This document shows positions 1 to 41,587 of a stretch of 41,587 nt of DNA, piece by piece. The translations under genes were made by a program, and so were the position numbers. This DNA comes from an uncultured Clostridia bacterium. GTDB taxonomy: Bacteria; Bacillota; Clostridia; Lutisporales; Lutisporaceae. How positions within the stretch are numbered: the stretch's first letter is position 1; every line of letters starts with the position of its first letter. The stretch is from assembly GCA_937930535.1 (NCBI GenBank), contig CALGKJ010000040.1:1-41587 (forward strand), in the 5' to 3' direction. Below the pieces are notes generated by a model. The model saw nothing but the letters and a program-made list of their open reading frames with translations. It had not been told where the DNA came from and made no database searches.

Positions 1-298
1 CCTTGGTAAACAAATAAGGTAAGTCCTTTAGATTTCTGTACCTTTTATGATACTCTCCAAAATATACACCAATACTAACAGTAATAATCTTAGAGCTGTT
101 CATAATACCTTGTAGATTTAGACCCAAGCTGTTTTTTGAATAGCTACTCAACAAGCTGTCGCAATGCTGACTCAACCTACCACCCTTTCCGATCTATACT
201 GTATGACAATTATCTGCTATATCCTTCTCACGCTCATCTTCATCATAGTCCAAAGGCAGCTCAACATCTGCATAAATCCTGCTATTAATGATACTCAT
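1..298 (-). pseudogene. Possible gene fragment with in-frame amber stop, running off the left edge
   Basis: An ATG at 298 is preceded by a good ribosome site (GGAGGGAAGTAAT) and opens a 34-residue acidic peptide (MSIINSRIYADVELPLDYDE at its start) ending at a TAG at 194-196. The same frame then stays open for 64 further codons to the window edge. This suggests a longer gene interrupted by one amber codon, or a short peptide followed by a chance open frame. I do not recognise the product. Decay, sequencing error and amber readthrough are all possible. The 3' end lies outside the window. Confidence 0.35.
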
Positions 299-886
299 AT
301 TACTTCCCTCCATACAACAAATATTAGTTTGTAAGGGATTGTATTGTAGCATTTTTGAAAAAGTGATAGAATTAATGTATATACTTTAAGGAACAACTTT
401 GGTCGGGTGTACCTTATGGTATATGCTAAGGGGCTGGAGAAATCCAGCCTTTCACTTTTTGCAAAATAATGATTATAAATAATTTCACCTCCTGCATGTT
501 TATTACCAGTAACAACCGCTTACAGTAATATCTTACTATATATAGCAAGGTCGTGCCAGATGTCTTGCCATATTTTTGTTGGCATATATTTACTTTTATT
601 TAAATTGTCAAGCCAAAAACCTCTATACAGGCATTATACTCCCTAAGTGTAAAAACAAAGTTTATTAAAATATGCAGTATGCTTAAATTTTAAATGGCAA
701 ATCTATTCTAGCGTAATAAAAAATTATTTAATTTACATATATTTCCATTAATTGAAATAATAATACCGTTCGTATTTTGATATATATTTATACAACAATA
801 AATCGCAGGTAATGTTAGTGTCTATTGCAAAATGCATACTTACGATCCCATAAGTTCTTTATAGAAACATGTTATTATTCAGTATA
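299..886. other. Intergenic stretch without a supportable gene
   Basis: Very AT-rich with stops in all frames. A GGAGGTG-like ribosome site on the minus strand near 490 is followed only by a few codons, so a decayed gene is possible. The only clear element is the plus-strand hairpin at 432-460, described separately. Confidence 0.5.
432..460 (+). terminator. Rho-independent terminator
   Basis: A perfect 7-bp stem (GGCTGGA/TCCAGCC) is closed by a GAAA tetraloop and followed by a T-rich tail. No plus-strand gene is visible upstream, so it may be left over from a lost gene or serve a small RNA. Confidence 0.55.
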
Positions 887-927
887 AAAGGGAGGTATCT
901 CTATATCACCATAGAATACCTCCCTTT
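887..927 (-). terminator. Terminator downstream of the signal-peptide gene
   Basis: A perfect 12-bp inverted repeat (AAAGGGAGGTAT/ATACCTCCCTTT) lies 18 bases past the stop of the minus-strand peptide gene and runs into TTTTATA on that strand. It would end the receptor-peptide transcript. Confidence 0.7.
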
Positions 928-944
928 ATAAATTCAACTCATAT

Positions 945-1088
945 TTAATTCTTCACTATTCCATACTTAGGTGCAGCATTTTTGCCGTACGGATCATAAA
1001 TATCCGTTGCAAATGAGTTAACCGTGGCTGATAATACCAAAATACCAGCTAATAATATTACAAATATGGGTTTACTTAGCTTTTTCAT
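945..1088 (-). CDS. Secreted Phr/Qsp-type signalling propeptide (RRNPP system)
   Basis: A 47-residue protein with a short basic N-terminus (MKKLSK), a hydrophobic core (residues 8-22) and a likely signal-peptidase site after SFA (residue 27). It leaves a small hydrophilic tail of about 20 residues (TDIYDPYGKNAAPKYGIVKN). It starts inside the last codons of the upstream receptor gene; the two overlap by 17 bases in different frames and the gene is followed by a terminator. A tiny exported peptide overlapping the 3' end of a TPR regulator is the hallmark of Rap-Phr and related RRNPP quorum-sensing pairs. In such systems the exported tail is trimmed and re-imported to bind the receptor. The active peptide is not determined here. 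Function is inferred from form and position only. Confidence 0.75.
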   Translation of the reverse strand: MKKLSKPIFVILLAGILVLSATVNSFATDIYDPYGKNAAPKYGIVKN

Positions 1089-2348
1089 TGCATAACCCCC
1101 TAGATAGTCGTTTGATTTTCATTGAAGTATAGCCAGCACATTCCGCCAGACCTTTAGTATAACCGTAGCTGGTAGATGCCTCTATAAGCTCCATTATAAC
1201 ATCATGTAGTTTCTCTAGGCAAGGTATATAGTCCATGGACTTTATAAAATTATTTATTGCAAGTAAAATATTTGGTTTACTATGTACCTGTTTATCCTTT
1301 GTACTTAGCAACAGACTTAAAAACTTCATATAGGCTTCCATATCGCCCATTTCCATTTCTATCTCGGCTTGTGTTGATACATATATCAAATGCTTACCCA
1401 AATCGTTTTCTTTCTCTGATATTTCAAGAGCCTTATTAACATTCGCTAGTGCAACTTCATATTGTTTTTCTATTTGTATAGCTCAGCTATATTATTATGG
1501 ATTGAGGCTTTTACTAATATTCTTGAATCATCAGTAAAGTTTAGAGCATCCTGATAATATTCTAGTGCATTAGTATATCGGTTTTGATGCTTATAGGTTA
1601 GACCTATATTGGCAATAGCACTGGCTTTTTTAGAGTTGGTATCTGCACAGTCTTTAGCAAGTATAAAAAGATCTCTGGCATCCTCATTTTTTTCTTTATG
1701 CATATAGTAAATGCCTTTCCAGTAATAATAAAAGAATAGAGTGTTGTTATCCAGCTTTTTCTTATGCAGACGTACCAAATCTCCTGCGTATTTATATTTC
1801 TGTTCTGCCCTATCCATTAAATTTTCTCTTACAAAATCATCGGCAAGCTCGCATAAAAAGAAAACCTTTCTGTTCATATCGTAAATTTGCAATAAGCCTA
1901 ATGCAAACTCATAAAACTCAACACAGAAGTTTAATTTGTTTGTATTAAAGCAATTTCTGGCTTTTGCTCTGTAAAGCAATGCCGCTTCTGTTGTCATATC
2001 CTCTTTCTTGCACAGCCTAAGCAGATAATCAAAGGTCTCCTGATCATCCTCCTGATCGTACTTTGATATATTGTCATATATGTTTTGCACATGTCTTTTT
2101 ATTTGTTTTTGGGGATCTTCATAAAGAGAGGTATAATCAGTATTAAAAATTAATGTAATTTTGTACTTAAAGGAACCAGAGACTATTACTTTTCTGCTGA
2201 GATAGTTAAGCAGTGTATTATATTTATTGGTAATGCCGCCATGAGCTTCGTAAAACTTTTCTACAGTGCCAAACCTTTGCTCAATAGCCTTTCGTATTTG
2301 CGGACCTTCACCTACCATTTTTACATCCTCTAGTGTCATCTTGCTCAT
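1072..2348 (-). pseudogene. RRNPP-family TPR transcriptional regulator, frameshifted
   Basis: From the ATG at 2348 (ribosome site GGAGGATAAGAGG) an intact frame gives 292 residues. The first ~65 residues look like a degenerate XRE-type helix-turn-helix region, and the rest is tetratricopeptide-like helix pairs such as ANIGLTYKHQNRYTNALEYY. The frame ends at a TAG at 1470-1472 inside a TPR (NNIAELYK). The next repeat continues in another frame (IEKQYEVALANVNKALEIS) down to a stop at 1072. Joined, the product is about 425 residues, the usual length for peptide-binding RRNPP receptors, so a one-base indel near 1470-1485 probably broke the gene. No slippery heptamer is seen. Alternatives are a sequencing error or a functional truncated form. 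The overlapping signal-peptide gene is intact. Confidence 0.75.
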
Positions 2349-2438
2349 ATTCCTCTTATCCTCCGTTAAAGCTATGGATATATTATAGCATTTTGTGGTA
2401 ATTACTTCAATATTTTACTACAAGCTTTAAAAATGCAG

Positions 2439-3236
2439 TTAGATAAGCTTCTCCATTTCATCCTCTGTTATGATTAAGGGAGTTTTTTTATAGGAAGTTA
2501 TATCAGCAATATTATTAGTCAATATCGCATGATTTTGAGGTATATTTGCATTTGTACCTTTGAGGTTAGTATTTTTTATTATAACACCTGTAAAATCCGC
2601 TTCTCTTAAATCAATGTTTTCTAAATTTGCATTGGTTAAATCCTTATTCGCTACTTTTTGTGGGTCTATTTTTGCATTTGTATTTTTTAAGTTTGTTCCT
2701 CTTATAATAACATTTGTAAAATCCGCTTTGCTTAAATCAATGTTTTCTAAGTTTGTATTAGTCAAATCCTTATTCGCTACTTTTTGTGGGTCTATTTTTG
2801 CATTTGTATTTTTTAAGTTTGTTCCTCTTATAATAACATCTGTAAAATCTGATTCACTTAAATCAAGGTTTTCTAAGTTTGCATCGTTTAAGTCTTTATC
2901 TGGTATCTTTTGAGGGTCTATCTTAGCGTTTGTATTCTTAAGATTAGCACTCATTATGACTACATCTGTAAAATCTTTATGAGCTAAATCTAGTCCTTCC
3001 AATATTGCACCGCATAGGTTTTTATGCTTTATTCTCTGGGGATCTATCTGTGCGTTTGTGCCTTTTAAGTTGCAATTTACAATTTCTACATCTGTAAAAT
3101 CCGCTTCACTTAAATCAATATTCTCAAAATCACATAAGTTTAACATTTTGTCTTTAGCTTTTTGTGGATCAAATTCTGCAATGCTCTTTTTTCTAAAGTC
3201 TGTTCCTATTATGTTATCATAATCAAATTCTTTCAT
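2439..3236 (-). CDS. Pentapeptide-repeat protein
   Basis: The 265-residue product is built of A(D/N)LXX-type pentapeptides (for example NLENIDLSKADFTNVII), which fold into a right-handed four-sided beta helix. A 42-residue unit beginning GTNLKNTNAKIDPQK recurs along the protein; two copies at DNA positions about 2630-2881 are almost identical, so the array expanded recently. I chose the ATG at 3236 because AAGGAG sits 8 bases before it. An in-frame start at 3314 would add 26 residues but has no ribosome site. No signal peptide or catalytic motif is visible. Family members range from gyrase protectors to structural proteins; nothing here decides between them. Confidence 0.8.
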   Translation of the reverse strand: MKEFDYDNIIGTDFRKKSIAEFDPQKAKDKMLNLCDFENIDLSEADFTDVEIVNCNLKGTNAQIDPQRIKHKNLCGAILEGLDLAHKDFTDVVIMSANLKNTNAKIDPQKIPDKDLNDANLENLDLSESDFTDVIIRGTNLKNTNAKIDPQKVANKDLTNTNLENIDLSKADFTNVIIRGTNLKNTNAKIDPQKVANKDLTNANLENIDLREADFTGVIIKNTNLKGTNANIPQNHAILTNNIADITSYKKTPLIITEDEMEKLI

Positions 3237-3399
3237 ATGAACCGCTCCTTGTGTAGAAAAATTACTGAGGGTAATAGCGACCACCCGTTGCAGATAAAGA
3301 TTCTCCGTCTTCAATAATTGTAAGATTTGTAATAAATTATACCTATTTATGTAATATTTTTCAATAATCTAAATATACAAAGTAAGCAGTTTACCCTTA

Positions 3400-4233
3400 T
3401 CATTTCCTAAACATCCTTGCTTCCAGCACCATGGCATTTATTTCTCCGCCTAGTATTATTATCATGGAGCCCCAGAAAAGCCATATCATAAGTATAATTA
3501 TGGCTCCTATGCTGCCGTATATGGTTGAGTATCCTCGTACATTATTAAAGTATACGGATATGATGCTGGAAATAGCTACCCATCCCACTGTGGCAAAGGC
3601 CGCACCGGGTATTATATCAGCATATCTGACCTTCATGTTGGGGGCTATATAGTATAGTATCGAAACCACATTAAATATTGTAAATATAGCAACCACCCAT
3701 CTTAAATATCTTAGATACTCTATTAAGATAGCTGATATGCTTATGTATCTGGATATCCAAATTAAAACCCCCTTGCCCAGAATGGGTATGGTGAGGGCAA
3801 CGGAAATACATACCACCACTAGAAAGGTAAAGGGCACTACTAGAAGCTTTCTTTTTATAAAGCTCCTGCTTTCAGCTATTCCGTATGCAGAATTCAGAGC
3901 ATATGTAAAAGCACTAAGAGAATTGGAGGCAGTCCAAAAGCTTGCAGCAGCAGAAAACAAAAGCAGATCCCCTTGTTTTTCCGTAAGTATATATTCAATA
4001 TATTTGCCCATTATTTGCGTTACCTCTTTGGGAACAATGCTTGACATAAAATATATAGCATCGTCTGTAGGTATGGAAAGAAAGCCCAATACAGCAATGA
4101 TAAACATTAGGAATGGGAATACCATAAGCAGTAAAAAATATGCCATTTGAGCTCCTGTTGAGTTAATATTGTGGTCTATGAATCTTCTGATAATTTCTTG
4201 TATCCAGAAAAAATCCGATTTGATATTTTTCAA
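3400..4233 (-). CDS. YihY/BrkB family inner membrane protein
   Basis: The 277-residue protein has about six hydrophobic helices and the family pattern: an N-terminal STGAQMAYFLLLMVFPFLMF segment, the motif FWTASNSLSAFTYALNSAYG, and a C-terminal IWLFWGSMIIILGGEINA. The family was once called ribonuclease BN, a label now considered wrong; its true function is unclear. The start is a TTG at 4233 preceded by GGGGGGAGAG; no nearby ATG has a ribosome site. It is monocistronic in appearance, facing away from the response regulator at 4696. Confidence 0.85.
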   Translation of the reverse strand: MKNIKSDFFWIQEIIRRFIDHNINSTGAQMAYFLLLMVFPFLMFIIAVLGFLSIPTDDAIYFMSSIVPKEVTQIMGKYIEYILTEKQGDLLLFSAAASFWTASNSLSAFTYALNSAYGIAESRSFIKRKLLVVPFTFLVVVCISVALTIPILGKGVLIWISRYISISAILIEYLRYLRWVVAIFTIFNVVSILYYIAPNMKVRYADIIPGAAFATVGWVAISSIISVYFNNVRGYSTIYGSIGAIIILMIWLFWGSMIIILGGEINAMVLEARMFRK

Positions 4234-4695
4234 AATCTCTCCCCCCTATAAGTATACGCAAAGTGTCTTAGCTCTAAATATACGATTTTTACTATTTATT
4301 CCTATGAATATATTATAGTATAATGTATCTCTAAATGTCAGTATTAAGCGTATATTACAAATTACTCCTAATAGCTTATAATCAGCTATTTTCAATGGTA
4401 CTTACGTTCTTATTTGTCTTAAAAAATCTCTTGAATAATAATTATTTAAGAACTATAATAATCATAGAAATGCTTACTATTAGCTATACTGCATCAATTA
4501 AGCCCCTTCATATGTTAGAAAACTCATTTATAGTATGCATGATGTAAATTACATTGTTTTTTATTTACTTAGCAGCAAAATAAGCAATATTATATGTCTA
4601 ATCTCATCATTTTATTTACAGCATTTATATTTAAGAGCATATATATAATACATATAAAAAATACTATACTAATTTGTTGATTTTAGGGGGATAAA
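4234..4695. other. Intergenic region between divergent genes
   Basis: This 462-base AT-rich stretch separates the YihY-family gene from the response-regulator gene and should hold both promoters. A 70-codon open frame at 4335-4547 lacks a ribosome site and looks like chance. No repeat or RNA structure stands out. Confidence 0.45.
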
Positions 4696-5532
4696 ATGGC
4701 ACGTATATTAATTGTTGATGATGCACCTATATTGAGGAAAAATCTGAAGACTATTCTGACCGAGGCTGGTCACACAATAGTAGCAGAGGCTTCCAATGGC
4801 TCTCAAGCTTACATTGAGTATGTCAAGCATAAGCCAGATTTGGTAACAATGGACATTACAATGCCCTTTATGAACGGACTGGATACACTTAAAAAGATAA
4901 TAGGCGACTATCCTAATGCAAATATTATAATTATCAGCAGTACCAACAACAACAAGGTAATACTTGAAGCAATCCAAAACGGCGCAAAGAACTATATTAT
5001 TAAGCCCTTTATGGTTGACAAGGTTTTGGAGGTAGTAAACCAGGTACTAGAGGTAAATACTAAAATCAATACCGAAACAATAACCAGAATATATCAAAGT
5101 ATTGAACAAAGCGATGGAAAAGCATTTGGAGATATAGAAGATATGAGCCCCATAATAGCTCTGGCACATACAGATATTTATGACAGCAGTTATTTTGATG
5201 AAGAGTCTACGTTTACTATACAATTAAGGGAAAATATCTTTCATATAAATATCAGCGACAAAATTGACCCCTTAAGCTTTGATATTCTTTATGGCGGAAT
5301 ACAAGGCTTCCTGTTGGTGAAGCCCTTAAGAATAATATTTGATTTTGGTGAATCTAAGTTTTTATATAATGATTTTACTGACAAAATAATTGAGTTTTCC
5401 AATAAGGTTATAAAAATCAGGGGAAGCATATTTATTATTGCAAAGGAAAAGCTTCTTGTAACAGCCTTTAAAAATAGAGGTATAAGTATGGATGTAAAAT
5501 TCTATTCGGATATTTCTGATATGGTGTTATAA
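4696..5532 (+). CDS. CheY-like response regulator with uncharacterised C-terminal domain
   Basis: The 278-residue protein begins with a full receiver domain (residues 1-120): acidic pair D8-D9, phosphoacceptor D53 (TMDITMP), S81 and K103 (IKPF). Residues about 125-278 are not a known DNA-binding domain. Their last ~100 residues alternate strands and helices (FTIQLRENIFHINI, LRIIFDFGESKFLYND, GSIFIIAKEKLL) in a way that recalls STAS domains, but I cannot confirm that. The ATG has AGGGGG upstream. No partner kinase is adjacent; the orphan hybrid kinase at 11.8-15.3 kb is too far to assign. A bidirectional hairpin follows the stop. Confidence 0.8.
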   Translation: MARILIVDDAPILRKNLKTILTEAGHTIVAEASNGSQAYIEYVKHKPDLVTMDITMPFMNGLDTLKKIIGDYPNANIIIISSTNNNKVILEAIQNGAKNYIIKPFMVDKVLEVVNQVLEVNTKINTETITRIYQSIEQSDGKAFGDIEDMSPIIALAHTDIYDSSYFDEESTFTIQLRENIFHINISDKIDPLSFDILYGGIQGFLLVKPLRIIFDFGESKFLYNDFTDKIIEFSNKVIKIRGSIFIIAKEKLLVTAFKNRGISMDVKFYSDISDMVL

Positions 5533-5570
5533 AATAGAAAGCTGGGTATCTCACCCAGCTTTCTATTTTA
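5531..5570. terminator. Bidirectional terminator
   Basis: The sequence from AAAATAGAAAGCTGGGT to ACCCAGCTTTCTATTTTA forms a ~17-bp stem with A-rich and T-rich ends, so it can stop transcripts from both sides. It overlaps the stop codons of the two convergent genes. Confidence 0.85.
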
Positions 5571-6504
5571 AAACATCCTTTATAACCCTCAAGGCATTTT
5601 TATAAAATATTCTTTCAATATAATCCTGTGAAAAGCCATTACGCTCTAATGCATGGTGCAGCTTTTCCATTTCGCCTATATTTTTAATCTCCGATTTGGT
5701 TGTAGTTCCGTCAAAGTCAGTACCTATAGCCAGCACCTCAATGCCGCCTATATTATAGATATGCTTTATATGCTTTATCATGTCTGATATTTTCGCCTCA
5801 CTGCTCTGACCTAGAAACATAGCTTCAAAGTTGATTCCTGTTACCCCACCCTTTTCAGATAGTGTTTTTATCATATCATCAGTCAGGTTTCTTGCATGAT
5901 ATGTTATTTCACGAGCATTGGAATGAGAGGCGATAAAGGGCTTATCAGAAAGCCTTGCTGCATCATAAAATACAGCATCTGATGCATGAGATACATCTAT
6001 TATCATGCCAAGCTTGTTCATTTCCCAAACCACCTGTTTCCCAAAATCAGTAAGTCCTTTGTCCTTGTATTCAAATTTGTAGTTGGGATAGCCCAGCTCA
6101 TTGGGGTGATTCCATATAAGTGTCATCATCCTTACCCCAAGTCTGTAAAAATTCCTTAGGTTATGAAGCTTTCCGTTCAGCACGCCTCCTTCCTCGATAG
6201 AAAGAAATGCTGACAGCCGCCCCTGCTTCAAATTATTTTCCAGCATATTCAGACTTCCAGCAAAGGCTATGTCCTCTTTGTTTTTGTTTAGTTCCTCATA
6301 AAACTTATCCAGCATTTCGAGACAGTATCTATCTGGATCATCATGCTCTTTTATATTAACATAAAGGGCAAAAAACTGTGCCAAGGAATCAGCTTGCTTG
6401 AGCTTTTCTATATCAACACAGAACTGGTTATTGCCTATACCCAAATGCTCTTTATCTTCCATACACAAATCTATAGTATCACAATGCAAATCTATCAGCT
6501 TCAT
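5563..6504 (-). CDS. Membrane dipeptidase family (M19, renal dipeptidase-like)
   Basis: The 313-residue protein carries the M19 zinc-peptidase pattern: DLHCDT near the N-terminus (HxD ligands), the bridging glutamate in FLSIEEGG, then DVSHAS, ASHSNAR and GTDFDG. The family hydrolyses dipeptides, including those with a D-residue at the second position, with two zinc ions. No signal peptide is visible, so the enzyme is probably cytoplasmic. I start at the ATG at 6504, eight bases after GGAG; a GTG three codons upstream overlaps that ribosome site. It converges with the response regulator. Confidence 0.9.
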   Translation of the reverse strand: MKLIDLHCDTIDLCMEDKEHLGIGNNQFCVDIEKLKQADSLAQFFALYVNIKEHDDPDRYCLEMLDKFYEELNKNKEDIAFAGSLNMLENNLKQGRLSAFLSIEEGGVLNGKLHNLRNFYRLGVRMMTLIWNHPNELGYPNYKFEYKDKGLTDFGKQVVWEMNKLGMIIDVSHASDAVFYDAARLSDKPFIASHSNAREITYHARNLTDDMIKTLSEKGGVTGINFEAMFLGQSSEAKISDMIKHIKHIYNIGGIEVLAIGTDFDGTTTKSEIKNIGEMEKLHHALERNGFSQDYIERIFYKNALRVIKDVLK

Positions 6505-6609
6505 TATAATCACTCCATTTTACATAATCATAAAATACTTTGTTTTCTACACCAGCTTTTATATTTATTGTATTCTATTGCTTTTATTCCGGCTACATTT
6601 ATTTTATAA

Positions 6610-6644
6610 TTGACATATGCAATTGTTGTATTATACAATTATTG
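6610..6644 (+). promoter_or_regulatory. Promoter and palindromic operator of the marR-hgcAB unit
   Basis: TTGACA at 6610-6615 is a consensus -35 box, with TATACA at 6632-6637 (16-base spacer) as the likely -10. An imperfect palindrome (CAATTGTTGTA/TACAATTATTG, 6620-6644) lies across the spacer and -10. A palindrome at this spot fits autorepression by the MarR protein encoded just downstream; that is inference. Confidence 0.65.
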
Positions 6645-6669
6645 TAGATATCAATCCAAGGAGGAAATT

Positions 6670-7146
6670 ATGGAGCTAAGTTTAATAAGGTCATTTCGGA
6701 AGGATTTAAGAAGGCTAGAGCGAGAGGTGGGGCGAAAGCTTAAGGATGACACCGAGTGTTGTGGTGTTACAGTGTCTCAGTGCCATGTTATTCTCGAGAT
6801 AGGCAATAAGGGGGAAATGTCAATTGTTGACCTTGCAGGTATTCTTAATGTAGATACCAGCACTCTCAGCCGCAATATTAATAATATGGTAAATCTGGAG
6901 CTTGTTAATAGGGTCACAAATCCTAATGACAGGCGTTATGTATTCGTAGCCCTTACAGCAAAGGGCAAACAGGTGTATGAATCAATCGAGGATATGTGTA
7001 ACCAGTATTATAATAGGGTATTCAGCCATATAGCACCCGAGCTTCATACTCAGGTCATTGAAGCTTTTAAGCTGATAGTCAGTGCAATACTGAAAGCTAA
7101 TCAGGATGAGGATTGTGGCTGCTGTGGTGCGTCAAGGGATACATAA
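6670..7146 (+). CDS. MarR-family transcriptional regulator with cysteine-rich tail
   Basis: The 158-residue protein has the MarR winged helix: VSQCHVILEIGNKGEMSIVDLAGILN, then a recognition helix VDTSTLSRNINNMVNLELVNR and a wing with DRRYVFVALTAKGK. The ATG at 6670 follows AAGGAGG; an earlier ATG at 6610 overlaps the promoter and is rejected. The C-terminus ends DEDCGCCGASRDT, and further cysteines lie before the helix-turn-helix (TECCGVTVSQC), so a thiol-based or metal signal is possible. The gene is 20 bases upstream of hgcA and probably co-transcribed with hgcAB. Known hgcAB loci sometimes carry ArsR-type regulators; a MarR member here is a variation. The ligand is unknown. Confidence 0.88.
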   Translation: MELSLIRSFRKDLRRLEREVGRKLKDDTECCGVTVSQCHVILEIGNKGEMSIVDLAGILNVDTSTLSRNINNMVNLELVNRVTNPNDRRYVFVALTAKGKQVYESIEDMCNQYYNRVFSHIAPELHTQVIEAFKLIVSAILKANQDEDCGCCGASRDT

Positions 7147-7166
7147 TAGTATAAGGAGGTGTCATT

Positions 7167-8288
7167 ATGTCCGAAATAAACAAACAGCACAACTGCTGAG
7201 ACCCATCGGCTTCAGTTGTGTACAACTGCAATAATGAGAAAAAAGATTATATAACCGGCTATATGGATACTCCCGCCGGAAAAATCCCCATTGTATCAAC
7301 TGTCCTGACAAGGGCGGATCACTGGGGGACTGTAAGGGTACGACTGGATATCAAAAGAAATATGTACCGAGTAACTCCGGGACTGTATGCTGTAGGCTCT
7401 CCAACTAAGGATTCTCCAGTGCTAGTTACAGCAAACTATAAGTTGAGCTTTGATATGCTTAGAAAAGAGCTTAAGAAAATAAATGCATGGATAATGGTAT
7501 TGGATACAAATGGCGTAAATGTGTGGTGTGCAGCAGGCAAGGGAACTTTTGGTACTATTGAGCTGTTGAAGCGGATATATCTCACAAAGCTGAAAAGTAT
7601 TGTTTCCCATAATACAATTATACTTCCCCAGCTTGGAGCTGTGGGCGTGTCTGCTTATGAGGTCAGTAAAAAGTCTGGCTTTAAGATAATATATGGTCCA
7701 GTACAGGCTAAGGATATACCAGAATTTATTTGTAATAACTTTAAAGCGACACAGGAAATGAGAAGAATAAGCTTTAACATTTTTGACAGGCTTGTATTAA
7801 CGCCATTGGAGATGGTTCATACCTGGAAGCTTTTAGGGATTATGTTTGTTTCACTGTTTTTATTTAATCTTGCTGGCGGTGAGTTCAGAGGCTTTATGAA
7901 TATACTGAATCAAAGTATTCATAATCTGTTGTTTTATATTGGTGTTGTTATAGCTGGCTGTGTTGTTACGCCGGCACTGCTGCCTTGGATTCCCTCACGT
8001 GCCTTTGCTGTTAAGGGGCTGCTGCTTGGTGTGCTTTGGTCAGGATTTATGCTTATGTATCCTCAGGGCTTTGGCTTTGCAGCTTACAGCTTACTATACA
8101 AGCTTGGTCACGCAATCATTGGAGCTGTTATTTCCTCTTATTTAGCTCTTAACTTTACTGGCTCTACTACCTATACATCCTTTTCGGGAGTACGCAAGGA
8201 AGTAAAGGCTGCGGCTGCACCTATGCTTGCTGCAATGATTGCCGCATTATTATTTATAGCTGTGAGCTTAGTACTATTGTTTGTGTGA
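7167..8288 (+). CDS. hgcA: HgcA, corrinoid protein for mercury methylation, with in-frame TGA at codon 11
   Basis: The protein contains the HgcA signature NVWCAAGK (residues 118-125, counting from the ATG at 7167), whose cysteine C121 is the lower axial ligand of the cobalt corrinoid. The corrinoid domain (about 28-190) is followed by five membrane helices (about 225-373), as in HgcA. HgcA passes a methyl group to Hg(II) with HgcB. The first codons are MSEINKQHNC, then TGA at 7197-7199, then DPSASVVYNC in the same frame. AAGGAGG sits seven bases before this ATG, whereas the first start after the TGA (GTG, 7218) has no ribosome site and lies within a hairpin. The TGA may encode selenocysteine next to a cysteine; otherwise it is a sequencing error or nonsense mutation, and a 356-residue HgcA could start at 7218. 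HgcA identity is firm; the TGA reading is not. Confidence 0.9.
7213..7228 (+). promoter_or_regulatory. Candidate bacterial SECIS hairpin after the hgcA TGA
   Basis: CAGTTG and CAACTG form a 6-bp stem with loop TGTA. The loop begins 19 bases after the in-frame TGA and has G as its second base. As I recall the bacterial SECIS consensus, a loop 16-37 bases after the UGA with G in one of its first two positions is expected, so the fit is good. A competing 8-bp pairing (CACAACTG at 7188 with CAGTTGTG at 7213) would enclose the TGA. The same repeats could instead be a regulator-binding site. Confidence 0.4.
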
Positions 8289-8298
8289 GGTGTATGAA

Positions 8299-8625
8299 AT
8301 GAAAAGCAATAAGCATCAATATCTAAAAAATATGACAACCTTAAAACTGGATTCAGATAAATGTACAGGCTGCGGCATATGTACTACTGTCTGTCCTCAT
8401 AATGTATTTGAGCTTTCAGCGGGTAAAGCTGGTATATTGGATAGAGATAGCTGCATGGAGTGCGGTGCCTGTGCGAAAAACTGCCCTTTTTTGGCGATTA
8501 CTGTGGATGCAGGAGTCGGCTGTGCCTTTGCCATTATAAATGGTATATTGTCAGGTGGTGCGCCTTCCTGTGATTGTGACGGAAGCAGTAAAAAGAAAAA
8601 GAAGAAGAATACTGGGTGCTGTTAA
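8299..8625 (+). CDS. hgcB: HgcB, ferredoxin-like partner of HgcA
   Basis: The 108-residue protein has two [4Fe-4S] motifs (CTGCGICTTVCP at 22-33 and CMECGACAKNCP at 52-63). It also has the HgcB-specific lone cysteine C75 in VGCAF and a terminal cysteine pair C107-C108 behind a lysine run. HgcB is thought to reduce the corrinoid of HgcA and to bind or deliver mercury through these cysteines. A further CDC (C91, C93) may add thiol sites. The ATG at 8299 follows GAGGTG and lies 11 bases after the hgcA stop; an upstream TTG at 8281 would overlap hgcA and lacks a ribosome site. Gene order hgcA-hgcB is the usual one. A hairpin terminator follows. Confidence 0.93.
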   Translation: MKSNKHQYLKNMTTLKLDSDKCTGCGICTTVCPHNVFELSAGKAGILDRDSCMECGACAKNCPFLAITVDAGVGCAFAIINGILSGGAPSCDCDGSSKKKKKKNTGCC

Positions 8626-8660
8626 CAAATTGTTTATATTGATAAACAAGCCCAAAGAAT

Positions 8661-8690
8661 AATCGACCGGCAATGCCGGTCGATTGATTA
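8661..8690. terminator. Terminator between hgcB and pepF
   Basis: A perfect 11-bp stem (AATCGACCGGC/GCCGGTCGATT, loop AAT) is followed by a weak T-rich tail on the plus strand and lies just past the pepF stop on the minus strand, so it probably serves both convergent genes. Confidence 0.75.
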
Positions 8691-10460
8691 TTTTAGGCTT
8701 ATAAACTTTTCTATATCTTTTTCAACAAGCTTTAGAGAGCTTCTCCAGAAATCTATTGAACGGATATCTATATCCATTTCCATTGCCACGTCTGCAAGCT
8801 TTTTCTTTCCTGTTACGGATAAAAGCTTATCATATTGCGCTATAAAAACTTCGCCTCTCTTTAGGTATTCTGCATACAAACCCTTTGCAAATAGTAATCC
8901 AAAGGCATAGGGGAAGTTGTAGAAGTTATGGGTTGCATAGTAGTAATGGGGCTTGCAGGTCCACATATTTGGATGCAGCTTACTATGATCCAAGCCAGTT
9001 CCATAAGCTTCTTTTTGTGCATTCAGCATTATTTCCTTTAGATCGTTTACTGACAATGAGCCTTCTTCTTCCCTGCGTCTGAAAAGCTCGCTTTCAAATA
9101 AAAATCTGCTGTATATATCAACTATTACCTGTCCGCAGTCTGATATATCATTTTCAAGTATTACAAAAGCTTCTTCTTCATTAGCTTCCTTGAGTGCCGC
9201 TTCTTTTACTATTGTTTCACAGAAAATTGAAGCTGTCTCTGCTATTGGCATTGGATAGTCTGCATTTAGATAAGTCTCATCCATTAGGTTTGCGCCATGA
9301 TAGCCATGTCCAAGCTCATGTGCCAGTGTAGTCATATTGCTGAAGCTGCCGTCAAAGTTAGATAGTATTCTACTTTCCTTTATTACATGCAGATTAGCAC
9401 AGAATGCTCCGCCTCTTTTGCCTTCTCTTGGCTCTGCATCTATCCAGCCGTTATCAAAGGCATAAGCTGCGAAGTCAGCAAGCTTGTCACTAAAGCTTCT
9501 GAAATTCTTTACTATATAATCTCTGGCTTCTTCATATGTAAAGCTCATATCTACGCTGCCCATTGGAGCAAACATATCATGGAAGGGCAACCCTTTCTTA
9601 TGTCCAAGCAATTCAGCTTTCTTAGCATAATATTTATGAAAGGCAGGCAGGCTTTCTCTGATTGCAGAAAGCATCGCATTTAAGGTTTCCATGTCCATTC
9701 TTGCTTCTATAACAGTTCTTTCAAGGGGTGACGCGTAGCCTCTCATTTTTGTGAGGGTGATAACCTCTCCCTTAATACCATTTAGTGCTGCCGCTGAGGA
9801 TTCTTCAATTTTCTTATATGCTTCAAGCTCTGCTTCATATGCAGTTTTTCTCAGCTCTGCATCTGCGTTATATGCCATGTTTCTTACTACTGGAAGGGGA
9901 AGCTTTTTCTGCTCTCCCTTTACTGTTATATCAACAAGCAATGTAGAGGTAAGCATTTCTTGAAGCTTAGCCCATGCATTTGAGCCTGTATTTTGCAGCT
10001 TTGAGACCAATACTTCTTCTTCATCGCTTAAAAGGTATTTTGTCTCTTCAAGGTTTTCTTTAATAAAAAACTCATGCTCCTTCAAAAGCTTGCTGCTTTC
10101 TATCTTGGTGTTAATATCCGAAAGCTTGCTGAGCCATTTCTGGAAGCTTACATCTGCCTTTGTAAGTCCTGTAAGCTTTTCCTGTATTACATCAGAAAGC
10201 TTTAATGCCTTTTCATTTTTTGCATCTACAGTAACTGTAAGCTCGGCATAGTTCATAAGCCTTGTAGCAAGGTGATTGAAATTGTTCATAAGGGTTATGT
10301 ATTCTTCTATCTTATTAACTGCGTTTTCCTGATTGTTCAGATTTTCATCTGCCCATTTGTTTATTCTTTCGATTTCCTTTTCGTACCTTTCATAGTCTGC
10401 CTTAAACTCCGCAGATTCAAAGGAGGTATACAGTGCGTCAAGACTCCATCTTTGATTCAT
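8688..10460 (-). CDS. pepF: Oligoendopeptidase F (peptidase family M3)
   Basis: The 590-residue cytoplasmic metallopeptidase has the M3 zinc motif HELGH in TTLAHELGHGYHG, the downstream glutamate region PIAETASIFCETIV, and a C-terminal segment HYYYATHNFYNFPYAFG typical of PepF. It cleaves oligopeptides of roughly 7-17 residues and helps recycle imported or exported peptides. Length and start (ATG at 10460, after AAAGGTTGGGG) fit the family. It is monocistronic in appearance. A link to the signalling peptides elsewhere in this window cannot be shown. Confidence 0.95.
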   Translation of the reverse strand: MNQRWSLDALYTSFESAEFKADYERYEKEIERINKWADENLNNQENAVNKIEEYITLMNNFNHLATRLMNYAELTVTVDAKNEKALKLSDVIQEKLTGLTKADVSFQKWLSKLSDINTKIESSKLLKEHEFFIKENLEETKYLLSDEEEVLVSKLQNTGSNAWAKLQEMLTSTLLVDITVKGEQKKLPLPVVRNMAYNADAELRKTAYEAELEAYKKIEESSAAALNGIKGEVITLTKMRGYASPLERTVIEARMDMETLNAMLSAIRESLPAFHKYYAKKAELLGHKKGLPFHDMFAPMGSVDMSFTYEEARDYIVKNFRSFSDKLADFAAYAFDNGWIDAEPREGKRGGAFCANLHVIKESRILSNFDGSFSNMTTLAHELGHGYHGANLMDETYLNADYPMPIAETASIFCETIVKEAALKEANEEEAFVILENDISDCGQVIVDIYSRFLFESELFRRREEEGSLSVNDLKEIMLNAQKEAYGTGLDHSKLHPNMWTCKPHYYYATHNFYNFPYAFGLLFAKGLYAEYLKRGEVFIAQYDKLLSVTGKKKLADVAMEMDIDIRSIDFWRSSLKLVEKDIEKFISLK

Positions 10461-10527
10461 TTTTACCCCAACCTTTCACATAATATGGTTTGCCCCACTC
10501 TAAGGCAATGATATAGACACCTATACC

Positions 10528-10567
10528 AGATAAACAACCTAAATGTGCTTAAGCTGTTTATCTATAT
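10528..10567. repeat. Short palindromic repeat, GATAAACAAC family
   Basis: AGATAAACA pairs with TGTTTATCT to make a hairpin whose arms match the ends of the larger repeats at 15424 and 17758. It lies upstream of pepF and may be a shortened copy of the same intergenic element. Confidence 0.4.
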
Positions 10568-10656
10568 AAGCGGCATAAAAAATTATATAGATATATTTTA
10601 TTATTCAACAATTGCTAAATAAATCCTTTAATTTTGTTAAAATCCACTGATATACA

Positions 10657-11751
10657 TTATCTTTTTACAGCAATAAGCTTTTCCTTTAATTCCTTTTCTA
10701 TTGTAGCAAGCTCTACCTCTGCCTGCTGTCTCTTTGTTCTTCCCTCTTGCTGAATATTGATGGTTTCTTCTATTGTGTGTATAAGGTCTGCATTTACCTT
10801 CTTCAAGGTTTCAATATCTACTATGCCTCTTTCTGATTCCTTGGCGATGCTTATTGAGCTTTCCTTAAGCATTTCGGAATTTTTCATAAGCAGTGCGTTT
10901 GTAGTGTCGGTTACTTCCTTTTGTACTGCCAGAGCCTTCTTTTGTCTATATAGGCTTAAAGCAATAACTATCTGGTTTTTCCAGAGTGGTATTGTATTGA
11001 GTATTGAGCTTTGAACCTTTTCAACCAGTACCTGATTATTATTTTGTATCATTCTTATTTGCGGAGCAGTCTGGAGTGAAATCATTCTGCTCAGCTTAAG
11101 ATCATGTACCTTCTTTTCAAATCTGTTTGCAAGCTGTATTGTATCATTAAGTCGTTGTGCATCCATAGCATCATTTGTGGCATCTACTCTTGCCTGCATT
11201 TCTGGTATAACCTTTTCATTCAGCTCCTTAAGCTTTAATGTACCTGCTAATATATAGCAGTTAAGGTTTCCTAAATATTCAAGATTCTTTTCAAATAGAT
11301 AGTCCAGCAGGGTAATATCCTTTAAAAGCTCCATTTTGGATTTATCCAGTGCATCAATAATTTTCTCAATTTCCACGTTAAGCTTCTGATATTTTGCTGC
11401 AAATTTCTGAGTGCTGTTAACAAGAGAGCCGAACAAGGGTATACCTGACATAAAGCCCTTTTTGGGAGACAAGCCGTCTACGTCCAAATCCTTTACCTTA
11501 AACATCAAATCTGTAAGTATCTCACCTACGTATCCTCCGTCCTTTGCTTTTACCTCGTTCAAAACGTTGTCCGCAAAGCTTGCTATCTGAGATTGGGCAC
11601 CTACTCCGTATTGCAGAACCGATTGAGAGTCTTCAATGGTTATTTCGCTCATAATCTGCTGTACCTTTTGTCTCTGTTCTTCTGTAAGCTTTGTTATATC
11701 AACCTCTTCTTGTGGTTGTACTTCCATACTCTTATATTTTTGTAGTTCCAT
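10657..11751 (-). CDS. TelA/KlaA-like toxic anion resistance family protein
   Basis: The 364-residue protein has the mostly helical, coiled-coil-rich layout of the TelA family, including an N-terminal SVLQYGVGAQSQIASFADNVL, a central FMSGIPLFGSLVNSTQKFAAKYQ, and a long charged helical tail. Members were named for tellurite resistance, but many act in envelope stress responses and their biochemical role is not settled. The ATG at 11751 has AGGAGG upstream. No TerD-type partner or xpaC neighbour is present, so only the family name can be given with confidence. Confidence 0.85.
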   Translation of the reverse strand: MELQKYKSMEVQPQEEVDITKLTEEQRQKVQQIMSEITIEDSQSVLQYGVGAQSQIASFADNVLNEVKAKDGGYVGEILTDLMFKVKDLDVDGLSPKKGFMSGIPLFGSLVNSTQKFAAKYQKLNVEIEKIIDALDKSKMELLKDITLLDYLFEKNLEYLGNLNCYILAGTLKLKELNEKVIPEMQARVDATNDAMDAQRLNDTIQLANRFEKKVHDLKLSRMISLQTAPQIRMIQNNNQVLVEKVQSSILNTIPLWKNQIVIALSLYRQKKALAVQKEVTDTTNALLMKNSEMLKESSISIAKESERGIVDIETLKKVNADLIHTIEETINIQQEGRTKRQQAEVELATIEKELKEKLIAVKR

Positions 11752-11803
11752 AGTAATCCTCCTATAAATGTATTAATATACGCAATTTCTCCGCATATGT
11801 CTC

Positions 11804-14800
11804 CTATTCCAGCTTATTTATCTCTTCCTGTAGTATTTTATGTGCAGCAGCGGCTTCACTCATACTTTGCTTTCTAGCTGCCAGCTCCAGCTTAAATGCG
11901 CAGCTCTTGAGCCTGCTAAGCTGAATATGGTTAAAAATCTCCTTAAGCTGATGTGCATTTTGCTCTATTATTATATAATTTTCAGTGATGATAGCATTAC
12001 TTATATTCTGAATACAAAAAGCTATTTTGTCTGTATGAGTTTTATACTGGTCAGTATTTTCATTATTATTTTGTGTTTTTGAGCCGTCTTTTACTATTTT
12101 GGAAACAATATCTGAGGTTATTTTTTCTTCTCTCAGCTTGTTTGCCAGCTCTATAGCCTTAAAAAGCTCCTCTGTTTTAACTGGCTTGGATACGTAATAG
12201 TCCATTCCATGGGATATAAACCGATCTGCATCTCCTTGCAAGGCATATGCAGTTAATGCGATTATTGGTATATGCTCACCAGTAAGCTTTTCAGCATTTC
12301 TTATTTGCTTTGTAGCTTCTATGCCGTCCATTTCCGGCATCTGAATATCCATAAGAATAATATCATACTTATTATTGTTATTTAAAAGCTGTATGGCTTC
12401 TTTGCCGTTATTGGCGATATCTATACTAAACCCTCTCTTTCTCAGCAGGGTAGAAACTGCTATTTGATTTATTCTGTTGTCTTCAACCAAAAGTATACTC
12501 TGTATATTTCTGATTGAAGTCAAATCCTTAATTATGATTGGTTTTTTCTCATTTGTATTTTCCTGACTGATTCCAAAGGGTATAACAAAGTAAAAGCTGC
12601 TGCCTTTACCCTTTTCACTTTCCACCCATATACTTCCACCCATCATTTCTGCTAGTCTTTTGGAAATAGCAAGCCCCAGACCAGTACCTGAGTATTTTCT
12701 TGTAAAGGATCCGTCTACCTGACTAAAGCTTTTAAACAGCTTAGTCATTTCGTCTCTGCTTATACCTATTCCTGTATCAGAAACGGCAAATTTCAATTGC
12801 AAATGTTCATCTATCATAGCCCAGCTCACATCAATGGATACTTCTCCAAAATCAGTAAACTTTACAGCATTTCCTATAATATTATTCAGTATTTGTGTCA
12901 ATCTGACAGGGTCTCCAATTAAATTTTCCTGTATTTCAGCAGCTATGCTGTATTTAAGGCTTAATCCTTTTTCCATAGCCTTTGCTGTATATGTCTTGAT
13001 AACTGTTTTCATAATTTCTCTGAGGTTAAAGCTTATGTCTTGTATAACAAGCTTGCCTGCCTCTATTTTTGAAAAATCCAATATATCATTTAATACTGTT
13101 ATCAGGGAATGTACGGAGCTTTTAATTATATCAAGATATTCCTTCTGCTCATGATCCAGACTTGTCATTGCTAATAAGTCTATCATCCCTGTAATTCCAT
13201 TTATCGGCGTTCTTATCTCGTGGCTCATATTCGCTAGAAATTCACTTTTTGCCATATTGGCAGCTTCTGCCTCGTCCTTAGCTCTTTGCAGCTCTGCTTC
13301 AATTTGCTTTCTTTTTGTAATATCTCTGGCTATGCCTTGCACTCCTACAAGAGTATTCTCTTCGTATATGAGCTGCCTGTTAACCTCCAGAGTTATAGGT
13401 TCATTGTTTTTATTATATATACATATTTCTTCTGTTTTATTGTCGTTCATGATCCTTTGTATATCCAGATTAAAGTCATACCCATTCCGAAAAGATCCTG
13501 GTATTATTATATTTTTTACGTTGATTTGTTTCAGCTCATCAAGGGAGTATCCCATTACCTCTTCCCCTGCTTTATTTACAGAGGTTATATTTCCGCTTAT
13601 ATCATATATAAATACTATATCACTAGCACCTTCAAATAATACTTTATACCTTCTCTCGCTTTCATAGACAGCACTTTCCATCTGCTTATTATGGGTGATA
13701 TCTCTGGCTACCAGAATAGCACCGCTTAATGTGCCGCTGGCATCACATATATGATTGCCGCTTACATCCAGCCATATATAGCTTCCATCCTTCCTGACGT
13801 ACCTGAATTCAACTGACATTCTGGTATTGTCAGGGTTTTTGATACTGCTTGCAATATGCTGTTTAAAAGTACCCTTAATCTTGTGCTTATCCTCCCAGTA
13901 CAAATAACTGAATATATGTGTGCCTAAAAGCTCAGAGACTTCATACCCAAGCAGTTTTTTTGCAGATGGGCTTGCAAATTCTATTATTCCATGAATATTA
14001 CACTTCATTATCAGCTCTGAAATATTATCGGTTATCTGTCTTAGATTTTCCTCACTTTTCTGCAAATCTATGGATAGCTGCTTTTTCGCTGTAATATCGT
14101 CCAAGGTTACCATTAAATTTTTTTCATCGTTTAGTATTATTGGCTGTGAGCTTATACGATACCATTCTGCCACATTGGTATTGTCCACCAGCCTGTTAAG
14201 CTCAATTTCAAAGCCGTACACAGGATAGTCGGATTTCCATACATAGTCTATGATGTTTCTCAGCCGACAGAACATGCAGTTAGCAGCTGCTCCGCAGCCC
14301 TTTTCTTCCAATATACTATTTACACATTTTATGCAATTACCTACTTTGCTTCCTATTATGTCCTCAAGCTTTACCCTCATTGCCTTGGTAAAGGCTGCAT
14401 TTGCATTTCTTATTGCACCGTCAGAAGCCAGTACCAGCATTGCTATGGGTGCTTCGTAGAATACTGCCTTAAAATTCTTTCTTTCATTTATTATATTTTC
14501 TTCTGTATGCTTTAATATAGTTATATCTCTAAATACTAATACTATACCAGTTATGCTGTTATCACTATCCTTTATGGGTGCTGCACTGGCAGACACAAAT
14601 CTTTCCGTTCCATCCTTTGCTATGAGCACTGTATTTTTTTTCAAACCCACCGGTGAGCTGTTTATGGGCGAGCTGCTTATCAGTACCTTTTCTATCAAGC
14701 TCTCTGCGGCTTCCTTGGTTATTCTGTCAATTATATTAAAAACCATATGCAGTGGTTTTCCCAGAGCAGCATTGAGATTCCAGCCGGTAAGTGCTTCCGC

Positions 14801-15310
14801 TTTATAGTTGATCAATGTAATGTTGCCCTTTGCATCAGTGGTTATTACTCCGTCTCCTATACTGCTTAAGGTTGCAGATAATCTGTGCTTTTGCTGTGTA
14901 AGCTCATCCTGATTCTTTTTATACTCATATCTTATGTCAGCGTCCATCAGCTCTCTAAGTATTATAGGTCCCAACCGCTTTAAATTGGTTTTGTAAACAT
15001 AGTCACGTGCCCCCATTTTCATTGCCTGTACTGCAAATTCTTCGCTTAGCTCCCCTGCTGCTATTATAAAAGGAACATCCAGCCCCCTTTGTTTTATCAG
15101 CTTTAGTACATCCAATGAGTTAAAGCCCACTAGGTTGTGATCACAGAGCACACAGTCCCATGTCCATTGGCTTAACTCATTATTAATTTCCTCTAAGGTT
15201 CTTATAACCTTGGAAAAAATCTTAAAGCCTGATTTTCTTATTTCACTAAGCATTAATTCTGCATCTTCTCTAGAATCCTCAACTATTAAAACTCTAATAG
15301 CGTCTTTCAT
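11804..15310 (-). CDS. Hybrid sensor histidine kinase/response regulator with multiple PAS domains
   Basis: The 1168-residue protein has an N-terminal receiver (phosphoacceptor D57 in LCDHN) and four PAS domains (about 140-255, 270-400, 415-540 and 545-660). These are followed by HisKA with the phosphorylated histidine in NMSHEIRTP, an HATPase domain (GTGLGLAI) and a second receiver (ILMDIQMPEMDG). The end resembles an Hpt domain with histidine in NAHQLKE. No membrane helix is visible, so it senses a cytoplasmic signal. The second PAS has six cysteines in a CxxC...C...CxxC arrangement (residues about 325-360), which could bind a metal or report redox state. The ATG at 15310 follows GGGGGA; an ATG 14 codons upstream is rejected. 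No partner regulator is adjacent. Confidence 0.92.
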   Translation of the reverse strand: MKDAIRVLIVEDSREDAELMLSEIRKSGFKIFSKVIRTLEEINNELSQWTWDCVLCDHNLVGFNSLDVLKLIKQRGLDVPFIIAAGELSEEFAVQAMKMGARDYVYKTNLKRLGPIILRELMDADIRYEYKKNQDELTQQKHRLSATLSSIGDGVITTDAKGNITLINYKAEALTGWNLNAALGKPLHMVFNIIDRITKEAAESLIEKVLISSSPINSSPVGLKKNTVLIAKDGTERFVSASAAPIKDSDNSITGIVLVFRDITILKHTEENIINERKNFKAVFYEAPIAMLVLASDGAIRNANAAFTKAMRVKLEDIIGSKVGNCIKCVNSILEEKGCGAAANCMFCRLRNIIDYVWKSDYPVYGFEIELNRLVDNTNVAEWYRISSQPIILNDEKNLMVTLDDITAKKQLSIDLQKSEENLRQITDNISELIMKCNIHGIIEFASPSAKKLLGYEVSELLGTHIFSYLYWEDKHKIKGTFKQHIASSIKNPDNTRMSVEFRYVRKDGSYIWLDVSGNHICDASGTLSGAILVARDITHNKQMESAVYESERRYKVLFEGASDIVFIYDISGNITSVNKAGEEVMGYSLDELKQINVKNIIIPGSFRNGYDFNLDIQRIMNDNKTEEICIYNKNNEPITLEVNRQLIYEENTLVGVQGIARDITKRKQIEAELQRAKDEAEAANMAKSEFLANMSHEIRTPINGITGMIDLLAMTSLDHEQKEYLDIIKSSVHSLITVLNDILDFSKIEAGKLVIQDISFNLREIMKTVIKTYTAKAMEKGLSLKYSIAAEIQENLIGDPVRLTQILNNIIGNAVKFTDFGEVSIDVSWAMIDEHLQLKFAVSDTGIGISRDEMTKLFKSFSQVDGSFTRKYSGTGLGLAISKRLAEMMGGSIWVESEKGKGSSFYFVIPFGISQENTNEKKPIIIKDLTSIRNIQSILLVEDNRINQIAVSTLLRKRGFSIDIANNGKEAIQLLNNNNKYDIILMDIQMPEMDGIEATKQIRNAEKLTGEHIPIIALTAYALQGDADRFISHGMDYYVSKPVKTEELFKAIELANKLREEKITSDIVSKIVKDGSKTQNNNENTDQYKTHTDKIAFCIQNISNAIITENYIIIEQNAHQLKEIFNHIQLSRLKSCAFKLELAARKQSMSEAAAAHKILQEEINKLE

Positions 15311-15423
15311 AAGCTTGTATCCCCCATTATGATTTAATATGTGGATAAACAACCATAATCAAAGTGCTTCGGCTGCTTACCAAAATTAAGGCTTAGCTGC
15401 ATATATTTTTTCCATCTACATAT

Positions 15424-15526
15424 TATAGATAACCAACTCTAAAACTCAAAATACTTTTCGTTAAGAGTTGCTAATCTATTTGTGAGAAACAACTGGAATA
15501 TTTAATTTTGAAGTTGTTTCTCTATA
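15424..15526. repeat. Structured intergenic repeat, copy A
   Basis: It starts TATAGATAACCAACT and ends AGTTGTTTCTCTATA, arms that can pair with each other. Inside are two hairpins: AACTCT/AGAGTT, and a perfect 11-bp stem GAGAAACAACT/AGTTGTTTCTC. A second copy is at 17758-17853 and a truncated one at 16025. It resembles a small non-coding mobile element or a structured RNA. Confidence 0.7.
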
Positions 15527-15653
15527 ATAAATTTAGTGCATATAAATATCTAATTAATGATAGATTATCACAATACCGCCCTGTTTAACAATAGATATAA
15601 ATGTATGAACAGTTAGGTGTCTTGAGCCTCAGCAAAGCTGAATATTTTTAAAA

Positions 15654-15698
15654 AAAGCACATGATCATGATAAACATGTATTCATGTGCTTTATGTAT
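15654..15698 (-). terminator. Terminator of the TSCPD gene
   Basis: AAAGCACATGA and TCATGTGCTTT pair, and the minus-strand product ends in a run of seven T. It starts just after the stop codon at 15701. Confidence 0.85.
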
Positions 15699-15700
15699 GT

Positions 15701-15940
15701 TTATAGAGATAGCTGCTTTAGAGCTTTTGCAAGCTGATCAGGGCATGATGTGTCTTTATATCCGCATCTTATGCCGGCAAGCTTTTTTATTACATCCTCT
15801 ATCTGCATACCTTCAACCAGCTTGCTGATTCCTTGAAGATTACCGTTACAGCCGGATATAAATTTTACCTTTTTTACTACCTTGTCTTCAACCTCAAACT
15901 CAATTTCTCTTGCACATACACCTTGTGTTCTATAATTCAT
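15701..15940 (-). CDS. TSCPD-domain protein, four-cysteine TIGR03905-like family
   Basis: The 79-residue protein contains the TSCPD motif near its end (DTSCPDQLAKAL) and four cysteines at 9, 31, 59 and 66 that match the small four-cysteine family related to the C-terminus of class II ribonucleotide reductase (NrdJ). The cysteines probably bind a metal ion. It stands alone, with its own ribosome site (TGGGGG) and terminator. The function of the stand-alone family is unknown. Confidence 0.85.
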   Translation of the reverse strand: MNYRTQGVCAREIEFEVEDKVVKKVKFISGCNGNLQGISKLVEGMQIEDVIKKLAGIRCGYKDTSCPDQLAKALKQLSL

Positions 15941-16024
15941 TGCAATACCCCCATTATATATTGTATCCGCTTAATGCTTGTACCACCAAAAGTCCCTTGT
16001 TTTTATAAATCATGCAAATAGTGC

Positions 16025-16051
16025 TATAGATAAACAACTCTAAAACTCAAA
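16025..16051. repeat. Truncated copy of the structured repeat
   Basis: TATAGATAAACAACTCTAAA and the following ten bases match the first 30 bases of copy A at 15424, then the match stops. Only the left end is present. Confidence 0.6.
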
Positions 16052-16061
16052 ATAAAAAACA

Positions 16062-16955
16062 TCATTTATATATAGCATCCGCTGTAAATATTCTTAAAGC
16101 CCTGTTTAATAATACTATATCGAGAGGAAAGTCCGGTCCTCTTTCTCCATCAATATCCGTTTCGTAATGTTTCTCACATTCTATCAGCAATCTGTTGGTT
16201 TTAATATAGTAAACGTAGTTATCACTAATATGCTCACCCTTTAGTATCTTGAAAAACAGGGACAGCATATTTTTTATGTTTGTATATTTAATGGCAATTA
16301 CGTCCATATATCCATCATCTATTGCTGCATTTGGGGCAAGTCGCGTAAATCCTCCTGCCGAGGAGCTGTTTAGTACTATTATTAAAAGCATGTTATCTTC
16401 TATTACGCTATTGTCAAAGGCTAACCTCATTTTAATAGGTGAAAAATTAGGTATTTCCTCAATGCCCTTTATATAGTAAGCAATTTTACCAAGGGCATTT
16501 TTCATAGCAGTATCAGTTTTGTATGCTACGTCTGTTAAGAGACCTGCACTGCAAACATTAATAAAATGCTTGTCATTAACTTTCCCTATATCAATTTTTC
16601 TTTCAATTCCATTAATAATTATATCACAGCAGCTAATAATATCTCTAGGTATACCCATATAATTTGCCAAATCATTTGAGGTTCCATAGGGAAATATACC
16701 CAGTGGAATATCAATTTTTTGTTTCATCATTATATCCACTATAGAATTAATAGTTCCATCCCCACCACAAGCTGCTACAGCATAGTAATCATTATGAATA
16801 TCAAAAAAAGCTTCTTCTGTTTTATACTGATTCTCCAGCCTAAATGGAACGGTACAGAAACCCGCTCTTTGAAACCTTGAAATTACCTGATCCAGCCTAT
16901 TTTTAAAGGTTGCATCTCCTGACATTGGATTATATAATAATTTTATTTTTTTCAT
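16062..16955 (-). CDS. YegS/BmrU-type lipid (diacylglycerol) kinase
   Basis: The 297-residue protein begins KIKLLYNPMSGDATF and has the DAGK catalytic signature AACGGDGTINSIVDIM followed by FPYGTSNDLANYMGI, where ATP phosphates bind. The C-terminal half (GGFTRLAPNAAIDDGYMDVI) fits the YegS-like lipid-binding lobe. Such enzymes phosphorylate diacylglycerol or related lipids at the membrane. The ATG at 16955 has GGAG eight bases upstream. No partner gene is adjacent. Confidence 0.9.
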   Translation of the reverse strand: MKKIKLLYNPMSGDATFKNRLDQVISRFQRAGFCTVPFRLENQYKTEEAFFDIHNDYYAVAACGGDGTINSIVDIMMKQKIDIPLGIFPYGTSNDLANYMGIPRDIISCCDIIINGIERKIDIGKVNDKHFINVCSAGLLTDVAYKTDTAMKNALGKIAYYIKGIEEIPNFSPIKMRLAFDNSVIEDNMLLIIVLNSSSAGGFTRLAPNAAIDDGYMDVIAIKYTNIKNMLSLFFKILKGEHISDNYVYYIKTNRLLIECEKHYETDIDGERGPDFPLDIVLLNRALRIFTADAIYK

Positions 16956-17177
16956 ACTGTCACTCCATTACCTACCAGCAGAATTAATAGTTTTCAACTA
17001 TAAATCATATGTATTTTTAACTTTTTCATATGTCTAATATGTATATAATTTTTTTCTCCTAGGGCAAACTATATAAATACTGATAAAGTTTATTTACTGC
17101 AAGTGCTTCATTATTGTTTAACTACTTAAAAGCTTTGACATGATTTATATTAATTAATCTATTTGGAGGTAGTAACT

Positions 17178-17336
17178 GTGAATAATTATGAAAATGATAA
17201 ATCGGATAGCGGCAGAGCTGCAAATACAGATTATTATCCTTTGGCTGCCAGTGCAATAAGGCGTGTTAGATTCGTTACAAATATAATAGATAGAAGCAAG
17301 CTCTATCCCGGAGAAGAAGGAAAAAGCAGAAGTTAA
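17178..17336 (+). CDS. Small protein of unknown function (52 residues)
   Basis: A GTG start at 17178 is preceded by TTGGAGGTAG, a strong ribosome site, and opens a 52-residue frame (MNNYENDKSDSGRAANTDYY at the start, ending GEEGKSRS). It is hydrophilic with no signal peptide, cysteines or known motif. The central PLAASAIRRVRFVTNIIDR could form an amphipathic helix. I do not recognise it. The ribosome site and unbiased composition make a real gene more likely than not. Confidence 0.55.
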   Translation: MNNYENDKSDSGRAANTDYYPLAASAIRRVRFVTNIIDRSKLYPGEEGKSRS

Positions 17337-17352
17337 TATTTAAGCAAAAAAT

Positions 17353-17385
17353 AATAAAAAAAACAGCTAGAATTAAATTCTTCTG
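17353..17385 (-). terminator. Terminator of the tRNA-Ser pair
   Basis: On the minus strand ACAG/CTGT and AGAAT/ATTCT form a stem followed by eight T, just past the 3' end of the second tRNA. Confidence 0.8.
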
Positions 17386-17398
17386 TTTCATGCTTTAA

Positions 17399-17491
17399 AT
17401 GGCGGAGAAGGAGGGATTCGAACCCTCGCGCCAGTTTCCCAACCTACGCCCTTAGCAGGGGCGCCTCTTCGACCTACTTGAGTACTTCTCC
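17399..17491 (-). tRNA. tRNA-Ser (anticodon GCT)
   Basis: A 93-base class II tRNA with acceptor stem GGAGAAG/CTTCTCC, discriminator G and encoded CCA. The anticodon loop CTGCTAA sits on a CGCCC/GGGCG stem, a long variable arm is present, and the T-loop is TTCGAAT. The anticodon reads AGC/AGT codons. Confidence 0.96.
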
Positions 17492-17549
17492 TAGTATCTA
17501 CAATTTTTTTGTATTCATTTTGCATTGAATACTACTGTTTAAATTGTTA

Positions 17550-17639
17550 TGGAGGAGAGAGAGGGATTCGAACCCTCGGACGCCGCAAAACGCCTCTGGT
17601 TTTCAAGACCAGCTCCATAAACCGCTCGAACATCTCTCC
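17550..17639 (-). tRNA. tRNA-Ser (anticodon TGA)
   Basis: A 90-base class II tRNA with acceptor GGAGAGA/TCTCTCC, anticodon loop CTTGAAA on a CTGGT/ACCAG stem, long variable arm and encoded CCA. The base before CCA is T instead of the G usual in bacterial serine tRNAs. It is first in a two-tRNA transcript. Confidence 0.95.
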
Positions 17640-17657
17640 TCGGTGACAACAATATAA

Positions 17658-17686
17658 ATTATATCAATTCTATTTGAGTATGTCAA
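17658..17686 (-). promoter_or_regulatory. Consensus promoter of the tRNA-Ser pair
   Basis: On the minus strand TTGACA (17681-17686) and TATAAT (17658-17663) are separated by exactly 17 bases, a perfect housekeeping promoter about 20 bases upstream of the first tRNA. Confidence 0.9.
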
Positions 17687-17757
17687 TAAATTATATTGAG
17701 ATTTTTTGTGAGAATTAATAGTATTTTTTCCATTGTTATATAAGTGTCTGGTTTTAC

Positions 17758-17853
17758 TATAGATAACCAACTCTAAATACTTTTCGTTAAGAGCTGCTAA
17801 TCTCCTTGTGAGAAACAACTGAAACGTTTTAATTTTGAAGTTGTTTCTCTATA
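17758..17853. repeat. Structured intergenic repeat, copy B
   Basis: This is the second full copy of the element at 15424, with the same ends, the same AACTCT hairpin (10 bases shorter in the loop) and the identical 11-bp GAGAAACAACT stem. The stems are kept while the loops differ. It abuts the different repeat at 17854. Confidence 0.7.
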
Positions 17854-17935
17854 TATAGGCAAGCAACCATAAAGCATAACTTATTCATGGGCTAGTTATT
17901 GCTTCCCTTCTAGGTTTTCAGCTAAAAACCCTATA
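17854..17935. repeat. Structured repeat of a second type, copy D1
   Basis: It starts TATAGG and ends CCCTATA. It contains GCAACCAT...ATGG...TTGCTTCCC and AGGTTTTCAGCTAAAAACC. It matches 21403-21508, where CCAT/ATGG is replaced by CCGT/ACGG, a paired change that keeps the stem. It lies just downstream of the chemoreceptor gene. Confidence 0.65.
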
Positions 17936-17947
17936 GCATATCAATAT

Positions 17948-19378
17948 TTATAATACCCTGATGTTTTGCTTGGCAAGCTCATTGCTTGCAGCTTTTATGT
18001 TTTCTAACATATTTATTATATCCTTTGACATTTTTCTTGATTCTGCTGCACTTTTTACAGCCATGTTCTGGTCTCCTGACTTTACAAGGTTAATTACCTT
18101 GTGTGCTGATTTATGAAGCTGGAGATGTACGGTATCGATTTTTTCCCAAAGCACCTTTATTTCTGGGTGCTCTGGTTTTATAGAGTTATAAAAATGTCCA
18201 AAGCCACATCTTGCACCATCAGTTTGTATTGCGTCTATTTTCATGTTTCTAGCTATTTCTTCCAAAGTGTCAACCCACTTAATATGTGCAGTTATAGCGT
18301 TGTTAATTGAGTCTATAAAGTCCTCATTAGTTATTTTCCCAAATTTGCCTTTGCTTATTCTTCCGCCCACTTTTGAAAGCTGAGATATTTCGTTCTCTAT
18401 TACAGCCATTTCTCCAGATAGCTTTTCTATATCTGCCGCATTGCTGTTAATATCTTCACCTAACTCTGCCAGCTTTTCTGCATCAGCATTTATATAATGC
18501 ATTGTTGCTGTAATCTCTTCTACAGTTGCACTTATTTCCTCGGAGCCAGCGGCTATTTGCTGTACATTTGAGGTTACTGTCTGAATAGAATTTTTACTTT
18601 TAGATATAGTCTCCACCATTTCTTTCATATAATCACTCATATTGTCTATTTCATTTTTTGTAGCAGCTACACTGTTTTTACTTTTTTCAGAGGCTTGTTC
18701 TATAGTAGACATAAGCTGTGTCATAGATGTTAATTGACTTTTAGTAGTTTCCGATAGTTTTCTTACCTCTTCTGCTACCACTGCAAAGCCCCTTCCGTTT
18801 TCTCCTGCTCTTGCTGCCTCAATGCTGGCATTGAGTGCCAGAAGGTTTGTTTGTTCAGCTATCTGGTTTATTCCAGCTATCGTATTATTCATATTTTCAA
18901 GCACGGAGCTTAGATTTTCCATGTCTGCTTCCATAGATTTTGAATAAGCTGTTACTTGTTTATTGACGCCCTCCACAGCTTTAATGATCCTATCATTATT
19001 CTCCATCATATCCAATAATGAGCTAGTCTGATTGGCAATCTCTGTTGTTGAGGTTGCGTATTCTGCAACGGTGCCTGATATTTGACTCATACTCGTATTA
19101 GTTTGATATACTGCATTCAGCATATTTCGGGTTGATGTCTTTATTTCTGTAGATTTTGTTTCCAGACTTTTTGCCATGTGGACTAAGTTTATATAAAAGG
19201 TACTAATATTTGTAGCTACCTTTATTATGCTCTTAACAATATGTGCCACATTAGGACTTGACTCGTCCATAGTATGGATAATATTGCTTACATAGCCTGC
19301 CAGATCTATATTCTTCTCATTTTCTCGTACCTCTACAGTACTTCTGATTTGTCTTAAAACTCTGCGAGCTTTAAACAT
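17948..19378 (-). CDS. Soluble methyl-accepting chemotaxis protein with CZB domain
   Basis: The 476-residue receptor lacks membrane helices. Its signalling hairpin is clear ([20 protein letters not shown] around residues 175-195, then [16 protein letters not shown]). Residues about 348-430 form a chemoreceptor zinc-binding (CZB) domain: an early histidine (TAHIKWVD), CGFGHFY, and [10 protein letters not shown] supply the histidine/cysteine zinc ligands. CZB receptors respond to zinc or to oxidants such as hypochlorous acid. It would sit in a cytoplasmic array with CheA and CheW. The ATG follows GGGGGGAT. No other chemotaxis gene is in the window. Confidence 0.93.
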
Positions 19379-19648
19379 ATAGTTTATCCCCCCTGCATTT
19401 TTATTAAAATAAATTTATAGTAGTTTAATCCACTCTATTATCTATCTCAATATGGTCATGCTATATATTTGCAAAGTAATATAAATATTACATATAGCAA
19501 TGCACCCTTCCATTATACACTATATATTCAATATTTTATATAAAAATTTGAATTTTTTTATTAACATTTGAAACTTAGACTTGCATTAATTTGTGAATCC
19601 CATATATTATCATTTTAGCCTCCTTAGTTCATTGTATGAGTGTAAAAT
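19379..19648. other. Intergenic region between chemoreceptor and serS
   Basis: An AT-rich stretch of about 270 bases holding the chemoreceptor promoter. No repeat, RNA structure or small gene is evident apart from the serS terminator at its right end. Confidence 0.4.
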
Positions 19649-19678
19649 AAAAAATTCCAGTACAAACTGGAATTTTTT
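19649..19678. terminator. Terminator of serS
   Basis: AAAAATTCCAG pairs with CTGGAATTTTT around a TACAAA loop, with A and T runs on the two sides, seven bases past the serS stop. It can act in both directions. Confidence 0.85.
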
Positions 19679-19684
19679 ATAAAA

Positions 19685-20956
19685 TTATTTTTTAATTTTC
19701 TCAATACCCCCCATATATGGTCTTAACACCTCTGGTATCGTTACACTTCCATCATCATTTTGGAAGTTCTCTAGTATTGCCGCTACTGTTCTTCCTATTG
19801 CTACACCAGATCCATTTAATGTATGAATATATTTGGGCTTTTCTTTAACATCTGGTCTATACTTGATTTCTGCCCTTCTTGCCTGGAAGTCCTCAAAGTT
19901 GCTGCAAGAGGATATTTCTACATATTTATTATAGCTTGGCATCCATACCTCTAAATCGTAGGTTTTTGCGGAGGTAAAGCCTAAGTCGCCTGCACAAAGT
20001 GCCGATACTCTATATGGCAGTCCCAGAGATTGAAGTATTCTCTCTGCATCTCTAGTTAAGCTTTCCAGCTCTTCATAGGAATCTTCAGGCTTCACAAACT
20101 TTACAAGCTCTACCTTGTTAAATTGGTGCTGTCTTATAAGTCCCCTTGTATCTCTTCCTGCGGATCCCGCCTCTGCTCTAAAGCAGGCACTGTAAGCAGT
20201 ATGCTTTATGGGCAGTGCATCAGTCTCTAATATTTGCTCTCTGTACATGTTTGTTACTGGTACTTCTGCGGTAGGTATAAGGAAATATTCTGTATTGCTT
20301 ACCTTAAAGGCATCCTCTTCAAATTTTGGAAGCTGTCCTGTTCCCATCATGCTTCTTCTGTGTACCATATAGGGAGGAAATACTTCTGTATATCCGTTTT
20401 CAGTGTGTGTATCCAGCATAAAGTTATAAAGTGCTCTTTCCAGTCTGGCACCCAAGCCCTTCAGGAAGGTGAATCTTGCGCCTGTAACCTTTCCTGCTGT
20501 TGCAAAATCAAGTATTCCAAGGCTTTCACCTATATCCCAGTGTGCCTTTGGCTCATATTCAAACTTTCTAGGCTCTCCCCAGCTTCTAACCTCTACATTA
20601 TCAGCATCCGAGCTGCCATCAGGGGTGTACTCACTAGGCATGTTTGGTATGGTTAGTAATATTTCCAATACCTTTTCTTCCAGCTCTCTCAGCTTCTCAT
20701 CGTCTTCCTTAATCTTATCTGATACCTCACGCATTTCGGTTATCAAGGCTTCTGCATCCTGCTTTGCTCTCTTAAGCTTTGCAACCTCCTCAGATACCTT
20801 GTTCTTCCTGCTCTTAAGCTCCTCTACCTGTACCAGAAGCTGTCTTTTAGCTTCATCCAGTTCAAGTATTTCTTGAATTTTGTACTCCTGCCCTCTACGA
20901 GCAAGCTTTCTTTTTACTTCCTCGGGATTTGTTCTTATTAATCTAATATCCAGCAT
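19685..20956 (-). CDS. serS: Seryl-tRNA synthetase
   Basis: The 423-residue class II synthetase has the N-terminal coiled-coil arm that grips the tRNA-Ser variable arm (about 25-105). Motif 2 is seen as [23 protein letters not shown] and motif 3 as [17 protein letters not shown]. It charges tRNA-Ser, and also tRNA-Sec where present, with serine. The ATG at 20956 has AAGGAGG upstream; an upstream in-frame ATG falls in the leader terminator and is rejected. The gene is controlled by the T-box leader immediately upstream, and two tRNA-Ser genes lie 2-3 kb downstream on the same strand. Confidence 0.97.
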
Positions 20957-20978
20957 TTTTATTCCTCCTTTATATAAC

Positions 20979-21197
20979 AAAAAACCTTTCATCCCCAATA
21001 AAGGGACGAAAGGTTATCCGTGTTGCCACCCTAGTTAGCAGCATATGAATATACTGCTCTCTCATTCGTTTAACGGCTGTGCCGGTACTGCTCGTCGCAG
21101 ACTGCTCCGGGATGGATATCACAAATCCTGTTATCGGCTCTCACCTGCCGCCGACTCTCTAAAAAAAGGATATTGAGACTTTCCCTTCAACGCATTT
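20979..21197 (-). promoter_or_regulatory. T-box riboswitch leader of serS
   Basis: On the minus strand the leader carries AGAGAG, the AGGTGAGA apical loop of stem I, and the T-box sequence AGGGTGGCAACACGG. The terminator is AACCTTTCGTCCC paired with GGGGATGAAAGGTT and followed by six T (20976-21015). Uncharged tRNA-Ser would bind and favour the antiterminator. The specifier may be TCC in the loop before ATCCC, but I cannot fix it by eye. Confidence 0.92.
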
Positions 21198-21402
21198 AAT
21201 AATTTTTATATATCAATAAAGTTATTTTTTATAATTTTACTATTTTTTATACAATATTTCAAGTACTGCTTTTATATTATTTCTAATATTTGCCGAATTT
21301 CTTGTTACTCAGCTACATTTATCTTTAAAATAATCTTTCACAAAGTGTGGCTAGGTATAAAAGCATGTCTATTTGTCAATAATCACAATAAAGACAAGCA
21401 AG

Positions 21403-21508
21403 TATAGGGAAGCAACCGTAAAACTTAATTTATTCACGGCTTGGTTATTGCTTCCCTTCTAGGTTTTTAGCTTGGTTTAAATCTATGTTTCAAGCTAAAA
21501 ACCCTATA
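21403..21508 (+). repeat. Structured repeat of the second type, copy D2
   Basis: TATAGGGAAGCAACCGT...ACGG...TTGCTTCCC forms a compound hairpin. A second one pairs GGTTTTTAGCTTG with CAAGCTAAAAACC, and the terminal CCCTATA can compete for the first TATAGGG. It matches 17854-17935 with compensating changes. It lies 23 bases before the start of the small gene at 21532, so it would be in that gene's 5' leader. Confidence 0.65.
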
Positions 21509-21531
21509 TAATTATTTTAGGGGGTAAATAA

Positions 21532-21750
21532 ATGAATAAACTGGATATAATAAATCAGATTGCAGATTTAAAGGAAATTGACTATCGTAATACTCTCGCT
21601 ATTGCCAGTATAATAGAGCTGTTAATAGAAAATGGAATCATCAGCAGAAGTGATGTTGCTAAAAAAGCGTATGAACTGGAGAATATGACCTTAGACGAAA
21701 TTACTGAAGCTCATACAACACCGCAAAAGAATAAACTCAATATTATGTAA
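21532..21750 (+). CDS. Small protein of unknown function (72 residues)
   Basis: The ATG follows AGGGGGTAAATAA, a strong ribosome site. The 72-residue product is hydrophilic and helical (LAIASIIELLIENGIISRSD, then a short charged tail), with no cysteines, signal peptide or known motif. A good terminator hairpin follows and a structured repeat precedes it, so it is a stand-alone unit. I do not recognise the family. Confidence 0.7.
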   Translation: MNKLDIINQIADLKEIDYRNTLAIASIIELLIENGIISRSDVAKKAYELENMTLDEITEAHTTPQKNKLNIM

Positions 21751-21752
21751 AC

Positions 21753-21790
21753 AAAATGATATGCAGTCAAAGGCTGCATATCATTTTGTT
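21753..21790. terminator. Terminator after the 72-residue gene
   Basis: AAAATGATATGCAG pairs with CTGCATATCATTTT, with a short T-rich tail on the plus strand (TTTTGTTT). It may also stop transcripts from the convergent transporter unit. Confidence 0.85.
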
Positions 21791-21811
21791 TAGAAGGTTA
21801 TAAAGCTGCAC

Positions 21812-21916
21812 CTATTCCGTACTCTTATTGTTCATAGCTTTTCTGATGAATATTCCCGCTCCAATACAATAGTAGCTTATAACAATTATCATCATTATTA
21901 TGGATGCCGTTGACAC
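21812..21916 (-). CDS. MetS-like small subunit of an NSS-family transporter
   Basis: A GTG at 21916, eight bases after GGGAGGGG, opens a 34-residue protein (MSTASIIMMIIVISYYCIGA, then a charged tail RKAMNNKSTE). One membrane helix followed by a short basic tail directly downstream of an NSS symporter is the pattern of MetS, the small partner of MetP, which together import methionine and alanine in Corynebacterium. Overall similarity to MetS is by composition and position, since the peptide is short. It starts 36 bases after the transporter stop. Confidence 0.75.
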   Translation of the reverse strand: MSTASIIMMIIVISYYCIGAGIFIRKAMNNKSTE

Positions 21917-21951
21917 ATATATCCCCTCCCTATATGAACTTATATACTATT

Positions 21952-23445
21952 CTAATCCTCTGTATCGGAAGACATAATATCCCTGCCCTTGCCCACCTTT
22001 TTTGCCAGCCAGTTGTTGGTGACAATAACCAGCAGGAACAGCAGCACCCACTGCATTAGGATTGTGCCTACGCTGAAAATTTCAAAAGGCTTCCACCAAT
22101 TATCTGGATACCAAGTAGTAGCCTGCCAAAACCAGAAAAATGTTATTGCGGCGAAAAATACAGGAAATAGCATTATCAATACATTCCACCACTTACCAAC
22201 ATGATAATCAGCCCATTTGGTATTAATATAGTTTGTTCTGATCTTATCAAGTCCGTACTTCATAAGGGCAAAGGCTACAAATACACCGCTTACTAAAAGT
22301 CCGATACCCCATACCCAGTCTTGATTATCAAGAAAGTTCAGACTGAAAGCAGAGGGTATGCCAAATACAAAACCAGCTATGGATATAAACACAGTAGAGC
22401 TTTTGCGGCTAAGTCCCATATCCATCAAGTTTCTTACTCCAACCTCTATCATAGGCAGCAAGGAGGAAAGTGCCGCTATTGACATAGCTAGAAAAAATAC
22501 CGCCGATAATATCTGACCCGCTGGCAGCTTGGTAAACAACTGAGCAAGATAAATAAAAGTAAGGCCGGTGTTGCCGGAGGAAAGAGCTTCTGCCGCCAGC
22601 TCCTGTGTAGGAGACAAGGCATATATAGCAGGAAGTACTGTCATCCCTGCAATAAGTGCGCCGATATTGTCGCCAAAGGATGTAATGGTACAGTTGCCCG
22701 GAATATCTGACTTTCTTTTTGTATAAACAGAATAGGTTATAATAAATCCCCAGCCTGCACCTGTAGACCATGCCACCTGTGTAAACGCCTCCAGCCATAT
22801 CTTGGGGTTGCTTAGCATATACAGCTTAGGACTGAAAAGATATTCCAAGCCCTTTAATGCTCCGGGCAAGGTAAGCGACCTGATCAGCGCAGCTACTAAA
22901 AGTACAAAAAGCACTGGTATCATTATTTTACAGGACTTCTCTATGCCAGAGGAAACGCCCCTATATATTATGTACCCTGCAATAAACATAGATATTAAAT
23001 GAAATAAAATAGTTTGAGAAGGTGTCGTTGTAAAGGTGTTCCATATAAGCTCTGTTTGTTGGGTAGTAATACCGGGTTTAAATACTCCCGATAAGGCTAG
23101 AGTAAAATATTTTACACACCAGCCCATAACTACCGAATAATAGAACATTATTGCCAGACAGACCGCCGCAATCCAAGTACCCATCCATGTGTATTTTCTT
23201 CCTACAAAGTCTCTAAATGCGCCGATTGTACCAAGTCCTGTTTTTCTGCCCATTACCATTTCGCCCATTAATAGTGGAATTGCCCATACAAGGGCAGCTA
23301 TAGTCCATGCAATAATAAACGGTCCTCCTCCGTTAGCCGCTGCAACTCTCGGAAATCTCCATATATTCCCTGTACCCATTGCCATACCAATAGCAGCCAT
23401 AATAAAACCCAGTCTGCTTCCCCATTGCTCCTTGTTTTGACTCAT
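21952..23445 (-). CDS. Sodium-dependent neurotransmitter-symporter (NSS) family amino-acid transporter
   Basis: The 497-residue protein has about 11-12 membrane helices. Its first helix carries the NSS pattern WGSRLGFIMAAIGMAMGTGN followed by IWRFPRVAAANGGGPF, whose unwound part binds sodium and the amino acid. The end is WLAKKVGKGRDIM. NSS proteins use the sodium gradient to import amino acids. The ATG follows AAAAGGAG. The MetS-like gene immediately downstream supports a MetP-type transporter of methionine, alanine or similar amino acids. It is divergent from the oxidoreductase operon at 24103, which suggests that it may feed that pathway. Confidence 0.93.
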   Translation of the reverse strand: MSQNKEQWGSRLGFIMAAIGMAMGTGNIWRFPRVAAANGGGPFIIAWTIAALVWAIPLLMGEMVMGRKTGLGTIGAFRDFVGRKYTWMGTWIAAVCLAIMFYYSVVMGWCVKYFTLALSGVFKPGITTQQTELIWNTFTTTPSQTILFHLISMFIAGYIIYRGVSSGIEKSCKIMIPVLFVLLVAALIRSLTLPGALKGLEYLFSPKLYMLSNPKIWLEAFTQVAWSTGAGWGFIITYSVYTKRKSDIPGNCTITSFGDNIGALIAGMTVLPAIYALSPTQELAAEALSSGNTGLTFIYLAQLFTKLPAGQILSAVFFLAMSIAALSSLLPMIEVGVRNLMDMGLSRKSSTVFISIAGFVFGIPSAFSLNFLDNQDWVWGIGLLVSGVFVAFALMKYGLDKIRTNYINTKWADYHVGKWWNVLIMLFPVFFAAITFFWFWQATTWYPDNWWKPFEIFSVGTILMQWVLLFLLVIVTNNWLAKKVGKGRDIMSSDTED

Positions 23446-23520
23446 AAAATTTCTCCTTTTATAATTAATATTGGATGCTTGCTTTTACTGCCTATATATT
23501 AAGAAACTAATATGTAAGTG

Positions 23521-23785
23521 CTATATCATATGTGTTAACTTAAGCTATAATTTTACAAATCTCTGGCTGTAAATATAATTTTTCTACAGTTGTTTACAAA
23601 AGCAGCACCTTAAGAATATGAATCAACTAACATTATATGATGCTTATTATATTGAGGTATTTCATATAAATTACTGTGCTGCCTCTCGGGTTAGGCTTCG
23701 TGGATGTAAACAACTTCCGAAAAGTTACATTTACAGCATATTGGTATAACTTGGCTTAAGTTAACGCATATGAGAGCTATATAAA
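23521..23785. repeat. Long imperfect inverted repeat between transporter and oxidoreductase operon
   Basis: The left arm (23521-23608) matches the reverse complement of the right arm (23676-23785). CATATGTGTTAACTTAAGC pairs with 18 of 19 bases of GCTTAAGTTAACGCATATG, GGCTGTAAAT with ATTTACAGC, GTTGTTTACA with TGTAAACAAC, and GCAGCAC with GTGCTGC. The unpaired centre is about 67 bases. The arms contain repeated TGTAAA/TTTACA motifs. It could be a fold-back mobile element or a shared control region. No gene is seen in 23446-24102. Confidence 0.7.
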
Positions 23786-24102
23786 CTTTCTATATATTAT
23801 TAGCATAAAATTTAAAAATAATATTTTCTCTAAATTTAAAATTTTGTGATTATTGCGACTTTATCTCACCTTTTGAAATTCCTTAAAAGTTTAGTGCGAA
23901 ATAAGTAGAACAGGCAGGAATTTTGAAAGTTTTTTAGAATATTTATGTACTAAGTGTATAAATATTTTTCATTAACTTTACTGACAATTCTTTGCCATTT
24001 TTTTATTAGTCTGCATGTATACAAAATACTGTCGGCAGAAGAAACAAGTGTTAAGCTTGGAATGTCTATCAATTATTCATTTGTATTATGGGAGGGAATT
24101 AA

Positions 24103-24408
24103 ATGCGAATCGAAGAACATCCGATACTATCCTTCAAAAAAGGTCCTAAAGTAAAATTCACCTTTGATGGACAGCAGTATGAAGGATATGAGGGAGAACC
24201 AATTGCTGCTGCACTGCATGCAGCAGGAGTAAAAGTATTGGGACACAGCCATAACCTTGGAAGACCCAGAGGTTTTTATTGTGCCATTGGCAACTGCTCT
24301 TCCTGCCTCATGGTTGTAGATGGAAAACCCAATGTAAGAGTTTGTGTGGAAAAACTAACTGAGGGCATGATAGTAGAAACTCAAAAGGGGAAAGGTGATC
24401 TGGTATGA
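24103..24408 (+). CDS. [2Fe-2S] subunit, HcnA/SoxA-N-like
   Basis: The 101-residue protein matches the small 2Fe-2S subunit found in hydrogen cyanide synthase (HcnA), opine oxidases and the N-terminus of sarcosine oxidase alpha. Its four cysteines lie in CAIGNCSSC followed twelve residues later by another C (NVRVC), a plant-type ferredoxin pattern. It should carry electrons between the two flavoprotein subunits. The ATG follows GGGAGGG. It overlaps the next gene by four bases (ATGA), so translation is coupled. It is the first gene of a six-gene operon. Confidence 0.9.
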   Translation: MRIEEHPILSFKKGPKVKFTFDGQQYEGYEGEPIAAALHAAGVKVLGHSHNLGRPRGFYCAIGNCSSCLMVVDGKPNVRVCVEKLTEGMIVETQKGKGDLV

Positions 24409-25484
24409 TAAACACAGAGATACTTATAGTCGGAGGCGGTCCTGCCGGACTATGTGCTGCTATCGCAGCAGCCGAATCCGGTGCAAAGGTCACATTGGTA
24501 GAACGTAATGACAGCTTGGGCGGACAGTTGGAGAAGCAAACTCATATGTTTTTCGGTTCACAGAAGCAGTATGCTTCAATCAGGGGTATAGATATTGTCG
24601 GTATTTTGACAAAGGAATTAGATAAGTATAATGAAAATGTTACCATAATGTTAAATGCTACCGTTATTGGAATGTATGAGGACGGTATATTAACAATAGA
24701 ACAAAATGATAAGTATATGAAAGTAAAGCCACAGGCTATAATTGTGGCAACAGGTGCATCAGAAAAATTCTTAACCTTCCCCAACAACGATTTACCCGGT
24801 ATATATGGTGCAGGTGCAGTTCAGACACTTGCTAACGTACATGGCGTACTGCCAGGCAAAAGCATAGTAATGGTAGGTGCAGGAAACATAGGTCTTATCG
24901 TCAGCTATCAGCTTATGCAGGCAGGTATAAAGGTAAAAGCCATAATAGATGCCGCTCCCAAAATCGGAGGCTATCTGGTACACGCATCAAAAATAAGAAG
25001 AATGGGCGTACCCATAATGACTGGGTATACTGTCAAATACGCTCATGGCAAGGATGCACTGGAAAAGGTCACTCTCTGGAAGCTTGACGATAAATGGCAG
25101 CCAATACCCGGCTCAGAAATAGACATAGATACAGATGTATTATGCATATCTGTTGGTCTTTCACCACTGGCAGAGCTTTTGTGGCAGGTGGGCTGTGAAA
25201 TGAAATTCGTGCCTGAGCTTGGAGGTCATGTGCCTACTCGTAATGAGGATTTGGAAACAAGCATTCCTAATGTATTTGTTGCAGGAGATGTTGGCGGAGT
25301 AGAGGAAGCAAGCAGTGCCATGGTAGAAGGAAGGCTGGCAGGACTATGTGCTGCCAAAAAGCTGGGGCATGTACTTCCTGACTACAAAGAGCAAAGAGAG
25401 GACTGCCTAGGTCAGCTTAATGACTTAAGATCAGGTCCAGTGGGGGAAAAGATTAGAAAAGGCTTAGAGCAGTTAATAAGTTAA
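24405..25484 (+). CDS. FAD/NAD(P)-binding oxidoreductase subunit, HcnB-like
   Basis: The 359-residue protein has two dinucleotide-binding folds: FAD at the N-terminus (ILIVGGGPAGLCAAIAAAES) and a second at about 150 (VMVGAGNIGLIVSYQL). The FAD-closing motif NVFVAGDVGG is near 300. This is the pyridine-nucleotide-disulfide reductase-like part of HcnB or opine oxidase subunit A. In those proteins a C-terminal BFD-type 2Fe-2S domain follows; here that domain is on the separate next gene. It should pass electrons from the substrate flavoprotein to NAD(P) or another acceptor. Confidence 0.9.
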   Translation: MINTEILIVGGGPAGLCAAIAAAESGAKVTLVERNDSLGGQLEKQTHMFFGSQKQYASIRGIDIVGILTKELDKYNENVTIMLNATVIGMYEDGILTIEQNDKYMKVKPQAIIVATGASEKFLTFPNNDLPGIYGAGAVQTLANVHGVLPGKSIVMVGAGNIGLIVSYQLMQAGIKVKAIIDAAPKIGGYLVHASKIRRMGVPIMTGYTVKYAHGKDALEKVTLWKLDDKWQPIPGSEIDIDTDVLCISVGLSPLAELLWQVGCEMKFVPELGGHVPTRNEDLETSIPNVFVAGDVGGVEEASSAMVEGRLAGLCAAKKLGHVLPDYKEQREDCLGQLNDLRSGPVGEKIRKGLEQLIS

Positions 25485-25500
25485 GGGGGTTAAGAAAACA

Positions 25501-26277
25501 ATGTTAGAAAAAACAGGAGTAGCTACCCAAGAGGATTTAGCACTCGTTATGCCCTCAAAGGAAAGACTAGCAAAGGGAGCTGTTGCAGTTATAGAATGCT
25601 TTCAGAGGATACCCTGCAACCCATGCTACACTTCCTGCAAAAGAGGTGCCATAATAGAGTTTAAGGATATAAATGACAGACCCATAATAAATGCAGACAA
25701 ATGCAACGGCTGCGGAATCTGCGTAAGCAACTGCCCGGGGCTTGCAATAGTTGTAGTAGACGAAACCTATTCAGATACAGAAGCACTGGTTAAGATACCC
25801 TATGAATTTTTACCGCTGCCACAGGAAGGCGGCTATGTAACTGGTCTTGACAGAGAAGGAAAGCCCGTCTGTAGAGCAAAGGTAGTAAAGGTTCTTAATA
25901 CCAAAGCTCAGGATAGAACGCCAGTAGTATCCTTGGCAGTTCCAAAGGAGCTTTCAATGGTAGTAAGATGCATGAGTCTTGATGATTTTTACAGCGATAA
26001 TACCATGGTATGCCGCTGCGAAGAGGTTACACTAGGAGAAGTAAGAGAGCTTATCAGAAAAGGCTATCATACAATAGATGAAATAAAGAGAATAAGCAGA
26101 GCAGGTATGGGACCATGTCAGGGCAGAACCTGCCGTCAGCTTATTATGCAGGAGCTTGCTCGTGCTACAAATCAAAAAATGAGCGAAATGCCAATGTCCA
26201 CCTTCAGACCCCCTGCAAAACCCATTAAATTAGGTGCTGTTATCAGCAGTCTAGGTGGGGGTGAATGCAATGAATAA
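25501..26277 (+). CDS. Iron-sulfur protein with 4Fe-4S and BFD-like 2Fe-2S domains
   Basis: The 258-residue protein has CNPCYTSC near residue 40 and a [4Fe-4S] motif CNGCGICVSNCP near residue 75. The C-terminal BFD-like domain reads MVCRCEEVTLGEV, then AGMGPCQGRTC, four cysteines for a 2Fe-2S cluster. The BFD part equals the C-terminus of HcnB/OoxA, so the classical subunit is split here and has gained a ferredoxin-type domain that could connect it to ferredoxin. The ATG at 25501 follows GGGGG and starts 16 bases after the previous stop. Confidence 0.9.
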   Translation: MLEKTGVATQEDLALVMPSKERLAKGAVAVIECFQRIPCNPCYTSCKRGAIIEFKDINDRPIINADKCNGCGICVSNCPGLAIVVVDETYSDTEALVKIPYEFLPLPQEGGYVTGLDREGKPVCRAKVVKVLNTKAQDRTPVVSLAVPKELSMVVRCMSLDDFYSDNTMVCRCEEVTLGEVRELIRKGYHTIDEIKRISRAGMGPCQGRTCRQLIMQELARATNQKMSEMPMSTFRPPAKPIKLGAVISSLGGGECNE

Positions 26278-27418
26278 AACTGCAAGTGTGGTTATTATCG
26301 GCGGAGGAATATCCGGCTGCTCTATAGCCTACAGTCTGGCGAAAAAAGGCGTTAAGGATATAGTAGTTGTAGAAAAGGATTATCCATCCAGCGGAGCTAC
26401 AGGAAGATGCGGTGCTGGTGTAAGAATGCAATGGGGCACAGAAATGAATTGCCGCCTTGCAAAATATAGTATAGAGTTTTTCGAAAGAGCCAATGAAGAG
26501 CTTGAGTATGATGGAGATATAGAGTTTAAGCAAAAAGGTTATCTTATAGTAGCTTCCACAGAAAGAGAAGCAGAGCAGTTTAAAAAGAATGTAGCTTTGC
26601 AAAACAGCTTGGGAATCCCTACAAAATTCCTTACTCCAAAGGAAGCCAAGGAAATAATACCTCATATGGATGAATCAAAAATAGTATGTGCTACATTCTG
26701 TCAAAAGGATGGTCACTTAAATCCCTTCCTGACTACAGATGCATATGCTAAAGCAGCTATGAGACTTGGTGTAGAAATAATGAAATATACTCAGGTTACG
26801 GGCATAGAGGTTGAAAACGGCAAAATAAAGGGAGTCCAAACAGATAAGGGATATATTTCTACCCCTGTTGTGGTAAATGCAGCAGGCGGACATTCAAAGA
26901 TAATAGGTGAAATGGCAGGTGTTAATATACCTGTATATGCTGAAAGGCATCAGATATTGGTAACAGAGCCTGTAAATCCAATGCAGGATCCTATGTATAT
27001 GTCCTTCTCCCATAATATTTACTGTCAGCAGACACCTCACGGAAGCTTTATTATGGGCAGAGGTGATGCTAATGAGCCAAGAGACTTGAGACAAACATCA
27101 AGCTGGCATTTCCTTGAGGAAATGGCAAAAACCTGCTGTACTCTACTTCCTCCATTAAAGGATTTAAGAGTTGTAAGACAGTGGGCTGGACTATACTGTA
27201 TGTCACCTGACCGTCAGCCAATATATGGTTCTGTTTCAGCGGTAGAAGGCTTCTATCTGGCATGCGGCTACAGCGGTCATGGATTTATGTTCGGGCCTGT
27301 AACCGGAACTATTATATCGGAAGCTATATTGGGAGAAAAGCCTACTATAGACGTAAGCATACTAAGCAATGATAGGTTTGACAAGGGCGAATTGGTATTC
27401 GAGCCTTCAGTAGTATAG
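26270..27418 (+). CDS. FAD-dependent amine/amino-acid dehydrogenase, HcnC/DadA-like
   Basis: The 382-residue DAO-family flavoprotein starts with SVVIIGGGISGCSIAYSLAK, then SSGATGRCGAGVRMQWG where FAD may be held. It ends with the family motif YLACGYSGHGFMFGPVTG. Relatives oxidise glycine (HcnC), D-amino acids (DadA), sarcosine or opines (OoxB, NoxB). As the substrate-binding subunit it defines the pathway, but the substrate cannot be read from sequence. The ATG at 26270 overlaps the preceding gene by eight bases and has GGTGGGGGTG upstream. Confidence 0.9.
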   Translation: MNKTASVVIIGGGISGCSIAYSLAKKGVKDIVVVEKDYPSSGATGRCGAGVRMQWGTEMNCRLAKYSIEFFERANEELEYDGDIEFKQKGYLIVASTEREAEQFKKNVALQNSLGIPTKFLTPKEAKEIIPHMDESKIVCATFCQKDGHLNPFLTTDAYAKAAMRLGVEIMKYTQVTGIEVENGKIKGVQTDKGYISTPVVVNAAGGHSKIIGEMAGVNIPVYAERHQILVTEPVNPMQDPMYMSFSHNIYCQQTPHGSFIMGRGDANEPRDLRQTSSWHFLEEMAKTCCTLLPPLKDLRVVRQWAGLYCMSPDRQPIYGSVSAVEGFYLACGYSGHGFMFGPVTGTIISEAILGEKPTIDVSILSNDRFDKGELVFEPSVV

Positions 27419-27505
27419 ATTAAAGTTTGTATATAGCCTTGGACTGTAGAAAGAAAATATGTGCTTTTTAAACTCCAAGGCATTCTAATTTTGGGAGGTA
27501 AAAAA

Positions 27506-27886
27506 ATGAAGGTATTAGGTAAAAAGCCGGAGCTTTGCATCGCATGTCATTCATGTGAAACTACCTGCTCCAGAACATGGTTTAAAGAAGCAAACTATGC
27601 TAAATCATGTATCAGCATCAGTAAAGATACAGAAAAGAAGATTACTAGCTGTACACAATGCGGCGAATGTATTGCTGTCTGTCCTGTGGAAGCCTTAACA
27701 AGAGACAAAAATGGCGTAATAAGAGTAAATAAGAAGATATGCGTAGGCTGTTTTATGTGTGTAGGCTTCTGCCCTGAGCTGGCAATGGGTGTACATGACG
27801 ATTACATTGAACCTTTCAAATGTGTAGCCTGCGGACAATGTGCGAAAAGTTGTCCTAGAGAAGCTATTTTTATTGAAGAAATATAA
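27506..27886 (+). CDS. Polyferredoxin subunit linked to aldehyde:ferredoxin oxidoreductase
   Basis: The 126-residue protein has four cysteine clusters: CIACHSCETTC, CTQCGECIAVCP, CVGCFMCVGFCP and CVACGQCAKSCP, enough for up to four [4Fe-4S] centres. Proteins of this form sit beside AOR genes and pass electrons from the tungsten enzyme. The ATG at 27506 has TTGGGAGGTAAAAAA upstream; an earlier in-frame start at 27461 has no ribosome site. An 87-base gap separates it from the flavoprotein gene. Confidence 0.9.
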   Translation: MKVLGKKPELCIACHSCETTCSRTWFKEANYAKSCISISKDTEKKITSCTQCGECIAVCPVEALTRDKNGVIRVNKKICVGCFMCVGFCPELAMGVHDDYIEPFKCVACGQCAKSCPREAIFIEEI

Positions 27887-27916
27887 AACAAAACATAATC
27901 ATTGGGAGGTAAAGTA

Positions 27917-30070
27917 ATGAATATAGAAAAGCTGCAATCTGCCCATAAGCTGCTTAATGAATACAAATATGAGTTGGGTAAGCTTGAAAGAGGATATACA
28001 AATAGAACTCTATACATTAACCTAAGTGATAACACAATTAAAGAAAAGCCTGTTACTCAAATGATGAAGGACAAATTTATAGGCGGCAAGGGCTTTGGTC
28101 TATGGTATCTGTGGAATGCAGTAACACCTGAAACAAAGTGGAATGATCCTGAAAATGAAATAGTAATATCAAGCGGTCCCATAGGCGGCATAACTCAATA
28201 CCCAGGTGCAGGTAAATCCTTGGTAGTAAGCTTGTCACCGCTAACTGGAATGCCAATAGACAGCAACGTGGGCGGTTATTTCGGTCCACTGCTTAAGTTC
28301 TCCGGCTTTGATGCTCTTGAGCTTCAAGGAAAAGCAGAAAAAGACGTAATAATATTTATAGATGGTAATGACGGAACAATAACCATAGAAGAAGCTCCAG
28401 AGGAAGCAATAGACAGCCATATCCTTGGTGAACAGCTTACAGAAATGTATGCAAAATCAGAGGAAGACAAGAGAAATGTAGCTGTTATATCAGCAGGTAC
28501 TGCTGCACAAAATACCTTTATCGGACTATTAAACTTTACCTTCTACGATGTAAGAAGAAAGGCAATAAGACTTAAACAAGCTGGTCGCGGCGGCATAGGC
28601 AGAGTATTCAGAGACAAAGGCATCAAGGCTGTTGTAATCAGATTTGAAGGCGTTAAAGGAAACCTAAATAATCCTGCCGATCAAGGCAAGCTTAACAGAA
28701 CAGGAATAAAGCTTCATAAGGAAATACATGACTTTGACGATAAGCAGTGCAGAATGAGACAAATAGGTACTGCAAACATAATCGAAATAATGGATCAGTA
28801 TGATCTGCTACCAGTACACAACTACAAGTATGGTGCTCATAAGGATACTTACAAAATAGCATCAAATGTATTCAGAGATAAAATAACACAAGGCATGGCA
28901 GACGGCTGCTGGTACGGTTGCAGCTTGTCCTGTGCAAAGGCAGTAGACAACTTTGAAGTAAAAACTGGTCCATATAAAGGACAAAAGGTTATAGTTGACG
29001 GACCTGAGTACGAAAATGCAGCAGCCTTAGGCTCAAACGTTGGAATATTCGATCCCGACGTAGTACTTGAGCTTAACTTCTATTGTGATACCTATGCTAT
29101 AGACACTATTTCTTTTGGTACTCTTACAGCCTTTGTTATGGAATGCTATGAAAACGGCATATTAAATAAAGAAAGAACAGGCGGACTTGAGCTTAACTTC
29201 GGCAATGCTGATGCAACACTAGAGCTTATACATCAAATGTCCAGAGGCGAAGGCTTCGGAAAGATAGCTGGTCTTGGAATCAGAAAGATGAAGGAAATAT
29301 TTGCAAAAGAGTACGGCGCAGATCCAAACTTCCTGCAAGATATCGGTATGGAGCAAAAAGGCTTGGAGTTCTCCGAGTACCTTCCAAAGGAATCCCTTGC
29401 ACAGCAGGGCGGCTATGGTCTGACCAACAAAGGACCACAGCATGATGAAGCATGGCTGATATTTATGGATATGGTTAACAACCAGATACCAACCTTTGAG
29501 GATAAAGCAGAAGCACTGCACTACTTCCCAATGTTCAGAACCTGGTTCGGCTTAAACGGTCTCTGCAAGCTGCCTTGGAATGATATAATACCGGAAAGCA
29601 ACAAGACTGCCGACGAGCCGGCAAAGATACCTGAGCATGTACAAAACTATGTAGATATATTCAATGGAGTTACAGGAAAGAACATAGACAAGGAAGAGCT
29701 TATAGTACAATCCGAAAGAGTATACAACTTCCAAAGAATATTTAATATTAGAATGGGCTACGGAAAAAGAATCCACGACAAAATCCCATATCGTGCAGCA
29801 GGCCCTGTAACAGTTGAGGAATATGAATCAAGACAGGAAAGATATGACAACCAGTTAAAGGATATTATAGGCGTTGACCCAACAGGCAAATCAACAGAAG
29901 AAAAAATAAAAATAATGAGAGCTTACAGAGAAGATCAATACGAACAACTAACAGATGCAGTATACAAGAGAAGAGGCTGGACAATGGACGGAGTACCGAC
30001 AGTTGAGCACCTTCAAAAAATAGGTATGGATCTTCCTGAGGTTGTTGAGGTTGTAAAGCAGCATTTGTAG
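27917..30070 (+). CDS. Tungsten-dependent aldehyde:ferredoxin oxidoreductase
   Basis: The 717-residue protein has the AOR-family N-terminus (FIGGKGFGLWYLW, SGPIGG), the pterin-binding-region motif GRGGIGRVFRDKGIKAVVI, and cysteines for the [4Fe-4S] cluster in CWYGCSLSC with a late one in GLNGLCKLPW. It is about 100 residues longer than classical archaeal AOR. AORs oxidise aldehydes to acids and reduce ferredoxin using tungsten bispyranopterin. The ATG at 27917 follows TTGGGAGGTAAAGTA. It ends the operon and is followed by a strong terminator. A decayed second copy of its 3' part lies at 32408-32824. Confidence 0.93.
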   Translation: MNIEKLQSAHKLLNEYKYELGKLERGYTNRTLYINLSDNTIKEKPVTQMMKDKFIGGKGFGLWYLWNAVTPETKWNDPENEIVISSGPIGGITQYPGAGKSLVVSLSPLTGMPIDSNVGGYFGPLLKFSGFDALELQGKAEKDVIIFIDGNDGTITIEEAPEEAIDSHILGEQLTEMYAKSEEDKRNVAVISAGTAAQNTFIGLLNFTFYDVRRKAIRLKQAGRGGIGRVFRDKGIKAVVIRFEGVKGNLNNPADQGKLNRTGIKLHKEIHDFDDKQCRMRQIGTANIIEIMDQYDLLPVHNYKYGAHKDTYKIASNVFRDKITQGMADGCWYGCSLSCAKAVDNFEVKTGPYKGQKVIVDGPEYENAAALGSNVGIFDPDVVLELNFYCDTYAIDTISFGTLTAFVMECYENGILNKERTGGLELNFGNADATLELIHQMSRGEGFGKIAGLGIRKMKEIFAKEYGADPNFLQDIGMEQKGLEFSEYLPKESLAQQGGYGLTNKGPQHDEAWLIFMDMVNNQIPTFEDKAEALHYFPMFRTWFGLNGLCKLPWNDIIPESNKTADEPAKIPEHVQNYVDIFNGVTGKNIDKEELIVQSERVYNFQRIFNIRMGYGKRIHDKIPYRAAGPVTVEEYESRQERYDNQLKDIIGVDPTGKSTEEKIKIMRAYREDQYEQLTDAVYKRRGWTMDGVPTVEHLQKIGMDLPEVVEVVKQHL

Positions 30071-30077
30071 AATGTAG

Positions 30078-30112
30078 GAGGTGAATGATTGTTCATTCAC
30101 CTCTTGTTTTTT
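30078..30112 (+). terminator. Terminator of the oxidoreductase operon
   Basis: GAGGTGAATGA and TCATTCACCTC pair perfectly around TTGT, followed by TTGTTTTTT. An almost identical terminator occurs at 32832, after the AOR pseudogene. Confidence 0.9.
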
Positions 30113-30201
30113 GGGGGGAGGGGTTGTCATTTTCTAGGTATTAATTTATTTATATCCCCCATTTGCATATACCTAATAATTTTATCAGCTCATTATTTTA
30201 A

Positions 30202-30402
30202 TTACTCCATTATAAATACCAGAGATATAAAATATATTCCAATAATTATAGTCATTACTCTTCCATATGCTTTACCAAACAATTCATCAAATACTTTTTT
30301 CCTTGGATTCAATGATAATATGATTTCCCAATTATAAATCCCTGACAATATTAATAATATGCCTAGCGATAAAAAAAGAATTTTACCTAAAAATATTTGC
30401 AT
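30202..30402 (-). CDS. Imm17-like small membrane immunity protein
   Basis: The 66-residue protein has two membrane helices (FLGKILFLSLGILLILSGIY and VMTIIIGIYFISLVFI). They are joined by NWEIILSLNPRKKVFDELFGKAYGR, whose NW and GR positions recall Imm17 immunity proteins of polymorphic toxin systems. Its ribosome site AAGGAGAG overlaps the stop codon of the RHS gene upstream, so the two are translated together. It should protect the cell from the RHS C-terminal toxin. The family call rests on a short sequence. Confidence 0.65.
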   Translation of the reverse strand: MQIFLGKILFLSLGILLILSGIYNWEIILSLNPRKKVFDELFGKAYGRVMTIIIGIYFISLVFIME

Positions 30403-30417
30403 ATAAAATTCTCTCCT

Positions 30418-32325
30418 TTATTTATTACTAAATTGCTTAAATAAATCTTTTATTTCTGTAATTCTATCACTATACGATTCTAAATTCAAATCCCGAAAAA
30501 CTCCATTAGCATGTGCTTTTGCCTCTTTATGTGAATAACCAAGATTAATATAGTAACCTAAACAATTATCATAATATTTATCCAAAAGCTTTTTAGGATT
30601 TTTAGATTTGCTTAATTGTAGGTCTAATTCAAATAACGATTTATTTCCGAACGTACTACCCACACCCTGTTTAAAATAGCCTGGTGCAGAATTAATAAAA
30701 CTGTATGCTTTTGTCATTGTTTCATTAAGTCTATCTTCACTATCTGCAAATAGTGAAATACCACATTCTCTAAGCAATGTAAATGAAATCTCATCCATGA
30801 GTGCTATCTCTAATCCCTCAACTACATATGTCCCTGTTTGATAAACATTGTAAAATGAAACTAGCTTTTTGGCAAATTTAGAGCTGTCTGCGAATAACTC
30901 TAAATTTACATCGCTACTAGGTACAACCTTAGAATTACCTCCAGTATAATTGAAAAACTTACTATTTTCAATCTGAGACACAGCAAAATCACCAAAAGGA
31001 ACATAATGCATAAGTGCTGATCTTCCAGCTAATAATAGCAAATTATCTTTCACTAGCTTAAACATTCCATTTTTTTGCTTTTGAATATAATAATTCCCAC
31101 TAGGATCAAAGTACAATATTGGGTTATTTGCACAATAAGTATACAAGTTCAAACTCAAAGGCTCTGTGCCATTTCCCAAATAGCTATCCTCACTAATAAA
31201 CCTGCCCATACTTGGGTCATAATGTCTTGCTCTCAGATAATATAATCCGCTAGTATTATCATATAATTCACCACAGTATCGGAATGGGTTTATCATTCCG
31301 CTTTCATTTATAGAAATTGAATTTCCCCATATATCATAGTTATAGCTTGCCAAAATATTTCCTGATATACCTCTTAGCTCTACTACATCTCCATGACCGT
31401 TATGCAGGTAATATCCTTTTAATCCAGTGCTGTCCTCCCTAGATACTAATTGAGTTCCTGACCTTAGATACCTTGCATTGAGGCTTACTGTTCCATCTGC
31501 TTGTACAGTTCCCTCTGCTATTATATTTGCACCGTCATAGTAGTATCTTGTAGTTATACCATCTTGAGTCTTTTCTACTAGCAATCCATCTCCATTGTAC
31601 TTATTTGTTTCTACCAATACATCATTCTTTATAACTTCAATTAGTCTATTATATTCATCATATTTGTATTCTATTGTATCATCACCAATAAAAGCGAAGG
31701 ATGAATTGTGGCTTGATCTATTACCCGCTTTATCATATGTATATGTTTCATTTCCCTGCGAATTTGATATAATTCGATTTACTTCATCATATGCATATGT
31801 GTTTGTTATCCCATTTTCTGTTTCTGTTAGCCTATTACCATTATCATCATAAGTATAGGCATATGACCTTACAACATCATTAGTAGCATCTTTGTGTAAT
31901 AGGCTGGTTAGACGATTCAGTCCGTCAAAGCTATAGCTGGTTTTCATTCCATTTGCTTGTGTCACTATGTCCAATAGTCCATTAGGTTTATAGCTTAAAT
32001 CTACTTCTTGGGTTTGGCTTGTACCTATTGTCATATGACGTAATCGATTTTGTTGATCATAATTGTAATTCCACACTTGTGCAAATGGTTCTATCAATTT
32101 TGTTCGGTTACCTGCAATATCATATTCATATTCTATAGTCTTCGTATCTGGGAAGATTATCTTGCCTAATGAATTATCATTATTGTAATTATATTGAGTA
32201 GTTCCAATACTGTCAATCATTGTCTTTCTGAGACCGTTTTTATAGTAAGCATATGATGTGTTTAATGTACCTTTTGTCTCGCTAACTAAAAGGTTATGTT
32301 CATCATATACGAAATTAGTTATCAT
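30418..32325 (-). CDS. RHS/YD-repeat protein with C-terminal toxin domain, 5'-truncated
   Basis: The 635-residue frame is a run of YD repeats (YEYDIAGNRTKL, YAYTYDDNGNRLTET, YEYKYDEYNRLIEV) ending in the RHS core signature LYYLRARHYDPSMGRF and YFDPSGN near residue 410. The last ~224 residues differ from the core, as in RHS polymorphic toxins, and end in a charged region (GYSHKEAKAHANGVF); I do not recognise the toxin fold. The YD repeats continue in frame upstream of the ATG (HYNNVIKKTDKNG) to a TAA at 32404-32406 next to the AOR pseudogene. No ribosome site precedes the ATG. RHS proteins are normally 1500 or more residues, so this is a C-terminal piece, possibly silent or a spare tip cassette. 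Confidence 0.85.
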   Translation of the reverse strand: MITNFVYDEHNLLVSETKGTLNTSYAYYKNGLRKTMIDSIGTTQYNYNNDNSLGKIIFPDTKTIEYEYDIAGNRTKLIEPFAQVWNYNYDQQNRLRHMTIGTSQTQEVDLSYKPNGLLDIVTQANGMKTSYSFDGLNRLTSLLHKDATNDVVRSYAYTYDDNGNRLTETENGITNTYAYDEVNRIISNSQGNETYTYDKAGNRSSHNSSFAFIGDDTIEYKYDEYNRLIEVIKNDVLVETNKYNGDGLLVEKTQDGITTRYYYDGANIIAEGTVQADGTVSLNARYLRSGTQLVSREDSTGLKGYYLHNGHGDVVELRGISGNILASYNYDIWGNSISINESGMINPFRYCGELYDNTSGLYYLRARHYDPSMGRFISEDSYLGNGTEPLSLNLYTYCANNPILYFDPSGNYYIQKQKNGMFKLVKDNLLLLAGRSALMHYVPFGDFAVSQIENSKFFNYTGGNSKVVPSSDVNLELFADSSKFAKKLVSFYNVYQTGTYVVEGLEIALMDEISFTLLRECGISLFADSEDRLNETMTKAYSFINSAPGYFKQGVGSTFGNKSLFELDLQLSKSKNPKKLLDKYYDNCLGYYINLGYSHKEAKAHANGVFRDLNLESYSDRITEIKDLFKQFSNK

Positions 32326-32407
32326 TCCATTTTTGTCTGTCTTTTTTATAACATTGTTATAGTGGAATGCTCCTGAAAATAAAGAGTATAAAAAACCGAA
32401 GCAACCT

Positions 32408-32824
32408 TATGCTCTAACGTGGCATATTCGATCCTGCTGTAGTACTTGAGTTTAACTTCAGCACTGCATAGGCAACTCTCGAGCTGATGCATCAGGCGTC
32501 CAGAGACGAAGGCTTAGAAAAAGAATCCACGACAAAATCCCATATCATGCAGCAGACTCTGTAGCAGTTGAGGAATATGAATCAAGATAAGAAAGATATG
32601 ACAACCAGACGAAGGATATCATAGGCGTTGACCTAACAAACAAGTCAACAGAGGAAAAAATAAAAATAATGAGATCCTATAGAGAAGATCAATACGAACA
32701 ACTAACAGATGCAGTATACAAGAGAAGAGGCTGGACAATGGATGGAGTACCTAAGGTTGAGCACCTTCAAAATATAGGCATGGATCTTCCTGAGGTTGTT
32801 GAGGTTGTAAAGAAGCATTTGTAA
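32408..32824 (+). pseudogene. Decayed second copy of the aldehyde:ferredoxin oxidoreductase 3' part
   Basis: Three blocks match the intact gene: about 29030-29080, 29190-29256 and 29762-30070, fused in that order. The first junction falls at GAGCTTAACTTC, a 12-base direct repeat present at both deletion ends in the intact gene. Stops such as the TAG in GCATAGGC interrupt it. The end keeps the stop codon, and the terminator beyond it is also conserved. The opposing RHS fragment begins at its left edge. Confidence 0.92.
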
Positions 32825-32831
32825 AATGTAG

Positions 32832-32865
32832 GAGGTGAATGATTGTTCATTCACCTCTTGTTTTT
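32832..32865 (+). terminator. Duplicated terminator after the AOR pseudogene
   Basis: The same stem as at 30078 (GAGGTGAATGA/TCATTCACCTC) followed by TTGTTTTT. It shows that the duplication included the end of the operon. Confidence 0.85.
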
Positions 32866-32902
32866 GGGGAGTGTCTATTTTGTTAACGCACATACCCGAC
32901 AA

Positions 32903-33154
32903 CTATTTTTTTTCACCGCTATTCTTTTTCTTTGTATTTTTAAGCAGAAATATAATCTTAGAGTATATAAACCTAGATACTACCGTTAATATATAAGTAA
33001 TACAAAATAATGCTAACATAGGAATTAATAATTTGTGTCTGTTCTTACTTATCGTACCAGTAGGATAACCAGCTAAAATTAAAATAAAGGTAATTGCTGA
33101 TGTAATATAAGTTGCTATATCCGCATTTTGGTATTTTTTATTTCTTTTACTCAT
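32903..33154 (-). CDS. Small two-helix membrane protein of unknown function
   Basis: The 83-residue protein has a basic start (MSKRNKKYQ), two membrane helices (ATYITSAITFILILAGYPTG and LLIPMLALFCITYILTVVSR) and a very basic tail (KNTKKKNSGEKK). GGAG lies 11 bases before the ATG. Its position next to the RHS fragment suggests an immunity protein, but no family motif is visible. Confidence 0.5.
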   Translation of the reverse strand: MSKRNKKYQNADIATYITSAITFILILAGYPTGTISKNRHKLLIPMLALFCITYILTVVSRFIYSKIIFLLKNTKKKNSGEKK

Positions 33155-33254
33155 ATCTATTTAATCTCCAAAAAATCTTTAAAACTTTTATTAGTAGCTT
33201 CTGTCCTTTCATCTAGTTGATTCAGATAATATTCTCACTATCAACAGGTTCCAA

Positions 33255-33572
33255 TTAGTTTAATTTATTCAAAATTGAATTTAGGTCACTTATCTTGTTT
33301 ATTTTATCTAATTGATTGCTATATATTGTATATTGATTATGCTCTGTAAAAATTGTTATATAGTCAGATTCATATTTTTTTTGCTTAATAAACATTAGTA
33401 CTTTAAATGTACTATCTTTAATGTTTTTCACATCATTACCTTTTTTCAAATTAATATACATATATAAGCTATCCTTAATCATACTTCTTATATCTTTAAA
33501 TTTTGGTATCTCATCCAAATTTATATTTTTATCATTCGGATTGGATATTGGATCACTAGGAATAATAATCAT
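33255..33572 (-). CDS. Hypothetical protein (105 residues)
   Basis: A hydrophilic, lysine- and isoleucine-rich protein starting MIIIPSDPISNPNDKNINLD. It has no signal peptide, cysteine pattern or known motif. No good ribosome site precedes the ATG, which follows the RRNPP remnant by 24 bases, so it could be part of a decayed gene. I do not recognise it. Confidence 0.4.
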   Translation of the reverse strand: MIIIPSDPISNPNDKNINLDEIPKFKDIRSMIKDSLYMYINLKKGNDVKNIKDSTFKVLMFIKQKKYESDYITIFTEHNQYTIYSNQLDKINKISDLNSILNKLN

Positions 33573-33596
33573 CCCATAGCAATTTTCTAATATTTC

Positions 33597-33893
33597 TTAC
33601 TGTATATATGAGTTTAATTCTGAATTTATTTCATATTCCCACATACGTATGAATAAGTCGCCATGAAAGTCTTTTTCATTTCTTTCAGCATAATTAGTAG
33701 CATGAATTTTTAGCTCTTCTTTTTCTTTTGGATAAGCACTAACCGTGTAATGATTTTCTTCAAAGCTATAGTAAACTTCTTTTGTAACCATTTCTTGCAA
33801 GTATTTTTCATATGCCCCTTTGTTTTCCATCTTCATTTTAATTTCTGCTTGTGTAGCTACATACTTTAGCCTTTTGCCCAAATCATAACACAC
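33597..33893 (-). pseudogene. C-terminal remnant of an RRNPP-type TPR receptor
   Basis: The 98-residue frame starts with YDLGKRLKYVATQAEIKMKM, closely matching NDLGKHLIYVSTQAEIEMEM of the frameshifted receptor at 1072-2348. The rest diverges. No helix-turn-helix, full TPR array or signal-peptide gene is present, and an in-frame TGA precedes the homology. It begins 13 bases after the S8 protease stop. It is probably the end of a second receptor whose front was lost. Confidence 0.65.
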
Positions 33894-33906
33894 TCTTTCT
33901 CACTGT

Positions 33907-35520
33907 CTACTCCGAATCCTTCTCAAATAATCCTATTATATACTCATACAGCCTTATAATATAATCCTCTTGATTATAGTTAAACAGCTTCGCTTTTTTT
34001 AGCTTATCATCACAGCTATTCTCATTATTAGTCAGAAAAATGGTATTAACAGACTCATTAATATTATCAATATCCCCAGCATCAGCTATTAAAATTCTTA
34101 TATCAATTTCCAGCCTTTGTTCTGCAACTGATATACATTTACTATCTGATTCTGCATTTATCCCCAATATAATCAAATCAGGGCTATTTACCTTATATAT
34201 ACCCTTTAGAAGGCTTATACTTTTTTCATTTATTTGGTGTTTTATAAACTCCACCCCAGAAACTTCTAAAGCGGCAATATTGGATACGGCTGTAGGGTAG
34301 TATCCCTTTGCTTCAAATTGATTTTTAAGCATTAATAATGTATCTGTTAATTTATTGCCAGTATAATCGTATACTGCTATTATTGGTACTTCAATTTTAA
34401 TTCTGCTGGATCCATAGTATTTTTTAATCCATTGAGGAGTCCATATTCTTTGTCTTATATTCCTTAATACCTGACAATGTATCCTCTCATTATGATTACC
34501 AATAAAAACTATATTTTTTTCATATGCAAGCAGTTTTTTAATAAGCTTGCTTAGCGAAATGTCTGCTTTTTCACAAGCTTTACCCTCAGCATTTATTACT
34601 ATTGTATCTATTTGCGATACAATATCAGCATTGTTATTAATATATTCTGCTATAGCAGAGTAAATTTCAGAGTAATTGAATTTCTTAATGCTTTCTGCTT
34701 GTACAGCTTCAAAAAAACAGCTTTCACGCCTTAGGGGATATTTCGCAGCTTCCAAGTTAAATATTAAAGCCTTTTCTACCCAATTCATATCTCTGCTTAC
34801 AAAGGTATAAAGCTTTTGTCTGCCTGCATTTTGGGCATTTCTTTCCAGCTCTATTTTTATTTCTTCCAAGGTTATAAGAGGATACTTTTCCATCAGCTTG
34901 CCTACCTCTGCTGTAATAAGAGGAGCTGCGTAGCTGTTGGCAGGAAAAACCTCCGTTTCTGCTCCATCAAATGCCTTAAGCTTATGCCTTCCGCAAGCAC
35001 TTATCTCTATACCATCTAAGGGATAATGATTAAATATATATTGTCCTTCTTTTAAAATACCTTTTCTATCACTCTTTACTCCTATTACATTTAAAAGGGA
35101 TGCAGGATAGGTTTTTATCATTTTATTACTGCAAGCCGCTACAATAATAACACCTTTTTTATATGCGTAGTTTATGATTTTTCTGATTTGTTCAAAGCTT
35201 GTATAATCAATAGTGCCAAGACTTAGGTTTAAAAGCTTGATGTTGTTTTCTACACACCACATTACGGCCTTTAAAAACTGCTGAACATTGCCCTTGCCTG
35301 TATCACCCAGCACCCTGATATCGCTTAACACTGCATCTGAATAATACTTCTTTATTATGGCTGCTACATTTGTACCATGAAGCTCCTGAACAAAATTATC
35401 ATCAGTGTCATTACTTATATTCAGCTCAGGAGATATTTTGACTCTATGAAGAGGCTGTCCAAGATTATACAAACCCTCGTCTATTCCATTGTCTATAACT
35501 GCAATATTTACTCTGCCCAT
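33907..35520 (-). CDS. S8 (subtilisin-like) peptidase of the Clo7bot cluster with extra C-terminal domain
   Basis: Residues 1-225 form a subtilase: catalytic D10 (VIDNG), H48 (LHGTN), oxyanion N132 and S196 (NSYAAP). There is no signal peptide or propeptide, so it acts in the cytoplasm or with the exporter. Residues about 300-470 are a separate domain with VPIIAVYDYTGNKLTDTLL and PDLIILGI, which resemble VLFVAGLAERTNK and PDIIIIGI in the TIGR04066-like protein of the same cluster. It starts three bases after the ABC transporter stop, so the two are coupled. It probably removes the leader of the cysteine-rich precursor. Confidence 0.88.
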   Translation of the reverse strand: MGRVNIAVIDNGIDEGLYNLGQPLHRVKISPELNISNDTDDNFVQELHGTNVAAIIKKYYSDAVLSDIRVLGDTGKGNVQQFLKAVMWCVENNIKLLNLSLGTIDYTSFEQIRKIINYAYKKGVIIVAACSNKMIKTYPASLLNVIGVKSDRKGILKEGQYIFNHYPLDGIEISACGRHKLKAFDGAETEVFPANSYAAPLITAEVGKLMEKYPLITLEEIKIELERNAQNAGRQKLYTFVSRDMNWVEKALIFNLEAAKYPLRRESCFFEAVQAESIKKFNYSEIYSAIAEYINNNADIVSQIDTIVINAEGKACEKADISLSKLIKKLLAYEKNIVFIGNHNERIHCQVLRNIRQRIWTPQWIKKYYGSSRIKIEVPIIAVYDYTGNKLTDTLLMLKNQFEAKGYYPTAVSNIAALEVSGVEFIKHQINEKSISLLKGIYKVNSPDLIILGINAESDSKCISVAEQRLEIDIRILIADAGDIDNINESVNTIFLTNNENSCDDKLKKAKLFNYNQEDYIIRLYEYIIGLFEKDSE

Positions 35521-35523
35521 TAC

Positions 35524-37290
35524 TTAACTAACTCCCTTAAGGTTTGCTTCCTGACTAACCATTTCTTTGTAAAAGCTGTCTTTAGTATACAACTCTTCAT
35601 GTGTGCCTATATCCTTTATTTTACCATTGGACAGTAGTATCACCTTATCCATTTGCTTTAATATATCTGGTTTATGGGTTATGACTATTATGGCTTTATC
35701 GTTAAATTCGTTACCAAGCAATTGATTAACCTGATATTCTGATTCATAATCATAATTCGATGTAGCTTCATCCAGAATAAGTAGTTTTGAGTTTTTTACA
35801 AAGGCTCTTGCCATAGCTACCTTTTGTCGTTCTCCTCCCGATAGTCTCATACCATTGTTTCCCACATTGGTACTATACTTGTCCTGCAATGCCGTAATAA
35901 ATTTATCCGCTCCGCTTTTTCTGGAAGCTCTATATATTTCTTCCTCAGATGCTCTTGAATTCAAGGCTATATTTTTCTTGATATCTGTATTAAAGAGATA
36001 AAATTCCTGACTGACAATAGATATTAAGCTTCGATAATCCTTTAGCTTTATATCCTCTATATTTATTCCGTCCAGCAAAATTCTTCCTTTGGAAGCATTG
36101 CAAAATCTCAATATAAGATTGATTATGGTAGATTTTCCCGAGCCATTGCTGCCTACTATGGCGATTTTTTCACCCTTTCTAACCTCAAAGCTGATATTAT
36201 TTAACACATTTTCTCCTTCTTTATATGCGAAGGATACATTTTCAAAGCTTATATTTCCCACTACCTTATCAGAGCTGTATATTCTGATTTTATTATCTCC
36301 TTCAAGCTCTGCTTCGCTTTTCATATCCAAAAACTCAAAATATCTCTTTGCAGAGGGTATTATATTAGAAAAGCTGTACCCGATATTTAATATTGCATAA
36401 ATAGGATTAGTAACATAGGAGCTGTAGGTTATAAATGCCATCAAGCCTCCAATAGTCAGGCTGCCCGGAAAGAATATCATATATGTACCAATTATATAAA
36501 GGGCATTTGACATAATTCTTGCCGCTGCTGCCTCAGAAAACTCATTAAATTTATCTAGCAGTGCAAGCTTTATTTCAAATTTTACAAGCTTTTTCCGCTT
36601 CCTTATATACTCACCAATCTTAATTTGATCCAAGCCCCACAGCTTTACTTCTTTTATCCCTGCCATAGTATCACCGTACCATGACGAAAACTCCCTATTA
36701 TGCTCTATATACTCCTCCAGCATTTTTCTTCTTTTTCTTGCAAAATATTTTACTAATATATATCTTGGGGGTATTATTATTGTTACCAGTATGGTCAGCT
36801 TCCAGTTAATCAGTAAAAGTCCTGCCATACCGCCGATGAGTCTAAAAACTTGTGCAATTATAAAAAAGGTACTGCGATCAGAAATCCTTGATATATTGCC
36901 TGCATCCATGTTTATATTACTCATTATTTCCATAAAATTTGCGTTTTTGAAATAATCCATATTTAATTTCAGAGACTTCTTAAAAGCCATTTTTGATAAT
37001 GTGAAATTCATTACAGAGTGTATATATGAAAGATATTTTGTCTCTATAATGCTTATTCCCTGCTCAATTATCAATAATAGTAATGTAAATAAAGATAAAT
37101 ACACAACTAATGCAAAGTCACTTTTCAGCAAGCCCTCATCCATCATTGTTCTGCTTATTAGGGGCATAATCAAGCCTATGCCCGCCGAAATAATTATGCA
37201 GATGATTATTCCCACTATTTTTTTAGTATATGGCTTTAGCAGAGACAATACCCTTTTTATAATAGCATAATCTTGTTTTGAAATTTTCAT
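35524..37290 (-). CDS. ABC transporter with fused membrane and ATPase domains (peptide exporter)
   Basis: The 588-residue protein has six membrane helices in residues about 15-300 and an ATPase domain with Walker A GSNGSGKST, signature LSGGERQ, Walker B LLILDEATS and switch histidine in VITHKPD. It has no N-terminal C39 peptidase, which fits with a separate S8 peptidase gene immediately downstream. It most likely exports the modified Clo7bot peptide. The ATG follows TGGGGGAT. A hairpin with a T tract lies between it and the upstream gene at 37416. Confidence 0.93.
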   Translation of the reverse strand: MKISKQDYAIIKRVLSLLKPYTKKIVGIIICIIISAGIGLIMPLISRTMMDEGLLKSDFALVVYLSLFTLLLLIIEQGISIIETKYLSYIHSVMNFTLSKMAFKKSLKLNMDYFKNANFMEIMSNINMDAGNISRISDRSTFFIIAQVFRLIGGMAGLLLINWKLTILVTIIIPPRYILVKYFARKRRKMLEEYIEHNREFSSWYGDTMAGIKEVKLWGLDQIKIGEYIRKRKKLVKFEIKLALLDKFNEFSEAAAARIMSNALYIIGTYMIFFPGSLTIGGLMAFITYSSYVTNPIYAILNIGYSFSNIIPSAKRYFEFLDMKSEAELEGDNKIRIYSSDKVVGNISFENVSFAYKEGENVLNNISFEVRKGEKIAIVGSNGSGKSTIINLILRFCNASKGRILLDGINIEDIKLKDYRSLISIVSQEFYLFNTDIKKNIALNSRASEEEIYRASRKSGADKFITALQDKYSTNVGNNGMRLSGGERQKVAMARAFVKNSKLLILDEATSNYDYESEYQVNQLLGNEFNDKAIIVITHKPDILKQMDKVILLSNGKIKDIGTHEELYTKDSFYKEMVSQEANLKGVS

Positions 37291-37335
37291 AAGTATCCCC
37301 CATTATATCCTTACTCTTACTTGCTCTTATAAATT

Positions 37336-37382
37336 GAAAAAGCCTGGATATAACCTTGCATTTGTATTATACATTCCAGGCT
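37336..37382 (-). terminator. Hairpin with T tract inside the Clo7bot cluster
   Basis: On the minus strand AGCCTGGA pairs with TCCAGGCT around a 26-base loop and is followed by TTTTTC. It could end or reduce transcription between the modification genes and the export genes. Confidence 0.6.
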
Positions 37383-37415
37383 GGTATCAGAATTTTAAGC
37401 TTCATCAGTTTATTC

Positions 37416-37691
37416 TTATTTGCTTACTTCCTTGTATATTATATCCGCTACGTTATTAAAGGTCTTAAATTTGCCAGTTCCCACATCTTCCTGTGGTATG
37501 GCTATATCAAATTCTCTTTCTACATCATGGTAAATGTACAGCAAATCTCTTGCAGACATCATAAATATATTTCCTAAAAACTCTTCATTAAGAATATGGT
37601 CTTCGGCATTTTTCAAATCAATTCCAAATCTTTTATAAAATACAGCCTTTAGCTTGTCTACTATTTCCTGACGATTTATTTCCAGTTTCAT
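37416..37691 (-). CDS. Acyl-carrier-related protein of the Clo7bot peptide maturation system
   Basis: The 91-residue helical protein is shaped like an acyl carrier protein (VDKLKAVFYKRFGID, then a middle segment, then FNNVADIIYKEV). Where the phosphopantetheine serine of a real carrier (DSL) would be, the region reads FMMSARDLLYIYHDVE with no DSL. It matches the ACP-related family known only from Clo7bot-like clusters (TIGR04069-like). Without the DSL motif it probably acts as a binding or scaffold protein. AGGAGAGGATAGG precedes the ATG. Confidence 0.82.
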   Translation of the reverse strand: MKLEINRQEIVDKLKAVFYKRFGIDLKNAEDHILNEEFLGNIFMMSARDLLYIYHDVEREFDIAIPQEDVGTGKFKTFNNVADIIYKEVSK

Positions 37692-37737
37692 ATTCCTATC
37701 CTCTCCTCAATATAATACCATAATTATACATAATTTT

Positions 37738-38901
37738 CTATATTGCGTCAATATCGCCATATCCTGAAAGCACATCTATAATATAGTTGGTCATATCGTA
37801 TGCACTACTAGGATTTTGCATATTGTATACAGGCGTACTCAAGACTTTATACTGTTCTATCTTTTCATCAATAAACCTATAGTCAATTGTTGTATAATAC
37901 TCCTTTGACTTTTCTTTTGAAGTAGTCCAGTCAAAGCTTATGTTTGACATATTAAAACAAGTAATACTACATCCAAGCTTGTATTTTATTGAATTTTGAA
38001 GAAGCTCAAAATATTGATTATTATACATATTATATAATACACTAAGTATTAATGCATCGGCATTTACAGCTCTGGAAATAAGGTATCCCATCACGCCAAA
38101 GTGACCAGTAAAGCTTTTATTTAAAGGCATTATACCATCAGGTATACCTATAATTATTATATCAGGCTTTTCTGCACATTCTATTCTTTTAACAAACCAG
38201 TTGAATAATAGTATTTTTTTATGCTCTGGTATTGAAGGCTCAAACATGAAGCTGGGGATGGAGTGAAAACCCATAAGCTCACAATAGCTTCTGCTGCCTA
38301 CTTGACTGACCTTATAACCTAGCTTTTGCAGGTTATTTCTAAGATCAAGCTGTATTTGAAATTTGTTTGTCCTCTCCGCCAAGCCAGCTACAAATAGCAC
38401 TGGAGTTTCTATGTCATATATTTTATGATTGTCTCTTTTCTCAGTACAGTCTAAAGAATCTCTGAAATCTGATATTTTAGAAGGTCTTTTTAATACATTG
38501 TAATATTTTATGGCTGTGTTATTATCTATACAGAGTTTCTCAATATTATTATACAGTTCATCCTCTAGTTGCATTGTGCAAATAATATTCTTTCCTGCTT
38601 TTACTGCTTTTTCTATATTGGGTCTCATTATGCTGTAGTCAAGCTTATAAATGGATTCTGCCAGCAAAACTGCATCACAGACTTTTAATGCTTCATCAAA
38701 GCTGTCACTTACTTCTATTCCGATATATTCTCCGCCATCGGCCCATGCTGCATCCCTCCCTGCCGGTCCCCAGCCGTACGGAGCTACAAGCCCTGTTATC
38801 TCATACTGCTCTATAAGCTCTCTATTTCTTAAAACAGGGGCAAACTGAGCACTATAGGGATATACCATTACTTTTTCTTTCGCTCTTTCTTTTTTAACCA
38901 T
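37738..38901 (-). CDS. TIGR04066-like peptide maturation protein
   Basis: The 387-residue protein has an N-terminal region with PYGWGPAGRDAAW and CDAVLLAES, then a core (167-260) with TPVLFVAGLAERTNKFQIQL and PDIIIIGIPDGIMPL. This is the layout of the TIGR04066 family, found only beside Clo7bot-type precursors. No canonical P-loop is seen. The biochemical role is unknown. The core is similar to the C-terminal domain of the S8 peptidase of the same cluster. TGGAGG precedes the ATG. Confidence 0.85.
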   Translation of the reverse strand: MVKKERAKEKVMVYPYSAQFAPVLRNRELIEQYEITGLVAPYGWGPAGRDAAWADGGEYIGIEVSDSFDEALKVCDAVLLAESIYKLDYSIMRPNIEKAVKAGKNIICTMQLEDELYNNIEKLCIDNNTAIKYYNVLKRPSKISDFRDSLDCTEKRDNHKIYDIETPVLFVAGLAERTNKFQIQLDLRNNLQKLGYKVSQVGSRSYCELMGFHSIPSFMFEPSIPEHKKILLFNWFVKRIECAEKPDIIIIGIPDGIMPLNKSFTGHFGVMGYLISRAVNADALILSVLYNMYNNQYFELLQNSIKYKLGCSITCFNMSNISFDWTTSKEKSKEYYTTIDYRFIDEKIEQYKVLSTPVYNMQNPSSAYDMTNYIIDVLSGYGDIDAI

Positions 38902-39034
38902 TGCAATTCCTCCATCTTATATAGAAAGCACTAAGTATCCTATATTATTTAACTACTAACATGTGCTTTCTATCAAATATAAATGTCATATCATACTTTA
39001 GATTATGTGAAATCTTTATTGGCATTTATATAGC

Positions 39035-40501
39035 TTAGAACTCATATAAATTTATGGCATCTGCTCTGTTAAAATCGTGTCCCAGTTCTCTTAAAACACA
39101 ATAATCTAAAAGCATTTGGTGTGCATCCAGTCTTGTATTTTCACAATGCTTCAGCTTTGCTTCTTTACTTAGCTTTGTACCGTCATCCGCCGCTACCGCA
39201 CATATCTTGCAGTATCTAAATGCCCAGCAGTTTATACAGCTTTCCTTTGTCAGCCTGCCTACATTAATAATATTTGAGACCTTAGCAATATCAATCCCAC
39301 TATCTATATGTCCCATTTTCAATGCTTCTGATTGCTCGTTTACTTTCTCACAGGGATAAATATTCCCATCAACATCAATAAATAGTTTTTTGATTCCCGG
39401 CAGACAAGGACCGCTGTGATGCTCCATATCAGATAAGCTTTCTGATATATACCTGTTTTTATAAAGCATTTCCTTTGTATAGGTATAGTAGTCTGTTACA
39501 AGCTTTGAGGTATATTTACTATCTAGTCTTTTGTCTGCAAATAAGAAGAATTTAAAGTATTCATATTGAATTTCTTTATAATAATCTACATTGAAATCTA
39601 CTTCCTTATCATCCTTTAAATTAATTGTGCTGTAGGTTCCTCCCTTGCAGTATGAATCCTTTATTGCTTCAAAGGTAGTAAAGAATTCATTTGTACACTT
39701 GAAGCCATCCTCAGGATCTAAAACAGCATTAAACATTATTTTATTTGAATATTCGGGGTGTCGCATTTTTAATATTTCAATATTTTTAATTATGGCATCA
39801 AAGGTGCCTATATTATTGGCTGCGAACCTTCTATTTTTATTATGTATTTCATAAGGTCCGTCAAGGCTTATGAGCATCTGTACTTTATGCTCAGCAAAAT
39901 AATCCATTATTTCTTCTGTTAGTATTGTTCCGTTTGTTGTTAACCCAAAGGTTATTTCCTTGCCTTGTCCCCTTTCCAGGGTATATTCCATACAGGTCTT
40001 AACAAATTGGAATTCCAATAGCGGCTCTCCGCCATAAAACCCTAAGTGAAATTCGTTTGTATCCTTAGATCTGCTTAATGCAAAATCAATTGCCTTTTTA
40101 GCTGTTTCAATACTCATTTTTTTATTTGAATGATGCCTGTTTTCATATGCACCTGAATATATGCAATATTCACATCTTAGATTACACTGCTGAGTTACCT
40201 GCAGCGTCATGGTGCTAATCCTGTTGTTTAGTATATATGGCAGAAGCTCAGTAGCACCATGCTGCACTTCGATAATTCTTTTAGCCGAAAGCAAGCCTTG
40301 TTTTTTCAGCTTATTAATTTCTTTTAGTGCCTCCTTCTCTTCAGCACTACACTCTTTTTCTGTTATTGTCTGACTTAACATCTTTTGAAGCATATCCCAA
40401 GCCTGTTTGGTTGTAGTTATAATATAGTTTTTATTTACATCATAAACATAGTAGCACCCATGAGTTTTAAAAAGATGAATTAAAGGTTTATCATTATACA
40501 T
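39035..40501 (-). CDS. Cys-rich peptide radical SAM maturase (CcpM-like)
   Basis: The 488-residue enzyme has a precursor-binding-like N-terminal region (1-85), the radical SAM motif CNLRCEYC (C106, C110, C113) and FGLTTNGT. A SPASM-type C-terminus carries cysteines in CLPGIKK, GNIYPCEKV, CINCWAFRYCKIC and HCENTR for auxiliary clusters. SPASM enzymes of this type make thioether or other bonds at cysteines of ribosomal peptides. Its substrate is the seven-cysteine peptide encoded immediately upstream. AGAGGAATG precedes the ATG. The bond it forms has not, to my knowledge, been determined for this family. Confidence 0.92.
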   Translation of the reverse strand: MYNDKPLIHLFKTHGCYYVYDVNKNYIITTTKQAWDMLQKMLSQTITEKECSAEEKEALKEINKLKKQGLLSAKRIIEVQHGATELLPYILNNRISTMTLQVTQQCNLRCEYCIYSGAYENRHHSNKKMSIETAKKAIDFALSRSKDTNEFHLGFYGGEPLLEFQFVKTCMEYTLERGQGKEITFGLTTNGTILTEEIMDYFAEHKVQMLISLDGPYEIHNKNRRFAANNIGTFDAIIKNIEILKMRHPEYSNKIMFNAVLDPEDGFKCTNEFFTTFEAIKDSYCKGGTYSTINLKDDKEVDFNVDYYKEIQYEYFKFFLFADKRLDSKYTSKLVTDYYTYTKEMLYKNRYISESLSDMEHHSGPCLPGIKKLFIDVDGNIYPCEKVNEQSEALKMGHIDSGIDIAKVSNIINVGRLTKESCINCWAFRYCKICAVAADDGTKLSKEAKLKHCENTRLDAHQMLLDYCVLRELGHDFNRADAINLYEF

Positions 40502-40620
40502 ATAATCATTCCTCTGCTAAATAAGTTTTATATAATCACCTATTGCTTCTGCAATAGGACAGTATTTTCATATTCACACAGTAAGTCTTTTATATAATTG
40601 AGCTTATCATTGTTAAACCA

Positions 40621-40642
40621 GAGGAGGGTAAAGCCCTCCTCT
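40621..40642 (-). terminator. Intercistronic hairpin after the precursor gene
   Basis: GAGGAGGG and CCCTCCTC form a perfect 8-bp stem 13 bases past the precursor stop. The T tract is weak, so it may allow partial readthrough and give more precursor than maturase. Confidence 0.65.
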
Positions 40643-40654
40643 AAATACTAAATT

Positions 40655-40870
40655 TTAGTAGTAAGCAGAATCGTTATTGTAGTTTCTGCTGCTGTATTCG
40701 CTGTTTTTCAAGGATTGTCCATTCCAGTATTGAGTGTTTCCATATGCACTGCTGCTATATGGCTGACATGTACTGCACCAGCATGGTGCATAGCAGGAAC
40801 ATACACAAACACAAGCATAAGCTTCTACATTTTCAAGCTGGGGTTGTAAGTTTTTACCTAGTTTCTTCAT
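40655..40870 (-). CDS. Clo7bot-family seven-cysteine peptide precursor
   Basis: The 71-residue precursor has a leader of about 19 residues (MKKLGKNLQPQLENVEAYA). A core follows with exactly seven cysteines at 20, 22, 24, 26, 30, 32 and 35 (CVCVCSCYAPCWCSTC). The tail is rich in serine, asparagine and tyrosine and ends NNDSAYY. The alternating cysteines, leader and adjacent maturase match the Clo7bot family of clostridial modified peptides. AGGAGGTTTTTTT precedes the ATG. It is first in the cluster. The mature structure and activity are unknown. Confidence 0.93.
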   Translation of the reverse strand: MKKLGKNLQPQLENVEAYACVCVCSCYAPCWCSTCQPYSSSAYGNTQYWNGQSLKNSEYSSRNYNNDSAYY

Positions 40871-41543
40871 AAAAAAACCTCCTAATTTAAATTTGACTTA
40901 ATAGTTGCAAGCCGCGCGATTCTCACAAAATTAAGCTATATATGAACTTCATCATACATAAATGATAAAGTCATAAACTCATGCTGTACTTTAAGTGCAA
41001 TAATAATTTGCAGAATTTAATATGTATTTTTTATTTACAATATTCGCTTATTTTCAATTATATTTATTGTTATCAGATAAATCAATGTCATAGTCCGTTT
41101 CTACAATTACATATTTTGTTATTTTTCTACACCTTGCTTTTGTCCTATAATTATAATCCTGCAAGCCCTGTACTCCTCTAATTTCCCTATATCCCCATAT
41201 GCCTTAACTAACCTTGCTATCTCTTATATTTAAGGCAATAAAGCTGCCTTCAGTTGTTTGTATTTCATTTACTTATATTACATATAATGTGAACATATTG
41301 AGACATTAAAAATTTGTATGACTTATTAATAATTTATTATTTTTGCATTTTTATCTATAATTATATGGTAAATTAATATGACTTTATCTATAATGTAATA
41401 TATATCATATACTTCTCTTTTTGAATGTCATAACTTTAATAATTGTACTTTACCCTTGGAATTACTTTATGTTTAGTATGAAAATAAAGCTGCATCTGTC
41501 TAGGGTCACTTCCTGAGACTTGCTTTGTTTTCATTAATTGCTG
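40871..41543. other. Intergenic stretch without a supportable gene
   Basis: About 670 AT-rich bases upstream of the precursor gene that should hold its promoter, which I could not assign. A 66-codon plus-strand frame at 40981 has no ribosome site. No other structure stands out. Confidence 0.45.
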
Positions 41544-41572
41544 ATGTAAAGTTGGGTAGACCAACTTTACAT
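41544..41572. promoter_or_regulatory. Perfect hairpin near the right edge
   Basis: ATGTAAAGTTGG and CCAACTTTACAT form a 12-bp stem with loop GTAGA. No T tract follows. GGAGAGA begins nine bases later at the window end and looks like the ribosome site of a plus-strand gene outside, so the hairpin may be an operator or leader element. Confidence 0.4.
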
Positions 41573-41587
41573 ACAGGTTAGGAGAGA

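Follow-up and report, generated by a model that had tools for sequence, protein, structure and literature searches.

A marR-hgcA-hgcB locus with a probable selenocysteine codon and a candidate operator common to arsenic genes in an uncultured clostridial genome

An intact hgcA and hgcB lie behind a MarR-family gene in the order marR-hgcA-hgcB in the window analysed here (the whole stretch of DNA, 41,587 nucleotides), and the three genes probably form an operon for corrinoid-dependent mercury methylation; this best explanation as a whole includes selenocysteine in HgcA and control by the MarR protein. Protein families, clade, fold, the selenocysteine signature, the neighbourhood of MarR homologs with arsM or arsN1 and a common palindrome were established by computation. 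The features of the locus are:

6610-6639, + strand: promoter-like TTGACA-18-TACAAT (11 of 12 consensus matches; such matches are no commoner than chance in the region)
6620-6644, no strand assigned: candidate operator CAATTGTTGTATTATACAATTATTG, its core TTGTATTATACAA at 6626-6638 over the -10 hexamer
6670-7146, + strand: MarR-family regulator with CCGx5C and a Cys-rich C-terminus (CGCC), AAGGAGG upstream (Pfam MarR PF01047, E 7.9e-12)
7167-8288, + strand: hgcA, corrinoid mercury-methylation protein with predicted Sec11, 373 aa with the TGA read through
7197-7199, + strand: in-frame TGA, codon 11 of hgcA, probable selenocysteine codon of an N-terminal Cys-Sec pair
7213-7228, + strand: bSECIS-like hairpin CAGTTG-TGTA-CAACTG, stem of 6, loop 22 nt after the U of UGA
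7518-7541, + strand: cap-helix motif NVWCAAGK with the cobalt-ligand Cys121, fitting N(V/I)WCA(A/G)GK
7800-8282, + strand: five transmembrane helices of HgcA (AlphaFold2 model)
8299-8625, + strand: hgcB, dicluster ferredoxin with GVGC and terminal Cys-Cys, 108 aa, ATG start, directly after hgcA
8660-8686, both strands: bidirectional terminator-like stem of 12 bp, common to the end of hgcB and a converging peptidase gene

Identity of HgcA and HgcB

Both proteins score well above the curated cut-offs of their NCBIfam families: 420.8 bits for HgcA against HgcA_corrinoid NF040863 (cut-off 275, E 3.4e-126) and 124.2 bits for HgcB against HgcB_ferredoxin NF040864 (cut-off 99). The window protein stays under the curated cut-off of the HgcAB-like fusion family NF043039 (192.5 bits, cut-off 285), and in the NCBIfam search also under that of the CFeSP gamma family. 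A single copy of HgcA is present in the host genome. A scan of the genome collection with the window HgcA as sole query found no relatives; a search with an alignment of four returned 572, of which the best 80 were kept. In a corrinoid-domain tree that had an outgroup of 18 CFeSP gamma sequences, all 42 HgcA including the window's fall on one side with a support of 100/100. The CFeSP gamma subunit (CdhD family) shares the corrinoid-binding fold but forms this separate clade (100/100) and lacks the cap-helix motif and the transmembrane domain of HgcA.

The AlphaFold2 model of HgcA (mean pLDDT 87.9, pTM 0.81) comprises a corrinoid-type domain followed by five long helices at residues 212-236, 243-270, 280-297, 309-328 and 339-372. 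Its best match in the library of solved structures is 9a0b (E 1.4e-17), which is a published, computed model of HgcA and not an experimental structure; CFeSP large subunits follow. The motif NVWCAAGK is invariant across an alignment of 32 sequences except for A122, itself nearly invariant. In the product of hgcB both CxxCxxCxxxCP motifs, the lone cysteine (GVGC) and the terminal Cys-Cys are all present. The terminator-like stem downstream is found on both strands and is therefore apparently shared with the converging peptidase gene.

These results support the original prediction in its interpretation of the locus: the completeness of hgcAB, the NVWCAAGK motif and five membrane helices of HgcA, the two 4Fe-4S motifs, lone cysteine and terminal Cys-Cys of HgcB and the common terminator were all found as described, and the tree proposed there as a check puts the protein inside the HgcA clade, so that refutation by a placement outside it fails. 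The rarity it had claimed among anaerobes is seen here too, since the HgcA cut-off is passed by only 13 of 391 Clostridia genomes, and in a sample of the phylum by 30 of 398. The designation of the host as a clostridium holds at the level of the class and fails below it, the window's order consisting here of 22 genomes, all of one family. The MarR-family gene at 6670-7146 lies within the stretch to which the prediction referred and is absent from its description.

The window also contains a gene for a toxic-anion resistance protein of the TelA family, two genes away from hgcAB (10657-11751, - strand), a run of FAD/NAD oxidoreductase genes with a BFD-like [2Fe-2S] protein and an aldehyde ferredoxin oxidoreductase (24405-30070, + strand), and a T-box leader before a seryl-tRNA synthetase gene (20999-21199, - strand) with two tRNA-Ser genes near (17400-17639).

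The MarR regulator and its candidate operator

Of 117 hgcA loci, 25 have a MarR homolog upstream; they come from Bacillota, Thermodesulfobacteriota, KSB1, Aminicenantes and others. As the loci were sampled by similarity and kinship, this fraction is not a population share. The homolog is usually the immediate neighbour of hgcA; in L081 (L190) an ArsR-type ORF lies in between. All 25 hgcA-linked homologs possess the cysteine at residue 50 of the 178-aa MarR ORF (residue 30 counted from the ATG at 6670), and about 20 of the 25 the C-terminal Cys pair.

In genomes of the same family, MarR homologs are also found away from hgcA, where they adjoin genes for an arsenite methyltransferase (L168, L170) or the arsinothricin acetyltransferase ArsN1 (L171, L172). 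Homologs with CCGx5C in other Clostridia have ArsM as neighbour in six loci (L180, L182, L183, L185, L200, L201), HgcA in one (L190) and other genes in three (L189, L191, L192). In another same-family genome (L175, 1501-2058, - strand), a 370-aa ORF is preceded by a MarR homolog that has a Cys pair at each end. A MarR protein specific to hgcA was considered and rejected, since homologs in the family adjoin arsM or arsN1 at places remote from hgcA. The host genome itself yielded no ArsM above the cut-off, so the arsenic link rests on relatives. From its cysteines and the neighbouring genes alone, the ligand sensed by the regulator may be a thiophilic metal(loid).

A search for inverted repeats upstream of MarR homologs yielded the core TTGYA-N3-TRCAA, exact copies of which precede 30 of 55 MarR homologs, the background rate being 0.009 per 150 bp in the loci examined. 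Among hgcA loci it is present in 15 of 24 with a linked MarR gene versus none of 92 without (Fisher 5e-13); part of these data had served to derive the motif, and the counts therefore include loci that suggested it. The site is found upstream of both sorts of operon, the hgcA type and the arsM/arsN1 type, and many loci have a pair of sites with a spacing of 16 bp. Two further exact matches occur elsewhere in the window, and the match is absent in the CCGx5C MarR relatives L069, L080, L081, L140, L189, L191 and L192.

Our data lean, by a narrow measure, towards a single type of thiol-sensing MarR that acts through TTGYA-N3-TRCAA and, across several phyla, regulates hgcAB in some anaerobes and genes of arsenic methylation or resistance in others; expression of hgcAB would thus form part of a stress response of the arsenic type, in addition to the ArsR case known from ND132. 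The MarR protein would act as an autorepressor on the site over the -10 hexamer, and would come off the DNA once its cysteines encounter a thiophilic metal(loid), e.g. As(III) or Hg(II).

MarR operators of like general shape are known in other bacteria, and the palindrome could accordingly be a generic MarR site with no link to arsenic or mercury, the MarR gene being an unrelated neighbour of hgcA. We regard this as unlikely: the site occurs in most MarR-linked hgcA loci and in no unlinked one, and many CCGx5C homologs of related Clostridia lie beside arsM or arsN1. A MarR gene upstream of hgcA had been noted in two strains only (PMC10349881), which fits an unrelated neighbour, but its recurrence in the 25 loci from several phyla speaks against one. 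In ND132, control of hgcAB by ArsR is known (Gionfriddo 2023, as cited in PMC10349881): as far as that citation conveys, ND132 and the window both have a probably arsenic-type regulator upstream of hgcAB, but the window's belongs to the MarR family and its candidate operator differs. No report of the common operator or of the link to arsM/arsN1 was found in the literature searched, subscription papers being mostly outside its reach.

Function of HgcAB

The window proteins resemble HgcAB of Pseudodesulfovibrio mercurii ND132 in the corrinoid domain with its cap-helix Cys, the five transmembrane helices and the dicluster HgcB with lone Cys and terminal Cys-Cys; they differ in a predicted selenocysteine within an N-terminal Cys-Sec pair, and in that MarR, not ArsR, lies upstream. 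The cap-helix Cys of HgcA and the lone and terminal cysteines of HgcB were named as crucial for methylation in ND132, and SAM was reported as methyl donor of the ND132 complex (PMC11588087).

By analogy with the current model of HgcAB elsewhere, HgcA would hold the corrinoid via Cys121, with its five membrane helices as anchor; HgcB would reduce the corrinoid and present Hg(II) on its terminal Cys-Cys, and the methyl group would pass from cobalt to mercury. The flexible N-terminal Cys-Sec pair (residues 1-18 and 20-23 lie under pLDDT 50 in the AlphaFold2 model) may serve as a soft-metal ligand that binds or relays Hg(II).

What role hgcAB serves natively is under debate (PMC10349881), and the group to which the regulator belongs is found beside arsenic-methylation genes, so that HgcAB might act on another metal or metalloid, or have a house-keeping role, with mercury methylation incidental or absent. 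This is rather improbable given that all cysteines of HgcA and HgcB crucial in ND132 are present in the window proteins. That the host would methylate mercury is a sound prediction from its gene content.

An in-frame TGA as probable selenocysteine codon

Codon 11 of hgcA very probably specifies selenocysteine and not termination. The Cys-TGA occurs at the identical place in three other genera of the family (INCU, QNCU and KSCU, compared with HNCU in the window), and the TGA is conserved opposite a Cys in homologs (CU vs CC). Altogether 18 of the 117 HgcA loci examined, from Bacillota and deltaproteobacterial groups, have Cys-TGA, the remaining HgcA having Cys-Cys or neither, and this state requires four changes on the HgcA core tree. 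A Shine-Dalgarno sequence (AAGGAGG) precedes the ATG at 7167; with no readthrough of the TGA the longest ORF of hgcA starts at GTG 7218 and comprises 356 aa, and no Shine-Dalgarno was seen upstream of that start.

The host genome possesses selA, selB and tRNA-Sec(TCA). Of the genomes in which HgcA or HgcB has a Sec-type codon, 11 of 11 carry selA versus 17 of 28 others (P 0.013), the 11 including G671 (L079), in which the sequence is Cys-Asp-TGA and not Cys-TGA. HgcB carries GVGU in 7 of the 117 loci.

The window hairpin has a stem of 6 bp only and an unremarkable folding energy (z -0.53, or -2.10 on a slightly different stretch); as folding energy alone did not single it out, geometry was compared with Cys-Cys controls. 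A hairpin with a stem of at least 6 pairs and a loop starting 20-25 nt after the U of UGA follows the TGA in 15 of 18 Cys-TGA loci versus 1 of 66 controls, a comparison in which the thresholds were chosen after the folds were seen and related rows are non-independent. In six loci of equal geometry, both partners vary in 4 of the 6 pairs, and every cell is paired; these loci were chosen by geometry, so that only the double changes count as support. The UGA would be decoded as selenocysteine by SelB on the hairpin just downstream.

That the TGA is a true stop, and that a shorter HgcA from GTG 7218 or later works without the N-terminal pair, we consider very improbable: the conserved HgcA domain does begin at residue 23 of the GTG ORF, and many HgcA, e.g. 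in Desulfosporosinus, have neither CC nor CU at the N-terminus, so that the pair is dispensable in the family, but the good Shine-Dalgarno stands before ATG 7167, Cys-TGA is conserved in four genera of the family and the hairpin follows most Cys-TGA and hardly any Cys-Cys. The truncated HgcA that the original prediction had allowed for, should the TGA be a true stop, fails as a refutation, the codon behaving as one for selenocysteine in its recurrence, hairpin, covariation and association with selA.

HgcA with "CU" and HgcB with "GVGU" are listed as predicted selenoproteins (PMC13188914, citing Haft and Gwadz 2023). As far as this listing goes, the window HgcA, with its Cys-TGA, shows no essential difference from the predicted selenoprotein HgcA of Haft and Gwadz 2023 (NF040863, motif CU), and the window HgcB keeps Cys (GVGC) where some relatives have GVGU. 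The terminal Cys-Cys of HgcB, essential in ND132, is lacking in L083 (and L034), in which an HgcB with GVGU ends in GRGKKA beside a Cys-Sec HgcA, and in the same-family genome L084, in which HgcB ends in APTCD and HgcA likewise has Cys-Sec.

Implications

Selenoprotein HgcA had been predicted earlier by others, and the gene pair itself is therefore of an already described kind; its regulation is the part for which no description was found in the literature searched. For annotation, our results are a warning that HgcA loses its selenocysteine end wherever the TGA is read as a stop. The formation of methylmercury depends on when hgcAB is expressed, and few organisms are known in which its control has been worked out. 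With a regulator and a candidate operator common with arsenic genes, what triggers hgcAB in many anaerobes could be put to a direct test.

What the first reader, a model, noticed from the sequence alone, without database searches (positions are those of the whole stretch)
7167..7228. In-frame TGA in hgcA: a possible selenocysteine mercury-methylation protein
Seen: an ATG with AAGGAGG opens MSEINKQHNC, then TGA, then the HgcA frame continues without a break. The first possible start after the TGA (GTG at 7218) has no ribosome site and is inside a hairpin. A 6-bp hairpin has its loop 19 bases after the TGA with a G in the second loop position, which fits the bacterial SECIS rule as I recall it. 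Known: selenium binds mercury more strongly than sulfur, and HgcB has a C-terminal cysteine pair. Inference: HgcA may carry a Cys-Sec pair at its N-terminus for mercury binding.
Basis: partly seen in the sequence, partly recalled or inferred. Interest (0 to 1): 0.9.

Follow-up and report, generated by a model that had tools for sequence, protein, structure and literature searches.

The report
Selenocysteine-containing HgcA mercury-methylation gene
The in-frame TGA near the start of this mercury-methylation gene almost certainly encodes the rare amino acid selenocysteine, giving the enzyme a Cys-Sec pair on a flexible tail; this type of HgcA was already described in 2023, so this is one more example of a known kind.

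Summary
Confirmed. An hgcA gene opens at ATG 7167 behind AAGGAGG, hits TGA at 7197-7199 (codon 11, directly after a Cys codon), and continues in frame to 8288. The genome encodes tRNA-Sec and a selD-selA-selB operon. Of 122 hgcA loci read with TGA=Sec, 20, from Bacillota to Desulfobacterota, carry TGA in the same N-terminal motif (CU); 70 have Cys-Cys and 32 lack the pair. In an alignment of 16, Sec falls on a column otherwise always Cys. Hairpins at the bacterial SECIS distance follow 18 of the 20 TGAs but 7 of 69 Cys codons at that motif (rank test p=5e-10, uncorrected for kinship). Readthrough as Sec is the best reading; error, pseudogene and late start are poor alternatives. It is not new: Haft and Gwadz (J Bacteriol 2023) described selenoprotein HgcA and HgcB, and a 2026 review lists HgcA (NF040863) with motif 'CU'. 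The predicted structure leaves residues 1-23 disordered, so the pair sits on a mobile tail, like the C-terminal Cys pair of HgcB. Its use for mercury handling is plausible but untested. By-catch: a cysteine-rich MarR regulator (CCG motif) lies upstream of hgcA in many unrelated genomes.

The parts
7153..7159 (+). Shine-Dalgarno sequence AAGGAGG for the upstream hgcA start
   Evidence: sequence; ribosome sites also precede the starts of the nine other full-length TGA-containing hgcA genes examined
7167..8288 (+). hgcA, corrinoid protein of mercury methylation, 373 aa with Sec at codon 11 (stop TGA 8286-8288)
   Evidence: NF040863 equivalog 421 bits, cut-off 275; alignment A1
7194..7199 (+). TGC TGA = Cys10-Sec11 pair, the 'CU' motif
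   Evidence: same motif in 20 of 122 hgcA loci, Cys-Cys in 70
7213..7228 (+). bacterial SECIS-like hairpin, 6-bp stem, loop UGUA with G at position 2, 19 nt after the UGA
8299..8625 (+). hgcB, dicluster ferredoxin; here GVGC (Cys where some relatives have Sec) and C-terminal Cys-Cys
   Evidence: NF040864 124 bits, cut-off 99
6670..7146 (+). MarR-family regulator just upstream (20 bp between its stop and the hgcA start), with a CCG motif and a cysteine-rich C-terminus; probable regulator of hgcAB
   Evidence: co-regulation is inferred from position and conservation

Best explanation
The gene encodes a selenoprotein form of HgcA. Ribosomes start at ATG 7167. At UGA 7197 the SelB/Sec-tRNA-Sec complex, recruited by the hairpin at 7213-7228, inserts selenocysteine as residue 11, next to Cys10, and translation goes on through the corrinoid domain and the membrane domain. 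The first ~23 residues form a disordered tail, so the Cys-Sec pair is a mobile thiol-selenol ligand. It most likely takes up Hg(II) or hands over Hg(II)/methylmercury near the cobalamin, as the C-terminal Cys pair of HgcB is thought to do. Strongly supported by comparison: the gene, the Sec machinery, conservation of the CU motif and the hairpin statistics. Predicted only: the disordered tail. Inferred: actual Sec insertion in this strain, metal binding (about 0.5 likely), and dependence of mercury methylation on selenium supply. The confidence given is for Sec insertion, not for the role of the pair.
For: Complete Sec system in the same genome: tRNA-Sec (UCA) on C96; selD-selA-selB on C136:7282-11694, with selD itself holding an in-frame TGA. 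Of 122 hgcA loci, 20 have CU, 70 CC and 32 neither; four members of the same family (including this one) and distant Bacillota and Desulfobacterota share CU. In alignment A1 the Sec column is Cys in all six Cys-type sequences. Ribosome sites precede the start codons upstream of the TGA. SECIS-like hairpin score >=13 in 18/20 Sec loci vs 7/69 Cys controls, 9% of background TGAs. selA is found in 12/12 genomes with Sec-type HgcA or HgcB against 17/27 other hgcA genomes (Fisher p=0.013). The tail, residues 1-23, has pLDDT <50. In HgcB, losing both C-terminal Cys cuts methylation by 95% (PMC7305189).
Against: No protein-level evidence. The hairpin in this particular gene is modest (background 2-5%, fold z=-0.71). 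32 of 122 HgcAs have no N-terminal pair, so the pair is not essential to the chemistry. [quoted passage not shown] The statistics are not corrected for shared ancestry, and the hairpin score was defined after seeing one member.
Confidence: 0.93

Rival explanations
1. The TGA is a true stop. HgcA starts downstream (GTG 7218 or ATG 7263), and the 10-codon upstream reading frame is a leader or an accident.
For: Without Sec decoding this is what standard annotation would give; some HgcAs lack the N-terminal pair.
Against: Neither start has a ribosome site; GTG 7218 lies in the hairpin; ATG 7263 cuts into the first predicted strand. The upstream ATG has a strong site, and the CU motif with an upstream ribosome site recurs in distant genomes.
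Confidence: 0.04
2. Sequencing or assembly error, or a pseudogene with a nonsense mutation of the second Cys codon.
For: TGA is one base from TGC/TGT; the genome is a draft of 252 contigs.
Against: TGA occurs at this motif in 20 distinct hgcA loci, the rest of the frame and hgcB are intact, and the whole Sec system is present.
Confidence: 0.02
3. TGA is read as another amino acid (Trp or Cys) through a changed code or suppressor tRNA.
For: The frame is open either way.
Against: Genes of the window end in TGA (hgcA itself, 8286-8288), a UCA tRNA-Sec with SelA/B/D exists, and the column is Cys in relatives, never Trp.
Confidence: 0.01

Closest known systems
Selenoprotein HgcA (NCBIfam NF040863, motif 'CU'; Haft and Gwadz 2023 J Bacteriol 205:e0025922, as listed in PMC13188914)
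   Same: Same family and same CU motif
   Different: No difference found. The original paper is not held, so residue-level comparison with its examples was not possible; here HgcB is the Cys form.
Selenoprotein HgcB (NCBIfam NF040864, motif 'GVGU')
   Same: Partner gene; several relatives carry Sec in both proteins (L040, L079, L080, L097, L133)
   Different: In this window HgcB has GVGC, so only HgcA is the Sec form.
Cys-type HgcA with N-terminal CC or CCC (e.g. L020, L028, L034, L082)
   Same: Same protein, same position of the pair, 45-48% identical to the window
   Different: Cys instead of Sec; most lack a SECIS-like hairpin at that place.

Membership tests
HgcA (mercury methylation corrinoid protein) | Match to NF040863 above the curated cut-off | tested here: met
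   421 bits against 275
HgcA (mercury methylation corrinoid protein) | Cap-helix motif N(V/I)WCAAGK with the Co-ligating Cys | tested here: met
   NVWCAAGK, Cys121 with the Sec residue counted
HgcA (mercury methylation corrinoid protein) | hgcB directly downstream | tested here: met
   NF040864, 124 bits against 99
HgcA (mercury methylation corrinoid protein) | Methylates mercury | not testable with these tools
   Needs culture or purified protein
Bacterial selenoprotein | In-frame TGA that aligns with Cys in homologues | tested here: met
Bacterial selenoprotein | Sec machinery (selA, selB, selD, tRNA-Sec) in the genome | tested here: met
Bacterial selenoprotein | SECIS hairpin just 3' of the UGA with G in the first two loop bases | tested here: met
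   Present here; alone only at the 2-5% level; strong across 20 loci
Bacterial selenoprotein | Sec present in the protein | not testable with these tools
   Needs mass spectrometry or 75Se labelling

The most novel reading that the evidence does not exclude
In this lineage selenium supply gates methylmercury formation. Without Sec, HgcA stops at codon 10, so hgcA translation (and perhaps coupled hgcB) acts as a selenium switch. The Cys-Sec tail of HgcA works together with the Cys tail of HgcB as a two-armed carrier of Hg(II) or methylmercury, under a mercury- or thiol-sensing MarR regulator.
Probability: 0.3. Interest if true: 0.6.

Novelty: new member of a known kind. Interest (0 to 1): 0.3.

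Why it matters
Methylmercury is a major neurotoxin and HgcA makes it. If the Sec form depends on selenium, the selenium-mercury antagonism of sediments would have a direct genetic component in some methylators. Gene callers that stop at TGA will mis-start such genes and miss the Cys-Sec tail. The same TGA in 20 loci over several phyla shows the trait is widespread, which helps choose strains for the first biochemical test.

Tried and rejected
Hairpin stability alone as evidence: not significant for this gene. tRNA-Sec model hit inside the window at 17553-17640: it is tRNA-Ser, anticodon TGA. The first scan of genome contigs with the single protein found nothing; the scan with alignment A1 worked. 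Haft and Gwadz 2023 is not in the library, so it is cited through PMC13188914. Changed genetic code, pseudogene, late start: rejected, see rivals. No fold search was run: the family is clear from sequence.

Full report
Observation. The sequence is as described. AAGGAGG (7153-7159) precedes ATG 7167 by 7 nt. Ten codons (MSEINKQHNC) lead to TGA 7197-7199. The same frame runs on to 8288 and encodes HgcA (NF040863, 421 bits against a cut-off of 275). hgcB follows at 8299-8625 (NF040864). The hairpin has a 6-bp stem (7213-7218/7223-7228) and a UGUA loop 19 nt after the TGA. On its own it is weak: 2.2% of all TGAs in the window and 5.2% of the TGAs in the loci that carry a Sec-type hgcA are followed by one as good, and the RNA is no more stable than its shuffles.

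Genome. The genome holds a tRNA-Sec with anticodon UCA (C96) and adjacent selD, selA and selB (C136:7282-11694). selD itself carries an in-frame TGA, a known trait of many selD genes (general knowledge), so this would not be the only selenoprotein gene of the genome. The Sec-tRNA hit in the window itself is a tRNA-Ser.

Relatives. In three other genera of the same family the gene begins MTEVKKQNC-TGA, MTDQNKKINC-TGA and MAEISNKKSC-TGA (G003, G005, G017). More distant genomes of the class and phylum give CU as well (L039, L040, L079, L080, L084; L085 has CDU). A scan of one genome per species with alignment A1 returned 80 loci, among them Desulfobacterota MAGs and the isolate Anaeromonas frigoriresistens with CU. 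In all, of 122 hgcA loci, 20 are CU (L085 with CDU counted here), 70 CC and 32 without a pair. The named and unnamed collections may overlap, but the 20 Sec loci have distinct sequence around the TGA. In alignment A1 the column of the TGA is Cys in all six Cys-type proteins. All ten full-length Sec-type genes checked have a ribosome site before the start upstream of the TGA.

SECIS. With one fixed score (loop 13-30 nt after the TGA, G in the first two loop bases), 18 of 20 Sec loci reach 13 or more, against 7 of 69 Cys loci at the aligned codon and 9% of background TGAs (one-sided rank test p=5e-10). The stems differ in sequence while the loop stays 16-22 nt after the TGA and mostly begins GG, AGG or UG. 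Kinship between loci was not corrected for. selA is present in 12 of 12 genomes with Sec-type HgcA or HgcB and in 17 of 27 other hgcA genomes (p=0.013).

Mechanism. Readthrough as Sec is thus well supported by comparison. What the Cys-Sec pair does is inferred. AlphaFold2 puts residues 1-23 below pLDDT 50, so the pair sits on a mobile tail in front of the cobalamin domain. HgcB has a comparable tail with a Cys pair, and losing both Cys there costs 95% of activity in ND132 (PMC7305189). Selenolates bind mercury more tightly than thiolates (general knowledge). The likeliest role is capture or hand-over of Hg(II) or methylmercury; redox protection of Co(I) or of the cap-helix Cys is possible. A quarter of the HgcAs seen lack the pair, so it is an accessory, not part of the core chemistry.

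Known or new. The 2026 review PMC13188914 lists HgcA (NF040863) as a selenoprotein with motif CU and HgcB (NF040864) with GVGU, from Haft and Gwadz 2023. PMC11588087 also cites the idea that some hgcA and hgcB homologues are selenoproteins (its reference 19). The library holds no test of Sec in HgcA that I could find. The finding is therefore correct and is one more member of a known kind.

Side finding. The MarR gene just upstream (6670-7146) has homologues (38-60% identical) upstream of hgcA in 15 loci from different phyla, 14 of them ending 263-428 nt before the codons for NVWCAA, that is, next to the hgcA start (L099 is further off). A CCG motif is invariant in all 16 and most have further Cys at the C-terminus. 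A MarR-family regulator beside hgcA has been noted for Dethiobacter alkaliphilus and Geobacter daltonii (PMC10349881), and an unnamed putative regulator upstream of hgcAB in 112 genomes (PMC7438021) may be the same or another family. A role as thiol or metal sensor is a guess from the cysteines.

Noticed in passing
window 6670-7146 (+): MarR-family regulator with an invariant CCG motif and cysteine-rich C-terminus lies upstream of hgcA here and in 15 other loci over several phyla; candidate thiol- or metal-sensing regulator of hgcAB.
   Followed up: partly
L040, L079, L080, L081, L082, L097, L133, L150: HgcB reads GVGU (in-frame TGA at the conserved GVGC cysteine after the second cluster motif), in five cases together with a Sec-type HgcA and in three with a Cys-type HgcA.
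   Followed up: partly
L085 (G671), HgcA N-terminus: Motif is Cys-Asp-TGA instead of Cys-TGA, with a good SECIS-like hairpin: a possible CxU variant.
   Followed up: no
window 33907-40501 (-): Subtilase, ABC exporter, 387-aa protein without a Pfam match and a radical SAM protein in a row: looks like a peptide natural-product (RiPP) cluster.
   Followed up: no
window 24405-30070 (+): FAD oxidoreductase, BFD/ferredoxin protein, DAO-type oxidase, ferredoxin and aldehyde ferredoxin oxidoreductase (AFOR) genes in a row.
   Followed up: no
window 20999-21199 (-): T-box leader (Rfam 110 bits) directly before a seryl-tRNA synthetase gene (19688-20998).
   Followed up: no

Follow-up and report, generated by a model that had tools for sequence, protein, structure and literature searches.

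Described relatives of the locus

A cluster of the CLI_3235 family from Paenibacillus polymyxa #23 has been expressed whole in B. subtilis, yielding SacP23, a peptide that withstands heat and inhibits Gram-positive bacteria, among them MRSA (PMC10731318). The peptide (m/z 3404) is blocked to Edman degradation, its crosslinks were not determined there, and the authors suggested, from an annotation as ATPase subunit, that the TIGR04066 protein of the cluster confers immunity (PMC10731318). Set against fragments of its precursor, the mass of 3404 allows several fits, and the printed precursor sequence has 60 aa versus 61 in the paper's text. In Roseburia intestinalis L1-82, a five-gene cluster shares TIGR04068, TIGR04066 and TIGR04069 proteins, a subtilase and an ABC protein with the locus studied here, though no precursor was recognised there and it has no product (PMC4573289). 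For the later steps, the Qhp system offers a precedent of cytoplasmic leader removal by a subtilase followed by ABC export (QhpE/QhpF)—i.e., QhpE cuts a 28-aa leader off thioether-crosslinked QhpC ahead of that export (PMC7876137).

A sequence-only reading of the DNA studied here had held the mature peptide, its crosslinks and its activity to be not described. Because whole-cluster expression of SacP23 gives an antibacterial (PMC10731318), product and activity are partly described, and what stands of the claim concerns the chemistry: we found no located crosslink in the literature for any CLI_3235 member, though subscription papers on CcpM could hold one.

A complete CLI_3235/CcpM cluster

The window, i.e., the whole stretch of 41,587 nucleotides that was analysed (contig CALGKJ010000040.1 of an uncultured Clostridia bacterium), carries six contiguous open reading frames on the minus strand (33907-40870), all in one direction and in the order precursor, maturase, TIGR04066 protein, acyl-carrier-related protein, ABC exporter and subtilase. 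The features are as follows (cut-offs here and below are the curated NCBIfam values, in bits):

40655-40870, minus strand: precursor peptide, 71 aa, CLI_3235 family (TIGR04065, 39.2 bits, cut-off 26)
40766-40813, minus strand: cysteine-rich core C20-C35, CVCVCSCYAPCWCSTC (from the sequence and the CxC spacing of the family)
40619-40643, minus strand: stem-loop directly after the precursor stop codon, GAGGAGGG...CCCTCCTC (z -2.6 here)
39035-40501, minus strand: radical SAM/SPASM maturase CcpM (TIGR04068, 586 bits, cut-off 500)
37738-38901, minus strand: TIGR04066 protein, predicted DUF1611/DgcN fold with a degenerate P-loop (421 bits, cut-off 200)
37416-37691, minus strand: acyl-carrier-related protein without the phosphopantetheine serine, Ala47 (TIGR04069, 88.5 bits, cut-off 70)
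35524-37290, minus strand: ABC exporter, permease-ATPase, MsbA-like (PF00664, PF00005)
33907-35520, minus strand: subtilase, probable leader protease (PF00082)
33910-34620, minus strand: C-terminal half of the subtilase (residues 301-537), putative decayed TIGR04066-like domain (hhalign)

The precursor, maturase, TIGR04066 and TIGR04069 proteins each score above their own cut-off (four of four), and the locus is a complete CLI_3235/CcpM system, a family already known (TIGR04065/04068/04066/04069). The earlier claim of a complete radical SAM peptide cluster at these positions, with a TIGR04066-like protein, an ABC exporter and an S8 peptidase (the latter two matched by Pfam), is borne out. Its "Clo7bot-type" name is not, because the maturase lies far under the TIGR04334 cut-off (62.9 vs. 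600 bits) and the precursor matches TIGR04065 only—the sole NCBIfam family at E <= 0.1, with no match to TIGR04333. What the locus shares with Clo7bot (TIGR04333/04334) is a clostridial, radical SAM-modified cysteine peptide. Lachnocin clusters (NF038169/NF038170) likewise have a related maturase, and a subtilase with a fused TIGR04066-like domain, but their precursor is shorter and no carrier protein was seen in them. With the SacP23 cluster the locus shares a seven-cysteine CLI_3235 precursor, TIGR04068, TIGR04066 and TIGR04069 proteins, an ABC exporter and a subtilase; the two differ in organism, core and gene order, and the SacP23 cluster holds additional genes, with annotations of an ECF sigma factor and an unc-89-like protein.

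A Pfam search found no C39 peptidase domain in the ABC exporter. The small genes downstream (33255-33893) had no relative near other clusters when compared with related loci, and the cluster therefore ends at about 33907. Beside it lies an RHS-repeat protein (30418-32325), and two small, distantly related open reading frames (E 2.4e-4) sit at opposite ends of the window (1072-1401 and 33597-33893).

An alignment search of genome contigs with TIGR04066 returned 77 related loci, mostly from Clostridia with a few from Paenibacillus (78 with the window); scanning the contigs with only the maturase gave no locus, and plasmid searches returned distant maturases only and no precursor. Of 391 genomes sampled from the class, 15 have a TIGR04066 protein scoring above the cut-off. 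All six gene types occur in 38 of the 78 loci, the others often being truncated at contig ends, and the acyl-carrier-related gene occurs in 73, which argues that the grouping of the six genes is not chance. Within the available DNA a subtilase is present in 53 loci and not seen in 25, so leader removal may vary. The genome of the window holds a second CLI_3235 cluster (L056, G000:C54, 11757-14046, and L078, G000:C239, 1-2743), with the maturase gene split across two contig ends and a precursor of 64 aa with seven cysteines.

Precursor, maturase and expected product

The precursor consists of a leader (residues 1-19), a cysteine core (residues 20-35, with cysteines at 20, 22, 24, 26, 30, 32 and 35) and a cysteine-free tail rich in Ser, Asn and Tyr (residues 36-71). 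The sequence-only reading had counted seven cysteines, which is confirmed here, but seven is no constant of the family: 64 non-redundant relatives have between 3 and 7 cysteines, and half of them an odd number. These relatives have a leader of about 20 residues with KKLGK and an EAY/EAF end, a core of about 14 residues, and a cysteine-free tail of about 27 residues that is rich in Ser, Asn, Thr, Gly and Ala and variable among them; a KKLGK...ETVEAY-type leader is carried by 76 matches. Against expectations from shuffling within the core, neighbouring cysteines two apart (CxC) are in excess (176 observed, 66 expected) and adjacent cysteines nearly absent (1 observed, 90 expected). This alternation would suit a strand with every sulfur on one face, though it does not locate crosslinks, and together with the odd numbers in half of the relatives it argues against simple full disulfide pairing. 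The correlation of cysteine number with Ser/Thr/Asn in the tail (r 0.47) does not establish a pairing of cysteine donors with tail acceptors, as tail length correlates too (0.44). Between precursor and maturase genes, a stem-loop with z <= -2 is found in 42 of 48 gaps (median -5), as would be expected of a device that keeps precursor transcripts more abundant than those of the enzymes.

In the maturase, the CX3CX2C motif and the seven SPASM cysteines are invariant across 83 sequences, which, with the TIGR04068 score, upholds its earlier naming as a SPASM radical SAM enzyme. Among solved structures, the closest in sequence is that of CteB, 5wgg (E 9.7e-35, maturase residues 5-435). CteB is a SCIFF maturase that forms thioethers, and the match, given its span, takes in the leader-binding N-terminal region of that enzyme. 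Its scores against RumMC, PapB, lachnocin and SCIFF enzymes are of similar size and do not separate a sactipeptide (cysteine thioether to the alpha carbon) from a ranthipeptide (to the beta or gamma carbon).

From the genes present, the conservation of catalytic residues, the predicted folds, the homology between domains and the lost serine, we estimate a probability of roughly 60% that the cluster makes a secreted, radical-SAM-modified, cysteine-rich CLI_3235 peptide by way of thioethers, a scaffold pair, leader cleavage by the subtilase and ABC export. Specifically, the N-terminal region of the maturase would bind the conserved leader (KKLGK...ENVEAY), and the enzyme, using one radical SAM cluster in addition to its SPASM auxiliary clusters, would join cysteine sulfurs to carbons of other residues, the thioethers probably running from the alternating CxC strand to nearby residues or to the cysteine-free, Ser/Asn/Thr/Tyr-rich tail. 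Fold and residue loss suggest that the TIGR04066 protein and the serine-less acyl-carrier-like protein have no catalytic part and serve as a scaffold or as an adaptor for quality control. Once modification is done, the cytoplasmic subtilase would take the leader off, guided there by its TIGR04066-like tail domain (as QhpE and domain homology suggest), and the ABC protein would export the product.

By analogy, the product is most likely a bacteriocin against Gram-positive bacteria. We think it rather unlikely that it is a signal or metal-binding peptide with no antibacterial action, a reading that would fit the high cysteine content and the variable tails. SCIFF-type peptides are linked to quorum sensing in clostridia, which also counts in its favour. 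Yet SacP23 is active on Gram-positive bacteria (PMC10731318).

The helper proteins

The cluster is one more member of a family with a published antibacterial product, and its interest lies in the helper proteins, as the comparison offers fold and evolutionary explanations for the families TIGR04066 and TIGR04069. Newly described here are the predicted TIGR04066 fold, the apparent kinship of the subtilase tail, the loss of the carrier serine as against its retention in sister systems, and the hairpin after the precursor gene.

The AlphaFold2 model of the TIGR04066 protein (pLDDT 93.6, pTM 0.92) has the two-domain Rossmann plus P-loop fold of DUF1611/DgcN proteins. Its best seven Foldseek matches in the PDB are all DUF1611 proteins (top 2.7e-13), with the N-acetyltransferase DgcN (7xrj) among the DUF1611 matches; Z is 19.7-23.5 over about 305-315 residues of DUF1611 structures (23.5 over 306 residues for 2g0t) and drops to 14.9 with other P-loop proteins. 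Weak sequence support for this kinship comes from PF07755, which is touched by 8 of 71 TIGR04066 members, and two fused relatives (L070 and L071, below) stand above its cut-off. The P-loop reads GLAERTNKFQ here and is not intact: across the 71 proteins the Walker Gly is present in 3, the following Thr in 1 and the Lys in 70, so some ligand binding may remain. As modelled, then, TIGR04066 is a DUF1611/DgcN fold with a degenerate P-loop, an assignment that is new.

The model of the acyl-carrier-related protein (pLDDT 92.8) has the four-helix ACP fold, with helix II beginning at residue 47, and the structures that match it best are ACPs (TM about 0.7-0.77 relative to the query), none with a Foldseek E below 0.001. 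The earlier remark that this protein seems to lack the DSL serine is correct for the window, where Ala47 takes its place, and is valid family-wide, because, of 67 sequences, 42 have Pro in the serine column, 17 have Ala and only 4 have Ser. Of the two roles then proposed for the protein, the thioester is not supported, since the serine is lost across the family; a scaffold is plausible and now has comparative evidence in its favour.

The two proteins might still be catalytic, with a DgcN-like acyltransferase acylating the precursor and the carrier-like protein holding the acyl group on a different residue or without a covalent bond. We regard this as distinctly improbable: the closest folds of TIGR04066 do include DgcN 7xrj, the P-loop Lys is kept (70/71), and SacP23 is blocked to Edman degradation (PMC10731318), but 63 of 67 carrier-like sequences lack the serine, the Walker Gly and Thr are all but gone (3/71 and 1/71), and a thioether near the N-terminus could also cause the Edman block.

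The subtilase has the triad D10/H48/S196, in invariant columns, and its catalytic domain begins at the N-terminus, which leaves no space for a signal peptide ahead of D10. Its best named relative is QhpE (NF049966), at 89.3 bits vs. a cut-off of 165, and it may work like QhpE though it is no member of that family. The Qhp system (QhpC/D/E/F) shares radical SAM cysteine thioethers, a cytoplasmic subtilase for the leader and ABC export with the locus, but its product is an enzyme subunit and no carrier-like protein is named in its operon; the QhpE model has 219 positions only, and thus no room for a TIGR04066-like tail. That tail (residues 301-537) aligns with positions 80-383 of the TIGR04066 profile (hhalign probability 95, pairwise E 3.7e-8), which points to the C-terminal half of the subtilase as a decayed relative of TIGR04066. 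To our knowledge, this homology has no earlier description.

These comparisons speak against the published suggestion of an immunity role for TIGR04066, to which we give very little credence. TIGR04066 does belong to a cluster whose expression sensitive B. subtilis survives (PMC10731318), but its predicted fold is soluble and DUF1611-like and does not support the ATPase-subunit annotation, it is apparently homologous to a protease domain (the subtilase tail), and it adjoins the maturase in nearly every locus. A further-reaching reading would be that the serine-less carrier and the P-loop-degenerate TIGR04066 protein are a former acyl-carrier/DUF1611-like enzyme pair kept as a scaffold, which via the subtilase tail would couple completion of the thioethers to removal of the leader, the sister systems retaining the original chemistry; we put this at somewhat under even odds.

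Sister systems with a fused subtilase

At five loci (L070, from the genome of the window, L071, L212, L213 and L214) a single protein fuses a subtilase to a TIGR04066-like domain, and its P-loop is GTSS[KR]QGKFT in the four of them for which the pattern was read. All five clusters carry a carrier protein with an Asp-Ser motif, and a sixth serine-bearing carrier (L193, Glu-Ser) lies beside a subtilase truncated at a contig end. The serine is thus present in 6/6 sister carriers vs. 4/67 of the CLI_3235 type (Fisher P about 1e-6, an indication only, as the sequences are related and the set is small). Most simply read, the comparison would mean that the CLI_3235 lineage reduced an ancestral pair of carrier and P-loop protein to a scaffold. 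It also highlights the unstudied sister systems, where a genuine carrier protein, together with a P-loop that is intact, may carry out new peptide chemistry.

The L070 locus (G000:C166, about 4811-14341) is another radical SAM system, its maturase nearest TIGR04463/Clo7bot and below the cut-offs; it also holds a methyltransferase, the serine-bearing carrier, the fused subtilase-DUF1611-like protein and two ABC half-transporters, and no precursor was recognised at the locus. In Paenibacillus, L212 (5136-8723) and L213 (6145-9810) combine a small protein that is PqqD-like by eye and a short radical SAM protein with the serine-bearing carrier and the fused protein. At L074 (7868-13057), a lachnocin cluster with precursor and maturase above their cut-offs, the subtilase carries a TIGR04066-like domain.
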